Source: Anaerolineae bacterium | Lineage (GTDB): Bacteria > Chloroflexota > Anaerolineae > Anaerolineales > Anaerolineaceae | Assembly: GCA_013178095.1 (NCBI GenBank) | Contig: JABLXK010000003.1 | Location: 186,001-250,000 of the forward strand | Direction: 5' to 3' | Length of the DNA: 64,000 nt | The notes under the pieces: generated by a model | Database searches by the model: none | What the model saw: the letters and a program-made list of their open reading frames with translations, nothing else | Told to the model about the DNA's origin: nothing | Made by a program: the position numbers and the translations under genes | Shown: positions 1-64,000 of the stretch, one piece after another | Numbering within the stretch: the first letter of the stretch is position 1 | Layout of the letters: the number at the start of each line of letters is the position of its first letter

Positions 1-1549
1 GGTGGAGCTGGCTTTTCAGGGATTGAAAACGTATTGGGATGAGCTGCTGGCGCGTTTCCAGGTGCAAAGCCCGGATGAGCATACCAATCGCATGGTCAAC
101 ATCTGGAACGGCTACCAGGTGATGGCGACTTTCAATTTCTCCCGTTCTGCTTCCTTCTTCGAAAGCGGCATTGGGCGCGGTATGGGTTTCCGCGATTCCA
201 ACCAGGACCTGCTGGCTTTCATTCTGCTGGATCACGCGCGCGCGCGCCAGCGGCTGCTCGACCTGGCTGCCACACAGATGGCGGACGGCAGCGCCTATCA
301 CCAGTACCAGCCGCTCACCAAGCGCGGCAACAACGATGTTGGCAGCGGTTTCAACGACGATCCTTTATGGTTGGTGCTGGCGGTTGCCGAATATATCAAG
401 GAAACCGGAGATTGGGCGGTTTTAGAGGAACAGGTTCCTTTTGACAATCAGGAGGGCACGGAGCAGGCGCTTTACGAACATCTGCTGTGTTCTCTGCAAT
501 ATACGCTGGATCACCTCGGCCCGCACAAGCTGCCCCTGATCGGGCGCGCGGATTGGAACGATTGCCTGAACCTGAACTGTTTCTCGGATACGCCGGGACA
601 ATCCTTCCAAACCACCACCAACAAATATGGTGTCACAGCCGAGAGCATTTTTATCGCCGGTTTGTTCATCCTGGTGGTCAGCGAATTCACCGGGATTGCG
701 GCAAAACGCGGTGACAAAGAGGCCATAGAGCGCTTCACGCAAGCCAGCCGCGCCATGGAGCAGGCGGTTTGGGCCTCCGGATGGGATGGGGCCTGGTTCC
801 GGCGGGCGTACGATGATTTTGGTAAACCGGTTGGTTCGCATGAGTGCGCCGAGGGGCAAATTTTCATCGAACCGCAGGGTATCTGTGTGATGGCGGGGCT
901 GGGGTTGGCGGACGGGCGCGCCCGGCAGGCATTGGATTCTGTGGCCGAACGCCTGGCTACCCCGCACGGCATCCTGCTGCAGCAGCCGGCTTTCAGCCAT
1001 TATTATCTCAACCTGGGTGAGATATCTTCGTATCCGCCGGGCTACAAGGAAAACGCCAGCATTTTCTGCCATACCAACCCGTGGATCATGATTGCTGAGA
1101 CGATGCTTGGACGGGGGGAAGCCGCTTTCGATTATTACACGCGCATCAATCCCTCCGCGCGCGAAACCATCTCCGACTTGCATAAATGCGAACCCTACGT
1201 ATACGCGCAGATGATCTCCGGCCGGGACGCGCCGGTGCAGGGCGAAGCTAAAAATTCCTGGCTGAGCGGCACGGCTGCCTGGAACTATGTAGCCATCACC
1301 CGCTGGATCCTGGGTATCCGCCCAACGTTTGACGGGCTGGAGATCGCGCCGGTGGTGCCGGAGAGCTGGGAAAGCTTCCAAGTGGACAGGGTATTTCGGG
1401 GAGTGTGCTATCATATCCGCGTGGAACGCACCGGAGCCGGAAATGCCGTCCAGTTGATCGTTGATGGAAAGGAAATCGCCGGTACGGTCGTTCCAATTCC
1501 ATCCACCGGCACGCAGGCAGTCGAGGTGCAGGTGAAGTTAGGTGCCTAG
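1..1549 (+). CDS. GH94 cellobiose/chitobiose-type phosphorylase, C-terminal part
   Basis: This is the C-terminal 515 or so residues of a glycoside hydrolase family 94 inverting phosphorylase; the reading frame is open at the left window edge, so the N-terminal beta-sandwich lies outside. The visible part is the (alpha/alpha)6 catalytic barrel. It contains [16 protein letters not shown], whose first Asp is the family's general acid, an upstream GFRDSNQD substrate-site motif, and the closing [13 protein letters not shown] / LGIRP block. Family members split a beta-linked disaccharide with phosphate to give a sugar-1-phosphate in the cytoplasm. The CLNLNCFSD branch resembles cellobiose and N,N'-diacetylchitobiose phosphorylases; the exact substrate cannot be read. 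It differs clearly from the second GH94 gene at 4.2 kb, so it is not a recent duplicate. The next gene starts two bases after the stop. Confidence 0.9.
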
Positions 1550-1551
1550 AA

Positions 1552-2811
1552 TTGACGAAAGCGGTTATTCGGAATATTTTCTTATTGTGGCTGGGCTGGT
1601 CGATTATCTTGTTGTCTTTTCAAAATTGGGTGGAAATGCGCCTGGATTTAAAGGGTCCGGATGCCGTGCTGGAATGGACGGCTGAGGAGACCTGGCCCGG
1701 ATTTGAACAGACGAGATATTATTTATCGGATCCTTTCATGAATTCTCACGTCGCCTGGGATTCCGAATACTATCTGTCCATCGCGGCGGCGGGGTACGAT
1801 GATCCCAAAGTGCAGGCCGTGGCGGGCGATTACTCCTGGCAGAATAAGCACTTCTGCACGGCCGGCAGGGACGTGGATTGCTATTCGCTGAATTACGCCT
1901 TTTTTCCGCTCTATCCCTGGCTGACGCGTGTTTTCGCCCTGGCGCTGAAATGGCTGCCGTTGGGAATCACCTGGGTGGGCAAGGTCACGCTGGCGGCGGT
2001 GATGGTGTCTTTATTAGGGACGCTGGCGGCTTTGTTTGGGTTGTATTCCCTGTTGCTGCCGCACCTGGGCGAAGAAGGCGCCTATCGCGCGCTGTTTTTT
2101 ATGCTGATCTTTCCCAGCGGTTTCTTCCTTGCGCAGGTCTACACAGAAGGATTGTTTCTGGGGTTAACTTTTACAGCGCTGGCATTTCTGCAAAAACGCA
2201 AATGGAGTTGGGCGGCGCTGGCGGCGGCCCTGGCTGCCTGGACGCGCCCGGGCGGGGCCATCCTGCTGCTGCCCATGGCGGTGGTCTGGTGGCGTGATCG
2301 CTGCTGGCAAACCGGTTGGAAGAATGCAATTGCTAAAGGGTTGGCGGCGATTACACCGGCGCTATCCTACGGTGTTTGGGCGCTCACCCCGCTGGCGCAG
2401 CGCTTTCACCTGGTGGAAGACCTGTATTTCGGGCGCGGTTTGCTATCGCTCGACCAAAGCCGCTACGTTTGGGAAACGGCTTATCAATACTTGTTCAGCG
2501 GGGTGAACCCGCAAACTGTTTTTTATTTCTCGTTGGAGTTCATTGCAGTCCTGCTGACCCTGGCGGGCTGCTGGTACATGCACAAGCGCGCGCCGGAGCT
2601 GGCGCTGTATGGCTTGGCCATGGCCGGCTTTGCCGTCACCAGCGGCGCGGTGCAGGGTATGCAGCGCTACATGCTGGCGGTGCCCTGTCTGTTTGCCTTG
2701 CAGGCGCACTGGGGAGGGAACCGCACGTTTGAGCGGCTGTGGACGCTGGTCAGCACGCTGCTATTAGGATTGGAAGTGCTGTTATTCACCTTTAATTTTT
2801 GGGTGGCTTGA
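1552..2811 (+). CDS. PIG-V-like GT-C family mannosyltransferase (putative)
   Basis: A 419-residue polytopic membrane protein with about nine hydrophobic segments. The extracytoplasmic loop after the first segment carries HVAWDSEYYLSIAAAGY, which matches the W/FDSxxYxxIAxxGY signature of bacterial PIG-V-like glycosyltransferases (GT-C fold, lipid-linked donor); the acidic residue there is the expected catalytic site. A later WTRPGGAILLLP block is also typical. The likely role is transfer of a sugar to an envelope glycan or protein. The start is TTG, two bases after the preceding stop and without a clear Shine-Dalgarno, suggesting translational coupling to the GH94 gene. A membrane glycosyltransferase inside a sugar-degradation run is a little odd and may be only co-transcribed. 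Confidence 0.7.
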   Translation: MTKAVIRNIFLLWLGWSIILLSFQNWVEMRLDLKGPDAVLEWTAEETWPGFEQTRYYLSDPFMNSHVAWDSEYYLSIAAAGYDDPKVQAVAGDYSWQNKHFCTAGRDVDCYSLNYAFFPLYPWLTRVFALALKWLPLGITWVGKVTLAAVMVSLLGTLAALFGLYSLLLPHLGEEGAYRALFFMLIFPSGFFLAQVYTEGLFLGLTFTALAFLQKRKWSWAALAAALAAWTRPGGAILLLPMAVVWWRDRCWQTGWKNAIAKGLAAITPALSYGVWALTPLAQRFHLVEDLYFGRGLLSLDQSRYVWETAYQYLFSGVNPQTVFYFSLEFIAVLLTLAGCWYMHKRAPELALYGLAMAGFAVTSGAVQGMQRYMLAVPCLFALQAHWGGNRTFERLWTLVSTLLLGLEVLLFTFNFWVA

Positions 2812-2836
2812 AAACTTTTTATTCACTGGAGAGGTC

Positions 2837-4186
2837 ATGAGCAATCGAATCACATTTCCGTCAGATTTCGTATGGGGTGCGGCTACCGCTTCCTATCAGA
2901 TCGAGGGCGGCTGGGACGAGGATGGCAAGGGGGAGAGCATCTGGGATCGTTTCAGCCATACCCCCGGCAAGGTCGCCGAAGGGCATACCGGCGACATCGC
3001 TTGCGACCATTATCACCGCTGGCGCGAGGACGTAGCTTTAATGAAGGAGTTGGGCTTGAAAGCTTACCGCTTCTCCGTTTCCTGGCCGCGCGTGCTGCCG
3101 CAGGGTCGGGGCAAGGTCAACCAGCTTGGATTAGATTTTTACAGCCGCCTGGTGGACGAACTGCTGCGCGCTGGCATCACGCCCTTTGCCACGCTATACC
3201 ACTGGGATCTGCCGCAGCCATTGCAGGACGCGGGTGGCTGGCCGGAACGGGACGTCACCGGCGCATTTTGCGAATACGCACAGGCCGTCAGCCGCGCGCT
3301 GGGCGACCGCGTGCGGCATTGGATGACCATGAACGAACCGCATATTATCTCCTTTCTGGGTTATCTGGACGGCGTGCACGCCCCCGGACATACCAGCCGG
3401 GAAGAAATGCTGGCTGCAGCACACCACGTCTTGCTGGCGCACGGCATGGCTGTCCCGCTCATCCGCGCGAATAGTAAGGATGCGCAGGTGGGCATTGCCC
3501 TGGATCATTATCCGCAAATTCCGGCTTCGGAAAGCGAAGCCGACCGCAAGGCGGCGCTCCTGCAGGACGGCGTGTTGAACCGCTGGTTCCTCGACCCGCT
3601 GGACGGCAAGGGCTACCCGCAAGACGTCGTTGAACATTATCGCAGCGATATGCGCTTCGTGCAGGCGGGCGATCTGCAAACCATGGCCGCCCCCATCGAT
3701 TTCCTGGGTATCAATTACTACTTCCGCTACCTGGTGCGCTCCAAAGAAATCCCTGAGGCCCAGAATATGCCGCCCACGCAGTTTTCCACGGGAGAGTTCA
3801 CCGACATGGGTTGGGAGGTTTACCCGCAGGGCGCATATAAACTGCTCAAGCGCCTGCAGGCCGATTACAGCTTCCCGGCGTTTTATTTCACCGAGAACGG
3901 GGCGGCTTGCCCGGATCACCCGGACGCTCAAGGAGAGGTGAATGACCCGGCTCGTATTTCTTTCATCAAGCGCCATCTGGAACAGATGCACCAAGCCATC
4001 CTTGAAGGCGTACCGCTGCGCGGCTACTTTGTGTGGTCGCTGCTGGATAATTTTGAATGGGCTTTCGGCTACACCAAGCGCTTCGGTATTGTCTACGTGG
4101 ATTACCCTTCGCAGAAGCGCATCCCCAAGGCCAGCGCGAATTGGTACCGGCAGGTGATTGCGGAAGGCGGTTTTCCAACAGACTAA
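2837..4186 (+). CDS. GH1 beta-glucosidase
   Basis: A full-length (449 aa) glycoside hydrolase family 1 enzyme that hydrolyses terminal beta-glucosides and related beta-glycosides with retention, in the cytoplasm since there is no signal peptide. The N-terminus FVWGAATASYQIEGG is the GH1 signature. The acid/base Glu lies in TMNEPH near residue 166 and the nucleophile Glu in FTENGAA near residue 353; WSLLDNFEW near the C-terminus is the aglycone/sugar-binding loop. A GAGAGGT Shine-Dalgarno precedes the ATG. Lying between two GH94 phosphorylases, it offers a hydrolytic alternative to phosphorolysis for the same oligosaccharides. Beta-galactosidase or beta-fucosidase side activity is common in the family. 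Confidence 0.93.
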   Translation: MSNRITFPSDFVWGAATASYQIEGGWDEDGKGESIWDRFSHTPGKVAEGHTGDIACDHYHRWREDVALMKELGLKAYRFSVSWPRVLPQGRGKVNQLGLDFYSRLVDELLRAGITPFATLYHWDLPQPLQDAGGWPERDVTGAFCEYAQAVSRALGDRVRHWMTMNEPHIISFLGYLDGVHAPGHTSREEMLAAAHHVLLAHGMAVPLIRANSKDAQVGIALDHYPQIPASESEADRKAALLQDGVLNRWFLDPLDGKGYPQDVVEHYRSDMRFVQAGDLQTMAAPIDFLGINYYFRYLVRSKEIPEAQNMPPTQFSTGEFTDMGWEVYPQGAYKLLKRLQADYSFPAFYFTENGAACPDHPDAQGEVNDPARISFIKRHLEQMHQAILEGVPLRGYFVWSLLDNFEWAFGYTKRFGIVYVDYPSQKRIPKASANWYRQVIAEGGFPTD

Positions 4187-4221
4187 TAAAAGCTGTATTC
4201 AATGAACGAGGAGGGATTGAA

Positions 4222-6633
4222 ATGAAATACGGATATTTCGACCCGCAGGCGCGCGAGTACGTCATCACCGACCCGCGCACACCGGTCAAATGGATCAATT
4301 ACATCGGCACGCGCGCATTCGGCGGCTTTGTGGACCACACCGGCGGGGCGCTGCTGTGCAAGGACGACCCGGCTTTCAACCGCATCACCAAGTACATGCA
4401 GCAGATGCCCTCCGGCGAATTCAAGGGCGAGACGTTTTACCTGCGCTTGCACACACTAGAAGGATACCGCCTGCTCTCGCCTTTCTTCGTGCCGGGCTTG
4501 CAGACGCTGGACAGGTATGAGTGCCGCATCGGGCTGGATTACACGCGCATTCTCTCGGAGATTGCCGGCTTGCGCACGCAGGCGCTGATCTTCGTGCCGC
4601 GCGGTGCGCAGACGGAGGTGCGACGCATCACCGTGACCAATATCGCCGACGTGCCACTGAATGTAGACGCCATCCCGCTGGTGGAGTTCAGCCACCCGGA
4701 TGCGCTCAACCAGTTGACCAACGCCGACTGGACCCCGCAGACCATGCAGTGCTGCGCCCAAAAAGACGGGGAGTTCACCATCCTGGTGGAATATCCCTTT
4801 ATGACGCGCGACATGCGCGTCAATTACCTGACCTCCAACCTGCCGGCTTCCTCGTTCGAGAGCGACCGCAAGCAATTCCTGGGAGCCAGCGAGTACGCCA
4901 CCTACGCCAACCCGCTCAGCCTGCAAGAGGCGGAGCTGGGCAATCATCAAGCCAGGCGCGGCGATATCGTGGGCGCGTTGCTGCACCCGCTGGGAGAGTT
5001 GCAGCCGGGCGAGAGCCGCACGCTGATCACACAACTAGGCCAGGCGGTTTCCATCGAGGCGGCTGCCGAGGATATTGCGCGCTTCCGCAAAGAAGAAGTC
5101 ATTCAACTGGAACTGGAAAAGATCGCGGTTTATTGGGAAGCATACCTGACCGCCCAGCAGGTGGAAACGCCCGAAGAGAGCATGAACCTGATGCTCAACC
5201 TGTTCAACCCGCGCCAGTGCTGTGTAACCTTGAACTGGTCGCGCTACCTCTCGTATTACCAATTGGGACTGGGCGCGCGCGGCATCGGCATGCGCGACTC
5301 GGCGCAGGACTGCCTGGGGGTAATGTCCAACGCGCCGGAGGAGGCCGCCGGGATGATACGGCTGCTGATCTCGTTCCAGAACCCAAATGGCTCTTGCATG
5401 CACCAGTTCAACCCGCTCACCCTGATCGGCAGCGAAGGCGATTCGCTGGAGATGGAAGACCGCCCGCATTATTACAGCGACGACCACCTGTGGCTGATGT
5501 TGGCGGTTAGCGCTTATCTGAAAGAGAGCGGAAATCTGGCATTTCTGGATGAGGAAATTCCCTTTTACGACCCTAAGCGACCAGGGGCGGGGTGCGAACC
5601 GGCCGCCGTGCTGGAGCACCTGCGGCGCGGACTGGCCTTCACCGCCGGCGACCTGGGCAGCCACGGCCTGCCGCTGCTGGGCTTTGCCGACTGGAACGAT
5701 ACGGTCAATTTGCCGCGCGGGGCGGAATCGCTGTTCAGCGCCAACCTGTACGGCCTGGCGCTGCGCGAGATGGCAGCTTTGCTGGAATTTCTGGGTAAAC
5801 CGGCAGAAGCGAAGAAATATGGGGATGATTACGAAGTCATGCGCGCGCGCGTGGAGGCTTGCGCCTGGGACGGGGACTGGTACGTGAGTTATTTTAACGA
5901 ACTGGGCGAGCCGCTGGGCTCGGCGCGCAACCAGTACGGCAGAATTAACCTGAACGGGCAGACCTGGCCGGTGCTTTCCGGCTTTGCCGCCTCCGAACGC
6001 GCGCGGCGCGCCATGGATGCGGTCTACGACAAGCTGAACACCAAATACGGCATCAAGCTCTCCTGGCCGGGCTTCAACGGCTACGACCGGCGCTACGGCG
6101 GCGTGACCACCTACCCGCCGGGCGCCAAGGAGAACGGCGGCATCTTTGTGCATCCCAACCCGTGGGCCTGCATGGCCGAGGCGCTGCTGGGGAATGGCGA
6201 GCGCGCCTATCTATATTACGCGCAAGTCAACCCGGCTGCGCGCAATGAAAGCATCGAGGTCTACGAGTGCGAACCGTACGTGTACGCACAGAACATCCTG
6301 GGCGACGAGCATCCTCAGTTCGGGCTGGGGCGCAACTCGTGGCTGAGCGGTTCGGCTGCCTGGAATTACGTGGCCGGCACGCAGTACATTTTGGGCATCC
6401 GCCCGGAATACGACGGGCTGCGCGTGGACCCCTGCATCCCTGCAAAGTGGGACGGTTTCAGCGTACGGCGGCGCTTCCGCGGCGCGCAATACGACATCAG
6501 CGTGCACAACCCCGCGCACATTTGCAAAGGCGTCGTGCGCATGACGTTCGACGGGCGGGAGGTGGCGGGGAATCTTATCCCGCTGGAAGCGGGCGGGGGC
6601 AGGCATACCGTGGAAGTGTGGTTGGGAAAATAA
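4222..6633 (+). CDS. GH94 phosphorylase (second paralogue)
   Basis: A complete 803-residue GH94 phosphorylase, close to the usual length of about 800. The N-terminal beta-sandwich covers roughly residues 1-270, then a helical linker and the (alpha/alpha)6 barrel. Asp490 in GFADWNDTVNLP is the predicted general acid, equal in position to the catalytic Asp of characterised cellobiose phosphorylase. The ATG at 4222 was chosen because GAGGAGGG sits just upstream and the protein then begins MKYGYFDPQAREYVI, typical of the family; the frame is open further upstream but overlaps the GH1 gene. The DTVNLPRGAESL loop differs from the NCFSD type of the first GH94, so a different acceptor or chain length is likely. 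It probably forms an operon with the GH1 gene 35 bases upstream. Confidence 0.92.
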   Translation: MKYGYFDPQAREYVITDPRTPVKWINYIGTRAFGGFVDHTGGALLCKDDPAFNRITKYMQQMPSGEFKGETFYLRLHTLEGYRLLSPFFVPGLQTLDRYECRIGLDYTRILSEIAGLRTQALIFVPRGAQTEVRRITVTNIADVPLNVDAIPLVEFSHPDALNQLTNADWTPQTMQCCAQKDGEFTILVEYPFMTRDMRVNYLTSNLPASSFESDRKQFLGASEYATYANPLSLQEAELGNHQARRGDIVGALLHPLGELQPGESRTLITQLGQAVSIEAAAEDIARFRKEEVIQLELEKIAVYWEAYLTAQQVETPEESMNLMLNLFNPRQCCVTLNWSRYLSYYQLGLGARGIGMRDSAQDCLGVMSNAPEEAAGMIRLLISFQNPNGSCMHQFNPLTLIGSEGDSLEMEDRPHYYSDDHLWLMLAVSAYLKESGNLAFLDEEIPFYDPKRPGAGCEPAAVLEHLRRGLAFTAGDLGSHGLPLLGFADWNDTVNLPRGAESLFSANLYGLALREMAALLEFLGKPAEAKKYGDDYEVMRARVEACAWDGDWYVSYFNELGEPLGSARNQYGRINLNGQTWPVLSGFAASERARRAMDAVYDKLNTKYGIKLSWPGFNGYDRRYGGVTTYPPGAKENGGIFVHPNPWACMAEALLGNGERAYLYYAQVNPAARNESIEVYECEPYVYAQNILGDEHPQFGLGRNSWLSGSAAWNYVAGTQYILGIRPEYDGLRVDPCIPAKWDGFSVRRRFRGAQYDISVHNPAHICKGVVRMTFDGREVAGNLIPLEAGGGRHTVEVWLGK

Positions 6634-6705
6634 GAAGGAAATACTGCTACCAATTCGTCCTGTGAATTGCTCTGACAGTCAGTCACACTCATTTGGATCG
6701 CAGGT

Positions 6706-6889
6706 GAATGTCTGACCTACTTTTTTATAGGGCACACATTCCTGTGTGCCGATATCAGCAGTTTTTTTTACTTGGGGGGTTGCATATTTTGTCTGGTGTA
6801 AATTCCCCCAGTGATCTGCTTAGATTGAGCCATCAGCACAAAATGTCAGGCAGGAATGCCTGACCTACTTTTTTCTAGGGCACACATCC
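6706..6889. repeat. Pair of imperfect direct repeats with hairpins
   Basis: Two copies of a unit reading approximately GAATGYCTGACCTACTTTTTT, then TAGGGCACACATYC, lie at 6704-6740 and 6853-6889. The first copy runs into a perfect 8-bp hairpin (6731-6750, GGCACACA/TGTGTGCC) and the second is preceded by another (6845-6864, GTCAGGCA/TGCCTGAC). The T-runs next to hairpins could end transcription from the phosphorylase genes, but the duplication suggests a small dispersed element. Confidence 0.6.
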
Positions 6890-7010
6890 GCCTGCACCCC
6901 ACAGGGTGTGTGTACCGTTAAGATCAGTAATTGGGTTGGAGAGCATCAACCCAGATAAAAATTAGATGTAGGCTGGGTTGAGAGGAACGAGACCCAGCGC
7001 TTTTAAATAC

Positions 7011-7043
7011 TAGGTTGGGTTGGTGCTTGACCAACCCAACCTA
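7011..7043. repeat. Perfect 14-bp inverted repeat (GGTTGGGTTGG family)
   Basis: TAGGTTGGGTTGGT at 7011-7024 is followed by a 5-base loop and its exact reverse complement at 7030-7043. A relative, GTAGGCTGGGTTGAG then GACCCAGCG, lies just upstream (6968-6998), and another is found near 44846. These resemble the dispersed intergenic elements with GTTGGGTT ends and AACCCAAC partners seen in many bacterial genomes. Confidence 0.65.
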
Positions 7044-7133
7044 TGAGAAAACATGAGTTTTAAGATGATAAGCTCTATCTGTGTTCATCAACCATAAAAC
7101 AAATATCCGTGTTCATCTGTGTAAAAAATCGGC

Positions 7134-8153
7134 TTATTGTAGATATCTTTCGGGTATGGCGTTGGCTTTGACCCACTCCACCAGTTCATCCACGTAGCCG
7201 AAAGCCAGGCAAGTGCTGGTGTCGGCTGCGCCGTAATAAAGCGCCAGCCGGCCGGTCGCGCCGTCCACCAGCGCCGCGCAGGGGAAGGCTACATTGGGCG
7301 TGTCGCCCACGCACTCGTAAGCGGTCATGGGCGCCAGGATGTAAGGCGCGCCGCGGTGCAGTACTTTCCAGGGCTGCTCTAAATCCAGCAGGGCGGCCCC
7401 GAAACTGTAAGTGAAGCCGTTGCAGGAAGTCAGCACCCCGTGGTAAATCAGCAGCCAGCCTGCGCTGGTCTCGATGGGGATCGGCCCGGCGCCGATCTTG
7501 GTAGCCTGCCATCCGCCCACCGGCCCCATCACGTAGCGGTGGCGGCCCCAGTAACGCAAGTCCGGGCTTTCGCTGTAATAGATGTCGCCGAAGGGTGTGT
7601 GCCCATTATCCGAGGGGCGGCTGAGCATGGCGTATTTGCCTTTAATTTTACGGGGGAAAAGCACCCCGTTGCGGTTGAAGGGCAGGAAGGCATTTTCCAG
7701 TTGATGGAAGGTCTCGAAATCGTAGGTGTAGCCCACGCCAATGGTGGGGCCGTGGTAGCCGTTGCACCAGGTCACGTAATAGCGGTCTTCCAACCAAAGC
7801 ACGCGCGGGTCGTAGCTGTATAGAAACTCACCGATCTCGGCGGTCTTGCCGTCCTCGGGGATCCAGCGGATGCGCTCGTTCTGCAGGGTCCAGTGAACGC
7901 CGTCCTCGCTTTTACCGCTGTGCAGTTGCTGCACGCGGCGGCGGTCGTCGCAGCGGAACACGCCCGCGAACTGGCCTTTGAAGGGCACCACCGCGCTATT
8001 AAAAATGCTGTTGGAGGAAGGGATCAGGTCGCGCGGGATGACCGGGTTGCGCGCCGAGCGCCACATAACCTCGCTCGAACCGGCCGGGCGCTCCTCCCAG
8101 GGGATGTTCGCCAGTGGCGCGGCATTGATCAATACAGAGCTTTTTTGAGTCAT
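7134..8153 (-). CDS. GH130 beta-mannoside phosphorylase (4-O-beta-mannosyl-glucose phosphorylase type)
   Basis: A 339-residue five-bladed beta-propeller of family GH130, which splits beta-1,4-mannosides with phosphate to give alpha-mannose-1-phosphate. The predicted catalytic Asp115 is in SYDPRVLW. The blocks [47 protein letters not shown] and ALYYGAAD follow the subfamily that includes mannosylglucose phosphorylase. The ATG at 8153 is preferred over the GTG two codons earlier because GGAGG lies five bases before the ATG and overlaps the GTG. It follows the epimerase gene by 15 bases, which gives the known two-step route: mannobiose to mannosyl-glucose, then phosphorolysis to mannose-1-phosphate and glucose. 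Specificity for longer mannans cannot be excluded. Confidence 0.9.
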
Positions 8154-8168
8154 ACTCACCTCCGTAAT

Positions 8169-9392
8169 CTACTTACCTAAACGTTCCATCATCTGCAGGC
8201 ACAGGCGCGCGTGGTGGTAGGGGCACTCCCACGGACCGACCTTAAAGCTTTCCTGATTGACCGTGCCATCCGGGCGGACGCGCTTGACCCAGTCGCCGTA
8301 ATCGCGGTCTATCAGGCGCTTGCAGATGAAATCCCAGCAGCCGGCAGCGGCCTGCGCGAATTCCGCTTTACCGCTCAGTTGCCAGGCATTATAGAATCCC
8401 ACCACACCCTCTGCTTGCGTCCACCATTCCTTATCCACCGCGTTCTTGCCGTGCGCATTCAATTCCTGGAACAGGCTGCCATCTTTATCCACAGCTTCAT
8501 CCAAAACGCCCTGCGCCAGTTTCAGGCTGGCGGTTTTCACGAGTTCCGATAACTGCGCGTCGCCCAGCACCTGCGCGGCGTCCCACAACAACCAACTGCA
8601 TTCAATATCGTGCCCGTAGGAGACCGTATCGGAAAGCGAGCGCCACTGATCATCGAAGAACAGGCACTGGTGGCCGCTCTGTGGGTCAATCACATGCGTC
8701 AGGTAGGTGCGTACCAGATTTTCCAGTTGGACACGCACGCCCTCCTCCGGCCAGACCTGCACCAGGCAAGTGTAAGCTTCCAGCATGTGCAGCATGGTGT
8801 TCATGGATTTTCGGCAGTTCATGTCCTTGCCGCTCAGGCGCATATCCTCCAGCGCCGACCAATCCCGCCGGCTGCCTTCGATGTAGCCGCCATTCACCGG
8901 GTCGTAAGCGTGGTTTTCCAGCAGGCGGAATAATTCCTGCGCAAAGCCCAGGCTTTCCGCGCTGCCGGCGGCGAGGGCATATTCGCACAGGCTGTAGATG
9001 GCAAAGGCCTGGGCGTAGTGATGCTTGCGGTCGGTCACGGGTTGGCCGTGCCGGTCCACGTCCCAATAAACCCCGCCGTACTGTTCATCCCAAAAGGTTT
9101 TCAGCAGGGTGTCGTAAGCATATTGCGCAGTTTGCAGGTAATCATCTTGAGGAAAAATGCGGTAAGCGGCTGCGAAGGTCCACAGGATGCGCGTGCACAG
9201 GATGGCGGAGCGGGGGACTTCGTTGTGAATACGCAGGTCGTTGCTCAGCGCGCCGTAGAAGCCGCCGTTGGCATGGTCGATGCTGTGTTCCATCCAAAAC
9301 GGCAGGATATTGTCACGCAGTTCTTTTTTGAAATCGAGCAGGTCAAGTGCCGGAAAGTTCAATGTGCTTCCCTCAAAGATGGCTTTCTGCAT
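8169..9392 (-). CDS. Cellobiose/mannobiose 2-epimerase (AGE family)
   Basis: A 407-residue (alpha/alpha)6-barrel epimerase of the N-acylglucosamine 2-epimerase superfamily. It interconverts the reducing-end glucose and mannose of beta-1,4-disaccharides. The motifs ILPFWMEHSIDHANGGFYG near the start, GHDIECSWLLWDAA in the middle and KVGPWECPYHHARLC at the end are those of cellobiose 2-epimerases, the His residues being the catalytic acid/base pair. The start at 9392 fits the family N-terminus; the open frame extends 41 codons further but would read through the promoter and operator. As first gene of the operon it would supply mannosyl-glucose to the GH130 enzyme. Whether mannobiose or cellobiose is preferred is not visible. 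Confidence 0.88.
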   Translation of the reverse strand: MQKAIFEGSTLNFPALDLLDFKKELRDNILPFWMEHSIDHANGGFYGALSNDLRIHNEVPRSAILCTRILWTFAAAYRIFPQDDYLQTAQYAYDTLLKTFWDEQYGGVYWDVDRHGQPVTDRKHHYAQAFAIYSLCEYALAAGSAESLGFAQELFRLLENHAYDPVNGGYIEGSRRDWSALEDMRLSGKDMNCRKSMNTMLHMLEAYTCLVQVWPEEGVRVQLENLVRTYLTHVIDPQSGHQCLFFDDQWRSLSDTVSYGHDIECSWLLWDAAQVLGDAQLSELVKTASLKLAQGVLDEAVDKDGSLFQELNAHGKNAVDKEWWTQAEGVVGFYNAWQLSGKAEFAQAAAGCWDFICKRLIDRDYGDWVKRVRPDGTVNQESFKVGPWECPYHHARLCLQMMERLGK

Positions 9393-9426
9393 AAAATAGA
9401 TGCTGCCTTCATAATCCCTCTGTCGA

Positions 9427-9446
9427 AATTGGGAACGCTCCCAATT
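9427..9446 (-). promoter_or_regulatory. CebR/CelR-like LacI-family operator
   Basis: The 20-bp near-perfect palindrome AATTGGGAACGCTCCCAATT contains TGGGAACGCTCCCA, one base different from TGGGAGCGCTCCCA, the operator of the cellobiose-responsive LacI-family repressors CebR and CelR of actinobacteria. It lies just downstream of a good promoter and 34 bases before the epimerase start, where bound repressor would block transcription. No LacI-type regulator gene is in the window. Confidence 0.75.
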
Positions 9447-9456
9447 ATTTCTCCAT

Positions 9457-9485
9457 ATTTTACCATTTTTCACCCGCAATACCAA
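9457..9485 (-). promoter_or_regulatory. Sigma-70-type promoter for the epimerase/GH130 operon
   Basis: On the minus strand the -35 box TTGGTA (9480-9485) is separated by exactly 17 bases from the -10 box TAAAAT (9457-9462). The predicted transcription start falls at the near edge of the palindromic operator. Confidence 0.55.
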
Positions 9486-9529
9486 CTCGCCGCATTGCCC
9501 GCATAGTAAAATCAAGGTAAGAGGTAAAC

Positions 9530-12307
9530 ATGCCCAAGACCCTTTATCTGATCGATGGACACGCGCTGGCTTACCGCGCGTATTTTGCCATGCTGACCAC
9601 CGGTTCGCGCTTTCAAACTACCAGCGGTGAACCGACCGCGGCCACCTTTGGCTTTACCAATATCCTGATGAGCATCCTGGAAAAAGATAAACCGGATTAT
9701 TTGGCGGTGGCTTTCGACACCGGCAAGACTTTCCGCAATGATCGCTACCCGGAATACAAGGCCACGCGCGCCAAGATGCCGGATGACCTGATCGTGCAGG
9801 TAGAGCGCATCCGCCAGGTGGTGGACGCTTTCAATATCCCCCGCCTGGAAAAAGAAGGTTTCGAGGCCGATGACGTACTGGGATCGGTCGCACGCCAGGC
9901 GGCGGAAAAAGGCCTGGGCGTGAAAATTGTCACCGGCGACCGCGACCTGCTGCAACTGGTGGACGAACGCATCGTGGTCAACCTGGCCGGAGGAAAGCTC
10001 TCCGAAGCGCAGGACTTTTTCGCGGAAGACGTGGTCAAGAAAATGGGAGTAAAGCCCTCGCAGGTGGTGGACCTGAAAGCCCTGATCGGCGACACTTCGG
10101 ATAACATCCCGGGCGTCAAGGGCATCGGCGAGAAGACCGCCGGCAAACTGCTGGAGCAATACCCCACACTGGATGATATTTACGCCCATCTGGGCGAGAT
10201 TCCCGGGCGCACCGGTAAGCTGCTGGAAGAAGGCAAAGAAAGCGCCTATCTGAGCTACGACCTGGCGAAGATCCACACCGATCTGGACGTGCAGCTTGAT
10301 TTGGAACAGGCGCGCACCGACAACATGGATATCAGCCGCGTCACCGACCTGTTCCGCGAACTGCAATTCCGCACGCTCACCTCGCGCCTGGAAACGCTCT
10401 TGAACAAAGGCGTGATCGGCAGCGGCGCGCAACTGGCTCTGTTCGGCGAGGAACCGGTCAAACTGGGCTTGCCGCCCAAGTATGAATTGAACGTCACTGT
10501 GGTGGATTCGGAAGAGAAATTGAAGGATCTGCAGGCGGTTTTGAAGAACGCCCGTCAAATTTCCTTTGATACCGAGACCACTTCCACCGATCCCATGCGC
10601 GCCTCACTGGTGGGAATTTCGCTGGCGGTTGAGACCGGCAGCGCCTACTATATCCCGGTCGGGCACGTGGGTTCCGCCGCGCAGCTTCCCGTGGAAAAAG
10701 TGCTGGACGCACTGCGCCCGGCTTTCACGGATGCGCTCATCCCCAAGATCGGGCATAACCTTAAATACGACTGCCTGTCCCTGCGCTGTGCCGGGCTGGA
10801 AGTTGCCCCGCTCACCTTCGATACCATGATTGCCGCCTGGGTGGCTGAGCCGGACAGCCGCCGCCTGGGTTTGAAAGCCATGGCCGAGTCGGAACTGAAC
10901 ATCAGCATGACTCACATCGAGGAGTTGATCGGCAAGGGCAGCAGGCAGTTGACCATGGACATGGTGGCGATTGAAGATGTGGCGCCTTACGCAGGGGCGG
11001 ATGCCGAGATTCCCCTGCGCTTGATGCCCATCCTGAAAAAGCGCCTCGAAGACCAGAATCTGCTGACCGTTTTCGAAAAGATTGAGATGCCGCTCATCCC
11101 GGTGCTGATCGATATGGAATATACCGGTATCGCGGTAGACGCGGAATTTCTAACAAATTACTCCAAGGAACTCAGCCGGCGTATGCTGGAACTACAAAAA
11201 GAGATCTATAAGCTGGTAGGGTACGATTTCAACATCAATTCCACCCAGCAGCTTTCCAAAGCTCTGTTCGAAACCCTGCACCTCACTCCGCCGGATTCGG
11301 GGAACAAAACCAAGAGCGGGCAATTCTCCACGGCGGCCGGCGTGCTGGACGAAATGAAAGACCAGCACAAGGTGGTGGAGCTGCTGCTCGAATTCCGCGA
11401 GATCTCCAAACTGGTTTCCACCTACCTGGAAGCGTTGCCCAAACAGATCAACCCGCGCACGGGGCGCGTGCACACTTCTTTCAACCAGACAGGCTCGGTC
11501 ACCGGGCGCCTGGCTTCCTCAGACCCCAACCTGCAGAACATCCCTACGCGCACGGAGTTGGGCAATCAGGTGCGGCGCGGCTTTATTGCCGTGCCCGGCA
11601 CGCTGCTGCTCTCGGTGGATTACTCGCAGATCGAGCTGCGCATCGTGGCGCACATGGCGAATGACCAGTCCATGCTGGCGGCTTTTCGCGCCGGGCAGGA
11701 CATCCACGCCACCACCGCGGCGGCCATTTACGGCGTGCCGCTGGAGCAGGTCACCAAAGAGCAGCGCCGCCACGCCAAGGCCATCAACTTCGGGCTGATC
11801 TATGGCATGAGCGCTTTCGGCCTGAGCCGCTCCACCGACCTGACCCTGGCCGAGGCGGAGAATTTCGTCAAAGCCTATTTCACCAAGTTCCCGGGCGTGA
11901 AAGCCTACCTGGATGGCATCCGCAAACAAGCCGCCGAGCGCGGCTACGTGGAGACCATGCTGGGGCGGCGGCGCTACTTCCCTGAGCTGCGCAACCCGCC
12001 CACGCCGCAGGTGCGGGCGCGCGCCGAACGCGAAGCCATCAACGCGCCCATTCAGGGCACGGCCGCTGACATTCTCAAGGTAGCCATGATCCGCCTGCCG
12101 GATGAATTGAAGCGCAACCATCTCAGCTCGCGCATGCTGCTGCAAGTGCACGATGAGCTGCTGCTGGAATGCCCGAAAGATGAACTGCAGAAGACAGTCG
12201 AAGTGGTCAGCCGCACTATGCAGAACGCTTACCAGCTTTCCATTCCGCTGGAAACAGACGCTGCCTGGGGCAGCAATTGGAGCGATTTGCACGGAGACGC
12301 GAAGTAA
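9530..12307 (+). CDS. polA: DNA polymerase I
   Basis: A full-length 925-residue family A polymerase acting in Okazaki-fragment maturation and repair. The 5'-3' exonuclease covers about residues 1-290 (LYLIDGHALAYRAYFA at the start, KALIGDTSDNIPGVKGIG further on). The 3'-5' proofreading domain appears active: FDTETTS near 347, GHNLKYDCLS near 407 and YAGADAE near 488 supply the acidic residues. Polymerase motif A (SVDYSQIELR, near 697), motif B (RRHAKAINFGLIYG, near 745) and motif C (VHDE, near 873) are intact. An AGAGGT Shine-Dalgarno precedes the ATG. It is divergent from the epimerase operon, so the short 9393-9529 gap probably carries both promoters. Confidence 0.97.
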   Translation: MPKTLYLIDGHALAYRAYFAMLTTGSRFQTTSGEPTAATFGFTNILMSILEKDKPDYLAVAFDTGKTFRNDRYPEYKATRAKMPDDLIVQVERIRQVVDAFNIPRLEKEGFEADDVLGSVARQAAEKGLGVKIVTGDRDLLQLVDERIVVNLAGGKLSEAQDFFAEDVVKKMGVKPSQVVDLKALIGDTSDNIPGVKGIGEKTAGKLLEQYPTLDDIYAHLGEIPGRTGKLLEEGKESAYLSYDLAKIHTDLDVQLDLEQARTDNMDISRVTDLFRELQFRTLTSRLETLLNKGVIGSGAQLALFGEEPVKLGLPPKYELNVTVVDSEEKLKDLQAVLKNARQISFDTETTSTDPMRASLVGISLAVETGSAYYIPVGHVGSAAQLPVEKVLDALRPAFTDALIPKIGHNLKYDCLSLRCAGLEVAPLTFDTMIAAWVAEPDSRRLGLKAMAESELNISMTHIEELIGKGSRQLTMDMVAIEDVAPYAGADAEIPLRLMPILKKRLEDQNLLTVFEKIEMPLIPVLIDMEYTGIAVDAEFLTNYSKELSRRMLELQKEIYKLVGYDFNINSTQQLSKALFETLHLTPPDSGNKTKSGQFSTAAGVLDEMKDQHKVVELLLEFREISKLVSTYLEALPKQINPRTGRVHTSFNQTGSVTGRLASSDPNLQNIPTRTELGNQVRRGFIAVPGTLLLSVDYSQIELRIVAHMANDQSMLAAFRAGQDIHATTAAAIYGVPLEQVTKEQRRHAKAINFGLIYGMSAFGLSRSTDLTLAEAENFVKAYFTKFPGVKAYLDGIRKQAAERGYVETMLGRRRYFPELRNPPTPQVRARAEREAINAPIQGTAADILKVAMIRLPDELKRNHLSSRMLLQVHDELLLECPKDELQKTVEVVSRTMQNAYQLSIPLETDAAWGSNWSDLHGDAK

Positions 12308-13054
12308 CCCCCAAAAACGAAATGAGTGTCAGGAATTCAATTGCACTCCTGGAAAGTGTGCGAGGCTTACTTTGACGCAATTCCTGTAAACATAAGTACA
12401 TTTGGTCGCGTCGTCGCTACGCTCCTTGCGGAAAAAGCTTTTTGCTTGAATTTGCGAGACCGGTCATTATCCGCTTGAGGATATTGCGAATGCCATTTCT
12501 CAGGTAACAGCGGGCAGACCCAAAAATGTCTTCGCGAATCCCGCATCAGCGGGGTGAAGCGATCTCACATGCGGAAGTCGTGATGATTCTGGACTAATAG
12601 AAAATTTTTGTATGACCATGAGATCGCCACTCGGCTTCGCCGCTCGCGAAATCACATATTAATTGTCATCGATTTTTATCCCGGTTGTTGCGAGATATGT
12701 GTAAGCACGCCGTATACGAAGCATCCTGGCAGGAATGCAATCTCGAATGACAGATGATATTAATGCTTTATATGCAACTCATCGATGGGTCTTGAAAGCT
12801 TTCTTAATTGAAGAAGCATAGCCATTTTTTACCATTGCATGCTTGAAAATCTATACAAAAAAAGTTGTTCTAAATATGAGTATGCGGGTCTATCTTTAGC
12901 GTGAGAATGCTTCGACCCGCTAAAGCGGGTCTCCGCAATGGCATATCGATAATATTGATACGGGCGAAGTGTGGACAAACTGAATTATCTATGTGAATTC
13001 AGATAAAAGACAACGTCTGTTTCTGTTTTATCTGTGTTTATCTGTGGTAAATAC
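12308..13054. other. Long non-coding, decayed-looking interval
   Basis: About 750 bases without a convincing gene. It has many stops in all frames, a perfect hairpin at 12914-12931 (GACCCGCT/AGCGGGTC), and a GAGATCGC...CTCGCGAAATCAC stretch (12619-12656) of the same style as the dispersed GAGATTGCTTCG...CTCGCAATGAC repeat at 61.8 kb. At about 12450-12520 one frame reads GHYPLEDIANAISQVTAGRP, which resembles the tail of a zinc-type alcohol dehydrogenase, but it is too short and isolated to call. The right end (about 13013-13050) is a run of TTATCTGTGTTTATCTGTGG-like units. Confidence 0.5.
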
Positions 13055-13750
13055 CTACACCACCGCCGGGCGCGAGTAGCGGATGGGCAGGTGCAAGTGA
13101 CCGGTCTCGTTGAAGCAGCGCACAATAACGCGGCTCTCCACGAAATCGACGATGCTGATGGAGGTGTTTTCGATGGAAATGAAAATGGGCTGCTCCAGCG
13201 GAAAACCCAGGTAATAGGCGAACATATACTTGATAAAGCCGCCGTGTGAAACGGCCGCCACGCATTTGCCTTTGTGTTTTTCAAGCAATTGATCGGTAAA
13301 ATGCGCCACGCGAGCGCGGATTTGGGCGATGCTTTCGCCGCCCGGGTAGGCGGGCTTGCCCAATCCCTGGATGGATGGCAGGCTATAGAGTGCGTTGATC
13401 TGATTATAGAAGTCCGGGGCGAGGGTTTTCAGGTCCGTGAAACTCTCGTTTTCGATATCCCCGAAACCCAGCTCGGCCAGGTCGGGGGTGGCTTCGACCT
13501 CGAGGCCGTATTTGCGTGCTACAAACTGCGCGGTTTCCACGGCGCGGGGATAGGGGCTGGTGAAGATATGGTCGATGGCGTACAAGTCGTAGAGCGTTTC
13601 CGCCAGTTCTGCAGCCTGGCGGCGGCCTTCATCGTCCAGAGGGGTCGCGGTGTTGCCTTGCATTTTTCCCGCCACGTTCAAAGCCGTCTGGGCGTGGCGC
13701 AGGATGAACAGCCGGGTGAAATCCGGATTGTGGGGAATGCGGTTATTCAT
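13055..13750 (-). CDS. Histidine phosphatase (phosphoglycerate mutase-like) family protein
   Basis: A 231-residue member of the histidine phosphatase superfamily. The phospho-accepting His is in FILRHAQTALN (the RHG motif, here RHA), and the second catalytic His in AVSHGGFIKYM. Conserved TPLDDEGRRQAAELA and FTSPYPRAVETA segments support the fold. Such proteins are usually broad phosphatases rather than glycolytic mutases, and the substrate cannot be predicted. The start at 13750 was chosen because it gives the usual short N-terminus before the RHA motif and begins just after the upstream stop; the open frame extends another 46 codons into that gene. It is probably the last gene of the primosome run. 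Confidence 0.85.
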   Translation of the reverse strand: MNNRIPHNPDFTRLFILRHAQTALNVAGKMQGNTATPLDDEGRRQAAELAETLYDLYAIDHIFTSPYPRAVETAQFVARKYGLEVEATPDLAELGFGDIENESFTDLKTLAPDFYNQINALYSLPSIQGLGKPAYPGGESIAQIRARVAHFTDQLLEKHKGKCVAAVSHGGFIKYMFAYYLGFPLEQPIFISIENTSISIVDFVESRVIVRCFNETGHLHLPIRYSRPAVV

Positions 13751-13763
13751 TTGGTTGGTTTTT

Positions 13764-15173
13764 CTATGCTTTCTTGTTGATGGTCTTTCTGCTTGCGGCC
13801 TGTGTTTTATACGCCGGTACGATGATTTTGTAAAGCCTGCAAACCCTTTCATCCAGCATGCGGCTGCGAATGCGCGGGTCAATTTCATCCAGCGAGGAGG
13901 TGGTGGTGATCACAGTTGGCAGGCGCGTTTCATATCGGAAATTCAACACCTGGAAAAGCTTTTCACGCGCCCAGGGAGTGGTGTTCTGCGTGCCCAAATC
14001 GTCCAGAATCAATAATGGGGCGGTGCGGATTTGTGAGAACACATTATCGTATGAAACCGTGCTGGTGGGGCTGAAGGTGGCGCGCAGGTGATCCAGTAGA
14101 TCGGGCACGACCGCAAAGATGGGATCGTCGCCCAGGGCGGCGCGGTAGTGGCCGATAGCAGCCGCCAGGTGGGTCTTGCCTGTGCCATAGGTGCCCATCA
14201 ATACCAGCCAGCCGTCCGGGTGCTCGGCGAATTGCTGCGCGGCATAGAAAGCGCCATCCAGGCTTTTCTGTTCATCCGCCGGCAGGTTTTCGTTTTTGCG
14301 CGCGCTGAATTTATCGAAAGTGCGGTGATCGCTGATGTGCGCCAGCGAAGAAATCGGCGAAGCGGCGCTATCCTGCAGCGGATTGCGAAAATCGGGAGCA
14401 TCGATCTGGATGCGGATGACCAACTCACGGTCTTGCAGGCGCGAGCTGACGCGCTCGTCGATCTCACTCAAACTGACATTGGTGGTGATCACGGTGGGCA
14501 ACCGTTGCGTATAGCGGTGATTGATAATCTGGAATAATTTCTCACGCGCCCAGGGGGTGGCGTTTTGGGTGCCCAGGTCGTCCAGCACCAGCAGGCGCAC
14601 GTTCTTGATCTCTTCGAAACGTTCCTCATAGCTGACATCCGCAGTGCCGAAACTGTAGCGCAGCCAGTCCAGCAGGTCGGGTACAGTCAGGAACAGCGTT
14701 TCCACGCCCAGCGAGATCACCTGATTGGCAATGGCAGCCGCCAGATGGGTTTTGCCGCAGCCGTAGCTGCCCATCAACAACAGCCAGCCGTTCAAGTGTC
14801 CTGCATAATTTTTAGCGGTGTTGTAGGCGAATTCCAGGGTTTTGTTGGTTTTCCCCTGATTGTCGTGACCGCAGACATCGAAACCTTCGAAGGTCATATC
14901 CTTGAAGGCCTGCAGGTTGCTGACCTGGTACAAGCGCTGCACGCTGGCGCGCTGGTAGTTTTCTTTCTGACATTGGCAGACTTCCAGGATGCCGAAATTG
15001 GGATCGTCCACCGGCAGGTCGCGGCGCACGTAACCGATGCCGCCGCAAATGGGGCAGACATCCGCTTTATCGGCAGCGGCATTCTTTTTCTTTTTAGTGT
15101 TGTCCGATGTCTCCATATTCGCCTTTGAGGTATCGGCGGTGATCTTCCTGATCGTCTCTCCGATTGGCTCCAT
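13764..15173 (-). CDS. Tandem DnaC/DnaI-like AAA+ ATPase (helicase-loader type)
   Basis: A 469-residue protein with two DnaC/IstB-type AAA+ ATPase domains in one chain. An N-terminal four-Cys zinc module (CPICGGIGY, then CQC) precedes the first Walker A, MGSYGCGKTHLAAAI (near 134), and Walker B, LLVLDDLGTQ. The second Walker A, MGTYGTGKTHLAAAI (near 325), is followed by a second LLILDDLGTQ. Both copies keep a downstream Arg-containing SRLQDRE / SRMLDER segment. Known loaders have one such domain; a fused pair would form a built-in dimer. It sits directly after a DnaD-domain gene and dnaB, so helicase loading is likely. The start at 15173 has AGGAGG nine bases upstream but overlaps the DnaD gene by 80 bases; ATG 15116 with AAAGG is a credible alternative. 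Confidence 0.85.
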   Translation of the reverse strand: MEPIGETIRKITADTSKANMETSDNTKKKKNAAADKADVCPICGGIGYVRRDLPVDDPNFGILEVCQCQKENYQRASVQRLYQVSNLQAFKDMTFEGFDVCGHDNQGKTNKTLEFAYNTAKNYAGHLNGWLLLMGSYGCGKTHLAAAIANQVISLGVETLFLTVPDLLDWLRYSFGTADVSYEERFEEIKNVRLLVLDDLGTQNATPWAREKLFQIINHRYTQRLPTVITTNVSLSEIDERVSSRLQDRELVIRIQIDAPDFRNPLQDSAASPISSLAHISDHRTFDKFSARKNENLPADEQKSLDGAFYAAQQFAEHPDGWLVLMGTYGTGKTHLAAAIGHYRAALGDDPIFAVVPDLLDHLRATFSPTSTVSYDNVFSQIRTAPLLILDDLGTQNTTPWAREKLFQVLNFRYETRLPTVITTTSSLDEIDPRIRSRMLDERVCRLYKIIVPAYKTQAASRKTINKKA

Positions 15174-15786
15174 CTTTTCCTTCCTCCTGCCAGCGTTTTA
15201 AAATACCTTCCACGTATTTCCAACGCCGCACGTTATTTTTCACTGCCAATTGCAGCGCTTCTTCGATCCAGCCTGGCGGGTAGGTGGCCTGCGCGTCGCG
15301 CAGGGTATCCGCGATAATGGGCGTGAGCGGACCGATATTCTCTTCGTAAAGCTGGAAGAGGTTAGGCTGCAGGCTCTCCAGCGTGGGCTTTGCGGCCGGA
15401 TCAACCGGTTGGCCCTGGCGGAACAGCTCGGCTGCTGCCCGCCCGCGCGGGCTGTTGATAAAGTAGGCAGGGCCGCCGGCTGGCTGGTCAGCCGCCTCGA
15501 TCAAGCTGCCGCGCGCGGCAGCCCGCTGCAGGCATTGGCTGAGAACCTGCTGCAGGTTTTGACTGCCGACTTCCAAACCCCGTGTGAACTGTTCATCCAG
15601 CAGAATATCCTGCAAGCGGAAAGCGGCGCCAAAATCTCCCAGCCGGTAAGCGCTCCACAATAAGTAAATGGTGACTTTCAGCTCGTTGAGATCGTCAATG
15701 GCCGGCAGCAGCTCGCTGAAGAATTGATCCGGCAGCGCGCTGAACTTTTTTTTGCCTTCCTCGAATCCTTGAAATTTGTTATCCAT
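15094..15786 (-). CDS. DnaD-domain primosome protein
   Basis: A 230-residue protein whose residues from about 145 to 205 (LYEENIGPLTPIIADTL, then YPPGWIEEAL and NVRRWKYVEGILKRW) match the DnaD/DnaB C-terminal domain of Gram-positive primosome proteins and phage replisome organisers. The N-terminal half (LPDQFFSELLPAIDDL) looks like the DnaD winged-helix oligomerisation domain. The role inferred from family and position is remodelling of DNA during helicase loading at origins or restart sites. It begins 9 bases after dnaB ends and overlaps the tandem ATPase gene, so the three are very likely co-translated. The tail past about residue 210 is charged and may be disordered. Confidence 0.85.
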   Translation of the reverse strand: MDNKFQGFEEGKKKFSALPDQFFSELLPAIDDLNELKVTIYLLWSAYRLGDFGAAFRLQDILLDEQFTRGLEVGSQNLQQVLSQCLQRAAARGSLIEAADQPAGGPAYFINSPRGRAAAELFRQGQPVDPAAKPTLESLQPNLFQLYEENIGPLTPIIADTLRDAQATYPPGWIEEALQLAVKNNVRRWKYVEGILKRWQEEGKDGANRRDDQEDHRRYLKGEYGDIGQH

Positions 15787-15795
15787 GGCGAACGC

Positions 15796-17154
15796 TTACT
15801 TGACGGTAGCCACGTCGTAAAATTGGGCCAGGTTTTTAATGAACACCATCTCAATATCACGGGTGGGGCCATTGCGGTGCTTGGCGACCATCAGTTCGAT
15901 CAGTTCCTTGTCCTGGGCGCCGCCCGGGATATCTTCCTTTTTGTGAATGAACATGACGATGTCGGCATCCTGCTCCAGGCTGCCGGATTCGCGCAGGTCG
16001 GAGAGCATGGGCTTTTTATCGGTGCGCTGCTCGACTGCGCGCGAGAGCTGCGCGGCAGCCAGCACTGGCACGTTCAGCTCGCGGGCCAGGGTTTTCAGGT
16101 TACGCGAGATATATGAGACTTCCTGCACGCGGTTGTCGTTGCGCGTGTCGCCGGACATCAACTGGATGTAGTCCACCAGGATCAGGTCGATGTGATGCTC
16201 CAGGTGCAGCCGGCGGCACTTGGTGCGCATCTGGATGGGCGTCAGAGCCGGCGTATCGTCAAGGTAAATTTTCGAATTGCTCAAATTTTCCATCGACTGG
16301 GTGAGGATATCCCAATGATCGTCCTGAATTTTGCCGGAACGCAATTCCTGAGTGTTAATGCCGGTATCCTGCGCGATCATGCGCTGCACCAATTGCTCGT
16401 TGGACATTTCCAGCGAGAACATGGCTACGTGCTTTTTGTGTTTGAGGGCGGCGTTTTTGGCGATGGTCAGCAGGAAACCGGTCTTGCCGGTTCCCGGGCG
16501 GCCGGCGATGATCAGCAGGTCGGAACGCTGCAATCCGCCAAGTAATTTATCCAGATCAGTCAATCCGGTGGGTACGCCGAAGATCTCGTCGCTGCGCTGC
16601 GAGAGCATGGAAACGCGGTCATAGTACTCGTCGATCACGTTTTGAATGGGCTGCAAGTCGCGGCGGATGCGCCGTTCGCTCAGGTCGAAGATGGATTTCT
16701 CGGCGCTGTTGATGATATCTTCAACCGGTTTCTCTTCCTGATAAGCCAACTTGGCCATTTCATTGGCGGCCGCCAGCATGCGCCGGCGTACGGAAGTCTC
16801 TTCGACGATGTGTGCGTAAGCGGCAGCATTCAGCGAGCTGGGCGTCTGGTTGATCAGCATCATCAGGTATGCCTGGCCGCCGATCTCCTCCAGTTGGCCG
16901 CGATTTTCCAATTCCTCGCTCAGGGTGAGAATGTCGATGGGGATACGGTTTTCGTGCAGATGAGTGAAGACTTCCCAGATCCAGCGGTTGCGGATGATGT
17001 AGAAATAATCGGCGTCCAGCACCTGGGCAACGTCGAAGTACGATTCCGGATTGATCAGCACGCTGCCCAGCACAGCTTCTTCCGCCTGTCGGTTGTGCGG
17101 CTGCGACTGGATAGTGCTGGAACTGGTTTCGGGGGTCTCAAAAAAGTCTTGCAT
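15796..17154 (-). CDS. dnaB: Replicative DNA helicase
   Basis: A 452-residue hexameric replicative helicase of standard length. The N-terminal helical domain (residues about 18-120) begins PHNRQAEEAVLGSVL. The RecA-like motor contains Walker A AGRPGTGKTGFLL (near 216) and Walker B DLILVDYIQLM, followed by AAQLSRAVEQR and SDLRESGSLEQDADIVMFIHK, the arginine-finger and H4 regions. There is no intein. It heads the dnaB, dnaD-like, dnaC-like run. A bifunctional-nuclease gene lies 32 bases upstream on the same strand. Confidence 0.97.
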   Translation of the reverse strand: MQDFFETPETSSSTIQSQPHNRQAEEAVLGSVLINPESYFDVAQVLDADYFYIIRNRWIWEVFTHLHENRIPIDILTLSEELENRGQLEEIGGQAYLMMLINQTPSSLNAAAYAHIVEETSVRRRMLAAANEMAKLAYQEEKPVEDIINSAEKSIFDLSERRIRRDLQPIQNVIDEYYDRVSMLSQRSDEIFGVPTGLTDLDKLLGGLQRSDLLIIAGRPGTGKTGFLLTIAKNAALKHKKHVAMFSLEMSNEQLVQRMIAQDTGINTQELRSGKIQDDHWDILTQSMENLSNSKIYLDDTPALTPIQMRTKCRRLHLEHHIDLILVDYIQLMSGDTRNDNRVQEVSYISRNLKTLARELNVPVLAAAQLSRAVEQRTDKKPMLSDLRESGSLEQDADIVMFIHKKEDIPGGAQDKELIELMVAKHRNGPTRDIEMVFIKNLAQFYDVATVK

Positions 17155-17186
17155 GGCTTGTCAGTTTTCCTGCGATCGCCAAGCGA

Positions 17187-17792
17187 TCATTTGTTTTCTG
17201 GAGAATCGTCGGTTTGGCTACCTTTTTCCTCGTCACCGGAATCGTCTTCGTCTTTATTCTTGAAATATTCCTCAAAAATTGACAGCCGTTCGTCATCAAA
17301 GGAAACTTTGGTGTCGCTCTCAGCCTCCACGGATGGCTTTCCCTCTCCTGCCGGGCTTTCTTCTTCGCTGGTTTCGTTGATCTCTTCCGGGATAATGCTG
17401 GCTTCGTCCATCACCTTGGAACTGACCAGGATGGGAACATGCGCGCGTACAGCGACGGCGATGGCGTCGGAGGGGCGGCTGTCCACTTCGATCTCCTTAC
17501 CATCCTTCTCGATCACCAGGGTTCCAAAGAAGATATCGTCCTTGAGCGCGCTGATTTCAACGCGCGTTAACCGCCCTCCCAATTGACCGATCATGCTGTT
17601 GAGCAGATCGTGAGTCTGCGGCCGCGAGACTTCGATTTCCTGCAGGGCGATGGTGATGGCTTCAGCTTCATAAGGCCCGATCCAGATCGGCAGGAAACGG
17701 TCAGCATCCACCTGCTTTAAAACCACGATACGCTGCTGGTTGGTCAGGCTGACCCTTAAGCTGTCAATTTTCACTTCGATTAGCTGTTGCAT
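17187..17792 (-). CDS. Bifunctional nuclease domain (DUF151) protein
   Basis: A 201-residue protein with the DUF151/bifunctional nuclease fold over about residues 1-130 (IGPYEAEAITIALQ, then PQTHDLLNSMIGQLGG and DSRPSDAIAVAVR), followed by a low-complexity acidic tail rich in Glu, Asp and Ser. Plant and Thermotoga relatives are linked to nuclease activity, but the bacterial function is poorly known. The ATG at 17792 is preferred over the upstream GTG because GGAGG stands five bases before it. It is probably the first gene of the dnaB operon, as its promoter would lie in the 17793-18051 gap. The acidic tail is much longer than in typical members and may mediate protein contacts. Confidence 0.85.
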   Translation of the reverse strand: MQQLIEVKIDSLRVSLTNQQRIVVLKQVDADRFLPIWIGPYEAEAITIALQEIEVSRPQTHDLLNSMIGQLGGRLTRVEISALKDDIFFGTLVIEKDGKEIEVDSRPSDAIAVAVRAHVPILVSSKVMDEASIIPEEINETSEEESPAGEGKPSVEAESDTKVSFDDERLSIFEEYFKNKDEDDSGDEEKGSQTDDSPENK

Positions 17793-18051
17793 GCCATCCT
17801 CCACCGATAATTTATTCTAACATGCCGCCGACCTAATCGAGTAATCCGGGTGTTATTTAAGATAGTGTATAATATTTTGCAACCGCAATATTTTAAGAAT
17901 TCCCTGTTTGTTTAATCTTTGCAGGCGAGGGGGAATCCGCGGGAAAATGTTTATACATTACAACCGTCGAATATTATTATAATAATTGGGAGAAGGATAT
18001 TCGCGTGAAGAATTGGTTGTGGTAAACTCAATTCCTTTGAGCGCAGTTTAT

Positions 18052-18744
18052 ATGAAACATTTGCTTTTATTAGTTGAAGGAAAAAGAGCGGATCGACCAT
18101 CTTACATGTCCGGTTTGAGTAAGAAAGGTTTCGAAGTCGAATCGGTTGCCACCGGTTCGGCAGCATTAAAAAAGCTGGAGACTTTGGAGCCTAAAGCCGT
18201 CATTGTGGATGCCGCTTCCATGCGCACCTCCGGGACGCGCATCTGCAATTCCCTGCGCGCCACCCTTCCCACCATTCCGATTATTCTGGTCATCGCCGAA
18301 GAACAGACTGACGTTGACCCGGATTGCGCCGATGAGATCCTGCGGCTGCCCTTCACCATGCAAAAACTGCTCAATCGCCTGAAACCCTATATGTCCATGA
18401 ACCAGAACAAAAAACTGGTGGTGGGGACGATCGAGCTCGACCTCAAACAGCGCTGGGTGCATTGCGATGGAAAGCGCACGCGGCTGACCCCGCGGCTGTT
18501 CATCCTGATGGAAACTTTTATGCGCCGGCCGGGCGAGGTCTTGCTGCGCGATGAGTTATTTAAAAAATTGTGGGAAACCGATTATCTGGGCGATACCCGT
18601 TCACTGGACGTGCACATCAGTTGGCTGCGCCAGGCAATTGAGAAAGATCCGCGCCACCCGCGTTACATCAAGACCGAACGCGGCGTGGGTTACCGCCTGG
18701 AACTGGAAAAGCCCAAACGGCCTTCCAAGGGTGAACGAAGTTAG
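18052..18744 (+). CDS. Orphan OmpR/PhoB-type regulator with degenerate receiver domain
   Basis: A 230-residue two-domain protein. The C-terminal 100 residues are a clear OmpR/PhoB winged helix (LTPRLFILMETFM, RSLDVHISWLRQAIE, IKTERGVGYRLE). The N-terminal 110 residues have a receiver fold but lack the usual acidic pair (the first strand reads LLLLVEGKRADR) and have Leu for the conserved Lys (EILRLPF instead of a K-P motif). An Asp remains at the usual phosphorylation position (AVIVDAAS). Phosphorylation is therefore doubtful, and no kinase gene is adjacent. The ATG at 18052 begins the receiver fold; the frame is open to a TTG at 17986, but that segment looks non-coding. The target genes are unknown. 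Confidence 0.82.
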   Translation: MKHLLLLVEGKRADRPSYMSGLSKKGFEVESVATGSAALKKLETLEPKAVIVDAASMRTSGTRICNSLRATLPTIPIILVIAEEQTDVDPDCADEILRLPFTMQKLLNRLKPYMSMNQNKKLVVGTIELDLKQRWVHCDGKRTRLTPRLFILMETFMRRPGEVLLRDELFKKLWETDYLGDTRSLDVHISWLRQAIEKDPRHPRYIKTERGVGYRLELEKPKRPSKGERS

Positions 18745-18775
18745 TATATTGATTTATACTTGCTGTGGTGCATAG

Positions 18776-18799
18776 AGCGATTTGAGGTCGCTTTTTTTT
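18776..18799 (+). terminator. Intrinsic terminator after the winged-helix regulator
   Basis: A short stem AGCGA/TCGCT with a 7-base loop is followed by a run of eight T, 31 bases past the stop codon. Confidence 0.7.
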
Positions 18800-18806
18800 A
18801 TTTAAA

Positions 18807-18839
18807 CAGACCAGCCTGCCAATTTGGCAGGCTGGTCTG
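18807..18839 (-). terminator. Perfect 16-bp inverted repeat, probable terminator of the decarboxylase operon
   Basis: CAGACCAGCCTGCCAA and its exact reverse complement are separated by a single base. It lies 25 bases past the stop of the minus-strand beta subunit gene and between convergent operons, so a bidirectional terminator is likely, although the T-tract on the minus strand is weak. Confidence 0.6.
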
Positions 18840-18863
18840 CAAATAAATTAGGGAGAAAAATGC

Positions 18864-19991
18864 TTAATGAAGCGCTAGCACCAGCGTCAATAACAATCCG
18901 CCGGCAATCACGCTGCCCAACTGCCCGGCGGTATTGGCGCCCATGGCGTGCATCAGGATGAAGTTCTCAAAATCCTCTTCCTGCGCCATTTTGGCCGAAA
19001 GCCGGCCGGCCATGGGGAAGGCGCTGATACCGCAGGCGCCGATCAACGGATTGACCTTGCCCTTGGTCACAAAAGCCATTAACTTACCGAACAATAATCC
19101 CATGACCGTATCGAGCACAAAGGCTAACAAACCCAGCGCGAGAACTTGCAGGGTGGCCAGGTTCAGGAAGCTCTCCGCGGTCATCGTGCCGCCGATGGTC
19201 AATCCCAGGAACAGGGTGGCAATATTGATGATTTCATTCTGGGCGGATTTGTTCAAGCGGTCCACCACGCCCGATTCGCGCAGCAGGTTGCCCAGCATCA
19301 ACGCCGCAATCAGCGGGGCGGCGGTGGGCGCCAGGATGCTGATCACAATCGTGACCACAATCGGGAAAATGATCAAAGCTTTCTTGCTGACAGGTTTGGG
19401 GGCGTATTCCATGCGGATGCGCCGTTCTTTTTTGGTAGTCATCAGCTTCATGACCGGCGGCTGGATGATGGGAATCAGGCTCATGTACGAATATGCCGCC
19501 ACCGCAATGGGCGCCAGCATGTGGGGAGCCAGTTTCCCGGCCACGTAGATGGCGGTCGGCCCGTCGATAGCGCCGATCACGCCGATGGAGGCGGCTTCAT
19601 TCAGGTTGAATCCCAACAGGGTGGCCAGGATCAGCGTGCCATAAATGCCGAATTGCCCGGCGGCGCCCAGCAGCGCCATCTGCGGCATGGCCAGCAGCGG
19701 GCTGAAATCGATCATGCCGCCCACACCGATAAAGATCAGCAACGGAAAAAGTTCGGATTGGATGCCGGCGCGGTACAGCACGGAGAGGAAACCCTCGCCG
19801 TCGGCCGAAGCGGCCATGCCCAGGTTGGCCAGAATGCAGCCAAACCCAATCGGCAACAGTAAAACCGGTTCGTATTCCCGGGCAATAGCCAGATAGATCA
19901 GGACCAAACCCACCCCGATCATGATCAGGTTCCCCCCATGCAGGATCAGAAAATCCTGGCTGAAATAGGTCCACAATGCACTGAAATTCAT
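18864..19991 (-). CDS. mmdB: Sodium-pumping decarboxylase beta subunit (methylmalonyl-CoA decarboxylase type)
   Basis: A 375-residue membrane protein with about nine to eleven transmembrane segments, the sodium channel and carboxybiotin decarboxylase subunit of the OadB/MmdB/GcdB family. GVIGAIDGPTAIYVA holds the conserved Asp of the intramembrane region that binds sodium, and the GACGISAFPMAGR segment near the C-terminus is the other signature region. It couples decarboxylation of carboxybiotin to sodium export. The ATG overlaps the biotin-carrier stop by four bases. It is slightly shorter than some homologues (about 380-430), with no sign of truncation. The substrate is set by the alpha subunit. 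Confidence 0.93.
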   Translation of the reverse strand: MNFSALWTYFSQDFLILHGGNLIMIGVGLVLIYLAIAREYEPVLLLPIGFGCILANLGMAASADGEGFLSVLYRAGIQSELFPLLIFIGVGGMIDFSPLLAMPQMALLGAAGQFGIYGTLILATLLGFNLNEAASIGVIGAIDGPTAIYVAGKLAPHMLAPIAVAAYSYMSLIPIIQPPVMKLMTTKKERRIRMEYAPKPVSKKALIIFPIVVTIVISILAPTAAPLIAALMLGNLLRESGVVDRLNKSAQNEIINIATLFLGLTIGGTMTAESFLNLATLQVLALGLLAFVLDTVMGLLFGKLMAFVTKGKVNPLIGACGISAFPMAGRLSAKMAQEEDFENFILMHAMGANTAGQLGSVIAGGLLLTLVLALH

Positions 19992-20437
19992 GGTTGCGAT
20001 GCCTTTTGATTGAGTTCCATTAACAGCTTGCCCTGCTGGACTTGTTCGCCGACGGAGATGTGGATCTTTTCAATCCTCCCGGCATGGCTGGCGCGAATGG
20101 AATTTTTCATCTTCATGGCTTCCAGTACGCATAACTCCTGTCCGAATTCAACCGCATCACCTGCTTTTACTTTGATCTCCACAATCACGCCCGGAATCGG
20201 CGCGCTGACCGCGCCGGTATTTCCGGCGGAGACTGCGGCTGATTGCGGATAAGCGCTCTTGATGACGGCAGGAGAAGGAGCGGCAGGCGTTTGTACTTGA
20301 GGAACTGGGGCGGCTGTGTTTTCTTCAGGCCATACTTCAAACGGTTCGCCGTCGACCTCAACCGCAACGGGGCGGGTGCGAAGGTCGCCAACTTGAACTG
20401 TGTAGGTTTTATCCTGAATCTTGACGGTGATTTTCAT
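19988..20437 (-). CDS. mmdC: Biotin carboxyl carrier subunit
   Basis: A 149-residue biotin acceptor protein. The C-terminal 70 residues form the biotinyl domain, with the target Lys109 in VLEAMKMKN. A Pro/Ala-rich flexible linker (about residues 40-78) separates it from a small N-terminal domain (MKITVKIQDKTYTVQVGDL). It carries CO2 as carboxybiotin from the carboxyltransferase to the membrane beta subunit. It overlaps both neighbours by four bases (ATGA), as expected for a tightly coupled operon. Confidence 0.93.
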   Translation of the reverse strand: MKITVKIQDKTYTVQVGDLRTRPVAVEVDGEPFEVWPEENTAAPVPQVQTPAAPSPAVIKSAYPQSAAVSAGNTGAVSAPIPGVIVEIKVKAGDAVEFGQELCVLEAMKMKNSIRASHAGRIEKIHISVGEQVQQGKLLMELNQKASQP

Positions 20438-20772
20438 GCTGCTCCCTTTTTTCTGTGTGTGATTAATCTGGATGATTCAATCTGGCGGCTGCGGCCTGCG
20501 CTCAGCCAGGGGCTGAGGCGGAGGCCATCAGAGGGCGAAGCGCCTGAAAAGGTTGCCTTTTGCATGGCGATCGCTACAGATACCGCAGCCGCGGCAGCTT
20601 TCATTTCAGATTCCGGGCGGCAGGCCTCTTCCTGGAGGACTGGGCCAGCCTTAACCGGTGCCTCCTTTTCTGCAGTCAATCGCACCAGGATGTCCATCAA
20701 TCCCCATAACAGGATCAATCCCACGAAAACCATACCGCCGCCAATCAAGCTGATCAATAAGGCATTATTCAT
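20434..20772 (-). CDS. mmdD: Small membrane anchor subunit (OadG/MmdD-like)
   Basis: A 112-residue protein with one transmembrane helix near the N-terminus (about residues 5-27, LLISLIGGGMVFVGLILLWG) and a hydrophilic C-terminal part, the pattern of OadG/MmdD subunits that hold the alpha subunit to the membrane complex. Sequence conservation in this family is low, so the call rests on topology and on position between the alpha and biotin-carrier genes. The last 40 residues are rich in Ser, Arg and Gly and show no recognisable motif. Confidence 0.75.
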   Translation of the reverse strand: MNNALLISLIGGGMVFVGLILLWGLMDILVRLTAEKEAPVKAGPVLQEEACRPESEMKAAAAAVSVAIAMQKATFSGASPSDGLRLSPWLSAGRSRQIESSRLITHRKKGAA

Positions 20773-20784
20773 TGGATCGCCTTT

Positions 20785-22338
20785 CTATACCGGCGGATTG
20801 CCATGTTTGCGCGCCGGATTCTGGACCTGTTTATCCTTGATAATTTCGAGCGCTCTGATGATCTTCATACGGGTTTCGGAGGGCAGGATGATTTCATCGC
20901 AAAAACCGGCGTTGGCTGCCGCGTATGGATTCAGGTATTTCTCTTTGTATTCCTGAATGACCCTTTCCCGTTCCGCATCCGGGTTTTCCGCGTTCTGGAT
21001 GCGCCTGGTGTGCAAAACACTGGCGGCGCCTTCAGCGCCCATCACGGCAATTTCGGCTGTGGGCCAGGCGTATGTAACATCGGTGCCGAGATATTTGCTG
21101 CTCATCACGATGTACGCGCCGCCGTAGGCTTTGCGCGTCACCACGCTCACCTTGGGCACGCTGGCTTCGGAATAAGCGAACAGTACCTTGGCGCCGTGGC
21201 GGATGATGCCACGGTGCTCCTGCTGGACTCCCGGCAGAAAGCCGGGCGAGTCCACGAAGGTCACCAGGGGGATGTTGAAGCAATCGCAGAAACGCACGAA
21301 GCGGCAGATTTTATCGGAGGCGTCGATATCGATCACGCCGGCCATCGCGCTGGGTTCTTGCGCTACTATGCCGACCGGATTGCCGTTCATGCGCGCCAGC
21401 CCGATGATGGCATTGGGGGCGAAAACCGGCTGCAGTTCCAGGAAAGAATCGCGGTCGACCACGCGCTGGATGATCTCATGCATGCTGTAGGGCTGCGTTT
21501 CCTCTTCCGGGATGATCGTATCCAGAACAGCATCCATGCGGAAAGGCTCGTCCGCGGGTGGGTACGAGGGCGGGTTATCCATGTTGTTGCCGGGCAGGTA
21601 ACCAACGAGCGCGCGGCAGAGCGCCAGCGTTTCATGCTCGTCGCGGGCTGTCAGGCTGGCCACGCCGCTGGTTGCCAGGTGCACCTGCGCGCCGCCCAGG
21701 CTTTCAAAATCCACTTCCTCCCCGGTGATGGTCTTGATCACGCTGGGTCCGGTGATGAACATATAGGATTGCTTTTCTACCATCAAAATGAAATCCGTCA
21801 GGGCGGGGGAGTAAGCCGCGCCGCCGGCGCAGGGGCCCATGATGATACTGATCTGGGGCACTACACCGGAATAAAGCGCATTGCGGCGGAAGATCTCGGC
21901 GTAACCGCCCAGGCTGTGGATGCCCTCCTGGATGCGCGCGCCGCCGGAATCGATCAGGCCGATGATGGGCGCGCCGTTTTGTACGGCCAGGTCCATCACG
22001 CGGCAGATCTTATGGCTTTGCATCTCGCCCAATGAACCGCCGTTGGCGGTGAAATCCTGCGCATAAACAAAAACCGGGCGTCCGTCGATTTTGCCGTAAC
22101 CGGTTACCACCCCATCACCCAGGATGCGGCTTTGCGGATCATCCGTCATATCATTGCGCTGGAGGACAAAAGGCTCGAGCTCCTGGAAAGAAGAAATATC
22201 AAGCAATTCCCCCAGGCGCTCGCGGGCGGTTAACTTGCCTTTCTCGTGCTGTTTGGCAATACGTTCCTCGCCGCCGCCGAGCAAAGATAATTTTCGGAAC
22301 TTTTTCAAATCATCATTCTTTGATTGCGTTGAGCTCAT
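20785..22338 (-). CDS. mmdA: Methylmalonyl-CoA decarboxylase alpha (carboxyltransferase) subunit
   Basis: A 517-residue biotin-dependent carboxyltransferase with the paired crotonase-like halves. It transfers the carboxyl of a CoA thioester, most likely (S)-methylmalonyl-CoA, to biotin. The N-terminus (GKLTARERLGELLD) is typical of methylmalonyl/propionyl-CoA carboxyltransferases. GGARIQEGIHSLGGYAEIF and MGPCAGGAAYSPALTDF form the first oxyanion region, and FVDSPGFLPGVQQEH and RKAYGGAYIVMSSK the second. With the beta, biotin and anchor genes following on the same strand, the set makes a complete sodium-pumping decarboxylase that would yield propionyl-CoA and a sodium gradient. A propionyl-CoA carboxylase role is less likely because no biotin carboxylase gene is present. 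Confidence 0.9.
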   Translation of the reverse strand: MSSTQSKNDDLKKFRKLSLLGGGEERIAKQHEKGKLTARERLGELLDISSFQELEPFVLQRNDMTDDPQSRILGDGVVTGYGKIDGRPVFVYAQDFTANGGSLGEMQSHKICRVMDLAVQNGAPIIGLIDSGGARIQEGIHSLGGYAEIFRRNALYSGVVPQISIIMGPCAGGAAYSPALTDFILMVEKQSYMFITGPSVIKTITGEEVDFESLGGAQVHLATSGVASLTARDEHETLALCRALVGYLPGNNMDNPPSYPPADEPFRMDAVLDTIIPEEETQPYSMHEIIQRVVDRDSFLELQPVFAPNAIIGLARMNGNPVGIVAQEPSAMAGVIDIDASDKICRFVRFCDCFNIPLVTFVDSPGFLPGVQQEHRGIIRHGAKVLFAYSEASVPKVSVVTRKAYGGAYIVMSSKYLGTDVTYAWPTAEIAVMGAEGAASVLHTRRIQNAENPDAERERVIQEYKEKYLNPYAAANAGFCDEIILPSETRMKIIRALEIIKDKQVQNPARKHGNPPV

Positions 22339-22391
22339 AAATTCATCCTGTGTTTTTATTATTTTAATCCCGCAGTTTGTTCAAAAAGTCA

Positions 22392-22446
22392 TTGACATTC
22401 GTATTGAATTATTGTAATATGTGATATGTAATATATCACATATTAC
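22392..22446 (+). promoter_or_regulatory. Promoter overlapped by a perfect inverted-repeat operator (GntR autoregulation)
   Basis: TTGACA (22392-22397), a 17-base spacer and TAATAT (22415-22420) make a near-consensus sigma-70 promoter. A perfect 14-bp inverted repeat, GTAATATGTGATAT and its reverse complement with a 5-base spacer (22414-22446), covers the -10 box and the start site. The GntR gene begins 26 bases downstream, so repression by its own product, and control of the downstream cluster, is likely. Confidence 0.75.
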
Positions 22447-22472
22447 ATAGATTTGAAAGAAACGAGACTAAT

Positions 22473-23144
22473 ATGGAAAAAGCCCCAAAAAGCAAACCAG
22501 CCGCGTTGACCGATTGGACCTACCAATACCTGAAAAAAAGCATCCTGAACCTGGATTTTCACCCCGGGCAACAGCTCCATATTGAGGATTTCACTGAAAA
22601 GTTGGAAGTCAGCCGCACACCGGTGCGCGAAGCCTTCTTGCGGCTGGCTACCGAGGGACTGATTGAGGTCCGCCCGCGGGTGGGCTACTTCGTGTCCACC
22701 ATCACCGAGCAGGACATTTACGATCTGTTCGAGGCGCGCGAGATTGTGGAAACGCGCGCTGCCCGCCAGGCTGCCAAGGCGCTTACCGATGAGGATCTGG
22801 AAAATATCAAGACAATCATGGAAGAATCCCAAAAAGCGGTCAGAGCAGGAGATTTTGACCGATTCCTGGAATTTGAAGTTCGGTTCCATGAATATATCAA
22901 GAAACATATCACCAACAAACGGTTGATCGCGTTTATGGATAGCCTGAACGATTTAACCTACCGGGAACGCGTTTTATCCACCCGTTCAGTTGAAAATGTG
23001 GAAAAAACGATCATCGAGCACAATTGCATCGTTGAAGCGCTTCTGCAGCGTGATGAGAAAAAAGCGGAAGAATGCATGGCGAAGCATCTTGAAAATGTTC
23101 GCGAAAGACTGATCGCGCTTATTCAAAAAAATCCAAATCTATAA
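22473..23144 (+). CDS. GntR-family transcriptional regulator (FadR/FCD subfamily)
   Basis: A 223-residue regulator with an N-terminal winged helix (about residues 12-75; VSRTPVREAFLRLATEGL is the recognition-helix region) and a C-terminal all-helical FCD ligand domain (about 85-215), which often binds a carboxylic acid through a metal. It is the first gene of a long rightward run for a sugar or cyclitol pathway and has an inverted repeat over its own promoter. The ligand is presumably a pathway intermediate such as a keto-hexuronate; that is inference from FCD-domain regulators of hexuronate genes. Confidence 0.92.
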   Translation: MEKAPKSKPAALTDWTYQYLKKSILNLDFHPGQQLHIEDFTEKLEVSRTPVREAFLRLATEGLIEVRPRVGYFVSTITEQDIYDLFEAREIVETRAARQAAKALTDEDLENIKTIMEESQKAVRAGDFDRFLEFEVRFHEYIKKHITNKRLIAFMDSLNDLTYRERVLSTRSVENVEKTIIEHNCIVEALLQRDEKKAEECMAKHLENVRERLIALIQKNPNL

Positions 23145-23163
23145 AACAAAGGAGAAAGCAATT

Positions 23164-24132
23164 ATGAGCAAGTGGCAGTTGCCCCCGGAAGGCGGGCACA
23201 TGGATCGCCCAACGGGCATCTACCTGCAAACGATGACCGGCAAAGAAGTGCAAGCCCGTCTGGAAAAGAATGATCTCATCATTATTCCCATCGGCAGCAC
23301 CGAAGCGCACGGTCCGCATGCCTGCAGCGGCGAGGATACTTTCCTCGTAACGCGCATGGCCGAAGCAGTCGCGCAGAAAACCGGCTGCACGGTGGCCGAA
23401 CCGATCTGGTACGGTTCTCACCCTTACCATCACCTGGGGATGCCTGGGACGATTGTGGTCCCTGAAGAGACCTTCGCGGCCAATCTGCGCGCGGTCATGG
23501 CGGGTTTCTGGAACGCTGGTTTCCGCAAGCAGATCCTGTTCAACGGGCACGGCCAGGATTATGTCATCCCCATGGCCATGCACCAGTTCGGCAAAAAATA
23601 TCAGGTTCCCATGCTCCTGATCAACGTCAATTACTGGTTCACCATCAAAGAACACATTCGCGACAAAGCGCATGGCGGGCCTTTTGAAACTCCCTTCGTA
23701 CACGGCGATGAAGTTGAAACCTCATTCTCCATGGCGCTCTTCCCCGAGATGATCCACATGGAAGACGCGGTCGACACCAAAGGCCAGAGCCTCTTCCCGC
23801 CCGGTCACATTGACCTCTCCGGTTCTGCCTACAACCTGCCGATCCCCTTCTGGCAGCACGTGGGCGCCTCCACCATCGAGCCAGTGGCCACCCCCGAGGG
23901 TGTGGTCGGCAGCGCCACGCTGGCCGATCCTGCCAAAGCCATTGGCGGCGTTTCCGCCGTGTTGGATTACATGGAAAAACTGGTCAACGATATCATGGCC
24001 ATGTATCCCGCCGGGAAGCTGCCCCCTGTTGATAAAGTGACCCAACGTTCCAAGGAGGAAATTGAAGCCTTGTTGAAGGGGCCCTTTGAAAAGGACGGCA
24101 AACATCTTTATACCGTAGCGTATCCACCCTAA
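23164..24132 (+). CDS. Creatininase-family hydrolase, probable 3-dehydro-scyllo-inosose hydrolase (IolN-like)
   Basis: A 322-residue creatininase-fold metal hydrolase. IPIGSTEAHGPHACSGEDT (residues 41-59) gives the expected metal ligands Glu47, His49 and Asp58, and FNGHGQD supplies a further His. The N-terminus and the WYGSHPYHHLGMPGT block agree, as far as I can recall, with IolN of the Thermotoga inositol pathway, which opens the ring of a diketo-inositol to 5-keto-L-gluconate. The adjacent IolM-like dehydrogenase and later IolO-like epimerase support this over creatinine hydrolysis. A GGAG Shine-Dalgarno precedes the ATG, and the gene begins 19 bases after the GntR stop. Confidence 0.75.
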   Translation: MSKWQLPPEGGHMDRPTGIYLQTMTGKEVQARLEKNDLIIIPIGSTEAHGPHACSGEDTFLVTRMAEAVAQKTGCTVAEPIWYGSHPYHHLGMPGTIVVPEETFAANLRAVMAGFWNAGFRKQILFNGHGQDYVIPMAMHQFGKKYQVPMLLINVNYWFTIKEHIRDKAHGGPFETPFVHGDEVETSFSMALFPEMIHMEDAVDTKGQSLFPPGHIDLSGSAYNLPIPFWQHVGASTIEPVATPEGVVGSATLADPAKAIGGVSAVLDYMEKLVNDIMAMYPAGKLPPVDKVTQRSKEEIEALLKGPFEKDGKHLYTVAYPP

Positions 24133-24149
24133 ATCGGCAACATTCATAA

Positions 24150-24180
24150 CCGGGGACCAGGCATTCCGCCTGATCCCCGG
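24150..24180 (+). terminator. Intergenic hairpin between hydrolase and dehydrogenase genes
   Basis: CCGGGGACCAGGC pairs with GCCTGATCCCCGG with one mismatch. There is no strong T-tract directly after it, so it may be an mRNA-stabilising or attenuating hairpin rather than a full terminator. Confidence 0.45.
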
Positions 24181-24218
24181 TCTGTTCACTGGACTAATTT
24201 TATTTATTGGAGTTTGAA

Positions 24219-25394
24219 ATGAGCAATGACATTGCAACAAAGAACAAGGGAATGAAAGTTGGCGCAGCGGTGATGGTTGCGCCGGGAAAATTGGAATACC
24301 AGGAACTGCCTTATCCGGATCATCTGGAACCGGGCGCCATGATCGTGAAAATGGAAATGTCCGGAATCTGCGGCACCGATAAACATGCTTTTAAAGGAGA
24401 AACCACACTTTACGGAGGCACGGAAGCCGAGCAGGACATGGTTTTCCCGACAGTGCACGGGCACGAAAATTCCGGCATTGTGGTTGAGATGAACGGCGAT
24501 AACATCGAATACAGCGGCAAGCCCCTCAAGGTGGGCGATCGCGTGACCAACTGCCCCAATGTGATCTGCGGGGAATGCTGGTACTGCCGCAGCGTGCACG
24601 GCTATCCGTATTGCTCGAACCACCAGGGCATCGGCATGACCTATTATGCTGACCGCTTCCCCTACATTGTCGGTGGTTGGGCGGAATATATGTACCTGCC
24701 GCCCAAGGCCTGGGTTTACAAGGTCCCCGAATACATCCCGGTGGAATATTCCTGCATGTCCGAGTTGTTTGTGGTGACAGCGCTGTTGGACCGCGCCAAG
24801 GAATACGCGGCTTACGCCGGCAAGGGCTTCCATTTCGGCGACACGGTAGTGGTGCAGGGCGCCGGCCCGATCGGCATGCTGATGGTCGCCAAGGCGCGCA
24901 TGTTGGGCGCCGGCAAAATCATCGCCCTGGATGGCTTTGACAAGAAACTGGAACTGGCGAAAGAGTTCAGCGCCGACGTGACGATTAATATCAAGGATAT
25001 GCCGGATAAGGATTTGGTGGAAGCTATTCGCGCTGAGACCGAAGGACGCGGCGCAGATGTGGTGGTCGAAACCGTTGGCCGCCCGGAGGTGGTGCGGGTC
25101 GGACTGGAAATGCTGCGCCGCGGCGGAACCTACCTGGAAACCGGCAACTTTGCGGATACCGGCGAAGTATCCCTCAATGTGCATCGCCACATTGCCGCCA
25201 AGAACGTGCTGATCTATGGCAACACCAACCATCCGCACGACGGTTACTATGCCGCTTTCGACATGATGTGGCGCAACCGCGATCGCTTCCCGATTGAGAA
25301 ACTCATCACGCACCGTTTCAAACTGGAACAGGCTCAGGAAGCCATGCAGAAATCGTTTGAAGAGGATGCCCTGAAGGTAGTTTTTGAAATGTAG
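24219..25394 (+). CDS. Zinc-dependent dehydrogenase, probable scyllo-inosose 3-dehydrogenase (IolM-like)
   Basis: A 391-residue medium-chain dehydrogenase. Catalytic zinc ligands are predicted at Cys51 (ICGTDKH), His82 and Glu83 (HGHENSG), and a structural zinc site at the Cys cluster 117-132. The Rossmann motif GAGPIGMLMVAK is followed by ALD, so NAD is the likely cofactor. The ATG at 24219 was chosen because GGAG lies six bases before it; an in-frame TTG at 24207 overlaps that site. Next to the IolN-like hydrolase, the likely reaction is oxidation of scyllo-inosose to the diketo-inositol, as in the Thermotoga IolM step. A sorbitol or threonine dehydrogenase role cannot be excluded from sequence alone. 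Confidence 0.75.
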   Translation: MSNDIATKNKGMKVGAAVMVAPGKLEYQELPYPDHLEPGAMIVKMEMSGICGTDKHAFKGETTLYGGTEAEQDMVFPTVHGHENSGIVVEMNGDNIEYSGKPLKVGDRVTNCPNVICGECWYCRSVHGYPYCSNHQGIGMTYYADRFPYIVGGWAEYMYLPPKAWVYKVPEYIPVEYSCMSELFVVTALLDRAKEYAAYAGKGFHFGDTVVVQGAGPIGMLMVAKARMLGAGKIIALDGFDKKLELAKEFSADVTINIKDMPDKDLVEAIRAETEGRGADVVVETVGRPEVVRVGLEMLRRGGTYLETGNFADTGEVSLNVHRHIAAKNVLIYGNTNHPHDGYYAAFDMMWRNRDRFPIEKLITHRFKLEQAQEAMQKSFEEDALKVVFEM

Positions 25395-25429
25395 GTTGTG
25401 ATTCACCAGGGAAGAGGAGTATTTGGCAT

Positions 25430-26926
25430 ATGAACAATCCAGTACCGTTGCTCGAAATGAAAAATATATGCAAAACTTTTCCAGGTGTTAAGGCCTTGGA
25501 TCATGTTGATTTTGATCTTTTCCCTGGTGAAGTACATGTCCTGGTGGGGGAAAACGGAGCCGGAAAATCGACTTTGATGAAAGTGCTGGCCGGCGCATAT
25601 CCGCGCGACGCAGGCGAAATTTTTGTTGAACAAAAAGCACAACCGCGTTGGAATCCGACTGTCGCGCGTGAAAACGGCGTAGCGATGGTTTACCAGGAGT
25701 TCACGCTGCTTCCTTTCCGCAATGTGGCGGAGAATATTTTCCTGGGCCGCGAGAAAAAACATGCCGGATTGTTTCTTAACAAATCCTTGATGCATACACA
25801 AGCAAGCGCATTGCTCAAATCCATCGGCGTGAACGTGGATACGCGCTGCCCTTTGCTTGAATTAGGCGTTGCCGAGCAGCAGATGGTTGAAATTGCCAAA
25901 GCTTTGGCTATGGATGCACGCATCTTGGTGCTGGACGAACCTACCTCTGCCTTAAGCATGCGGGAGATCGAACAGTTATTCTCGACTGTGAGGAAGCTAA
26001 AGGAAAAGGGAGTCGGAATCATCTATATCTCTCACCGGCTTGAAGAGATCAAACAGATTGGGGACCGGGTAACGGTGATGCGCGATGGTCAATTGATCGG
26101 TACGCGCAAAATTGATGAGGTTTCCATCGATGACGTAATTCGCATGATGATCGGCCGCGAGATTGAAAAACTTTACCCGCGTCATTATTGTCCTCCGGGA
26201 GAAGTCGCGTTATCCGTAAAGGGATTGAAATCCGGAAAGAAAGTCCACAACGTCAATCTAGAGATTCGTTTTGGTGAGATTGTCGGCCTATCCGGTCTGG
26301 TCGGGTCGGGTAGAACTGAAACAGCCCGGGCGATTTTTGGGCTGGATTCCATGACTGCTGATGATCTGGAGATCCTGGGAAAGAAATACAAACATATTGA
26401 TCCTTCGCAAGCCGTGGATATCGGGTTGGGATTGATCCCGGAAGATCGCCGGCGCGATGGATTATTCCCCATCCTTTCAATGGAAAAGAATTTGGTAATG
26501 GTCTGCCTGCGCAAGATCTTTCCGAGCGGGATTATGAAGCCTGCCATTGAGCGCAGCACAGCCAATGAATACGTCCGAAAATTTAATATTCAACCGCCTG
26601 CGCTGGATCGTTTTGTCCATTATCTATCCGGCGGAAACCAGCAAAAAGTCGTGATTGGCAAGTGGTTGGCAGCCAAACCGCGTGTGATCATCATTGATGA
26701 ACCCACCCGTGGCATTGATGTTGGAGCGAAGTCCGAAGTGCATGCATTCATGGACCTGCTTGCAAACTCCGGCCATGCAATCCTGATGATCTCTTCTGAA
26801 ATGCCGGAGATTTTGGGGATGAGCGATCGCATTTACGTTATGCATGAAGGCAAGGTGGCGGGTGAATTTCCCCGAGGCACCGATTCCGAAGAAATCCTGC
26901 GCCGCGCAATGGGAGTTCGAGCATGA
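25430..26926 (+). CDS. Sugar ABC transporter ATP-binding protein (RbsA/MglA type)
   Basis: A 498-residue double ATPase of the CUT2 (ribose/inositol) class. The first half has Walker A GENGAGKST (40-48) and DARILVLDEPTSALS. The second half has the degenerate Walker A GLVGSGRTE usual for the family, the signature LSGGNQQKV and Walker B VIIIDEPTRG. It powers uptake through the two permeases that follow. It overlaps the first permease gene by four bases (ATGA). CUT2 systems import pentoses, galactose, inositol and similar unphosphorylated sugars, which suits the catabolic genes around it. Confidence 0.95.
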   Translation: MNNPVPLLEMKNICKTFPGVKALDHVDFDLFPGEVHVLVGENGAGKSTLMKVLAGAYPRDAGEIFVEQKAQPRWNPTVARENGVAMVYQEFTLLPFRNVAENIFLGREKKHAGLFLNKSLMHTQASALLKSIGVNVDTRCPLLELGVAEQQMVEIAKALAMDARILVLDEPTSALSMREIEQLFSTVRKLKEKGVGIIYISHRLEEIKQIGDRVTVMRDGQLIGTRKIDEVSIDDVIRMMIGREIEKLYPRHYCPPGEVALSVKGLKSGKKVHNVNLEIRFGEIVGLSGLVGSGRTETARAIFGLDSMTADDLEILGKKYKHIDPSQAVDIGLGLIPEDRRRDGLFPILSMEKNLVMVCLRKIFPSGIMKPAIERSTANEYVRKFNIQPPALDRFVHYLSGGNQQKVVIGKWLAAKPRVIIIDEPTRGIDVGAKSEVHAFMDLLANSGHAILMISSEMPEILGMSDRIYVMHEGKVAGEFPRGTDSEEILRRAMGVRA

Positions 26927-27906
26927 AGTTTACAAATCGGAAAAAAATTTTTCGCTTGATCCTTGAAAAGATCCCGACAGTATTCTGGATTTTGCTTTTG
27001 ATGGTTATTTATTTTTCTGTCTCGAGCTCTAATTTTCTGACTCTGGGAAATGCGATCAACCTCTCGCGGCAGGGCGCCATCCTGTTGACTCTTTGTTTGG
27101 GCGTGGTGGTTGTGAAGATCACCGGCGGGATGGATCTTTCCAATGGCGCCGTGATGTCGCTGTGTGGCATGATCATGGCATGGGCTCTGGTAAACCTGAA
27201 CGTACCTGTTTATTTGGCGATTTTGATTTCAATAATTATGGGAATCATTTTGGGTACATTAAACGGATTTTTCGTTTCGATACTCGGAATTCCATCTTTT
27301 ATAGCGACGCTGGGAACCCAGGGGATTGCGGTTGGTTTGTCATTGGGCATGAATAACGGCAATGTCATAGCCGGATTGCCGAAGGTTTTTTACGAAATAG
27401 GAAACGGCAGCATTCTCGGAATTCCCTGTCCATTATGGATTTCCCTGCTTGTATTTGCGTTGACCAATCTCATACTTACCCAAACACCTTTGGGAGTATA
27501 CATCTATGCCTTGGGCGGTAATGAAGAAGCCTTGAAGCTATCCGGCAAACCTGCCTGGATATATAAAATATTGGCTTACTCCTATTCCGGGCTGACCGCT
27601 GGAATCGCGGCTTGTATTCTGACTTCCCGCAATATGGCTGCGCAGCCTACGGTTGGCTCAGGCATGGAGTTCGAAGCCTTTGCCGGTGTTGTCCTGGGCG
27701 GGAGTTTCATTGCCGGGAAAGGAACTGCTATCGGAGCTGTCTTGGGCGCCCTTTTTATCCTGGTGCTGCGCAATGGCTTGAATCTTTTAGGGATTCCTAC
27801 TTACCTTCAATTGGCGATTTTCGGAACGGTGTTGATCAATGCGATTGTCCTGTCTACTTTGGTTGAACGTTGGGTGCAGAAGATGCGGGACGAGGAGCGT
27901 GAATAA
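26923..27906 (+). CDS. Sugar ABC transporter permease 1 (RbsC type)
   Basis: A 327-residue polytopic permease of the BPD_transp_2 family with about nine or ten hydrophobic segments. The KITGGMDLSNGAVMSL motif and the later GMEFEAFAGVVLGG motif are typical of RbsC-like permeases. It is translationally coupled to the ATPase and to the next permease, with shared stop/start bases on both sides. Two different permeases imply a heterodimeric channel rather than the homodimer of the ribose system. Confidence 0.93.
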   Translation: MKFTNRKKIFRLILEKIPTVFWILLLMVIYFSVSSSNFLTLGNAINLSRQGAILLTLCLGVVVVKITGGMDLSNGAVMSLCGMIMAWALVNLNVPVYLAILISIIMGIILGTLNGFFVSILGIPSFIATLGTQGIAVGLSLGMNNGNVIAGLPKVFYEIGNGSILGIPCPLWISLLVFALTNLILTQTPLGVYIYALGGNEEALKLSGKPAWIYKILAYSYSGLTAGIAACILTSRNMAAQPTVGSGMEFEAFAGVVLGGSFIAGKGTAIGAVLGALFILVLRNGLNLLGIPTYLQLAIFGTVLINAIVLSTLVERWVQKMRDEERE

Positions 27907-28904
27907 TGGATCAGCAAACATCGAAAAAAGGTGAAGAAGTGGTTAAATCACAATCGCGCAACGAATCCAACCGTGTTTGGAAATATATTTCCCGATTTTC
28001 CCGGATTGGAGCGCTGGTTTTATTGGGAGTAGCCATATCACTTCTCAATCCAAACTTCCTGAAAATCTCAAACATTATTAATGTTTTGCGGCAAGCCGCG
28101 CCTCAGATCATTATTTCCTTCGGCATGACGATTATTTTCCTTACCGGCGGGATTGACCTCTCGTTGGGGTCGGTGGTCACCTTAACAAGCGTGATCGCCG
28201 GGTATTTTTTGACACAAACGAGCCTGCCCTGGTGGTGCGCAATTGCCGGCGCCATGGCGGTTGGCGCGCTTTCGGGATTTATCACGGGCCAATTAATTGC
28301 ATTTGTAAAGCTGCCTCCGGCAGTAGCCAGCTACGGAATGTTGTGGGTTGGCAAAGGGATTGCTTTTGCCATCATGGGAGCTTCCCCTTTCTTCAGCTTT
28401 GCGGATCAATTCAGGCATTTGGGAAGAGGTTATTTTCTGGGAATTCCAATGCCGATCTGGATTGTATTGGTGATTGCTTTAATACTTGGTTGGTTATTGA
28501 AGTACACAACTCTGGGTAGAAGTCTTTACGGGATTGGCGCCAATCCCAGGGCTGCCAAAGCATCAGGCATTAAAGTATCCAGGACGCTTGTGAGTGCGTA
28601 CATGCTGAGCGGAACCCTGGCGGCGATTGGAGGCATCATCCTGGCAGCCCGCCTGAATGCGGTCGACCAGGACTTGGGAGCTTCTTTTCTGCTTCCGGCC
28701 ATCGCCAGCCCGGTTATGGGCGGTACGAGCATGGCCGGCGGACAGGGGGGCGTGGGGGGAACCATTATCGGTTCCTTGATCATGATTGTTGTCACCAATG
28801 GGATGAATTTACTGGGTATCAATTCCCTTTGGCAGCAGCTCGTAACCGGTGTGGTTGTAGTCCTCTCGGTCTGGCTGGATGTTGTGATGAGAAAACGTAA
28901 TTAA
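27906..28904 (+). CDS. Sugar ABC transporter permease 2 (RbsC type)
   Basis: A 332-residue second permease of the same family, with a longer cytoplasmic N-terminus (about 35 polar residues) and the motifs FLTGGIDLSLGSVVTL and LPAIASPVMGGTSMAGG. Its ATG shares an A with the previous TAA stop. It is clearly divergent from permease 1, so the pair is old. The 110 bases that follow, before the binding-protein gene, carry a good AAGGAG Shine-Dalgarno for the next gene but no clear hairpin. Confidence 0.93.
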   Translation: MDQQTSKKGEEVVKSQSRNESNRVWKYISRFSRIGALVLLGVAISLLNPNFLKISNIINVLRQAAPQIIISFGMTIIFLTGGIDLSLGSVVTLTSVIAGYFLTQTSLPWWCAIAGAMAVGALSGFITGQLIAFVKLPPAVASYGMLWVGKGIAFAIMGASPFFSFADQFRHLGRGYFLGIPMPIWIVLVIALILGWLLKYTTLGRSLYGIGANPRAAKASGIKVSRTLVSAYMLSGTLAAIGGIILAARLNAVDQDLGASFLLPAIASPVMGGTSMAGGQGGVGGTIIGSLIMIVVTNGMNLLGINSLWQQLVTGVVVVLSVWLDVVMRKRN

Positions 28905-29014
28905 TCGTTTATTTATTGTTGACAATTCAGAAAAAAGTGAGGAGGTGCGTATTCGACGAAATTGAGACGCTTGAAAAATAACAATATTGAATAAAGAAAA
29001 AAAAGGAGATCTAG

Positions 29015-30034
29015 ATGAAAAAAGTAAGCTTACTTTCGATTTTTTGCCTGGTGATTGCCATGAGCTTTTTAGCTGTGGCTTGCCAACCTGCAGCCGCCCC
29101 CGCTGAGGAAGCCCCAGCCGCTGAAGAAGCAGCAGCGGAAGCGCCCGCTGAAGAGGCTCCAGCTGAGGAAGCTCCTGCGGCTGAGCCATTGACCTTTGGT
29201 TTGGTTACAAAGGCATTGAACAATCCCTTCTGGGAAATGATGCACGAAGGCGCGGTGAAGGTCGCTGAGGCCAACAACGTAGAGATCATCTATTTGGCGC
29301 CTACCAAAGCCAATAACCTGGAAGAACAAACCCGTTTGGTTGACGACCTGATCGCGCAGAAAGTGGACGGCATTGTCCTGGTGCCGGTTGATTCCACCGG
29401 TATTGTGCCGGCTATCGAACGCGCCAACGCAGCGGGGATTCCGGTTGCCCTGGCAAACACCAAAGCCACTGGCGGTGAATATATTACTTTCTCAGCAGTT
29501 GAGAACTATGATGCCATGAGCATGTTGGTGGAAGAAGCAGTGAAGACGCTTGGTGAAAAAGGCAAAGTCATCATTCTGGAAGGTACAGCGGGCGCTCAAA
29601 CTGCGATCGATCGCAAAGCCGGCGTGGATGATGTTCTAGCAAAATACCCGGACATCGAAGTATTGGCTTCCCAGACTGCTGATTTCCAGCGTGCGCAAGG
29701 TTTGACTGTCATGGAAAACTTGCTGCAAGCTTATCCTGAGATCGATGCTGTCATTGCCTGCAATGATGAAATGGCTTTGGGCGCGGTTGAAGCTTTGGAT
29801 GCTGCCGGACGTTTGGCGGATACCATGGTCTTCGGTTTCGATGGCAATAATGATGCATTGAAAGCCGTATCCGAAGGCCGCATGGTCGCAACCTGCTTCC
29901 AGAACCCTCAGATGCAAGCCGGCGACGCTGTCCAGGCTTTGATCGACTACATCGGTGGAAAAGAAGTAGCAGAACGGATCCAGACAACCGCTATTTTGGT
30001 TACCAAGGATAACGTTGCGGAATTCATCAAGTAA
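29015..30034 (+). CDS. Sugar-binding lipoprotein of the ABC transporter (RbsB type)
   Basis: A 339-residue periplasmic-binding-protein-1 family receptor. The N-terminus is a lipoprotein signal with lipobox LAVAC (Cys near 23), then a 35-residue Ala/Glu/Pro linker built of AEEAPA-like repeats, then the two-lobed binding domain starting at PLTFGLVTKALNNPFWEMM. The linker would hold the receptor away from the membrane, as is common in monoderm or Chloroflexota lipoproteins. A strong AAGGAG Shine-Dalgarno lies just before the ATG. The ligand is probably the cyclitol or sugar degraded by the neighbouring enzymes. Confidence 0.93.
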   Translation: MKKVSLLSIFCLVIAMSFLAVACQPAAAPAEEAPAAEEAAAEAPAEEAPAEEAPAAEPLTFGLVTKALNNPFWEMMHEGAVKVAEANNVEIIYLAPTKANNLEEQTRLVDDLIAQKVDGIVLVPVDSTGIVPAIERANAAGIPVALANTKATGGEYITFSAVENYDAMSMLVEEAVKTLGEKGKVIILEGTAGAQTAIDRKAGVDDVLAKYPDIEVLASQTADFQRAQGLTVMENLLQAYPEIDAVIACNDEMALGAVEALDAAGRLADTMVFGFDGNNDALKAVSEGRMVATCFQNPQMQAGDAVQALIDYIGGKEVAERIQTTAILVTKDNVAEFIK

Positions 30035-30067
30035 GTAAAAAAATTCAGTTTTTGAGCGAAAGATAAT

Positions 30068-30104
30068 GGTTTGGGTTGCCGTGCGAATCACGGCAACCCA
30101 AACC
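30068..30104 (+). terminator. Strong hairpin after the binding-protein gene
   Basis: A perfect 16-bp stem, GGTTTGGGTTGCCGTG and its reverse complement around a CGAAT loop, lies 33 bases past the stop. Such hairpins after binding-protein genes often protect the upstream message and lower expression of downstream genes. No long T-run follows. Confidence 0.6.
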
Positions 30105-30238
30105 CGAAAAATAACTTTCTGGACATGTAAAACCTGCGCGTTAAATCTATGCTCTATTTTTACTAATACGAGATTTCGCTATACCTGATCGATAACATGC
30201 TTTCAGGCTAAGCATATTGAACCCGGGAGAACCTATCT

Positions 30239-31066
30239 GTGAGAAAGTTAAATCACGCTGGAGTTGCACTTTCCCCGCGACCATCTAAATTTGGACCGTT
30301 ACTTTTTGCGGGCGATTTGAATGAAGGATTGAATCGAGCCAGTCAGTATGGATTTGAGTTTGTCGAATTGAGCATCCGCTCAACCGATGACGTTAATCCC
30401 TCTGACTTGAATGATAGATTGGAAAAATTGGATCTTAAAGTTTCCGCCCTGGCCACCGGGCAAGCCTGTCTATTTGATTGTTTGTGCGTTGGATCATCCG
30501 ATCATCAAAAACGCAGGAATGCAGTTGAACATTTAAAAAGAATTACTTTGCTGGCAAAAGCCATTCACTCCGCATCAGTCATCATCGGGGGAATTCGCGG
30601 ATTCCTATCCGGTGAAGCAGAAGAACGACTGCAGAATTATAAAAATGGCGTTGAGGCTGTAAGAGAGTGCGCCTTTTTCATGGAAGAACAAGGAATTCAG
30701 CTCCTGATTGAGCCAATCAATCGGTACGAAATGAATTGGATTCTGACCGCCCAACAGGGACTGGAATTTCTTTCTGATGTCGGAATTGGTTCGGTTAAAT
30801 TATTGCTGGATACCTTTCATATGAATATCGAGGAATCCGATACCCTGGCTGCTTTGCGGGATTGCGGCGATCGTTTGGGGTACGTTCATTTTGCTGATAA
30901 TACGCGTCACGCGCCCGGTACGGGGCAGATCGATTTTATATCTATATTGCGCACTCTGAAATCTATCTCGTATACAGGGCCAATGGTGGCGGAAATTTTA
31001 CCTATCCCTGATGATTTGACAGCGATCCGATATACTGCCGAATTTTGGGAAAAGGTGCAAGCGTAA
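30239..31066 (+). CDS. TIM-barrel sugar epimerase, probable 5-keto-L-gluconate epimerase (IolO-like)
   Basis: A 275-residue AP-endonuclease-2-fold sugar isomerase/epimerase. The blocks FAGDLNEGLNRASQYGFEFVE, ALATGQACL, VIIGGIRG, LIEPINRYE, LLDTFHMNIEE and HFADNTRHAPGTGQIDF agree with my recollection of Thermotoga IolO, which turns 5-keto-L-gluconate into D-tagaturonate. The metal-binding Glu/Asp/His residues in those blocks are intact. The start is GTG with GGGAGA eight bases upstream. A strong hairpin separates it from the transporter, so it may have its own promoter. Alternatives are hydroxypyruvate isomerase or a ketose 3-epimerase, but the RYE...HMNIEE combination with IolM/IolN neighbours favours IolO. 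Confidence 0.75.
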   Translation: MRKLNHAGVALSPRPSKFGPLLFAGDLNEGLNRASQYGFEFVELSIRSTDDVNPSDLNDRLEKLDLKVSALATGQACLFDCLCVGSSDHQKRRNAVEHLKRITLLAKAIHSASVIIGGIRGFLSGEAEERLQNYKNGVEAVRECAFFMEEQGIQLLIEPINRYEMNWILTAQQGLEFLSDVGIGSVKLLLDTFHMNIEESDTLAALRDCGDRLGYVHFADNTRHAPGTGQIDFISILRTLKSISYTGPMVAEILPIPDDLTAIRYTAEFWEKVQA

Positions 31067-31099
31067 TTATTGTTTCGAAACAATGAAAGGAATGAGTCT

Positions 31100-32191
31100 A
31101 TGTCAAATAATTTTAAAAGTCCCCTGCACGAGACGGTATCGACTACCAAGACGGATGTGTGGAACGATTCCTGCTCGACCAGGGAGTTGACCTACGCAAT
31201 CGAGAACGGGGCAGTGGGAGCGACCACCAACCCGACTATCGTGGCTGCTGTGCTGAAAGAGGAAATGCCCGTGTGGGGGCCGCGCATCCGGGAATTGATC
31301 GCGCAAAATCCGGATTGGTGCGAGGCGCAAATTTCGTGGCAAATCATTGAGGAAATGGCGGTAAAAGGCGCAAAATTGCTTTTCCCGGTATTCCAAAAAG
31401 AAAATGGCCGCAAAGGAAGGATTTCCATCCAGACCAATCCCGTAAACTACCGCAATGCCAAATTGCTGGCGGAACAGGCCATTCACTTCAATACGCTGGC
31501 CCCCAACATCCAGGTCAAAATCCCCGTGACTGCGGCAGGCGTGAAAGCGATTGAAGAAGCGGCCTATAACGGCGTGAACATCAACGCGACCGTCTGTTTC
31601 ACGGTGCCGCAAGCCATTGCGGTGGCCGAAGCGCTGGAACGAGCCATGAACCGCCGCGAAAAGGAAGGCAAGCCGGTGGATAACATGTTCCACGTGTGCA
31701 CCATCATGATCGGCCGCACGGACGACTGGATCAAGGTGGTGGCTAAGAAAGAGGGTATCACGGTCACCCCGGGGGACATGGATTGGGCGGGCATTGCCTG
31801 CTTCAAGAAAGCTTACGGCATCTACCAGCAGCGCAAATACCGCACGCGCCTGCTGGCAGCCGCGTACCGCCATCACATGCATTGGTCGGAATTGATCGGC
31901 GGGGATGTGGTCCTGACCATCCCTTATCCGTGGCAGGTGTTGTTCAATAATTCGGATATCGAGGTCAAGGAGCGTATGCATAATCCCGTAGCCCCGGCCA
32001 TCGTGGATTCGCTCTACCAGCATTTTGTTGAATTCCGCAAAGCTTACGACGAAGACGGCCTGAATGTGGAAGATTTTGACACATATGGCGCCACCGTACG
32101 CACGCTGCGCGGATTTATCGATTCTTACCATGAGTTGCAGGGTGTCATCCGCGATTTCATGCTCCCCAACCCGGACGTAAAGAAGGCGTAA
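31100..32191 (+). CDS. Transaldolase-fold enzyme, possibly an aldolase on a keto-sugar acid
   Basis: A 363-residue class I aldolase of the transaldolase family. The Schiff-base Lys is predicted as Lys140 in IQVKIPVT; Asp23, ATTNPT (41-46) and IGRTDDW (204-210) are the other family landmarks. By eye, Gln111 (ISIQTN) stands where true transaldolases have a catalytic Glu, as in fructose-6-phosphate aldolase, and the FSF segment is replaced by FTV. It is longer than both standard classes. Family chemistry is cleavage of a ketose between C3 and C4, leaving a dihydroxyacetone unit. The ATG at 31100 has AAAGGA upstream; the frame is open ten codons further to a TTG. The gene sits between the IolO-like epimerase and an aldehyde dehydrogenase. 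The substrate is inferred, not shown. Confidence 0.78.
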   Translation: MSNNFKSPLHETVSTTKTDVWNDSCSTRELTYAIENGAVGATTNPTIVAAVLKEEMPVWGPRIRELIAQNPDWCEAQISWQIIEEMAVKGAKLLFPVFQKENGRKGRISIQTNPVNYRNAKLLAEQAIHFNTLAPNIQVKIPVTAAGVKAIEEAAYNGVNINATVCFTVPQAIAVAEALERAMNRREKEGKPVDNMFHVCTIMIGRTDDWIKVVAKKEGITVTPGDMDWAGIACFKKAYGIYQQRKYRTRLLAAAYRHHMHWSELIGGDVVLTIPYPWQVLFNNSDIEVKERMHNPVAPAIVDSLYQHFVEFRKAYDEDGLNVEDFDTYGATVRTLRGFIDSYHELQGVIRDFMLPNPDVKKA

Positions 32192-32192
32192 T

Positions 32193-33572
32193 ATGCAGCC
32201 AGGCATCGATGAGTTGATCCAGCGGGCGCGCAGCGCCCAGAGAGAAGTTGAGTACTGGCCGCAGGAAAAAGTGGACCTGATGGTCGCAGCGGCTGGTTGG
32301 GAAACCTACAAGAACGCGGAAAAAATTGCCCGGTTGGCAGTGGACGAGACCGGCATGGGCGTGTACGAACATAAAGTGCTCAAACATCAAAAGAAGACTC
32401 TCGGCACCTTGCGGGACATGCAGGGCGTCAAGACAGTTGGCGTGATCGAGGAGGATCCCCAAAAGGGTCTGATCAAGGTTGCCAAGCCAGTGGGCGTGAT
32501 CGGTGCGTTGACGCCGGTCACCAACTGCGAGGCTACTTTGCCATCCAAGAGTTTGCCGGCTTTAAAATGCCGCAACGCGATCATTTTTGCGCCGCATCCA
32601 CATGCCAAACAAACCGCCGCGCTGGTGGTATCCACCCTGCGCGAGGGTCTGCGGAAGGCTGGCGCTCCCCTGGATTTGATCCAGACAATCGAAGAGCCCA
32701 GTGTGGAATTATCCAAGGAACTGATGAGCAAGGTCGACCTGGTGATCGCTACCGGCGGCGGGCCGATGGTCAAATCGGCATATTCCAGCGGCACCCCGGC
32801 ATACGGCGTGGGGGCGGGCAACGCGGTGGTGATCGTGGACGAAACCGCCGACCTGCCGGCAGCCGCTGAAAAGATTTGCCAGGGCAAGATTTTCGACAAT
32901 GCTACTTCCTGCTCGTCGGAAAACTCGATCGCGCTGCAGGCAGGCATTTACGAGCGCATGCTGGAATGCCTCAAAGCCGTGGGCGGGTATTGGTGCGGCG
33001 AGGACGAGCGCGCCAAACTGCAGCAAACCATGTGGCCGGACGGCATTCACCTGAACAAGGATATCGTCGCCCAGCCGGTGGCGAAAATCGCAGGCATGGC
33101 CGGCGTTGCCATCCCGGAGGGCACCAAGTTCCTGATGGTGGCCGGCAAGCACGTGGGCGACGACGACCCCTTCTGCAAAGAGAAGCTCTCGCTGGTGTTG
33201 ACGGTTTGGAAATACAATGAATTCGAAGAAGCCATTCGCCTGGTCGAGGATATCACTTCCTTGAACGGACGGGGACATTCCTGCGGCATCCACACCGCCA
33301 GCGAAGCGCACATCCTGGAATTGGGATTGCGCGCCAAGGTCAGCCGCATGATGGTCAATCAATCCCACAGCCTGGGGAACAGCGGCAACTACAATAACGG
33401 CATGCCTTTCACATTGACGCTTGGGTGCGGTACCTGGGGAGGGAACATCACCAGCGAGAATGTCCACTGGAAGCATTACATGAACGTCACCTGGATTTCC
33501 AAACCGATCGACCCGGTGATTCCGAAGGAGGAAGAAATATTTAAAGAAGTCTGGAAAAAATTTGGAAAATAA
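32193..33572 (+). CDS. CoA-acylating aldehyde dehydrogenase
   Basis: A 459-residue aldehyde dehydrogenase of the acylating (EutE/AdhE/SauS-like) group. Cys240 in NATSCSSENS is the predicted nucleophile, and the C-terminal LTLGCGTWGGNITSENVHW block is the group signature. These enzymes convert an aldehyde, NAD and CoA to an acyl-CoA. The start lies two bases after the preceding stop with GAAGG upstream, so it is coupled to the transaldolase-fold gene. The specific aldehyde is unknown: acetaldehyde, succinate semialdehyde and sulfoacetaldehyde enzymes all belong here. No shell-targeting extension is evident, so a microcompartment role is unlikely. Confidence 0.85.
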   Translation: MQPGIDELIQRARSAQREVEYWPQEKVDLMVAAAGWETYKNAEKIARLAVDETGMGVYEHKVLKHQKKTLGTLRDMQGVKTVGVIEEDPQKGLIKVAKPVGVIGALTPVTNCEATLPSKSLPALKCRNAIIFAPHPHAKQTAALVVSTLREGLRKAGAPLDLIQTIEEPSVELSKELMSKVDLVIATGGGPMVKSAYSSGTPAYGVGAGNAVVIVDETADLPAAAEKICQGKIFDNATSCSSENSIALQAGIYERMLECLKAVGGYWCGEDERAKLQQTMWPDGIHLNKDIVAQPVAKIAGMAGVAIPEGTKFLMVAGKHVGDDDPFCKEKLSLVLTVWKYNEFEEAIRLVEDITSLNGRGHSCGIHTASEAHILELGLRAKVSRMMVNQSHSLGNSGNYNNGMPFTLTLGCGTWGGNITSENVHWKHYMNVTWISKPIDPVIPKEEEIFKEVWKKFGK

Positions 33573-33626
33573 CCATTCTGTTATTCAAATAATTCACAAT
33601 TAATTATTCCGCCGTACCTCTTTAAA

Positions 33627-33676
33627 CTGATCCCATTTGGCGGTTATTAAAAGCTGGCAACCTCAAATGGGATCAG
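33627..33676. repeat. Perfect 13-bp inverted repeat with a 24-base loop
   Basis: CTGATCCCATTTG at 33627-33639 has an exact reverse complement at 33664-33676. It lies between the aldehyde dehydrogenase and the reductase genes. No T-tract follows, so it may be a regulatory stem or a binding site instead of a terminator. Confidence 0.55.
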
Positions 33677-33741
33677 AAAATTCTGCCTGCAAGTAAACAA
33701 GGTTATTATTAACCACTTACTTATTCAAAGAAAGGTAGAGA

Positions 33742-34638
33742 ATGAAATCTAGAATTGGATTCATCGGTCTGGGGATCATGGGCCGTCACATGTCCCGCCA
33801 TCTGATCAAGGCAGGGTATGCATTGAGCGTTTATGACCTCAACACCTCCGCGGTGGAAGAGCTGGTGGGCCAGGGGGCAACTGCTTGCGCCAATTGCCGC
33901 GAAGTCGCGGCAGCCAGCGACGTGGTGATCTCGATGGTGCCGGATTCACCCGACGTGGAAAAGGTGGCCCTGGGCGAGAACGGACTGATTGAAGCAGCCC
34001 GTTCCGGTTTGATCTACATCGACATGAGCACCATCGCGCCGGCTGTTTCGCAAAAAGTGGCGGCAACTCTGGGAGCGAAGGGCGTGCGCTGCCTGGATGC
34101 GCCGGTCAGCGGGGGTGAAACCGGCGCGCTGAATGCCAGCCTTTCAATCATGGTCGGCGGTGATGAAGGATTGTTCCGGGAAATGCTGCCGGTCTTCGAA
34201 GTGATGGGTAAAACCATCACGTATTGCGGCAAGAACGGCGCCGGCCAGACTGTGAAAGCCTGCAACCAAATCCAGGTTGCCATGAATTTCATCGGGCTGG
34301 CCGAGGCGCTGGTGTTGGGAACCAAGGCTGGGGTGGACCCGGCGGTGATCCTAAAGGTGTTGCAAGGCGGTTATGCGCAGACGCGCGTGATGGACGTGCG
34401 CGGACCGAAGATCATCAAGGGTGAATTCGAACCCGGTTTTAAAAGCAAACTCCATTTCAAGGATTTGAACATTATCATGGATACCGCTCGGGATTTAAAA
34501 GTGCCGCTGCCGGCATCGACGGTCGCGCACGAATTGTTCAGCGCCATGCTGTCCAGCGGCCGGGGCGAATTGGATCACTCGGCAGTCATCCAGGTTTTGG
34601 AGGGTATGGCGGGTGTGGAAGCCAGGAGCCGCCAGTAG
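33742..34638 (+). CDS. 3-hydroxyisobutyrate dehydrogenase-family reductase, tartronate-semialdehyde-reductase-like
   Basis: A 298-residue beta-hydroxyacid dehydrogenase. The N-terminal GFIGLGIMGRHM is the Rossmann nucleotide site, DAPVSGGETGAL (119-130) the carboxylate-binding loop, and Lys172 in VKACNQ the catalytic base. The SGG loop matches enzymes acting on small carboxylates such as tartronate semialdehyde (GarR/GlxR) and differs from the sulfonate-type loop of YihU. An AAAGG Shine-Dalgarno precedes the ATG. As last gene of the cluster it could reduce tartronate semialdehyde to glycerate. Methylmalonate- or succinate-semialdehyde-related substrates remain possible. Confidence 0.85.
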   Translation: MKSRIGFIGLGIMGRHMSRHLIKAGYALSVYDLNTSAVEELVGQGATACANCREVAAASDVVISMVPDSPDVEKVALGENGLIEAARSGLIYIDMSTIAPAVSQKVAATLGAKGVRCLDAPVSGGETGALNASLSIMVGGDEGLFREMLPVFEVMGKTITYCGKNGAGQTVKACNQIQVAMNFIGLAEALVLGTKAGVDPAVILKVLQGGYAQTRVMDVRGPKIIKGEFEPGFKSKLHFKDLNIIMDTARDLKVPLPASTVAHELFSAMLSSGRGELDHSAVIQVLEGMAGVEARSRQ

Positions 34639-34715
34639 CGCGCCGCCAGAGAAAATCATGCAAAACCGCTGTATTTTAAACGCCCGGGGGAGATCGATTA
34701 GTATATAATTCGCAC

Positions 34716-34780
34716 TTGGATTGTTGCTAAAACAATCTTACGCAGACAGGACCCTGAGGTTGGCTCAGGGTTCTGTTTTT
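34716..34780 (+). ncRNA. Candidate small transcript with two hairpins
   Basis: A TATAAT box at 34704-34709 is followed by a hairpin (34718-34738, GGATTGTT/AACAATCT) and then a terminator hairpin with five T, suggesting a transcript of about 65 bases. There is no recognisable -35 box and no known RNA family match, so this is only a candidate; the terminator may simply belong to the gene upstream. Confidence 0.2.
34746..34780 (+). terminator. Intrinsic terminator at the end of the catabolic cluster
   Basis: ACAGGACCCTGAG pairs with CTCAGGGTTCTGT (one G-U pair) around a 5-base loop and is followed by TTTTT. It ends the rightward cluster just before the convergent PH-domain gene. Confidence 0.8.
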
Positions 34781-35684
34781 AAAGGACAAAGAAAAAGATC
34801 AACAGGAGAAATGAAAGCGGCAGGATCAGGGAGGATGCGAAAATGAAATAAGAGGCGGTTCTAAATCCTTCCTTTCTGAAAAAATATGCTCCTGCCGCCG
34901 CATCCAGGAAGAGCATTAGCAAGGAAAAAAGCGGCAATAGCAGCAGACGGTCGGACGGCGAAGATTCAATAGCCTCGGCGGCTGGATTGAAACCCAGCGT
35001 GATCGTATCGCGGACCGGGATGATGAAACTGACTGCCAGCAACAATCCAATGGATAAAACCATTGCGCCCAGCGTGAAACTGCGCGCGTATTTGTCTTTG
35101 AGGATACCGGTCAGCAGCAGTTCGACATTGGCTGAATGCGGTTGAATGGGGGCAATTGAACCCATTTCAATGAAACGGTTGAAGGTTCGTTGAAATCCTT
35201 TCAGGTCAGCCGGAGAAATGACCAGAACTTTGGTTTTGCAGGCGATCAGGACCAGGCTGCTGGAATCGGAAGCAACAAATTCCAACTTGCCCAGTTCCTC
35301 GGAGTATTGAACCCCGATGATCGATCCCTGAACACTGTAACGGGGCAATGGAATTTCATAAGGCATTTCATCGGCCGGCCGCAGCCATTCGATTTCCTGC
35401 ATGGGAATATCTTCCGTGCGCAGCCCCCATTGGATATGCAGCCCCTCCCGATCAATCACGTATTTCGCGCGCAGCAGACTGAAGAGACGGTAAAGCAGCA
35501 GGGGGATGGGGAGGAAAGCGCCAACACAACCGACCAGGTACAGGATGAAGAAACCGCGCAACTCCTGCGCGAGCGCCAGCAGCAGGAATCCGGCGCTGGC
35601 TGCCGTAAAGAGTAGTAAAAGTCCGGCGTGCAGGATCACGCCGCGCTGCCGGGCTGGAACGAATTCCTGAAGCGGGTCAGCCAT
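34779..35684 (-). CDS. Membrane protein with bacterial PH-like domain
   Basis: A 301-residue protein with two N-terminal transmembrane helices (about residues 17-68), a soluble part (about 70-180) that looks like a bacterial pleckstrin-homology domain (YVIDREGLHIQWGLRTEDIP is the usual strand start), and three C-terminal helices ending in LSFLLLIFFFVL. No enzymatic motif is visible. Similar proteins are common and uncharacterised. It is the last gene of a minus-strand run of envelope genes, 18 bases after the aminotransferase gene; a functional link is possible but not shown. Confidence 0.6.
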   Translation of the reverse strand: MADPLQEFVPARQRGVILHAGLLLLFTAASAGFLLLALAQELRGFFILYLVGCVGAFLPIPLLLYRLFSLLRAKYVIDREGLHIQWGLRTEDIPMQEIEWLRPADEMPYEIPLPRYSVQGSIIGVQYSEELGKLEFVASDSSSLVLIACKTKVLVISPADLKGFQRTFNRFIEMGSIAPIQPHSANVELLLTGILKDKYARSFTLGAMVLSIGLLLAVSFIIPVRDTITLGFNPAAEAIESSPSDRLLLLPLFSLLMLFLDAAAGAYFFRKEGFRTASYFIFASSLILPLSFLLLIFFFVL

Positions 35685-35702
35685 AACGATACGCGTTCAT
35701 TC

Positions 35703-36893
35703 TCAACCCGCCGCGCACTTTTCGATCTTTTCACATACCAGTGCCACCTGATCTTCGGTCATGCAGCTTGAAAAAGGCAGCGCCAGGCCGCGCCGGCCCA
35801 GGTCTTCGGTAACGGGAAAATCTCCCTCGCGGTAGCCGAATTTATCGGCGATATAAGGCTGAAGGTGGATGGGCAGGAAATACGGCCGTACCGGAATCCC
35901 TTCGGCTTCCAAAGCAGCGGCGAAGCGGTCGCGCTGCAGGGGGGCTTTGGCGCGGATGACGTATACAAACCAGCTCATGCGCGTGGTTTCCGGCCCGACG
36001 TAAGGCAATTCGATGGCTGGGATGGCTGCCAACCGGCGGTTATAAAGCTGCGCCACGCGGTTGCGCCGGTCGATCAGTGCATCGATACGGCTCATCTGGG
36101 AAACGCCCAGGGCGGAACTCATCTCGTCCAGGCGGTAGTTGTAGCCCAGGTGGGTGTGCTGCAGCCAGGTGTCGCCTTGCGCGCGGCCCTGGTTGCGCAG
36201 CGAGGCCATGTACTCGGCCGCCTGATCGTCATTGGTGACGATGATGCCGCCCTCGCCGGTGGTGATCTGTTTATTGGGGTAGAAAGCAAACACACCGTAA
36301 TCGCCGAACAAACCGGCGCGCCGGCCTTTATATTCGGCTCCCAGCGCTTCGCAGGAATCCTCGATTAATTTCAGGTTGTATTGATCGGCGACCTTGCGGA
36401 TGGCGTCGTAATTGGCGGGCTGGCCGAAAACGTCCACCGCCAGAATGGCGCGCAATTTGCCGTGTGCTTCTGCTCCCTTGCGCGGCAGCCATTTGCGCAT
36501 GCGGGCCGGGTCGCCGCTGGTCAGGTCGGCTGCGGCTTCAGCGAGCTTTTTTACATCCATATTCCCGCTGGCGGGGTCCACGTCCACGAAAACGGGGATG
36601 GCGTTATCGTACAGGATCACGTTGGTTGAGGAGACGAACGAAAATGGCGTGGTCAGGACCAGGTCGCCGGGTTGAATGCCGGCTGCCCGCATGCACAGGT
36701 GCAAACCGCTGGTGCCGGAATTGACCGCGATGGCATGGCGGGCGCCGCTGTAGGCGCAGATGCTCTTCTCGAATTCGACCACGCGCGGGCCAATGCTCAG
36801 GGAGGTGGTTCGCAGGACATCCAGAACGGCCTGGCGGTCGCTTTCATCGATTTCGGGGCTGGACATGGGGACAAGGTATTTGGATTCTGCCAT
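35703..36893 (-). CDS. DegT/DnrJ/EryC1/StrS-family sugar aminotransferase
   Basis: A 396-residue PLP enzyme that transfers an amino group to a nucleotide keto-sugar. The PLP Lys is predicted in FYPNKQITTGEGGIIVTN. AVNSGTSGLHLCMRA is the phosphate-binding region, and VDVFGQPANYDAI with EDSCEALGAEYKG completes the active site. Such enzymes make bacillosamine, perosamine or similar amino-sugars for surface glycans. A NeuD/PglD-like acyltransferase gene two genes upstream would N-acylate the product, making a two-step pathway. The bactofilin gene between them is unexpected in that setting. Confidence 0.9.
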   Translation of the reverse strand: MAESKYLVPMSSPEIDESDRQAVLDVLRTTSLSIGPRVVEFEKSICAYSGARHAIAVNSGTSGLHLCMRAAGIQPGDLVLTTPFSFVSSTNVILYDNAIPVFVDVDPASGNMDVKKLAEAAADLTSGDPARMRKWLPRKGAEAHGKLRAILAVDVFGQPANYDAIRKVADQYNLKLIEDSCEALGAEYKGRRAGLFGDYGVFAFYPNKQITTGEGGIIVTNDDQAAEYMASLRNQGRAQGDTWLQHTHLGYNYRLDEMSSALGVSQMSRIDALIDRRNRVAQLYNRRLAAIPAIELPYVGPETTRMSWFVYVIRAKAPLQRDRFAAALEAEGIPVRPYFLPIHLQPYIADKFGYREGDFPVTEDLGRRGLALPFSSCMTEDQVALVCEKIEKCAAG

Positions 36894-36975
36894 TTTGTGA
36901 CTTTCGCTTGATTTGGTAAGGTAGGTGTTTCGAGCAAATTATAGCATCAGCGCGCGCTCAGCCGCGCAGGATGGC

Positions 36976-37434
36976 TTATTCGTCTTCCGCTTGCGTTTCA
37001 TCCGCTGAGGATTCGACTTCAGCGGAGTTTTCTTCGGGGATTCCTTCGTCTTCGAGCTGCAGATCGACCTGATCTTCCATGGTCACCTGGCCGCGCAGGA
37101 AAGCGCCTTCCTCAGTGGAAAAAGCGGAGACGATCACGTTGCCCCACACGCGCCCGGTGCTGCGGATCTCCAGTTTGTCGGCAGTGATGCTGCCGTGCAC
37201 GGCGCCGGCCACGATAACGGAGTTGGCGCGCACGTTCTCGCAGGTGACCTTGCCGGATTCACCCACCACCACCAGGCCATGCAGGGCGATCTCGCCTTCG
37301 AAGATACCTTCGATGCGCACGCCGCCGCGGCCGCTGATGCGTCCGTGCCAACTGATGCCTTCCCCTAAAACGGAAGTAACACGCTCAATTTGGGCTGGGG
37401 CAGCCTGGTTGGTACTGGTTGGTCGTTTGAACAT
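36976..37434 (-). CDS. Bactofilin (polymer-forming cytoskeletal protein)
   Basis: A 152-residue bactofilin. The central part (about residues 22-118) is a right-handed beta-helix of hydrophobic/Gly repeats (ISWHGRISGRGGVRIEG, EIALHGLVVVGESG, NSVIVAGAVHGSITA). A short polar N-terminus and an acidic Glu/Asp-rich tail flank it. Bactofilins self-assemble without nucleotide into filaments on the inner membrane and place cell-wall or envelope enzymes. Here the gene lies two bases after a sugar acyltransferase and 82 bases before a sugar aminotransferase, so a scaffold for a glycan pathway is plausible but inferred. Confidence 0.88.
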   Translation of the reverse strand: MFKRPTSTNQAAPAQIERVTSVLGEGISWHGRISGRGGVRIEGIFEGEIALHGLVVVGESGKVTCENVRANSVIVAGAVHGSITADKLEIRSTGRVWGNVIVSAFSTEEGAFLRGQVTMEDQVDLQLEDEGIPEENSAEVESSADETQAEDE

Positions 37435-37436
37435 AA

Positions 37437-38144
37437 CTAAGCGGTTAATTCCTTTTTCTTTTCAGGATCGTAAGGCGGCCAGATGGCGCCGGCGTACACG
37501 CGCGTCCCGGCCGGGACGTCTTTTTTAATGGTTGCGCCGTTGCCGATGCGGCACTCGCGCCCGACGCGCACGCCGATGTTGACGGTGGCGTTCATGCCGA
37601 TTTGAGCGAAATCTTCGATGATCACTTCGCCGGCGGTCATCGCGCCGGGCGAAAGGCTGGTGCAGACGCCCAGTACGCAGTCGTGCGAGACGACCACCGA
37701 GTTATTGATCAAGGTGCCCATGCCCACCACCGCGTTACCGCTGACGTAGCTCATGGCCAGCACCAGCACGCCCGCCTCCAGGCGCGCGCTGGGATCCACG
37801 TGGGCGGTGGGGTGTACGATGGCCGGGCAGACGAAACCGGCATCCGCCAGTTGGTTGAAGACATTCAGACGGACCTTGTAATTACCGATGCCGCCCACAG
37901 AGTTCACCGCCAGGCGCACCCCGCTTTGATAAAGCTCGGGCAGCAGTTCGGCGCCGCCCAGCACGGGCGAACCAATCACGTCGGTGCCTTTGGGCAGGTT
38001 GTCGTCGATGATGCCGACGATCTGGTAGCAGCCCAGCACGCGCACGGATTCAATGATCATCTTGCTCAAGCCTCCGCCGCCGTAGATGATGACCTTGCTG
38101 GCGTCGAAGGCGAATTTTGGATAAATGTTTGCTTCTTCTGACAT
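37437..38144 (-). CDS. NeuD/PglD-like sugar O/N-acyltransferase
   Basis: A 235-residue protein with an N-terminal nucleotide-sugar-binding Rossmann-like part (KVIIYGGGGLSKMIIES) and a C-terminal left-handed beta-helix of hexapeptide repeats (ARLEAGVLVLAMSYVSGNAVVG to RECRIGNGATIKKDVPAG, by key blocks). The conserved His of the family lies in VVSHDCVLGV. It would acetylate an amino-sugar nucleotide made by the DegT-type enzyme downstream. The gap to the bactofilin start is two bases, so the two are coupled. Confidence 0.85.
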   Translation of the reverse strand: MSEEANIYPKFAFDASKVIIYGGGGLSKMIIESVRVLGCYQIVGIIDDNLPKGTDVIGSPVLGGAELLPELYQSGVRLAVNSVGGIGNYKVRLNVFNQLADAGFVCPAIVHPTAHVDPSARLEAGVLVLAMSYVSGNAVVGMGTLINNSVVVSHDCVLGVCTSLSPGAMTAGEVIIEDFAQIGMNATVNIGVRVGRECRIGNGATIKKDVPAGTRVYAGAIWPPYDPEKKKELTA

Positions 38145-38174
38145 GGTTTAACCTGCCTGGATAGATTATATCCT

Positions 38175-38783
38175 CTAAATGCCGGGCATGCTTCGTATCG
38201 CTTCGGGAGCGGCCAGAAAACGCCAGGGCAGGCTGACCCAGGGTTCGCCGGAATACTGGATGCCGATGCGCGGGGTTTGTTTCACCAATTCATCGCGGAT
38301 TTGCAGGCCTTTTTCAATGGTCAAACCGCTGCGCGGGTCGCACAAATCGGCGCCATTCAAACTGCGGTCGATTTCCAGCGCTTTGGTCAGCTTGGCCGGG
38401 CCGTCGCACCAATGGGCTTCGGGTACACCCCCGCGTTTCTGGCGGATGAAATCGAGGTTCTCGGTCGGCAGGATGGCGCGGATCAGCACTGCGGCCGGGT
38501 AGCCGGCCGGCGCGCACACGCAGTTCAACATCCAGTGCATGCCGTAGGTGAAATAGACGTAGGCGCGGCCGCCGGATTCATACATCATGCGGTTGCGTTC
38601 GGTCAGCCCGCTGCGGGCGTGGCAGGCTTGATCCTGCTCGCCGTCGTAGGCTTCCGTTTCCAGAATGATGCCGGCGATGCGCTGGCCGGCGATCGTGCGC
38701 ACCAGGCGCTGCCCCAATAAATTGCGGGCGGCCTGCTGGACGGGTTGCAGATAGAAATCGCGTGGGAGGATTTCAGCTTTCAA
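38175..38783 (-). CDS. 3-methyladenine DNA glycosylase (AAG/MPG family)
   Basis: A 202-residue alkylpurine DNA glycosylase that removes 3-methyladenine and related damaged purines. ILETEAYDGEQDQACHA contains the catalytic Glu, and GRAYVYFTYGMHWMLNCV contains the Tyr-rich base-flipping pocket. The length is normal. The only in-frame start in the family position is TTG, with no good Shine-Dalgarno and a stop five codons upstream, 12 bases after the upstream gene ends; coupling to that gene is likely. Its presence in an envelope run is probably incidental. Confidence 0.92.
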   Translation of the reverse strand: MKAEILPRDFYLQPVQQAARNLLGQRLVRTIAGQRIAGIILETEAYDGEQDQACHARSGLTERNRMMYESGGRAYVYFTYGMHWMLNCVCAPAGYPAAVLIRAILPTENLDFIRQKRGGVPEAHWCDGPAKLTKALEIDRSLNGADLCDPRSGLTIEKGLQIRDELVKQTPRIGIQYSGEPWVSLPWRFLAAPEAIRSMPGI

Positions 38784-38795
38784 AAAACCCGCCCA

Positions 38796-40811
38796 TTATT
38801 CCGCTTGCGAAAAGGCCTGCCGGCAGACAACCTCGTCGAGTATTTCCGGGCGCGGCACCAGCAGCTCGACGCCGACTTGCGCGGAAGTATAAACAGGCTG
38901 ATAGGTGCACATCAGCGGTACGGTAACCCATTTCACGTAAGCGTCATTTTCCTGGCCGAACGAGGATTCGGAGCCGCGAATGATGTAATTGCCGGGTTCA
39001 TTAACGATCAGAGCAAAACGCCCGGCCGCCAGGTCTTGGTAGAATCCCCGGAAATACGGACCGTTATCGGCCATGGCCTGATCCATCAGGTATTTTTTCT
39101 CGTAATCGCTGACAAGCGCCACGTCCTTGACCATTCCGAAAGTCAGCAACTGGCGTTGGTCCATGAACAGGATTTCGCCTTTATCCTTGTATTCCGCCAC
39201 GCTCTTTTTGATCATATCCAGGGCTTCGTCTGTGGAGGTCGCATCAGGCAGGCTCAGGCGCGCGCCGCCGCGCAATTCGAAGGTGACCGGCGCTGCCAGC
39301 GCGATGCACAGCAGGGCGGTCAGAATAGGCTTGCCTTTGACACTGAAGCCGGATTTGCGCACGGAATCCAAAGCGGCCGCGGCAATCATGACCAGCGTCA
39401 CCAGAAAATTGTCCAGATTGTGCAGGTTGCTGCCCCCGCCGATCTTCACGCTGGCGATCAGGCCGGTGGCCAGGTAAGCGCCGGCGATGATCAGCATGGA
39501 CAAGCCCTGCATCCAGTTGATTTTCCAGGCGCGCGCAGCCAGCAGGGCAGCCAGGACCACAACGACCGGCAGTGCCGCCCACAACAAGCCGTACAGGATG
39601 CCTGGCGGAAAAGTGGGATTCGGCAGCAGCCTTTCCCACAGCAGCGGCTGGCGGGTGGCGGAGCCGACCACATCCGGGATCAATTTCACGGAAGAAACCG
39701 ACAGATTTTTAATGATCGACGGCAGGATCTGCCCGCCGAAGTAACCGCTGATGCCCAGCACCACTGGCTTAACCAGCTTTTTCAATCCATCCTTTGTGAA
39801 GCCAGGGTTTTCGACCGCCAGCAGCGCCAGCATGGCCGCCCACAAACCGGGGGAGTACGTCCAGGTCCAGCGGGAATATTTGGCGTAATAGGAAGCGATC
39901 ATTACCAGGATGACGCCCAGCGGCAGGGCAGCCCGGGCCGCCAGCAGCGCGATCAGGCCTGCCAGGATGAGGGGCGTGTAGATGGGGCCCTGATCGAGGA
40001 AGAGGAAGGTCCAACCGGCAAACACCAGCGCCAGGGCGAGGTTGCTGCCTTTGAGCGGTTTTTTCCAGGCGGCCGCCAGGCCCAGCAGCAGCGTGGGCAG
40101 GATCCACATCAGTTGATACCACAGGCGGAAAGCGCCGATGGACAAATTAGGGAAAAGGAATGGCAGCGCCCAGGGAACCTGCATGCCCCAGGTGATGAAG
40201 GCGTAAATCTTTTCGCCGGCCGGCACAAGGTAACGGAAACTGCCGAACAAGGTGGAATAATCAAAGAAGCGGTTGCCTTCGGACCAGTAGGTCGAGAACG
40301 GATAAGCGGTCACCTGGGCGAGTTTGAGCAGCATGACGTGAGCGCATCCGGCAGCCAGCGCCAGGCTGGCGATCGCCAATACGCTCTTTTCCGCGCCCGC
40401 ATCCGGTTTTTGGATTATTTTCACGGACAAAAGGGCAAGGCTGAAGATCAGAAAGACCTCTTCCCAATACCCGAAGGTGAAATTGGCTGGCAGCGGCAGG
40501 AACCATTTGATCAGCCCTGGCAGCAGAACAGCCAGGGCAGCGGCAGCCCACCCCAAACCGTCCGGCATTTTCGCTGATCGTTTGAGCGCGGGTGATTTTT
40601 GCTTCACCAGCATGCGGTATCCGAAAACCAGGAAGAGCGCCGCGGCGAGCACGCTGACCAGCAAAAATGCGATGAAGCGCTTTGAACTCCAGATATTCTG
40701 CGTTCCCACGTAAGCCATCACGTTGATCAGGTAAAACTCGCGGAACCCTAGGAATCCCAGGAGGCCGAACAGCCCCCATAATGAAAAGTGATACGCTTTG
40801 GTTTTAACCAT
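38796..40811 (-). CDS. Large polytopic membrane protein, GT-C-like (function unknown)
   Basis: A 671-residue integral membrane protein with about 13-15 hydrophobic segments over residues 10-500 and a soluble C-terminal domain of about 150 residues. The topology (many helices, periplasmic C-terminal domain, an acidic loop near YWSEGNRFFDYSTLFGS) resembles GT-C glycosyltransferases of the dolichyl-phosphate-sugar type, but I do not see a DxD-like motif I would trust. It is first in the minus-strand run with DNA glycosylase, acyltransferase, bactofilin and aminotransferase, consistent with glycan assembly. The long open frame on the other strand here is a by-product of its composition. Confidence 0.6.
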   Translation of the reverse strand: MVKTKAYHFSLWGLFGLLGFLGFREFYLINVMAYVGTQNIWSSKRFIAFLLVSVLAAALFLVFGYRMLVKQKSPALKRSAKMPDGLGWAAAALAVLLPGLIKWFLPLPANFTFGYWEEVFLIFSLALLSVKIIQKPDAGAEKSVLAIASLALAAGCAHVMLLKLAQVTAYPFSTYWSEGNRFFDYSTLFGSFRYLVPAGEKIYAFITWGMQVPWALPFLFPNLSIGAFRLWYQLMWILPTLLLGLAAAWKKPLKGSNLALALVFAGWTFLFLDQGPIYTPLILAGLIALLAARAALPLGVILVMIASYYAKYSRWTWTYSPGLWAAMLALLAVENPGFTKDGLKKLVKPVVLGISGYFGGQILPSIIKNLSVSSVKLIPDVVGSATRQPLLWERLLPNPTFPPGILYGLLWAALPVVVVLAALLAARAWKINWMQGLSMLIIAGAYLATGLIASVKIGGGSNLHNLDNFLVTLVMIAAAALDSVRKSGFSVKGKPILTALLCIALAAPVTFELRGGARLSLPDATSTDEALDMIKKSVAEYKDKGEILFMDQRQLLTFGMVKDVALVSDYEKKYLMDQAMADNGPYFRGFYQDLAAGRFALIVNEPGNYIIRGSESSFGQENDAYVKWVTVPLMCTYQPVYTSAQVGVELLVPRPEILDEVVCRQAFSQAE

Positions 40812-41267
40812 TGGTTTGCCAGTCTATTTTGGATGATTTCTAAAGGACAATTCTAATGTAAATTGGTTGGCAGGAGGACGTTTTTTGCATATTGAATTTT
40901 TTTAAATATGTATCATGAATGATTTACTTATGTGTATGCTTTTTTTTTAGAAGAGAACACTTTTGGCTAGAGTATTAATTTATTCAACTTCCATTTACTC
41001 GAGAATTTGAATTACTTTTCTATGCAGATTCGGGAATTCAACAAGAATAACAAGAAATGTCTATATAAATTAAAGAATAGGAAAATTTAATATTAAATAA
41101 TCTTATTTATAGCCCGTTATACTTGTATCTTGTTATTTATCGTGCAATAATTCAATAGTCAAAAAAAGGGATTAAGGGGTGAGAGTTAGTAAAGAAAGGA
41201 GGTTACCCAACTCATTATTTTACAGCCACTTTTTAAGCGTCACAAAATCTAATCAAGAGGTGAGGAA
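40812..41267. other. AT-rich intergenic region
   Basis: This 456-base divergent gap is strikingly AT-rich compared with the flanks and contains no coding frame of note. It must hold the promoters of the membrane-protein gene (minus) and the CHAP gene (plus). A GAAAGGAGG sequence at 41193-41201 is too far from the CHAP start to be its ribosome site. I see no clear operator or RNA family. Confidence 0.5.
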
Positions 41268-43016
41268 ATGATGAAAACATTGCACGAGAAAAAAAGTGTG
41301 TGCCACAAATCTGCTGTAAAAATACTGATTAGTATCATAATTATTACTCTATTGTTATCTACGAATTCAACGAGTGTGAGCGCTCAGGAAGAAATTCAAC
41401 CCGAACCGGATGATGCTCCATCCCAAGAATTACCCCAATCAACCGATACTCAGGGTGTTTCTCCCACCGATGTCCCGACTGAAATTCCCCAAATAAATGT
41501 AACACCAACAGCCATCTTATCGGGGGAAATCATCACCACGCAGGAAACACCTGAGATAACCGCGACCGCGGAACCGGCAGCGAACATTGCTCCGTTTATT
41601 GAGATCGTGGAACCGGCAACTGATATAACGATCTCACAAGGTGATCTGCTGACCATTCGCTGGACGGATGAGGATCCGGATGATAATGCCGCTATCAGTT
41701 TATTCCTGGATTCTGATGATCAGCCCGGGAACGGCAAAGGTGAGATCTATATTACACAGAATATTTTGGAAGATTTGGATGGGGAGGGTGATCAATTTAT
41801 TTTCGATACCAAGGATATCGCGCTTGGAGAATATTATCTTTGGGGATCAATTTTGGATGAAAAAAATAATACCATTTTTAGTTCCCCCAATGTTAAAGTA
41901 TTAATAAACCACGGCGCTGGTTTCTTCAACGATGATGAGATGATTAGTGCCCAATTAATTTGTTCAGGAATGCCAAATTATGGCACAAAGATGGTGGATG
42001 CTAGTTATTGGGAAGGTGTTGATGTATATTCCAATGGAAATAATACAGACACTTCTGTATCTGGAACGTATGGCTATGAATACCAATGTGTCGAACTCGT
42101 TCAAAGGTTTTATAGTTCCATGTTCGGATATGTGGCAAGATGGGGCGTATCTACTGCAAGTGAAATGTTTACAAAACACCCATCGGGTATAACAGCTTAC
42201 AAAAACGGAAGTTCTACTAAACCCGTATGGGGTGACGTAATCGTTTTTGATGGTCATGTAGCAATAGTAACTCATTGGGATGGATCAAAGTTATATTTTG
42301 TAGAACAGAATTGGTGTGATTCAAGTAAACAGGGTGTAGATTCAATTAATGTCACAATTAAGAATGGAAAATATACTATTCCAGCACGAGGAGGATTGTC
42401 AGTAAAGGGCTGGCTCCATTCATCGAAAAACTATGGCCCCCAAACTACCCTTGGTACTCCATCAAATGTTGATACACTTCGCCCCACTTTTAAGTGGTCG
42501 CCTGTTATTGCGGCAAATACGTACACATTGCAGGTGTCAAAAAAGAGTAATATGGCAAGTCCTTTCCTGAGTAAATCAGTATCAAGTGTCAGTTATACTC
42601 CTACTTCGGATTTGCCAAAGAACACAAAACTCTATTGGCGGGTCAAGGCATCCTATTCGAAGAATTGGTCAAATATAAACTCTTTCACAACTCCCAATAT
42701 TCCCACTACCCCAATTCTTTCATCTCCTGCTGATAAAACCAAGGTAAGCAATCTCTCAACCATAAAATTGGACTGGTCAAATTCCTCATTTCCATTTTCA
42801 AGTGTGTTGAATTATTACCAAGTCCAGGTATCCAGAGTGAGTGATTTTGATACAACCGTTATTAATACAAAAGTTGTAGGACCGACAAACTCAAAATATT
42901 CCATTCCGAAGTTAACCCTGTCTTCTGGGAGAACTTATTATTGGCGTGTGAAAGCCTGTGTTTCCTCGAGCACGTGTGGTGGTTGGTCCTCGGTAAGATA
43001 TTTCACAACAAAATAG
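41268..43016 (+). CDS. Secreted CHAP-domain protein with fibronectin-like repeats
   Basis: A 582-residue exported protein. An N-terminal signal (hydrophobic core ILISIIIITLLLS, likely cut after SVSA) is followed by a Pro/Thr/Glu-rich linker, a beta-sandwich (about 100-210), a CHAP domain (about 225-385) and two fibronectin-III-like repeats (TLRPTFKWSP and LSTIKLDWSN start them). The CHAP Cys is in YEYQCVELVQRFY (near 273) and the His in VFDGHVAIVTHW (near 330), the pair expected for a peptidoglycan amidase/peptidase. Codon use is AT-rich and unlike the neighbours, suggesting lateral transfer. It could remodel the cell wall or act on competitors; no immunity gene is adjacent. Confidence 0.85.
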   Translation: MMKTLHEKKSVCHKSAVKILISIIIITLLLSTNSTSVSAQEEIQPEPDDAPSQELPQSTDTQGVSPTDVPTEIPQINVTPTAILSGEIITTQETPEITATAEPAANIAPFIEIVEPATDITISQGDLLTIRWTDEDPDDNAAISLFLDSDDQPGNGKGEIYITQNILEDLDGEGDQFIFDTKDIALGEYYLWGSILDEKNNTIFSSPNVKVLINHGAGFFNDDEMISAQLICSGMPNYGTKMVDASYWEGVDVYSNGNNTDTSVSGTYGYEYQCVELVQRFYSSMFGYVARWGVSTASEMFTKHPSGITAYKNGSSTKPVWGDVIVFDGHVAIVTHWDGSKLYFVEQNWCDSSKQGVDSINVTIKNGKYTIPARGGLSVKGWLHSSKNYGPQTTLGTPSNVDTLRPTFKWSPVIAANTYTLQVSKKSNMASPFLSKSVSSVSYTPTSDLPKNTKLYWRVKASYSKNWSNINSFTTPNIPTTPILSSPADKTKVSNLSTIKLDWSNSSFPFSSVLNYYQVQVSRVSDFDTTVINTKVVGPTNSKYSIPKLTLSSGRTYYWRVKACVSSSTCGGWSSVRYFTTK

Positions 43017-43033
43017 TCACTAATATTATTTAA

Positions 43034-43072
43034 AAAACAACCTCACCTATTCACTGGGTGAGGTTGTTTTTG
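43034..43072. terminator. Bidirectional terminator
   Basis: AAAACAACCTCACC and GGTGAGGTTGTTTT form a strong hairpin with A- and T-runs on the two sides. It serves the CHAP gene on the plus strand, and the stop codon of the minus-strand YgiQ gene lies within its left arm. Confidence 0.85.
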
Positions 43073-44795
43073 AATCATTTTTCTCATTATTATTTTTTTT
43101 CACCACGATGCGTTTTTGCTTTTCCTTTTTCCCCATGTCCTTTTCCACGAATACCTTCTCGCCGGTGAAGGGATCTGTTTCAGTGTAATACATCAGCGCG
43201 GAATAGGTGGAGGGCAGAGGCGTGAAGATTTGCACCTGCTCGGGGGAGATGTGCAGCTCGCGGCTGGCGAAGGCTTTCAGCGCGCGCATATCCGCTTCCG
43301 TGCAGCCGGGGTGGGCGGCGATCAGGTAATAGGTCAGGTACTGGCGCAGCCCGACTTCCTGTGAAAGCTCGTCGAACTGGCGCTTGAACTCCAGCAGGTC
43401 GGCGTGCTGCGGCTTGCCCATCCATGCCAGCACGTTATCCTGGCTGTGTTCCGGCGCCACTTTCAACTGGCCGGATACGTGATGACCGGTTAATTCCCGT
43501 AAATAGGCGCGTCCGTTTTTGTGATCGGCCAGGATCAGGTCGTAGCGCAGCCCCGAACCAATGAAGACTTTCTTGATGCCGGGGATGCGCCGCAGGCTGC
43601 GCAGCAGCTTGACCTGTTCATCGTGGTCGGGTTTGAGCGACGGGCAGACCTGCGGGTAGATGCAGCGCTTGTCGGGGCAGGCGCCTTTTTTGAGCTTGCG
43701 CGCGCATTCAAAGCCGTACATATTAGCGGTCGGGCCGCCCACGTCGAGGATGTATCCCTTGAAGCCGGGTAATTCGGTCAGCAGGCGGGCTTCCGCCAGG
43801 ATGGATTGCGGGCTGCGCCAGCGCACCGTGCGGCCTTCGTGCGCGGCGATGGCGCAGAAGTTGCATTCGCCGTAGCAGCCGTGGTGCGAATTGATCGAAA
43901 AGCGGATGGTCTCCAGCGCTTTGACCGCGCCCTGGCTTTCATAATAAGGATGCTGGGCGCGCCGGTAGGGCAGCGCGTAAACCGCGTCAAGCTCGGCCTG
44001 GCTGGCATAAGCCGCCGGCGGGTTGTGGATCAGGTAGCGTTCGCCGTGCTTCTGGTAGAGGCCCGCGGCGCTGAGCGGGTCGTTGTTGCGGTAAAAGAGG
44101 TGGAACATGCGCGTGAAAGCTTGTTTATCCGCGGCGACTTCCTCGTAGGGCGGCAGCTCCCGGTAGGCTTGCGCGAACTCCGGCAGATTCTTGCGGATGC
44201 AGCACAAACCGCGTAGGCCGGCGGGGTCACCACCTTCTTTCAGCGTTTGCGCGAAAGCCAGCACCGAACCCTCCGCCATGCCGTAGAGCAGGTAGTCGGC
44301 TTTGGCGTCGAACAAAATGGAGCGCCGCACGCTGTCGGACCAATAATCATAATGGGGCACGCGCCGCAGGGAAGCCTCGATGCCCCCCAGCAGGAGCGGG
44401 ACAGTATCCTTGAAATATCGGCGGATCAGGTTGCAGTAAGCGATCACGGCGCGATCCGGGCGGCGGTTGTTCAACCCGCCGGGTGTGTAATCGTCCTGGC
44501 GGCGCTTACGCCGACTGGCGCTGTAATTGGCGACCATCGAATCCACGCTGCCGCCGGTCACGCCCCAGAACAGGCGCGGTTCACCCAGGCGGGTGATATC
44601 GCGCGGGCTGTCGATTTGCGGTTGGGCGATGATGCCGACCTTGAAGCCGGCCTGCTCCAGCACGCGCCCGATCACCGCCACGCCGATCAGCGGGCTGTCG
44701 ATGTAGGAATCGCCGCTGACCAGGATCACATCCAACCGATCCCAGCCGCGCCGGCGGACTTCTTCAGGGGTGGTGGGCAGAAAAGCATCTTCCAT
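43047..44795 (-). CDS. YgiQ-family radical SAM protein
   Basis: A 582-residue radical SAM protein of the UPF0313/YgiQ family. The N-terminal cobalamin-binding-like part (DVILVSGDSYIDSPLIGVAVIG) is followed by the 4Fe-4S Cys triad HHGCYGECNFCAIAAHEGR (near 300), and the DVGGPTANMYGFEC and IFTPLPSTYSALMYYT blocks are family signatures. The substrate is not known in general. The C-terminus is a Lys-rich tail. The length is slightly short of the E. coli protein (about 740), mostly at the C-terminus, as in many non-enteric members. Confidence 0.92.
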   Translation of the reverse strand: MEDAFLPTTPEEVRRRGWDRLDVILVSGDSYIDSPLIGVAVIGRVLEQAGFKVGIIAQPQIDSPRDITRLGEPRLFWGVTGGSVDSMVANYSASRRKRRQDDYTPGGLNNRRPDRAVIAYCNLIRRYFKDTVPLLLGGIEASLRRVPHYDYWSDSVRRSILFDAKADYLLYGMAEGSVLAFAQTLKEGGDPAGLRGLCCIRKNLPEFAQAYRELPPYEEVAADKQAFTRMFHLFYRNNDPLSAAGLYQKHGERYLIHNPPAAYASQAELDAVYALPYRRAQHPYYESQGAVKALETIRFSINSHHGCYGECNFCAIAAHEGRTVRWRSPQSILAEARLLTELPGFKGYILDVGGPTANMYGFECARKLKKGACPDKRCIYPQVCPSLKPDHDEQVKLLRSLRRIPGIKKVFIGSGLRYDLILADHKNGRAYLRELTGHHVSGQLKVAPEHSQDNVLAWMGKPQHADLLEFKRQFDELSQEVGLRQYLTYYLIAAHPGCTEADMRALKAFASRELHISPEQVQIFTPLPSTYSALMYYTETDPFTGEKVFVEKDMGKKEKQKRIVVKKNNNEKNDSKTTSPSE

Positions 44796-44845
44796 CAGGG
44801 CAAATTGTACCCGTTATTAAAATAAACGATCGCTTCAAACAGGAT

Positions 44846-44932
44846 GTAGGTTGGGTTGAGCATTGAAATACAGGTCTTTGCATTCAGCGGCTTACTGCTG
44901 TATATTGGCAGTGTAAAGCGAAACCCAACATT
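44846..44932. repeat. Dispersed GTAGGTTGGGTTGAG element
   Basis: GTAGGTTGGGTTGAG at about 44846-44860 and GCGAAACCCAACATT at about 44918-44932 form the imperfect ends of a small intergenic element, related to the copy near 6968-7043. It lies in the divergent gap upstream of rplI. Confidence 0.5.
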
Positions 44933-45009
44933 ATTGGTCTCATGGTAAAATTGGGGCTCGATGCGTTGTACCCTTCGCATCAAAAATTTCTTATGAAAGG
45001 GCTTGACCA

Positions 45010-45585
45010 ATGAGAGTTTTACTATTAAAAGACGTCTATAACCTCGGGCGCGCAGGCGACGTTAAAAGAGTAGCCGACGGCTACGCGCGCAATTTCCTGA
45101 TTCCCCAAAAGATGGCTGTGATTGCCTCGGCTGGCGCTTTGAAACAGATCGAAAAGATCCAGGCGGCGGCTGCCAAACAGCGTGAATTGCTCAATGAAGA
45201 GATGGGCGGTTTGGCTGAACAGATCAAGGGCCTGGAATTGACCTTCAAGGCCAAGATGGGCGAGACCGGCAAACTGTACGGCTCCATCACCCAGCAGATG
45301 ATCATGGACGCGGTCAATGAAAAATTGAATACCAATTTGGACCGCCACCTGTTGGAATCCCAGCCGCTGCGCGAAGCCGGCGAGCACAAGGTGCGCATCC
45401 GCTTAACCTTCGACCTGATCCCTGAGGTCAAGGTGATCGTCGAAAGCGACGAGGAAAAGAAGGAAGACAAGGCTCCCGGACGCAAAGGCGCCCGCAAACA
45501 GGAATCCAAAGCGGAAGAATCCGTGGCGGAACCAGTCGCGGAACCGGATGCTGCGGACACGGAAGAACCGGCCGAAGAGGCTTAA
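45010..45585 (+). CDS. rplI: 50S ribosomal protein L9 with long charged C-terminal tail
   Basis: A 191-residue L9 protein. The first 148 residues are the normal L9 with its N-terminal RNA-binding domain (MRVLLLKDVYNLGRAGDVKRV) and the connecting helix and C-terminal domain. About 43 extra residues of Lys/Glu/Ala-rich low complexity follow, which is unusual in length. A GAAAGG Shine-Dalgarno precedes the ATG. The gene is isolated from rpsF/rpsR, which normally accompany it. The tail could contact rRNA or be disordered. Confidence 0.95.
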   Translation: MRVLLLKDVYNLGRAGDVKRVADGYARNFLIPQKMAVIASAGALKQIEKIQAAAAKQRELLNEEMGGLAEQIKGLELTFKAKMGETGKLYGSITQQMIMDAVNEKLNTNLDRHLLESQPLREAGEHKVRIRLTFDLIPEVKVIVESDEEKKEDKAPGRKGARKQESKAEESVAEPVAEPDAADTEEPAEEA

Positions 45586-45602
45586 ACCAACCAGATTCTA
45601 CA

Positions 45603-45641
45603 ACCGGCCTGGATTCTCGCGAGACAGGCCGGTATTTTTTG
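45603..45641 (+). terminator. Intrinsic terminator after rplI
   Basis: ACCGGCCTG and CAGGCCGGT form a 9-bp stem with a 13-base loop, followed by ATTTTTT. Confidence 0.88.
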
Positions 45642-45664
45642 CTTATCCTTTATAATCAATTCTG

Positions 45665-47308
45665 ATGAACCCTAGCGTTGGTCAACGGCTGCGCAGCGCG
45701 CGCGAAGAACTCGGTATTCGTCTGGAGGATGCTGCCCGTGAAACGCACATCCGCCTGAATTACCTGCAGGAGCTGGAAAACGACCATCCCGAATTGCTGC
45801 ATTCCATGACCCAGGCGCGCGGTTTTTTGCGCTTGTATGCCGATTTTCTCAACCTGCCATTTGACGAATTGCTTCACGGTTGGGAAAAAACGGCCGAGCC
45901 GGTTGAATCAGCCGAGCCGGAACCCAAGCCGGCAGCCGGTTCGCCGGTTGCCTGGTTGAAGAAGGTCTTGCCGCATAAAAGCGCAGGCGAGCCTGCCGGA
46001 GCTCCCGCGCAGGAAACGCCGGCGCCGGCGTCCGCTTCCGGACCAGAAGCCCCGCAGGAAACTCCGCGAGAAACCCCGCCAGAAGCTCAGGATCAAGTAG
46101 CCGGTATACCGCCCGATATGGAAACGCAGGCGGAGACGCAAACCGGCGCTGAAGAACCCGAGAGCTTTCCGCAATCCGAATCCCTTGCCAACCCCGACCG
46201 GGGCGATGGGGGGGAAGACTCAATAAATAGAACAGGGTCGCCAGTAAAAAAATTCATCACCCGCCTGGGCGCCGGCGTACGAAGCATTCCCTTCCTGGCC
46301 GGGATCCTGAAACGGGAAAAACCGGCCGAAACGCCGTCCGGAAGCTTGCCTGATGCCCCGGGGAAAACATCGGATGAGATGTTCCGGCAGATCGGGCTTT
46401 CCTTGCAAAACCGGCGCAAGCTGATGGACCTAAGCCTGGCGGATATCGAGAATTTCACCAACCTGAAACGGGCATTTCTGGTAGCGCTGGAGGAAGGGCG
46501 CTTCGGCGACTTGCCTTCCACGGTGCAAGGCCGCGGGATGCTGAATAATTACGCCAAATTCCTGGGCATGGAAGAATCAACCGTCATGCAAACCTACGCC
46601 CAGGCGCTGCAACTGCAGCGCGAGGAAAAGCTGCAGCCCCAGCGCAAACCGGCCAAGCCGGCGGTTTCGGTGGCTGTCAATTTACCCGAGAGATGGCGCA
46701 AGGTGTTAAACCCGGACCTGATCATCGGCAGCTTGTTGATCGTGGGATTGTTTGCTTTCATCATTTGGGGGGCATTGCAGGTTTTCAACAGCAGCGCCAG
46801 CGGTAGTTCCACCGAAGCCCCATCCATTTCCGAGATGCTGCAGGTCACCCCCAGCCTGTCACCCCAACCTGATTTGACCGGCACCGCTGAAGCGGAAGCC
46901 AGCCAGGAGTCCACTGCTCTGCCCGGCGTGGCGGTGGTTGAAAGCACGCCGACAGCCGTGGCAACCGTCAACTCCGCCCCCTTGCAGGTATACATCATAG
47001 CGCACGACCGCGCTTACCTAGACGTTACCGTGGACGGCAAGGAAGCTTTCGTCGGCCGCGTGGTACCTAACAACGTTTACACCTATTCCGCGAATACCGG
47101 CATCAGCTTGTTGACCGGCAACGCCTCTGCTCTGGAAGTGTATTTCAATCAGGAATACATCGGCAAATTGGGCGGAATCGGTGAGGTAAAAAAGATCGAT
47201 TTCACCGCCGCCGGACTGGTCACCCCTACCCCGGAAATCGCTCCCACCCTAACCCCCACACCCAACCAGGCCACCCAGCAAGCGGCCGACGCTGCCAGCC
47301 GCCAGTAA
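45665..47308 (+). CDS. RodZ-like membrane protein with two helix-turn-helix domains
   Basis: A 547-residue protein. Residues 4-75 are a RodZ-type HTH_25 domain (GQRLRSAREELGIRLEDAA, then ARGFLRLYADFLNLP). A Pro/Glu-rich linker leads to a second HTH of the same type at about 240-310 (LQNRRKLMDLSLADIENFT, then GRGMLNNYAKFLGM). A transmembrane helix (LIIGSLLIVGLFAFIIWG, near 350) and an extracytoplasmic DUF4115-like beta domain (VYIIAHDRAYLDVTVDGKE) follow, then a Thr/Pro tail. RodZ normally has one HTH and links MreB to wall synthesis. No mreB is nearby. The duplicated HTH separated by about 160 residues is unusual. Confidence 0.85.
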   Translation: MNPSVGQRLRSAREELGIRLEDAARETHIRLNYLQELENDHPELLHSMTQARGFLRLYADFLNLPFDELLHGWEKTAEPVESAEPEPKPAAGSPVAWLKKVLPHKSAGEPAGAPAQETPAPASASGPEAPQETPRETPPEAQDQVAGIPPDMETQAETQTGAEEPESFPQSESLANPDRGDGGEDSINRTGSPVKKFITRLGAGVRSIPFLAGILKREKPAETPSGSLPDAPGKTSDEMFRQIGLSLQNRRKLMDLSLADIENFTNLKRAFLVALEEGRFGDLPSTVQGRGMLNNYAKFLGMEESTVMQTYAQALQLQREEKLQPQRKPAKPAVSVAVNLPERWRKVLNPDLIIGSLLIVGLFAFIIWGALQVFNSSASGSSTEAPSISEMLQVTPSLSPQPDLTGTAEAEASQESTALPGVAVVESTPTAVATVNSAPLQVYIIAHDRAYLDVTVDGKEAFVGRVVPNNVYTYSANTGISLLTGNASALEVYFNQEYIGKLGGIGEVKKIDFTAAGLVTPTPEIAPTLTPTPNQATQQAADAASRQ

Positions 47309-47314
47309 CGCGCG

Positions 47315-47539
47315 TCAATCCAGCCATCCCAACCGATCAGCCTGATGCACCGCCTGCGCCAATGAAGAGGCGCCCAGATGTTCGCGTGCCTGGCGCAAAT
47401 GCCAGCGCACCATGCGTACCGAAATGCCCAGGGTATGCGCGATGGCGCGCGCGGTCATCCCCTCGGCAGTCATTCGCAAGCAGGCCTTTTGGCGCGGGGT
47501 CAGAGTGTTGGGTGAGTGTTCCGTTTCTTTGATTGCCAT
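47315..47539 (-). CDS. Small LuxR-type HTH protein
   Basis: A 74-residue stand-alone GerE/LuxR-type DNA-binding domain (LTPRQKACLRMTAEGMTARAIAHTL by key residues, followed by the recognition helix ISVRMVRWHLRQAREHLG). No sensor or receiver domain is attached. The start at 47539 gives the usual short lead; the frame continues 22 codons upstream without a better site, and no clear Shine-Dalgarno is seen. It is convergent with the RodZ-like gene. It may be a real small regulator or the remnant of a larger one. Confidence 0.6.
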   Translation of the reverse strand: MAIKETEHSPNTLTPRQKACLRMTAEGMTARAIAHTLGISVRMVRWHLRQAREHLGASSLAQAVHQADRLGWLD

Positions 47540-47679
47540 AATGAGAACAGGCCATCCGGCGTTTTTCCGCTTCAGCTCACGACAGCATGTTCTATAATAG
47601 AACAATTGTGCTATTTCATTATAGGGAAACGTTATTTAGGGATCAAGGGGGATTTTGGGAAACATCCCCCCTTGACGGA

Positions 47680-49542
47680 TTATTTCAGCGCGGTTTCGAT
47701 GATCTCGGCGGCGTAATCGAAGCGCCCGAAAGCCGGCATCAGATAAACGCCCTGCGCGATGGATTTCAATTGGCCGATCAGTTCGATCGCCAGGCGGATG
47801 CCTTCCTTGGCGCCCTGATCGCCGGCTTGCTGCATGCTGGTGTGGATTTCCGGCGGGATGTCGATGCCCGGCACTTCCTGCTGCAGAAAAGCGGCGTGGC
47901 GGGAGGATGCCAGCGGCAGGATGCCCGCCAGGATCGGGACGGGAAATTTTTCGCCCGCGGCTTCCTGGTACAGGGACAGAAACTGCACGAGCGGCGCAGT
48001 GGAATAGATCGGCTGGGTCAGCAGGAAATCAGCCCCGGCTTCGATTTTCTTGCCGACAATCTTGATCTCGCGCTGGATGTCCGGCGCGGTCAGGTTGAGC
48101 GCCGCCCCCACGAAAAAGCTGGTCGGCTGCCCGATATCGGAACCGGCATGGTCCACGCCGGCGTTGAAACCCTGTTTGATCAGCTTGATCAGGCCGGAGG
48201 GCGCCAGGTCGTAGTTATCCATGGCGTCCGGATAATCGCCGATGGCGGTGGGGTCGCCCATGATCACGAATACGTTGCGCACGTCCAGCGCGTGCGCCGC
48301 CAGCAGGTCGCCCTGCACGCGCAGTAGGTTGCGCCCGCGGGTGGGAAAATGCAGCACGGTTTCGATCTTGGCTTTTTTCTGCACCAAGCTGCACACCGCC
48401 CAGGGGCTCATGCGCATGCGCGCCATGGGGCTGTCGGCCACGTCGATCACGTCCGCCCCGGCTTCCGCCAGTAGGCTGGCGCCGGCCATCAGTTTATGGG
48501 TGGATAGTCCGCGCGGCGGATCCATTTCCACTGCGAAAACGAACTTGCCTTTGGCCAGTTTCTGCGCCAGCAGGGTGGGTTTCAACGCTTCGCCGGCTTC
48601 TTCTTCGACGGCTTCCTCAACCGCGCTGAAGCCGTTCATTTCAGAAGGTTTGGCGCTTTCCAGCGCCTGGCGCATGGCGGCGATGTGAGCGGGGGTGGTA
48701 CCGCAGCAGCCGCCGATCACGCTGGCGCCCGCGCGCCAGAACGATAGGGCGTAATCGCCGAAATAGTCCGCCGAGGCGGGGTAGAAGATGCGGCCGCCCA
48801 TTTGTTCCGGCCAGCCTGCGTTGGGCTTGATCCAGAATTTACCGTCCGGCATGGCGGAACGCATTTCCTTTAAAATGCGCAGAAGTTGGTTGGGCCCGCC
48901 CGAGCAATTGACGCCGAATACGTCCGCGCCGTAATCGCGCAGCGCGCGCACCACCTTGCGCGGGCTGTCGCCCAGCAGGGTGCGGTCGTCGCGCGTGAAG
49001 GTCATCGAGGCGACCACCGGAATGTCGGCGGAGAGGTCGCGCGCGGCAAAGATGGCCTCGCGGATTTCGTATAAATCGCTCATGGTTTCAATCACCAGCA
49101 GGTCCGCCCCGGCTTCCAGCAGCGTTTCGATCTGCTGGCGGAATATGCGCCGCGCGTCTTCGGGCTGGACGCGCCCGAAGGGCGCCAGGCGGATGCCCAG
49201 CGGGCCGACATCTCCGCCGATCAACACGTCTTTGAAGCTGGCCAGCACCACCCGGCGCGCCAGCTCAACCGCGGCGGTGTTGATTTCCTTTAATTCAGCA
49301 GCCATGCCATGGCGTTCCAGCTTGAAGCGGTTGGCGCCGAAGGTATTGGTCAGGATGATCTGCGATCCGGCTTCGATGTAGGCGTGATGGATCTCCGCCA
49401 CCAGGCTGGGGTTGGTCAGGTTGAGCTCATCGAAGCACTTGTTGAATCCGATGCCGCGTTCGTGCAGCAGTGTTCCCATAGCGCCATCGGAAAGTGCCGG
49501 TTTGCCGCTGGAGATCAGGTCGGAGAATGTTAGTTTAGTCAT
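47680..49542 (-). CDS. Bifunctional homocysteine S-methyltransferase / methylenetetrahydrofolate reductase
   Basis: A 620-residue fusion. The N-terminal half (about 1-300) is a homocysteine methyltransferase with zinc Cys ligands in FGVNCSGGP and GGCCGTTPAH. The C-terminal half (about 325-615) is a MetF-type methylenetetrahydrofolate reductase barrel (GKFVFAVEMDPPRG, FVIMGDPTAIGDYPD). It could make 5-methyl-THF for the downstream MetH step, and may itself methylate homocysteine. It starts 10 bases after the metH stop and is thus in the riboswitch-controlled operon. This fusion is known in Firmicutes and Chloroflexota. Confidence 0.93.
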   Translation of the reverse strand: MTKLTFSDLISSGKPALSDGAMGTLLHERGIGFNKCFDELNLTNPSLVAEIHHAYIEAGSQIILTNTFGANRFKLERHGMAAELKEINTAAVELARRVVLASFKDVLIGGDVGPLGIRLAPFGRVQPEDARRIFRQQIETLLEAGADLLVIETMSDLYEIREAIFAARDLSADIPVVASMTFTRDDRTLLGDSPRKVVRALRDYGADVFGVNCSGGPNQLLRILKEMRSAMPDGKFWIKPNAGWPEQMGGRIFYPASADYFGDYALSFWRAGASVIGGCCGTTPAHIAAMRQALESAKPSEMNGFSAVEEAVEEEAGEALKPTLLAQKLAKGKFVFAVEMDPPRGLSTHKLMAGASLLAEAGADVIDVADSPMARMRMSPWAVCSLVQKKAKIETVLHFPTRGRNLLRVQGDLLAAHALDVRNVFVIMGDPTAIGDYPDAMDNYDLAPSGLIKLIKQGFNAGVDHAGSDIGQPTSFFVGAALNLTAPDIQREIKIVGKKIEAGADFLLTQPIYSTAPLVQFLSLYQEAAGEKFPVPILAGILPLASSRHAAFLQQEVPGIDIPPEIHTSMQQAGDQGAKEGIRLAIELIGQLKSIAQGVYLMPAFGRFDYAAEIIETALK

Positions 49543-49552
49543 CGAAACCTCG

Positions 49553-52500
49553 CTATGGTTGCATTTGAAAATAAACTGCCTGCGGATGATGTACGATCAG
49601 CGCGCCGGTGCTGTATTCCGGTACGAATTGAAAAGCGGACGTCAGGCGGATGCCCAGTTCCTCGCCGGCCGGCAGCAGCCTGAAGAGCAGTTCATGCTGC
49701 GCGAGGTCGGGAATGGCCGGGTAACCCCAGGAATAACGTTTGCCCTGGTTGGCTTTCAGGCCAAGCTCGCTGCGGATGCGGCGGTGCATATAGATGGCGG
49801 CGGTTTCGGTGAGCTGCACCGCCAGCCCGTGCGCGAAGAACGCGCCGGTGATGTCGTCTGCCGCGTGCAGCTGGTGAACGTGGTCGGCCGCCGCCTGGCC
49901 CAACGTGACGAACTGAAAGGCAGCCAGGTCGCGCTCGCCCGAAGACGCATCCGCGAAATAATCGCTGAGGCACAAACCCGGCGCTTCAGCCTGGCGCGGC
50001 AGAGGAAAACGCAGAGTTTCTTCCTCCCCCTTCGGCAGGCTGCGATAGACCAGCAGGTCATCGCCCTGCGCCTGGCAGGGGAAATAGCCGTAAACCGCCG
50101 AAGCCTGCAGCCAGCCGCTGCTTTGCGATTCCGCCCACATGCTTTCCAGCCTTTGGGTGAAATCGCGCTGGTACTGTTCCCATTTCTCGCCTTTTGCATT
50201 GCGCACGCCCCACGAGATGCGGAAGAGCGCGCTGCGGTTCAATGAAGCGAACAATTCGTCCATGGGCAGCGCGCGCAGCACGCGTGCGCCAATGAATGGC
50301 GCACGGGGAATGGGCGCGCGTTCGATGCGCGTCCGGCAGGTGGATTTCCCGTTGGCGCGTGCAGGACTGTCCGTTTCGGAATCCTGGAGGGTCTGGGGCG
50401 CATCGGCCGGGGCGTTGCGCCGGCCGTCCAACACCTTGAGCGCGTCGAAAGCGTCGCGGCAGTAAAACACGCCCCCGGCGTAAGCCCCGCCATCCGCAGG
50501 ATGCAGGATGCGCCGGGCGAACTCCGGGTTGACCGCCGCGCCGCCGACCAGCACGGGCAGCGCGAGATTCCTTTTATGCAATTCGGCCACCACCAGCGGC
50601 ATTTGCTGGCTGGTGCTCACCAGCAAGGCGCTCAAACCGATCGCGTCGGCATTTTGGGCCACGGCTTGCTCGACGATGGTTTCCACCGGCACCTGTTTGC
50701 CCAGGTCGACCACCTCGTAACCGTTATTGGACAGGATGGTTTTCACCAGGTTCTTGCCGATGTCGTGGACATCTCCGTAAACAGTGGCCAGCACCAGGCG
50801 CCCTTTGGCAGCCGAGCGGCTTTTCTCCAGATAGCGTTCCAGATGGTCGCTGGCGGCGCGCATGATCTCGGCGGATTGCAGCACGAAGGGCAGGATCAAC
50901 TCGCCCCTGCCGAACTGCTCGCCGATCTCCTGCATGGCCGGCAGCAGGATGGTGTTGATGATTTCCAGCGCGCTTTCGTGGCGGGTGCGCGGGCTGGCTT
51001 GCACGTAAGCATCCAGGTCGGCGGCCAGGCCTTCTTTCCTGCGTGCCAGGATGCGGCGGCGGATGCGTTCGGCTGGGGCAAGCGCTTCCCATTGGGCAGC
51101 CAGCGCGGCCGGTTGATCGGCGGCGGCAGCCTGGTCGAAGGCGGCGGCGAATTCCGCCAATGCTTGCGGACTGCGGTTGAACAGCAAGTCTTCCGCCAGC
51201 GCCCGTTCGCATTCGTCGATATCGGTATAAGGTTCGATCTGGGCCGGGTTGAGAATGGCCACGTCCAGCCCGGCTTTGACCGCGTGGAAGAGCGCCACGC
51301 TGTTCAGCACGGCGCGCGCCGCGGGATTGAGCCCGAAAGAGATATTGCTGAGGCCGAGCGAGATGAACACACCCGGCAGTTCGGTTTTGATGGTCTGGAT
51401 GGCTTGCAGGGTTTGCAGGCCGGCGTCCATGGTTTCAGGGCTGCCGCTGGCCAGCGTGAAGGTCAGGGGGTCGAAGATCAGGTCCTGGGGTTTCAGGCCG
51501 ATTTCTCCCACCGCCAGGTTGTAGATGCGGCGCGCAACCGCCAGCTTGTGCGCGGCGGTTTTGGCCATGCCCCCTTCGTCGATGGTCAGGGCGATCACGG
51601 CGGCGTTATGTTGGCGGGCCAGTTTCAGGATACGGCGGGCTTTCTCTTCGCCGCTTTCCAGGTTCACTGAATTCAGCAGGCAGCGTCCGGCTGCGGCTTT
51701 GAGTCCTTGCTCCATTACGGCCGGGTCGGTGCTGTCGATCACCAGCGGGGCGTCCACCTGCGCGCTGAGCAGGGCGGCCAGGCGCTGCGTGCGCGCGCCT
51801 TCGTCCTCATTCTCCGTCAGCGCGGTGCAGAGATCCAACGCGTGGGCGCCGTTCTCGGCTTGTTCGACGGCGATGCGCACGGCGGATTCGCTATCGTTTT
51901 CCAGCATCAGGCGTTTGAAAGCGCGGCTGCCCTGCGTGTTGAGGCGTTCGCCGATGATAAAGGGCGCCGGTTCCTGCCGCAGGCTGACAGCGTGGAACGC
52001 GGAAGCCAGCGCGGGCTCAAAGACCGGCGTGCGCGCCGGCCGGCGGGTATTTTCCAGGGCTTTGACCAGCAAGCGTAAATGTTCGGGGGTTGTCCCGCAG
52101 CAGCCGCCCACCACCTCGATGCCGAAGTCGCGCACAAAGCCGCTGACCTGCGCGGCGAAATCCTGCGCGCCCAGCGGGTAATACGCCCCGCCTTCGCGGT
52201 TGACCGGCATGCCGGCGTTGGGCAGGCAGGAAATGGGTTTCAGGCAGGCGCGGCTGAGATAGGCCAGCGCGGAGCGCATATGTTCCGGGCCGGTCGAGCA
52301 GTTCAGTCCGATCACGTCGATTTCCAACCCTTGCAGGATAGCCAGCACGGCGCGGATATCGGTGCCCAGCAGCATGCGCCCGTTGGTATCCAGCGTGACC
52401 TGCGCCTGAATGGGCAGGCGCCTGCCGCAGTCCTCGCAGGCGGCCTGCAAACCGTACACGGCGGCTTTGACCTCCAGGATGTCCTGCTGGGTTTCCAGTA

Positions 52501-53017
52501 AAAGCAGATCCACCCCGCCTTCGATCAAGGCTTTGGCCTGCTGGCGGAAGATGGTGGCGACGCCGTCGAAATCCAGCGCTTCCGCTTCGGCTTCCCCGCT
52601 GCGCAGCGAGAGCAGCTTGCCGCTGGGGCCGATCGAGCCGGCCACAAAGCGCCGGCGGCTGCCGGTGGAATATTCATCGGCGACGCGGCGCGCCAGGCGT
52701 GCGGCCGTCCGGTTGATCTCTTCGACTGCTCCTGCCAGGCTGTATTCGCCCAGGGTGATGCGGTTGGAGCGGAAAGTGTTGGTCTCGATCACGTCCACCC
52801 CGGCTTCCAGAAAGGCGCGATGCACGTTTTCCACCGCCTGCGGGCAGCTCAACGACAGGTGGTCGTTGCAGCCCAGGTAGCGTTCGCCGCCGTAATGGGC
52901 GGCGGTGAGATTCTGGGCGGCCAGGTTGGTGCCCATGGCGCCGTCGAAGATCACGGTGCGCTGCCGCACGGTTTCCAGATAACTTGCGGGATGGCTTTGT
53001 GTTTTACTCAATTGCAT
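49553..53017 (-). CDS. metH: Cobalamin-dependent methionine synthase
   Basis: A 1154-residue, four-module MetH that methylates homocysteine using 5-methyl-THF and cobalamin. The homocysteine domain (about 1-325) has zinc Cys in GLNCSTGPEHM and GGCCGTTPEHL. The pterin domain (about 345-615) begins PFIIGERLNTQGSRAFK. The cobalamin cap and binding domains include DVHDIGKNLVKTIL, whose His is the lower cobalt ligand. The C-terminal activation domain (about 915-1145) ends with the GYPAIPDLAQ variant of the SAM-binding motif. An AAGGA sits unusually close to the ATG. The SAM riboswitch lies immediately upstream. Confidence 0.96.
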   Translation of the reverse strand: MQLSKTQSHPASYLETVRQRTVIFDGAMGTNLAAQNLTAAHYGGERYLGCNDHLSLSCPQAVENVHRAFLEAGVDVIETNTFRSNRITLGEYSLAGAVEEINRTAARLARRVADEYSTGSRRRFVAGSIGPSGKLLSLRSGEAEAEALDFDGVATIFRQQAKALIEGGVDLLLLETQQDILEVKAAVYGLQAACEDCGRRLPIQAQVTLDTNGRMLLGTDIRAVLAILQGLEIDVIGLNCSTGPEHMRSALAYLSRACLKPISCLPNAGMPVNREGGAYYPLGAQDFAAQVSGFVRDFGIEVVGGCCGTTPEHLRLLVKALENTRRPARTPVFEPALASAFHAVSLRQEPAPFIIGERLNTQGSRAFKRLMLENDSESAVRIAVEQAENGAHALDLCTALTENEDEGARTQRLAALLSAQVDAPLVIDSTDPAVMEQGLKAAAGRCLLNSVNLESGEEKARRILKLARQHNAAVIALTIDEGGMAKTAAHKLAVARRIYNLAVGEIGLKPQDLIFDPLTFTLASGSPETMDAGLQTLQAIQTIKTELPGVFISLGLSNISFGLNPAARAVLNSVALFHAVKAGLDVAILNPAQIEPYTDIDECERALAEDLLFNRSPQALAEFAAAFDQAAAADQPAALAAQWEALAPAERIRRRILARRKEGLAADLDAYVQASPRTRHESALEIINTILLPAMQEIGEQFGRGELILPFVLQSAEIMRAASDHLERYLEKSRSAAKGRLVLATVYGDVHDIGKNLVKTILSNNGYEVVDLGKQVPVETIVEQAVAQNADAIGLSALLVSTSQQMPLVVAELHKRNLALPVLVGGAAVNPEFARRILHPADGGAYAGGVFYCRDAFDALKVLDGRRNAPADAPQTLQDSETDSPARANGKSTCRTRIERAPIPRAPFIGARVLRALPMDELFASLNRSALFRISWGVRNAKGEKWEQYQRDFTQRLESMWAESQSSGWLQASAVYGYFPCQAQGDDLLVYRSLPKGEEETLRFPLPRQAEAPGLCLSDYFADASSGERDLAAFQFVTLGQAAADHVHQLHAADDITGAFFAHGLAVQLTETAAIYMHRRIRSELGLKANQGKRYSWGYPAIPDLAQHELLFRLLPAGEELGIRLTSAFQFVPEYSTGALIVHHPQAVYFQMQP

Positions 53018-53040
53018 TCCTTAATTGCATTTCTCATAAA

Positions 53041-53069
53041 AATAAAAAACCTCTCCGAAGTGAGAGGTT
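53041..53069 (-). terminator. Riboswitch expression-platform terminator
   Basis: On the minus strand AACCTCTC and GAGAGGTT form a hairpin followed by TTTTATT, between the SAM aptamer and metH. SAM binding would favour this hairpin and stop transcription. Confidence 0.9.
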
Positions 53070-53081
53070 GGGCGAAAAGTA

Positions 53082-53190
53082 CTCTCATCTTCCAGAATCC
53101 CGATCACGGTTCTGCCGGATTTGGCACCGGCGCTCTTGCGCGGTTGCCGAGGTATCTGCGGGCCGGTCCCTCCACCTCTCTTGATGAGTG
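53082..53190 (-). promoter_or_regulatory. SAM-I (S-box) riboswitch
   Basis: The minus strand reads CTCATCAAGAGAGGTGGAGG, GACCGGCCC, TCGGCAACC, GGTGCCAAATCCGGCAGA and GATGAG in order, which are the conserved elements of the SAM-I aptamer. The P1 helix pairs CTCATC (53183-53188) with GATGAG (53084-53089). With the terminator just downstream it should switch off metH and the Hcy-methyltransferase/MetF gene when S-adenosylmethionine is plentiful. Confidence 0.95.
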
Positions 53191-53321
53191 TTGTTAATGG
53201 TGCGAATTAGGCGCAATATTACCACAGAATAGTATGGAAAACAATTAGCGAACTATACAATGAATTATCAAAATATACATCGGTAATAATAATTCGTAAT
53301 GAGTTTACGATTACGCAACCT

Positions 53322-54183
53322 ATTTTCTGTAAATTCGAGTCAGAAATATCCACAGTTCTTTAACAATTGAATGATTTGCCTGCACAGTAACGCTTGCCGA
53401 TCTGCCACTCCTCACTGATCTCCATGAGCAACGCTGAAATCAATCTGAGACGAGAAGCCTGATTCGGAAAAACACCAACCACCTTGGTCCGCCTGTGAAT
53501 CTCTTTGTTGATCTATTCCAGGTTATTGGTCGCGCGAATTGTGCGCTGGTATTCCAGGGGGAAGTCAAAGATCGTGAAGCCCTCAACCAGGTTTCCTTCC
53601 ATCCATGCGGACAATTGAGGAGTTGATCGGGCATATTTCTGAAAGGTAAATTGCAGATTCTCTTCTGCGTTCTTGCGGTCGGATACACTGAACATCGCGC
53701 GAATATCTGCAGCCACCTCGAAACGCATGGTTTTCCTGGGTACATGGGCTTCCACATTTTGCTACGAGGTGGATACACCCTGTATATACATCTCTAGTGT
53801 CAGCAGCAATGCCCGTTCACTGCGCATGCCTTTTTCGAGCGCTGAGGGATAGAAGCCGCCTTCCCTCATCTGCGGTATAACAAAAGTTACCTCACCAACC
53901 CGTGTCTTGACGGTCTTGGATTTATAGCCATTGGTGTGTCTGATCCGTTCCTCTGTCCGTTCCTATTCCTCTGCCTGCAAGTATCGCGAACGCTCTGCTT
54001 GCATGGCATTGTTGATCAGAACACGCAGCAATTCGGGTACTGCTTCAAGCCCTTTTCCCGCCAATTCATCTGTGAAGGTATAATCATTTTGGTGAGTCAT
54101 TTCGTCTCCTATTTTAGAGTAATGACTATGTAGGATACTTCTGACTCACCCCTTTTGTTAAGGTTCTCTATTTTACAGAAAAT
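53322..54183 (-). mobile_element. Decayed IS256-family insertion sequence
   Basis: A defective element of about 860 bases, shorter than the usual 1.3-1.4 kb. Its ends share ATTTTCTGTAAA (53322-53333 and, inverted, 54172-54183); a second block, GAGTCAGAAATATCC on the left and GAGTCAGAAGTATCC on the right, lies at different distances, implying a 20-base or so deletion in the left end. I see no flanking target-site duplication. It marks the left edge of the AT-rich PTS island. Confidence 0.75.
53360..54100 (-). pseudogene. IS256-family (mutator type) transposase pseudogene
   Basis: Reading the minus strand from ATG 54100, the N-terminal part begins MTHQNDYTFTDELAGKG and continues VPELLRVLINNAMQAERSRYL, typical of IS256-type transposases. 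Later pieces in other frames give RVGEVTFVIPQMREGGFYP, then FTIFDFPLEYQRTIRATNNLE and a C-terminal EIHRRTKVVGVFPNQASRL with LLMEISEEW. The joins show stop codons, frameshifts and loss of the middle third with catalytic acidic residues. It cannot make active transposase. Confidence 0.85.
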
Positions 54184-54325
54184 ATGTTACACCAACAAAA
54201 TATGCCTTGAGTTGCTCATTCAATGTAATGTCGGATTTTTGAATCAGTTATTATTTTTTTACGCAGTACTTTTTTCAAAATGGGCGAGATATATTTACTG
54301 TACGTGATCTCAGATAATATTAAGA

Positions 54326-54367
54326 TTCAATAAAAGAAAAGAAGAGATAATCCCATCTCTTCTTTTC
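54326..54367 (-). terminator. Terminator of the PTS operon
   Basis: A perfect 13-bp stem (GAAAAGAAGAGAT and its complement around a 6-base loop) lies 32 bases past the HPr stop, followed on the minus strand by TTTTATTG. Confidence 0.8.
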
Positions 54368-54398
54368 ATGATCATCGTAACCCATTACGTAGATCTCC

Positions 54399-54662
54399 CT
54401 ACTCGGCAAAATCCTTTTTAATAAGCGTTGACAATGTTTGAATCGCTTCTACTTCGTCAGGACCTTCTGCCGTAATTTCGAGTTCATCAAATTGATTCAC
54501 TCCAAGTGAGAGTACCTGGATAATACTTTTTGCGTTTGCTATTTTTTCGCCATGCTGAAGATGAATTTCTGATTGCATACGCTTGGCACTTTGCACGAAT
54601 TGAGAGGCAGGGCGTGCATGAAGGCCAACATCAACAGTTACTGTAACGGTCGTTTTATGCAA
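54399..54662 (-). CDS. HPr-family phosphocarrier protein
   Basis: An 87-residue HPr of standard length. His15 in GLHARPAS accepts phosphate from enzyme I, and Ser46 (AKSIIQVLSLG) is at the regulatory HPr-kinase position. It would feed the galactitol-type IIA next to it. Enzyme I and HPr kinase are not in the window. As last gene of the AT-rich operon it looks dedicated to this PTS. Whether it also supports other PTS in the cell is unknown. Confidence 0.92.
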   Translation of the reverse strand: MHKTTVTVTVDVGLHARPASQFVQSAKRMQSEIHLQHGEKIANAKSIIQVLSLGVNQFDELEITAEGPDEVEAIQTLSTLIKKDFAE

Positions 54663-54736
54663 ATTACTTCTCCCTGTTCATAGATATATCTTTCACGTTA
54701 TCTATCAGACTCAAATTTCAATCAGAATAATAGCGG

Positions 54737-55225
54737 TTAAGGTTTTTCGTTAATGAGATCTCCTTTATAGGTTAATTCATACTTGCTCAATTTCTCAACA
54801 AGCTTAGCCCCAATTAAATTTGCAGGATTGATTAGCAGCAAATTAATGAACTCACTTTCCTGGAATAACCCTGTCAGATCAGCCAAGAAATCCACATATC
54901 CGCTTGGTTCCTTTACAACCAGTAAGAAAACGACGGATACTAAAATTACCTTGTCAGGTTCATCCAATCTGTGAAAAGTAAAAAAAGATTGGTCATTTTT
55001 TTTGACGATGACAATAGTAGGGTGAATTACATGTTCAATATCCGTGTGGGGTATCGCAACGTTAATTAAATCTTCAACCTGCAAACCGGTAGGATTGGTT
55101 CTTTCACGATCGATAACAGATTTTATGAAGGATTCTTTAACATAACCCTTTTTATAAAGTTCTTTTGACGCGATCTGCAGCATTTCTTCTGTGCAGCAGT
55201 TAATATCTGCAGAAAAAATATCCAT
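54737..55225 (-). CDS. PTS EIIA, galactitol/fructose type
   Basis: A 162-residue PTS_EIIA_2 domain protein. His60 in NVAIPHTDIEHV is the predicted phosphorylation site. It takes phosphate from HPr and passes it to the IIB protein encoded three bases upstream in the transcript. The size and neighbours match GatA-type single-domain IIA of galactitol systems, not the larger fused fructose enzymes. Substrate specificity lies mainly in IIC. Confidence 0.9.
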   Translation of the reverse strand: MDIFSADINCCTEEMLQIASKELYKKGYVKESFIKSVIDRERTNPTGLQVEDLINVAIPHTDIEHVIHPTIVIVKKNDQSFFTFHRLDEPDKVILVSVVFLLVVKEPSGYVDFLADLTGLFQESEFINLLLINPANLIGAKLVEKLSKYELTYKGDLINEKP

Positions 55226-55228
55226 TAA

Positions 55229-55540
55229 TCAACCCTCTTTATTTTTTAAAAATGTCAGCATGTCATCGACTAATTTATCAATTCCAAATCCGGTCATTAA
55301 TGGAATACCCTTCACAACTAAAATATTTTCGGGTATGGATGCAGGTGTTTGTCCTGCTGCGATTATGACAACGTCAGGTTTTCTGGCTTCGATCTGCCCC
55401 GGCAATTCTGTGATTCTATGAATTTCAATTTCCGCATCAATATTTCTGGCATTCAGCGCATCAATTAATCGTCTTCGAGCCAGCGAAGCTGATGCTGCTG
55501 CACTTCCACAAGCTACGTAAATCAAATATTTCTTTTCCAT
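55229..55540 (-). CDS. PTS EIIB, galactitol type
   Basis: A 103-residue IIB protein of the lactose/galactitol superfamily. Cys11 in YVACGSAAASASLA is the phosphorylation site at the start of the P-loop. It phosphorylates the incoming sugar at the membrane IIC. The IIA gene follows after three bases. A 100-base gap with a hairpin separates it from IIC upstream. Confidence 0.9.
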   Translation of the reverse strand: MEKKYLIYVACGSAAASASLARRRLIDALNARNIDAEIEIHRITELPGQIEARKPDVVIIAAGQTPASIPENILVVKGIPLMTGFGIDKLVDDMLTFLKNKEG

Positions 55541-55579
55541 ATCTCCTCACCATAGTAAAATAGATTTGTATTTACTTCC

Positions 55580-55626
55580 TTTTCCAGGGAGATATCGGTT
55601 TCATGCTTCGGTTTCTCCCTGGAAAA
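55580..55626 (-). promoter_or_regulatory. Intra-operon hairpin between IIC and IIB
   Basis: A perfect 13-bp stem (TTTTCCAGGGAGA and its complement) with a 21-base loop lies just past the IIC stop. It may stabilise the upstream message or partly stop transcription, thereby balancing membrane and soluble subunits. Confidence 0.6.
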
Positions 55627-55641
55627 GTGCTTTGATTGGAC

Positions 55642-57036
55642 TTACTTTTCTTTTTCTAGTTCATCAGCAAGCTTCTGCGGCATATCATGCGCATAGATCC
55701 AGCACAAAACCCACAATACCCCAATTATTGCTGGAGCAATGATCATTGTGGGTTGACCGGTAACAATACCCACTACAGGCATCACGATCAGCCAGGGCAA
55801 TATATGAGCGCCTACATCAACACTTGACACGAGCAACATACCAGCCGGTAAAGCATAGTTGACTAATTTTGCAGCTTCTGTAAGTGGTTGTGCGAAGGAA
55901 GATGTTACTGCAAGGACTAGTACGGACGTAATTGTCCCGTTGATAAGGGTCTTCACGAGATTGCCCTTGGAGGCTGCAGCCGCAAACATATAGTAAATGG
56001 GCACAATCGCCAAATCAGCCAAAGGCATAATTTTGAAGAAACTGGGGAAGAGCAGTGTTAACAGAAGATAAATGACCATGCCAACCATACCAACAACAAC
56101 AGATGTCGGATTGGCCAGACCAATTGGGCCTGCATCGATACCAATTAGAATCTCACGACCCTTGAAACGTTCACTCTTCTGGAAAACATCACGAACGCCA
56201 TCAACAATAGGCATCAATCCATCGATTAAGATGCCGATCATTCTTCCCTCAAGATAGATCATGGCGGGAACCGCAATACCCATCTGCAAGATAATCGTTG
56301 CCGGTTGTCCTGCAACAAGCCAGACCAGGACACCTAATATTACGCCGATGTACAACCCCAGCATCATGGGTTCACCCCAAAAACCCACTTTCTTTTGAAT
56401 ACTCTCGGGATCCAATTTCGATTTTTGCAGGCCTGGGATTTTGGACAAAAAGGCTTTTTCTATCGCGAAGTTAAAGGGGGCTAGATTTACTGTTTCAGTG
56501 TGAGGTAAGGCTGTACCTGGAATATCGAAATATTTTTGAGTAACGGGGGATGTCCAATCACCTAATTTCAATGTAATGATCTCAACGACAATCGCCAAGC
56601 TGAAAGCCAAATACAAATTCTTAGTCCAGATATAGGTCATAGCAGCAGTGAATGTCCAGTGCCAGTAATTCCAGATATCAGCATCGAAGATCTTTGTCCA
56701 GCCGAGTAATAAAACAATCCAGTTGATCACGAATCCAACCGGGATGATTAAACCCGCCCAACTGAAAGACCAAGTGATAGCTGAGGCCAATCCCCAACCA
56801 ATATCGGTGCCTAAGGCTTCAATTCCCATTGCTTGACCAAGTGCTTGAATTGCAGGGCCAATGGTGGAAAGCACAGCACCCAACACAGCGTTAATACCAA
56901 TAAACGCCACACCGACCAAAATCGAATGTCTCAGACTCTTCCCAACAGGTTGGCGGAAAATTAAAGCCATAATGAAGAGCACAATTGGCATCATGATGGT
57001 TGGGCCTAAATTCAAAATCGATTGAACGAATTGCAT
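55642..57036 (-). CDS. PTS EIIC, galactitol type
   Basis: A 464-residue polytopic permease of the EIIC-GAT family with about ten to twelve hydrophobic segments; GRMIGILIDGLMPIVDGVR and IGIDAGPIGLANPTSVV are typical blocks. It brings in a polyol or sugar and presents it for phosphorylation by IIB. An AAGGAG Shine-Dalgarno precedes the ATG. Relatives take galactitol, arabitol or other polyols, and the substrate here is unknown; the aldolase and SDR upstream suggest that the phosphorylated product is oxidised and then cleaved. Confidence 0.92.
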   Translation of the reverse strand: MQFVQSILNLGPTIMMPIVLFIMALIFRQPVGKSLRHSILVGVAFIGINAVLGAVLSTIGPAIQALGQAMGIEALGTDIGWGLASAITWSFSWAGLIIPVGFVINWIVLLLGWTKIFDADIWNYWHWTFTAAMTYIWTKNLYLAFSLAIVVEIITLKLGDWTSPVTQKYFDIPGTALPHTETVNLAPFNFAIEKAFLSKIPGLQKSKLDPESIQKKVGFWGEPMMLGLYIGVILGVLVWLVAGQPATIILQMGIAVPAMIYLEGRMIGILIDGLMPIVDGVRDVFQKSERFKGREILIGIDAGPIGLANPTSVVVGMVGMVIYLLLTLLFPSFFKIMPLADLAIVPIYYMFAAAASKGNLVKTLINGTITSVLVLAVTSSFAQPLTEAAKLVNYALPAGMLLVSSVDVGAHILPWLIVMPVVGIVTGQPTMIIAPAIIGVLWVLCWIYAHDMPQKLADELEKEK

Positions 57037-57264
57037 GATTTTCTCCTTTTCAAGATTTTTATTGATTGATTAATAATTTGAAACTAATAAAATATTTCCT
57101 ATTTTTCTCCTTTCCTTGGGTTCATTTTCTTCACCAATAGTCAGATTCTGTTTTTATGCAAATCCATAGAATTTAACAATTGTTGTATTCCATAATCTGT
57201 TTCGACATGACAAAAACTAACTAGCTTATTAATTCACGATTTCGCAAGGTTTTTATAAATTCCT

Positions 57265-57984
57265 CTATTTTTCAGGAAAATACAGATCGACCATTGATGT
57301 ATTCACTCCGGGACATCCAATCACAGGTAGATTCCTTGATTTCCTGGTGTTGTCAAGATTTTTTATATCCTCTCTGGTCAGCTCTTTTATCTTCCCGACT
57401 GCCAAAGCCTGCAGTATTGAAATGGCACTGACCTCTAAGATATCAATCAACTGCATAGCCCTGCCGATGTCAGCAGTACTTAGAATTGTCAAGCCGTGAT
57501 TCTCCATTAGAAAAGCGTTGTACTTCTTTATAAATGGAGCGAAGTTATCGGCCAATGCTTGGGTCAGGGGTTCACCATAAGGCACAAGCGGTACTGGTCC
57601 CACCTCTACCGCGGTTTCAGGAAATACTGGCTTCATCAACCAATTGGTGCCTTTGAGGATGGTAAATGTGTTGATGTAAGGCGGATGACAATGAATCACC
57701 GACTTTATGTCTGGTCGGTCATGGTAGAAATTAAGGTACATCGGCATTTCCCCGGTTGGCTTGCGCGTACCCTCTACCGTTTTTCCTTTCAAATCGATGA
57801 AAACCACATCCATCTCTGTAATATCAGATTTACACAGGCAGGTCGGGGTAATCAGAATTAGATCTTCTTCCAACTTGTAAGAAAGATTACCCCCCTGGCT
57901 GGTTACATACATACGATCCGCCAGGCGTTTGCAAACCATTATGAAGTCATGGACCTCGTTCTCGTATTTTTTTATGTATTCCAT
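57265..57984 (-). CDS. Class II aldolase (L-fuculose-phosphate aldolase type)
   Basis: A 239-residue zinc aldolase of the aldolase II/adducin family. Glu79 (GEMPMY) and His98, His100 (HCHPP) and His163 (ENHGL) are the expected catalytic and zinc residues, as in FucA. SQGGNLSYK (29-37) is the phosphate loop. It cleaves a ketose-1-phosphate to dihydroxyacetone phosphate and an aldehyde, or works in reverse. The C-terminal 25 residues are longer than in FucA. Its gene is 8 bases after the LsrF-like gene, so they act together. Confidence 0.9.
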   Translation of the reverse strand: MEYIKKYENEVHDFIMVCKRLADRMYVTSQGGNLSYKLEEDLILITPTCLCKSDITEMDVVFIDLKGKTVEGTRKPTGEMPMYLNFYHDRPDIKSVIHCHPPYINTFTILKGTNWLMKPVFPETAVEVGPVPLVPYGEPLTQALADNFAPFIKKYNAFLMENHGLTILSTADIGRAMQLIDILEVSAISILQALAVGKIKELTREDIKNLDNTRKSRNLPVIGCPGVNTSMVDLYFPEK

Positions 57985-57992
57985 GTGGTTTT

Positions 57993-58871
57993 TTAATTCT
58001 TTTTGTTTTTTATAGTCTGATATAAATCGTAGGCTTTTTCCGGCTTTTCTTTGCCATGTACAATTGCCTTAATTGCTTTCATCATCCCCTCAGGAGAATC
58101 GGATTGGAAAATATTCCGTCCCATATCCACCCCGGAAGCGCCTTGGTCAATGGCGTTGTAAGCCATCTTTAACGCATCCAACTCAGGCTGTTTTTTCCCT
58201 CCCGCTATTACAATTGGTACCGGGCAAGCTGCCGTTACCGTCTCGAAACCCTCATCCACATAGTAAGTTTTCACATATTGGGCACCCAACTCAGCACACA
58301 TGCGGGTGGCCAAGCGGAAGTATTTTGCATCGCGCACCATATCTTTGCCTACTGCCGTAACAGCCATGGTGGGTATTCCATAACGTAGGCCTGCATCTAC
58401 CAATCGGGTCATATTAATCACCGAGCGAGACTCGAACTGCCCTCCAATAAACACCTGGATAGCCGTCGCGCACACCCCAAGACGGATGCAGTCCTCTATA
58501 TCCATAGCGATCTGTTCGTCTGAAAGTTCTTTAAGAATACTCGGTCCTCCGGAAGCCCGGATTACCACTGGTATCGTGATATCCGGCGATATAATAGTGC
58601 GTAGAATACCTCGAGTACACATTAGCACATCGGCATCCGGCAATAAAGGCACAATGTTGACATCGATTCGCTCGAGTCCCGAGGTGGGGCCTTGAAAATA
58701 GCCGTGATCAATAGCCAGCATCACAGTATGCCCATCACTCGGATTAAAGATTCGAGACAATCGATTCTTCATTCCCCAATCTAACTCGGTTGAACCTTTT
58801 AAGAAAAACAATTTCCCCCTCTGAGGTATATCCTCATAATAAGTCTTTCCTTCTTTATCTACTTCAGGCAT
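57993..58871 (-). CDS. LsrF-like DhnA-family aldolase/thiolase
   Basis: A 292-residue class I aldolase-fold enzyme. The blocks [48 protein letters not shown] and [17 protein letters not shown] agree with my memory of E. coli LsrF, and the Schiff-base Lys201 (VKTYYV) is present. LsrF transfers an acetyl group to CoA in breakdown of phospho-AI-2. No lsrK, lsrG, lsrR or Lsr transporter is here, so the substrate is probably a different phosphorylated diketone or ketose from the PTS route. A plain DhnA-type aldolase function is the main alternative. Confidence 0.85.
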
Positions 58872-58905
58872 AACGTGTTTCCTCCTCCGGGATTTCTTTT
58901 AAAAA

Positions 58906-59469
58906 TTATTTCTTGGTGTCGATCAAATATTTAAAATCTTCCAGAGTAAGTCCATTAGCTTCAAGTTCAGCCAGAATCAACTCGGTAGCCCAGCGGGCTC
59001 CGTCACCAACAGCAGCACAGCAGCCATCTTCCCGTTCATGTGCTCCTGCATCCCTAAACATTTGTTTCTGTTCATCGTCCCGCAAGTTAAAAGAACGGCC
59101 GTAGATCTTCTTATGGATCTCCCCGCAAATTACTGTGCCATATTTCTCCATGAATTTATCATGTAAGGCTGCAGCCATCCGAAAAGAAACATATTTATCC
59201 TGCCTACCCTTTGTGGTAGCTTCTTCTTCTCGTGTCCGTCCGAAAAACATGCTCATTGCCATAATTCCCCCGGTAACACCTCCGCAGTTGCCGTCAATAC
59301 ACTCTCCCGCCCCTCCAGCAAGACCACTGGCGGATTTATAAACAATATCGTTCCGTATCCCCAATGCATCTTGAACTGCGGCGAGGGCGCATTGGGCGCA
59401 CCCTCTAACATTGTGCTCCCCTTCAAAACCCAGCTTATATGCTTTTTCTATGATTTGTTCTTTGTTCAT
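58906..59469 (-). CDS. C_GCAxxG_C_C family redox protein
   Basis: A 187-residue protein of the C_GCAxxG_C_C family. Conserved Cys are seen at GCAQC (24 and 27), GECIDGNCGG, VICGEIH and DGCCAAV. The pattern suggests a metal or thiol redox centre, but function is not established for the family. It lies between the SDR and the LsrF-like gene in one operon. It may assist an oxidation step or act in electron transfer. Confidence 0.85.
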   Translation of the reverse strand: MNKEQIIEKAYKLGFEGEHNVRGCAQCALAAVQDALGIRNDIVYKSASGLAGGAGECIDGNCGGVTGGIMAMSMFFGRTREEEATTKGRQDKYVSFRMAAALHDKFMEKYGTVICGEIHKKIYGRSFNLRDDEQKQMFRDAGAHEREDGCCAAVGDGARWATELILAELEANGLTLEDFKYLIDTKK

Positions 59470-59523
59470 TTTTCTACTCCAATTTTTTTTGACATGCTCA
59501 ATTGTGCTGAGCTAGTCATTTTT

Positions 59524-60291
59524 TTATTTATAGGTAGATCCACCATCTACGATGATGTTCTGCCCAGTAATAAATCCGGCATACTCTGATGCCAGAAACA
59601 GTACTGTATACGCCACATCTAGTGGCGTACCAAAACGCCCGACTGGAATTCGCTTAATATACTTATTGCGCTTCTCTGGATCTGGTTCTCTCTCCTTCAA
59701 AAGATCTGTTTCAATGAGAGCAGGCAGCACCGCATTTACAGTAATGCCCTGAGGAGCCAACTCCTTAGAAAGAGCTCTAACCAATCCATTAATACCAGCC
59801 TTGGCCGCAGAGTAGGCAGCTGACCCACCGCCACCCGTGATCGAGCCTGCCGATCCGATATAAATAATCCTGCCTGAACCTTGCATGGTCATCTGCTTGC
59901 AGGCGGCTTTGGTAATGTAGTAGGCGCCATTGAGGTTTACATCAATCCCACTCTTCCATAAATCCGTGGAGAGATTTTGGACCTTCACTGGTTTGGTAAA
60001 CCCCGCACTGTTGACAAGAATCTCTAGTCCACCGAAGCGGTCAAGCGTTTTCGCGACTAATTCCTCCATTGCCTCCGGTGAGGTGACGTCTGCGGCGATG
60101 GAATCGACAACACCGCCTTTTTCTCGAATCTCATGTTCAACCTGCCTTAAACCCTCAATGTCTTTGTCAACCGGAAGATAACCGATCATTACATTTGCGC
60201 CACAGGAGGCAAATAAAGCACTGATGGACGCGCCAATTCCCCGGCTGCCTCCAGTAACGATCACTGTTTTTCCTTTGAATTCAATATTCAT
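59524..60291 (-). CDS. Short-chain dehydrogenase/reductase
   Basis: A 255-residue classical SDR. TGGSRGIG (13-20) binds NAD(P), with Ser147, Tyr160 and Lys164 as the catalytic triad (YSAAKAG). FabG-like proteins of this sort serve sugar-alcohol oxidation in many PTS operons (for instance sorbitol-6-phosphate dehydrogenase). Here it could oxidise the polyol phosphate delivered by the PTS before the aldolase. It is the first enzyme gene after the DeoR regulator. Confidence 0.9.
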   Translation of the reverse strand: MNIEFKGKTVIVTGGSRGIGASISALFASCGANVMIGYLPVDKDIEGLRQVEHEIREKGGVVDSIAADVTSPEAMEELVAKTLDRFGGLEILVNSAGFTKPVKVQNLSTDLWKSGIDVNLNGAYYITKAACKQMTMQGSGRIIYIGSAGSITGGGGSAAYSAAKAGINGLVRALSKELAPQGITVNAVLPALIETDLLKEREPDPEKRNKYIKRIPVGRFGTPLDVAYTVLFLASEYAGFITGQNIIVDGGSTYK

Positions 60292-60326
60292 GAATACTTG
60301 TCCTTCTATGTCTTTTTTGCGTTGGC

Positions 60327-61106
60327 TTAATCGGCAATAATTAATTCGATTTCGCGATCCATAAATAATCTGCGATACTCTTCAGATATCCCCTGATCAG
60401 TGATTATCATGTCAATCTTATCGAGGTCTGCAAAATGGACAACATTGATCTCGCCGAATTTAGACGAATCAGTGACCAAAATAATTTGTCGTGCTGAATT
60501 AATCATCTCCCTCTTGATTGCTGCCTCGTAATCAAAGTAAGTTGTTAAACCCATTTTTGGATCGAGACCACCTGTAGAAATAAAGGCTTTATCTGCGCGG
60601 GTATTTCGTATAAGTTCAAGATTTTCAACACTATGGATAATATTTGAATCTCTATGCAGAAACCCCCCCAGCAAAATCAGATTTGTATTCTCTCGTGGAT
60701 AAAACTCCAAAGCATTTGTAAAAGTATAGCAAAGCACAGTAATCGGGAGATTGTAGCTCAGACTCTTTGCTATAAATGGAGTCGTAGAACCCGAGTCCAG
60801 AAAAATTGTCTCATGAGGTTGGATCAACGAAGCCGCCTTAATTCCGATTTGCCTTTTTTCTTCTGCATTTCTGGTGGTCTGTTCTCCGAGAATATATAAA
60901 TCCATCATGCTCGTATTTGGATCGAGCAACACAGCTCCACCATGTGTTCTGCGAATAATTCCTTGTTGTTCTAAATCGTCCAAATCCCGTCGAATTGTCA
61001 TATTCGAGACGCGCATTAAATCCGAAATTTCCTTAACTGAAATTTCTTTCCTTTGGTTGATTAAGTTAATAATGTTTCTTACTCTTTTTTTTCGTTCGTA
61101 TGACAT
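60327..61106 (-). CDS. DeoR-family transcriptional regulator
   Basis: A 259-residue regulator with an N-terminal DeoR helix-turn-helix (about 5-58; VSNMTIRRDLDDLEQQGIIRRTHGGAV) and a C-terminal sugar-phosphate-sensing domain (about 75-240) with FLDSGSTTPF. DeoR repressors are normally released by a phosphorylated sugar, which fits control by the product of the PTS. It is the first gene of the minus-strand operon, with a strong promoter upstream. Confidence 0.92.
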   Translation of the reverse strand: MSYERKKRVRNIINLINQRKEISVKEISDLMRVSNMTIRRDLDDLEQQGIIRRTHGGAVLLDPNTSMMDLYILGEQTTRNAEEKRQIGIKAASLIQPHETIFLDSGSTTPFIAKSLSYNLPITVLCYTFTNALEFYPRENTNLILLGGFLHRDSNIIHSVENLELIRNTRADKAFISTGGLDPKMGLTTYFDYEAAIKREMINSARQIILVTDSSKFGEINVVHFADLDKIDMIITDQGISEEYRRLFMDREIELIIAD

Positions 61107-61160
61107 ATATCGCTCATTATTATTTCATTTTTTGAACTATTATCTATTTATGTTCGTTTT

Positions 61161-61197
61161 CTGTTACTTTTATAACAGTTTTCAAACAATTTGTCAA
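61161..61197 (-). promoter_or_regulatory. Promoter of the PTS operon with overlapping CTGTTA palindrome
   Basis: On the minus strand TTGACA (61192-61197), a 17-base spacer and TATAAA (61169-61174) make a good sigma-70 promoter. The inverted repeat CTGTTA...TAACAG (61161-61178) covers the -10 box and is a possible DeoR operator. Confidence 0.65.
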
Positions 61198-61258
61198 GAA
61201 ATTGCAATATCACCAATAAAAACTACACCTTTTATAAGAAAAAAATGTGAATTTATGC

Positions 61259-61408
61259 TTGGAATGGTCCTTCCTGAAAGGGCTGCTGGAATCCGGACAA
61301 GTAAAGCCAGTCATCGACAGCGTTTATCCCCTGGAGCGCACCGCGGATGCCTTCCGCTATTATGAGCGCGAGCATCCCAGGGGGAAGGTGGTGATAAGGA
61401 TTGAATGA
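61259..61408 (+). pseudogene. 3' fragment of a zinc-type alcohol dehydrogenase gene
   Basis: Fifty codons of one plus-strand frame, reading SFLKGLLESGQVKPVIDSVY then LERTADAFRYYEREHPRGKV and ending VVIRIE and a stop, match the C-terminus of medium-chain alcohol dehydrogenase/quinone-reductase proteins. No start, zinc site or Rossmann domain precedes it. The upstream sequence turns sharply AT-rich at about 61258, so the gene was cut when the PTS island arrived or its other part was deleted. Confidence 0.8.
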
Positions 61409-61462
61409 TAAAAGAGTTGAAAAGCACCTTAAAACCAGCTTCAGGAGAGGCAGTCGGAAACA

Positions 61463-61499
61463 CTCGCCTTGAGGCAGCTTAACGCTGCCTCAAGGCGAG
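61463..61499. terminator. Perfect 16-bp hairpin after the dehydrogenase fragment
   Basis: CTCGCCTTGAGGCAGC and its exact complement surround a TTAAC loop. It lies 54 bases past the fragment's stop. There is no T-tract, so it is a possible rather than certain terminator. Confidence 0.55.
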
Positions 61500-61563
61500 C
61501 GAGACAAAAGCTATAAAGAAAAATATGATAACAAGGCGAATAATTAGAGATTAAAATGAAACA

Positions 61564-61636
<73 letters not shown>

Positions 61637-61788
61637 AGGTTGTGCGGGTATTATATCGTATTTGGGGGGTGTGTCAACGAAAATGAATTGAGAGGATGCT
61701 GCGCAATCACCTAGCTTCCCCTCCCATTAGTCGGGGACAGGCAGCCGGCGGGGGCTCTGACTAAACTGAAGGGTAAATTTAACAGGTC

Positions 61789-61826
61789 GAGATTGCTTCG
61801 CCCACCTGTGGTGAGCTCGCAATGAC
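61789..61826. repeat. Dispersed GAGATTGCTTCG...CTCGCAATGAC repeat
   Basis: GAGATTGCTTCG followed by CTCGCAATGAC is an intergenic repeat type seen in several Chloroflexota and other bacterial genomes. A more degenerate relative lies near 12619-12656. Confidence 0.5.
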
Positions 61827-61864
61827 AAAATTACATCGCAGCGGCGCCGGGCGGCGCCGCTGCG
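61822..61864 (-). terminator. GC-rich terminator for the NBR1-type lipoprotein gene
   Basis: CGCAGCGGCGCC and GGCGCCGCTGCG form a 12-bp stem with a 4-base loop, followed on the minus strand by ATGTAATTTTGT. It lies 17 bases past the stop. Confidence 0.7.
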
Positions 61865-61881
61865 GTTATTGCTGCTCTTTC

Positions 61882-62799
61882 TTACGGGCAGGTGATATCG
61901 AACTTGAATGGCCCGAACCACTGGTGGTTGGGGCTGTCGACGTAGACTTTGATCCAGTAGGCGCCGCTGTCGTTGATCGTCCAGGTGAACGACGCGTTCT
62001 TGGTCCCTGCCTTGTCGAAGGTCAGGCTCTTGGTAGCGCTGGTGGCGCCGGTGCTGTCGCTGACGTAGTAGGTGATCTTGCCGGCGTCCGTGGCTGTGAA
62101 GCTGATGGTGTAGTCGTTATCGTACGGGCAGGCGTCCGGTTCGTGATCCTCCAGATCGGTGACCACGGCCGAAACGCGGAAGGCCTGGGCGGTGACGTCG
62201 ATCTTGACGGTGTTGCCGGAAAAGAACACGCTGCCGTCTTCAGCTTGCAGCGACCAGGAACCGCTGAAGGTGCCCTCGGTTCCGGGGGCTTTCAATGGGA
62301 CAGAGACAGTCACCGTGCCATCGGGAGCGACGGATTGGGTCAGGTTGACCGCAGCCGGCCCGCCCATTTGGTTGCCGGAGGCATATATTAACTTATAGTT
62401 GGTGTTCCAGGTGCAGGTGCCGGTGTTCTTGAACGTCCACGATTTGGTGAAGCTCTCGTTGAAATTGAAATCGGTCCCGTCGGGAACCGTCTCGCTGACG
62501 AATTCGGCCTGGTTGCAGGCGCGCGCGGTGGCGGCAGTGGTCGGCAGCGCCGCACCCAACGTGGCAGTTGGTATGACCGGTTGAGTAGGAGCAGCAGTCG
62601 GTGGAATTTCAGTAGGCTGCGCACCCTGGGTGGGTATACCAATTGCCTGCACAGTGCCCGCTACCGCCGTGGCCAGCAATTCGGCATCGCTGATTTTCGT
62701 TGCGGTCGGCTGCGCTTGCCCTCTGATCAAGGGAAAATTGCAGGAAATCAGAATCAACCCCAGCAGCGCCAGAGCTAATAATTTTTTGCTCAAAGTCAT
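61882..62799 (-). CDS. NBR1-Ig-like domain lipoprotein
   Basis: A 305-residue exported lipoprotein (signal peptide with lipobox LISC, Cys20). A Thr/Pro-rich linker (about 35-90) leads to an NBR1-type Ig domain (about 98-205; SFTKSWTFKNTGTCTWNTNY and ASGNQMGGPA are its signatures). The C-terminal 100 residues are another beta-sandwich, of a PKD/PPC-like kind. Such domains are abundant in Anaerolineae surface proteins, and their role is presumably adhesion or glycan contact. GGAGG lies five bases before the ATG. Confidence 0.88.
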   Translation of the reverse strand: MTLSKKLLALALLGLILISCNFPLIRGQAQPTATKISDAELLATAVAGTVQAIGIPTQGAQPTEIPPTAAPTQPVIPTATLGAALPTTAATARACNQAEFVSETVPDGTDFNFNESFTKSWTFKNTGTCTWNTNYKLIYASGNQMGGPAAVNLTQSVAPDGTVTVSVPLKAPGTEGTFSGSWSLQAEDGSVFFSGNTVKIDVTAQAFRVSAVVTDLEDHEPDACPYDNDYTISFTATDAGKITYYVSDSTGATSATKSLTFDKAGTKNASFTWTINDSGAYWIKVYVDSPNHQWFGPFKFDITCP

Positions 62800-62898
62800 T
62801 CAAACCTCCACTTTCATATACTCAGCTATATTAATAAAACCTTTCGCTGATTTTATCCAGAATTTATTCTACCGGAAAAAGAGGTTTTTAAACGACTG

Positions 62899-62925
62899 AA
62901 TAGGCCGGTCGGCGGCCGGCCTATT
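62899..62925 (-). terminator. Hairpin between the two NBR1-type genes
   Basis: AATAGGCCGG and CCGGCCTATT form a perfect 10-bp stem with a 7-base loop, 22 bases past the stop of the gene at 62948. The following minus-strand sequence is only moderately T-rich. Confidence 0.65.
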
Positions 62926-62947
62926 AATCGTTGTGGATATACGTTAT

Positions 62948-63697
62948 TTATTCGACTTTGATCTTGACTGAGAGGGCACTGCCAAACTTGACATCATCGT
63001 CAGTCATGATCTGCCAGTAACCTAAATACGTACCGGCATCCGCGGGAGCGACCAGATCCAGCGAGAGGATGATTTGTTCACCAGGATCAATCTCGCCACC
63101 AAAGTTGATTTCGTCCGGGCCGCCCATCTGGTTGCCGCTCTTGAAGACCAGTTGATAGTCCTCATTCCATGTGCAGTAACCATCATTGCGCAGTGTCCAG
63201 GTTTTGGTGAATGCGTCGCCGCCGGCGAAGGTGGTGTTATCCTTGACGGTTTCACCCAGGAAAGTGGCGTACAAACATTCTTTTCCACGTTTGCGATTTT
63301 TGTCCCAGCCGCCTTTTTGATCCCAGTAGTCATCGTCGAAGCGATAGCAATAATCATCACCGGGTTGGCAGCGGTCGCAGTTATCGTCATCCCACGAATC
63401 GCAGCGGATGCAATCGTCGTCGTACGGATCGCAATGATAGCAATCTTCGTCATACGCATCGCATCTGTCGCCGCTGTATTCGTCTTCAGACTCGTCTTCA
63501 GATTCCGTCGGAACCTGGGTGGGCAGCGGTGCCAGCGTGGGGACGACCTCTTCGGCCGCTTTCTCCGCTTCCATTGCCGCCACCGTTTGGGCCACCGAGT
63601 CGGCCACTGCTGATTCTGTATCCACAAACGGGAAGTTGCACGCCGAAATCAGAAGGGCCAGGGCGACCAACAATGATAGGGTTGTACCTTTTTTCAT
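62948..63697 (-). CDS. NBR1-Ig-like lipoprotein with Cys/Asp repeat
   Basis: A 249-residue exported lipoprotein (lipobox ISAC, Cys20). Residues 64-125 are extremely acidic and hold Cys at 79, 86, 89, 96, 99, 107, 110 and 117, giving a 10-11 residue repeat of the form DDDCxxCD. The C-terminal part (about 138-249) is an NBR1-type Ig domain (TFAGGDAFTKTWTLRNDGYCTWNEDY by key blocks, FKSGNQMGGPDEI). The start at 63697 has GGAGG five bases upstream; the frame extends 20 codons further without a site. The repeat could bind metal ions. It is a paralogue of the neighbour downstream in its Ig domain only. Confidence 0.85.
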   Translation of the reverse strand: MKKGTTLSLLVALALLISACNFPFVDTESAVADSVAQTVAAMEAEKAAEEVVPTLAPLPTQVPTESEDESEDEYSGDRCDAYDEDCYHCDPYDDDCIRCDSWDDDNCDRCQPGDDYCYRFDDDYWDQKGGWDKNRKRGKECLYATFLGETVKDNTTFAGGDAFTKTWTLRNDGYCTWNEDYQLVFKSGNQMGGPDEINFGGEIDPGEQIILSLDLVAPADAGTYLGYWQIMTDDDVKFGSALSVKIKVE

Positions 63698-63848
63698 TTG
63701 AACCTCCATTTTTATCTGTAATTCATACAGATAATCCACAAGATTGTTGATAGCCATTATGTTGCAATATTCATACCATAATTGGATATTTCAACGCCAA
63801 TTAATGGCTCCCTGACCAATCTTCTGGAGCAGCTTCCTTACAATTTGT

Positions 63849-64000
63849 TTATGGCGCGCTGACCCCGAACGGCGAAATGCTGGCGGAATTGTTGCCTTCA
63901 TCGCTCTCGTCCACCGAATCATTCACGTCGATGTACACCACCGAGGTCTTATTGACCGGGTACCAGCTGCTGAAGGTGAAATCGCATTCCATCAGGACGC
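63849..64000 (-). CDS. CARDB-like domain protein, C-terminal fragment cut by window edge
   Basis: A minus-strand frame open from the right edge runs to a stop at 63849, giving about 50 residues: DFTFSSWYPVNKTSVVYIDV followed by NDSVDESDEGNNSASISPFGV. The VDESxEGNN pattern is the typical C-terminal strand of a CARDB beta-sandwich domain. The rest of the gene lies outside the window, so the full product is unknown. It continues the run of secreted beta-sandwich proteins. Confidence 0.7.
   Translation of the reverse strand, partial: VLMECDFTFSSWYPVNKTSVVYIDVNDSVDESDEGNNSASISPFGVSAP

What the first reader, a model, noticed from the sequence alone, without database searches (positions are those of the whole stretch)
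22473..34638. Possible new keto-inositol route ending in retro-aldol cleavage to dihydroxyacetone and tartronate semialdehyde
The sequence shows, in one rightward run, IolN-like, IolM-like and IolO-like enzymes, a CUT2 transporter, a transaldolase-fold enzyme, an acylating aldehyde dehydrogenase and a GarR-like reductase. Known chemistry of the Thermotoga IolM/IolN/IolO steps ends at D-tagaturonate. Cleaving a 5-keto-hexuronate between C3 and C4, the bond split by transaldolase-family enzymes, gives dihydroxyacetone and tartronate semialdehyde, and the latter is the substrate of GarR-type reductases. That would bypass the usual UxaB/UxaA/KdgK steps, none of which is here. The combination is, to my knowledge, undescribed. 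The initial IolG dehydrogenase is also missing from the window.
Basis: partly seen in the sequence, partly recalled or inferred. Interest (0 to 1): 0.82.

Follow-up and report, generated by a model that had tools for sequence, protein, structure and literature searches.

The report
Transaldolase route for opened inositol rings
Eleven genes on one strand, shared with the cultured bacterium Pelolinea submarina, are predicted to break down an inositol-type ring by opening it and then splitting the resulting sugar acid with a transaldolase-type enzyme, where sister clusters likely use a transketolase; this would be a carboxylic-acid counterpart of the known pathways that split the plant sulfosugar sulfoquinovose.

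Summary
IolN and GarR pass curated cut-offs; the IolM-like, IolO-like and acylating ALDH proteins do not, and the transaldolase-fold protein (TAL) fits no NCBIfam equivalog. Pelolinea submarina's finished genome has all 11 genes in order (70-89% identical). Two comparisons support a C3-C4 split. (1) This TAL subfamily lies beside myo-inositol genes in 24 of 41 loci (40 distinct); in the sampled class, 11 of 14 genomes with TAL and IolD lack the kinase IolC. There it would cut 2-deoxy-5-keto-gluconate to malonate semialdehyde, so the non-deoxy acid would give tartronate semialdehyde, GarR's substrate. (2) All 4 sampled sister genomes (of 298) with the nearest IolN/IolM carry a split transketolase, GAPDH-like and PGK-like genes instead of TAL-ALDH, mirroring sulfo-TAL and sulfo-TK. 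UxaA and KDPG aldolase are missing from the genome and from Pelolinea; a glycerate kinase is present. I revise two points: D-tagaturonate has the wrong geometry for a transaldolase, and transfer to glyceraldehyde-3-phosphate is likelier than free dihydroxyacetone. Nothing is assayed; the ALDH's role, entry dehydrogenase and substrate are open. New variant of a known kind.

The parts
22392..22397 (+). TTGACA, -35-like element of the cluster promoter (putative)
   Evidence: sequence; the surrounding block is also upstream of gntR in Pelolinea L019
22414..22446 (.). exact 14-base inverted repeat GTAATATGTGATAT / ATATCACATATTAC, putative GntR operator
   Evidence: identical in L019 from 1213; core TATGTGATAT also upstream of gntR in G106, G082, G091
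22473..23144 (+). GntR/FCD-type regulator
   Evidence: PF00392, PF07729; 78% in Pelolinea
23164..24132 (+). IolN, cyclic 1,3-diketone hydrolase of the creatininase fold (predicted)
   Evidence: NF041098 537 bits, cut-off 245
24207..25394 (+). IolM-like zinc dehydrogenase
   Evidence: NF041097 167 bits, cut-off 450; 79-82% in the four sister clusters
25430..26926 (+). CUT2-type ABC transporter ATPase
26923..27906 (+). ABC transporter permease 1
   Evidence: PF02653
27906..28904 (+). ABC transporter permease 2 (not scanned against HMMs)
   Evidence: 78% to the gene in the same place in Pelolinea
29015..30034 (+). sugar-binding protein
   Evidence: PF13407
30068..30104 (.). hairpin (16-base arms) after the binding-protein gene, attenuator-like
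   Evidence: sequence; a similar hairpin lies at this place in Pelolinea
30239..31066 (+). IolO-like ketose 3-epimerase
   Evidence: NF041099 220 bits, cut-off 300; best solved relative TM_0416
31070..32191 (+). transaldolase-fold enzyme (TAL), predicted 5-keto-hexonate transaldolase; ATG at 31100 is the likelier start
   Evidence: PF00923; model pLDDT 94.9; K140, R206, R257, Q111, M203 invariant in the 160 other rows aligned
32193..33572 (+). CoA-acylating aldehyde dehydrogenase, SauS-like
   Evidence: NF047625 568 bits, cut-off 600; best solved relative an acetylating succinate-semialdehyde dehydrogenase
33742..34638 (+). GarR-type tartronate semialdehyde reductase
   Evidence: TIGR01505 357 bits, cut-off 340.75

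Best explanation
This one-strand cluster of eleven genes likely imports a cyclitol-type compound, opens its ring to a 5-keto-hexonate, and would then split that acid between C3 and C4 with a transaldolase-type enzyme into tartronate semialdehyde and a three-carbon unit that is predicted to pass to glyceraldehyde-3-phosphate, giving fructose-6-phosphate. Shown by my calls: the genes and their order, conservation in Pelolinea, the transaldolase family, predicted fold and catalytic lysine, the family's link to myo-inositol genes, the swap for a transketolase module in sister genomes, and no match for UxaA and KDPG aldolase. Inferred steps: the IolM-like enzyme makes a 1,3-diketone from an inosose-like ketone; IolN hydrolyses it to a 5-keto-hexonate; the IolO-like epimerase sets the carbon next to the keto group; TAL forms a Schiff base at Lys140 and cuts; GarR reduces tartronate semialdehyde to D-glycerate, which the MOFRL-type glycerate kinase encoded elsewhere would phosphorylate; the acylating ALDH may oxidise part of the semialdehyde to tartronyl-CoA to save energy. 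The TAL donor is probably 5-keto-D-gluconate (the 2-hydroxy analogue of 2-deoxy-5-keto-D-gluconate) or fructuronate, not D-tagaturonate.
For: IolN and GarR pass curated cut-offs. All 11 genes in Pelolinea. At least 2 of IolA/B/D/E/G (tblastn E <= 1e-10) lie beside this TAL in 24 of 41 loci, IolD itself in 22; two loci are one record, so 40 are distinct. In 298 class genomes, IolC over its cut-off is in 3 of 14 TAL+IolD+ genomes and in 46 of 61 IolD+ genomes without TAL (Fisher p = 2.8e-4, phylogeny ignored). Lys140 and both phosphate-site arginines (TalB R181, R228 = R206, R257) are kept in all 160 other rows aligned. The 4 sister genomes with IolN of 78-82% identity (G106, G082, G048, G091) carry transketolase N and C halves, IolO-like, type II GAPDH-like and PGK-like genes in one order (families), each with another, higher-scoring PGK elsewhere. 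UxaA without a match in 4 of 4 genomes; KDPG aldolase without a match in the own genome and Pelolinea. MOFRL glycerate kinase in 4 of 4. DHA kinase missing in 15 of 29 TAL genomes, which favours transfer over free DHA for those. Both kinds of split are known in sulfoglycolysis (PMC9594981, passages).
Against: No activity has been measured. IolM-like, IolO-like and ALDH are below curated cut-offs. No entry dehydrogenase: no IolG over cut-off. In G184 and G244 IolC lies directly next to TAL, so the enzyme may not always act on the unphosphorylated acid. TalB's Glu96 is Gln111, as in the aldolase FSA (Gln59), and Phe178 is Met203, so aldolase chemistry is possible; the own genome and Pelolinea have DHA kinase. 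If IolN and IolO act as in Thermotoga the product is D-tagaturonate, which has the wrong geometry. Seventeen of 41 TAL loci lack two iol genes. KDPG aldolase is present in the sister genomes G106 and G082. A probable member of the family is induced on a sulfosugar in Faecalicatena (PMC11659671). The ALDH has no assigned step; TAL was seen with IolN and IolM in only two whole clusters, plus the partial contig L023.
Confidence: 0.5

Rival explanations
1. One reading: IolM/N/O act as in Thermotoga, and the TAL-fold enzyme is a true aldolase that releases free dihydroxyacetone and tartronate semialdehyde from D-tagaturonate.
For: Gln111 resembles FSA rather than TalB; the own genome and Pelolinea encode DHA kinase; IolN passes its cut-off; the Faecalicatena sulfoquinovose cluster that holds a probable family member also has DHA kinase (PMC11659671 section 3.3 part 1).
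Against: D-tagaturonate has the L,L,R arrangement, not the L,R needed at ketose C3/C4 (selectivity recalled); 15 of 29 TAL genomes lack DHA kinase; IolM and IolO are below cut-offs.
Confidence: 0.15
2. TAL keeps its iol-operon substrate, 2-deoxy-5-keto-gluconate, and the ALDH and GarR-like enzymes handle malonate semialdehyde (to malonyl-CoA or 3-hydroxypropionate).
For: TAL active-site residues are the same in both settings; the ALDH's nearest model (SauS) handles sulfoacetaldehyde, the sulfonate analogue of malonate semialdehyde (the analogy is mine).
Against: No IolD match in the own genome and no IolB or IolE model hit among the 10 cluster proteins scanned (the IolO-like protein gives only 46 bits to IolE, cut-off 290); GarR passes the tartronate semialdehyde cut-off; IolN chemistry keeps the 2-hydroxyl (recalled).
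Confidence: 0.12
3. The cluster degrades another acid-tagged ring or sugar (sulfonated, or a lactone or ether of a cyclitol), and the ALDH is a real sulfoaldehyde dehydrogenase.
For: The ALDH is close to the SauS cut-off; a transaldolase with this family's residue numbers is induced on sulfoquinovose in Faecalicatena (PMC11659671); related clusters carry Amidohydro_2 and DUF6282 genes.
Against: No SQ isomerase or sulfonate gene among the 10 scanned cluster proteins; IolN passes as a diketo-inositol hydrolase.
Confidence: 0.08
4. TAL is only a spare pentose-phosphate transaldolase that happens to sit here.
For: The only other transaldolase-fold hit in the genome is a divergent paralog lacking the TalB R181 equivalent.
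Against: Conserved place in Pelolinea, replaced by a transketolase module in four sisters, and repeated association with iol genes.
Confidence: 0.05

Closest known systems
Thermotoga maritima IolG-IolM-IolN-IolO inositol route (Rodionova 2013, known here through the reference in PMC12632266 and NCBIfam; paper itself not read)
   Same: IolN equivalog; an IolM-like and an IolO-like partner
   Different: No IolG over cut-off, IolM/IolO below cut-offs, no UxaA or KDPG aldolase match; transaldolase, acylating ALDH and GarR follow instead
sulfo-TAL and sulfo-TK sulfoglycolysis (PMC9594981 and PMC11659671, passages and sections)
   Same: An acid-bearing ketohexose is split by a transaldolase or a split-gene transketolase, with transfer to GAP; the aldehyde product is reduced or oxidised; CoA-acylating oxidation is known in sulfo-TK
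   Different: Carboxylate instead of sulfonate; long 363-aa TAL with Gln111 rather than the short SF-TAL with Glu; upstream enzymes open a ring, no SQ isomerase; the transketolase version has GAPDH-like and PGK-like genes
canonical myo-inositol pathway (IolG, E, D, B, C, then J or DUF2090, A)
   Same: This TAL subfamily lies inside such operons in other genomes
   Different: In 11 of 14 sampled TAL+IolD+ genomes IolC is not found, so TAL would replace kinase plus aldolase; no IolB, IolD or IolE in the window cluster
E. coli galactarate/glucarate branch (GarR, glycerate kinase; recalled)
   Same: Tartronate semialdehyde reduced to glycerate
   Different: There it is made by the aldolase GarL from 5-keto-4-deoxy-glucarate, not by a transaldolase

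Membership tests
Thermotoga-type IolMNO inositol pathway | IolN 3-dehydro-scyllo-inosose hydrolase | tested here: met
   NF041098 537 bits, cut-off 245
Thermotoga-type IolMNO inositol pathway | IolM scyllo-inosose 3-dehydrogenase | tested here: not met
   NF041097 167, cut-off 450
Thermotoga-type IolMNO inositol pathway | IolO 5-keto-L-gluconate epimerase | tested here: not met
   NF041099 220, cut-off 300; TM_0416 is nonetheless the best solved relative
Thermotoga-type IolMNO inositol pathway | IolG inositol dehydrogenase in the genome | tested here: not met
   best 144 bits, cut-off 355; genome 94% complete
Thermotoga-type IolMNO inositol pathway | uronate end steps (UxaA, KDPG aldolase) | tested here: not met
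   PF04295 and PF01081 without a match in own genome and Pelolinea; they ring in 5 and 8 of 14 control genomes
Transaldolase/FSA superfamily (PF00923) | fold and Schiff-base lysine | tested here: met
Classical transaldolase (TalB type) | Glu96 and Phe178; curated equivalog score | tested here: not met
   Gln111 and Met203, invariant; no NCBIfam transaldolase cut-off reached
Sulfofructose transaldolase pathway (sulfo-TAL) | short SF-TAL enzyme and SQ isomerase in the cluster | tested here: not met
   about 363 aa against 218-226 aa for 8bc2-8bc4; no SQ isomerase among the 10 of 11 cluster proteins scanned
Canonical iol pathway | IolD and IolC in the genome | tested here: not met
   no match in G000 at E <= 1e-100 (IolD) or E <= 1e-60 (IolC)
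Tartronate semialdehyde reductase (GarR) | curated equivalog score | tested here: met
   TIGR01505 357 over 340.75; the narrower NF008592 is 338.5 under 397
Acylating sulfoacetaldehyde dehydrogenase (SauS) | curated equivalog score | tested here: not met
   NF047625 568 under 600
Transaldolase acting on 5-keto-hexonates | the activity itself | not testable with these tools
   needs an enzyme assay

The most novel reading that the evidence does not exclude
Cyclitol degradation has carboxylate twins of sulfo-TAL and sulfo-TK. An opened inositol ring (5-keto-hexonate) is split without any kinase, either by a new long transaldolase subfamily (C3 transfer, tartronate semialdehyde, then glycerate or an acyl-CoA) or by a split transketolase (C2 transfer, tartrate semialdehyde, then a GAPDH-like/PGK-like pair that makes ATP and tartrate). 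The same transaldolase subfamily makes a kinase-free version of the classical myo-inositol pathway in several phyla, which surveys that require IolC would miss.
Probability: 0.42. Interest if true: 0.82.

Novelty: new variant of a known kind. Interest (0 to 1): 0.68.

Why it matters
Sulfoglycolysis showed that an acid-tagged sugar can be split by pentose-phosphate-type enzymes; the same logic for carboxylated sugars from inositols would be a new branch of carbohydrate breakdown. A cultured, fully sequenced organism (Pelolinea submarina) makes it directly testable.

Tried and rejected
Chance grouping rejected: 11 of 11 genes conserved in Pelolinea. Both flanks are also syntenic there, so conservation alone does not prove function.

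Search for an unlinked uronate pathway: UxaA and KDPG aldolase without a match. UxaB, UxuA, KdgK and DHDPS-type KDG aldolases were not searched, so a different uronate route is not excluded.

Residues that separate the IolN-linked TALs (window, L019) from the 24 iol-operon TALs: ten or so positions differ, none of them among the catalytic and phosphate-site residues I mapped.

ALDH context: only 7 of 298 class genomes (own included) at E <= 1e-90, next best 51% identical, so co-occurrence gives no hint of its substrate.

The Na+-decarboxylase-type genes upstream (18864-22338, minus strand) as a sink for an acyl-CoA: considered; the carboxyltransferase is also next to the Pelolinea cluster (80%), but so are the downstream neighbours (65-92%), so I treat it as plain synteny.

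Literature: searches (0 papers; 4; 130, 20 listed; 23, 10 listed; 8; 20, 8 listed; 0) in the open PMC library; no listed title or abstract start reports a transaldolase on inositol-derived or keto-hexonate substrates. I did not read every listed paper, and most subscription papers are not held. Papers: PMC11659671 abstract and outline, section 3.4, passages, section 3.3 part 1 of 2; passages only of PMC9594981, PMC9007349, PMC12632266, PMC13259622 and PMC9430895. Rodionova 2013 not read.
Full report
What is there. The interval 22473-34638 holds eleven open frames on the + strand. Ten of the eleven were scanned; the second permease was not. IolN (NF041098, 537 bits, cut-off 245) and GarR (TIGR01505, 357, cut-off 340.75) pass curated cut-offs. 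The IolM-like (167 of 450), IolO-like (220 of 300) and acylating ALDH (SauS model, 568 of 600) proteins do not, and the transaldolase-fold protein (TAL) reaches no NCBIfam transaldolase cut-off although it is clearly PF00923. Upstream of the regulator gene lie TTGACA at 22392 and an exact 14-base inverted repeat at 22414-22446. The same repeat precedes gntR in Pelolinea, and its core TATGTGATAT precedes gntR in G106, G082 and G091. I read this as the cluster's operator (inference).

Conservation. Pelolinea submarina MO-CFX1 (complete genome) has all eleven genes in order: GntR 78, IolN 88, IolM 89, ATPase 85, permeases 77 and 78, binding protein 83, IolO 70, TAL 71, ALDH 82, GarR 79% identical, with a UlaA-like PTS IIC gene added before GarR. 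A third, truncated contig (L023) has an IolM end (96% over 82 residues), a transporter, an Amidohydro_2, a cupin and a DUF6282 gene, IolO (56%) and a TAL start (98% over 92 residues).

The TAL family. I examined 41 loci of this TAL (22, 19; two are the same record). In 24, at least two of IolA, IolB, IolD, IolE, IolG (tblastn E <= 1e-10) lie in the fetched DNA, and IolD itself in 22; some IolA and IolG hits are only 23-40% identical and were not checked one by one. Five representatives scored above their cut-offs as IolD, IolE, IolG, IolB and CoA-acylating methylmalonate-semialdehyde dehydrogenase. Seventeen loci do not meet the two-gene test; L020 and L080 are short contigs, and L004, L014, L084 and L091 show one such gene. 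In 298 genomes of the class, TAL (E <= 1e-60) is in 20, IolD (E <= 1e-100) in 75, IolC over its cut-off in 57. IolC is present in 3 of 14 TAL+IolD+ genomes and in 46 of 61 IolD+ genomes without TAL (Fisher p = 2.8e-4; shared ancestry is ignored). Against this, in G184 and G244 IolC sits directly beside TAL. Known pathways use IolC followed by IolJ or the DUF2090 domain (PMC9007349, passages). A transaldolase acting on 2-deoxy-5-keto-gluconate itself would replace both and give malonate semialdehyde, IolA's substrate. This is inference, but it fits the gene content.

The sister clusters. In the 298 genomes the nearest IolN relatives after the window are in G106, G082, G048 and G091 (78-82%; the next is 66%). 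They share GntR (49-51%), IolN and IolM (79-82%), but carry transketolase N half, transketolase C half, an IolO-like epimerase, a type II GAPDH-like and a PGK-like gene, in that order. In G048 this module lies on a second contig, so linkage there is assumed. G106 adds a LeuB/tartrate-dehydrogenase-like gene. Each of the four has another, higher-scoring PGK elsewhere, so the cluster copy is a paralog; Pelolinea too has two PGKs, the own genome one. The TAL module and the transketolase module thus occupy the same place. By analogy with sulfo-TAL and sulfo-TK, where a transaldolase or a split transketolase moves C3 or C2 units of sulfofructose to GAP (PMC9594981, passages), I propose that both modules split the same kind of keto-hexonate. 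The transketolase branch would give tartrate semialdehyde, which the GAPDH-like/PGK-like pair would oxidise with ATP gain. The TAL branch would give tartronate semialdehyde, reduced by GarR and perhaps oxidised to a CoA ester by the ALDH. CoA-acylating oxidation of the split product is known in sulfo-TK (PMC11659671, passages).

Which keto-hexonate. Thermotoga IolO converts 5-keto-L-gluconate to D-tagaturonate (PMC12632266, passages). Fischer bookkeeping shows that neither has the L,R (3S,4R) arrangement that transaldolase and transketolase donors need (that selectivity is recalled), whereas 2-deoxy-5-keto-D-gluconate and 5-keto-D-gluconate do. The scyllo 1,3-diketone is symmetric, so opening it on the other side gives 5-keto-D-gluconate directly; a diketone from another inositol could reach it through the epimerase. 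The divergent IolM-like and IolO-like proteins allow this. It is a prediction.

After the split. A MOFRL glycerate kinase is present in the own genome, Pelolinea, G106 and G082. UxaA has no match in these four; KDPG aldolase has none in the own genome and Pelolinea but is present in G106 and G082. The own genome is 94% complete. UxaB, UxuA and KdgK were not searched.

A lead from the literature. In Faecalicatena grown on sulfoquinovose, a second, unexplained transaldolase (F2) was induced; its catalytic and sugar-orienting residues are given as D23, K140, Q111, N162 and T201 (PMC11659671, section 3.4; section 3.3 part 1). These are the residue types and positions of this family (D23, Q111, K140, N162, T201), so F2 is probably a member. 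I could not fetch its sequence. That cluster also has DHA kinase and glycerol dehydrogenase, which would suit an aldolase. This weakens any claim that the family acts on carboxylates only.

Verdict. Nothing has been assayed.

Noticed in passing
window 18864-22338, minus strand: Na+-pumping decarboxylase-type genes (carboxyltransferase, a 149-aa protein with a biotin-carrier-like EAMKM motif, OAD beta subunit) diverge from the cluster; the carboxyltransferase is 80% identical beside the Pelolinea cluster.
   Followed up: partly
L002 (own genome, contig 4, 57403-58392): A second transaldolase-fold protein, 27% identical, also with Gln in place of Glu96 but lacking the R181 equivalent, beside an ABC permease.
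   Followed up: partly
L118 and L119 (G106, G082): An IolG over its cut-off lies about 7 kb from a second IolN (about 62% to the window's) in the genomes that also carry the transketolase cluster, so two IolN pathways seem to coexist.
   Followed up: no
L153 (Pelolinea, about 1.044 Mb): A GAPDH-II-like/PGK-like gene pair (66% and 49% to the G106 cluster copies) with no transketolase hit in the fetched 20 kb.
   Followed up: no
L098/L117 (G091), L023, L154 (G048): DUF6282 genes (all three) and Amidohydro_2 genes (G091, L023) lie between the transporter and the catabolic genes, possibly for a lactone or conjugate.
   Followed up: partly
L019 12636-13919: UlaA-like PTS IIC gene inside the Pelolinea cluster; PTS partners were not looked for.
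   Followed up: no
window 53082-53190, minus strand: SAM riboswitch (RF00162, 85.5 bits).
   Followed up: no
window 61563-61637, minus strand: tRNA-Lys (ctt) gene, the only tRNA found in the window.
   Followed up: no
window 41268-43016, + strand: Protein with CHAP and Rha78A-like N-terminal domains.
   Followed up: no
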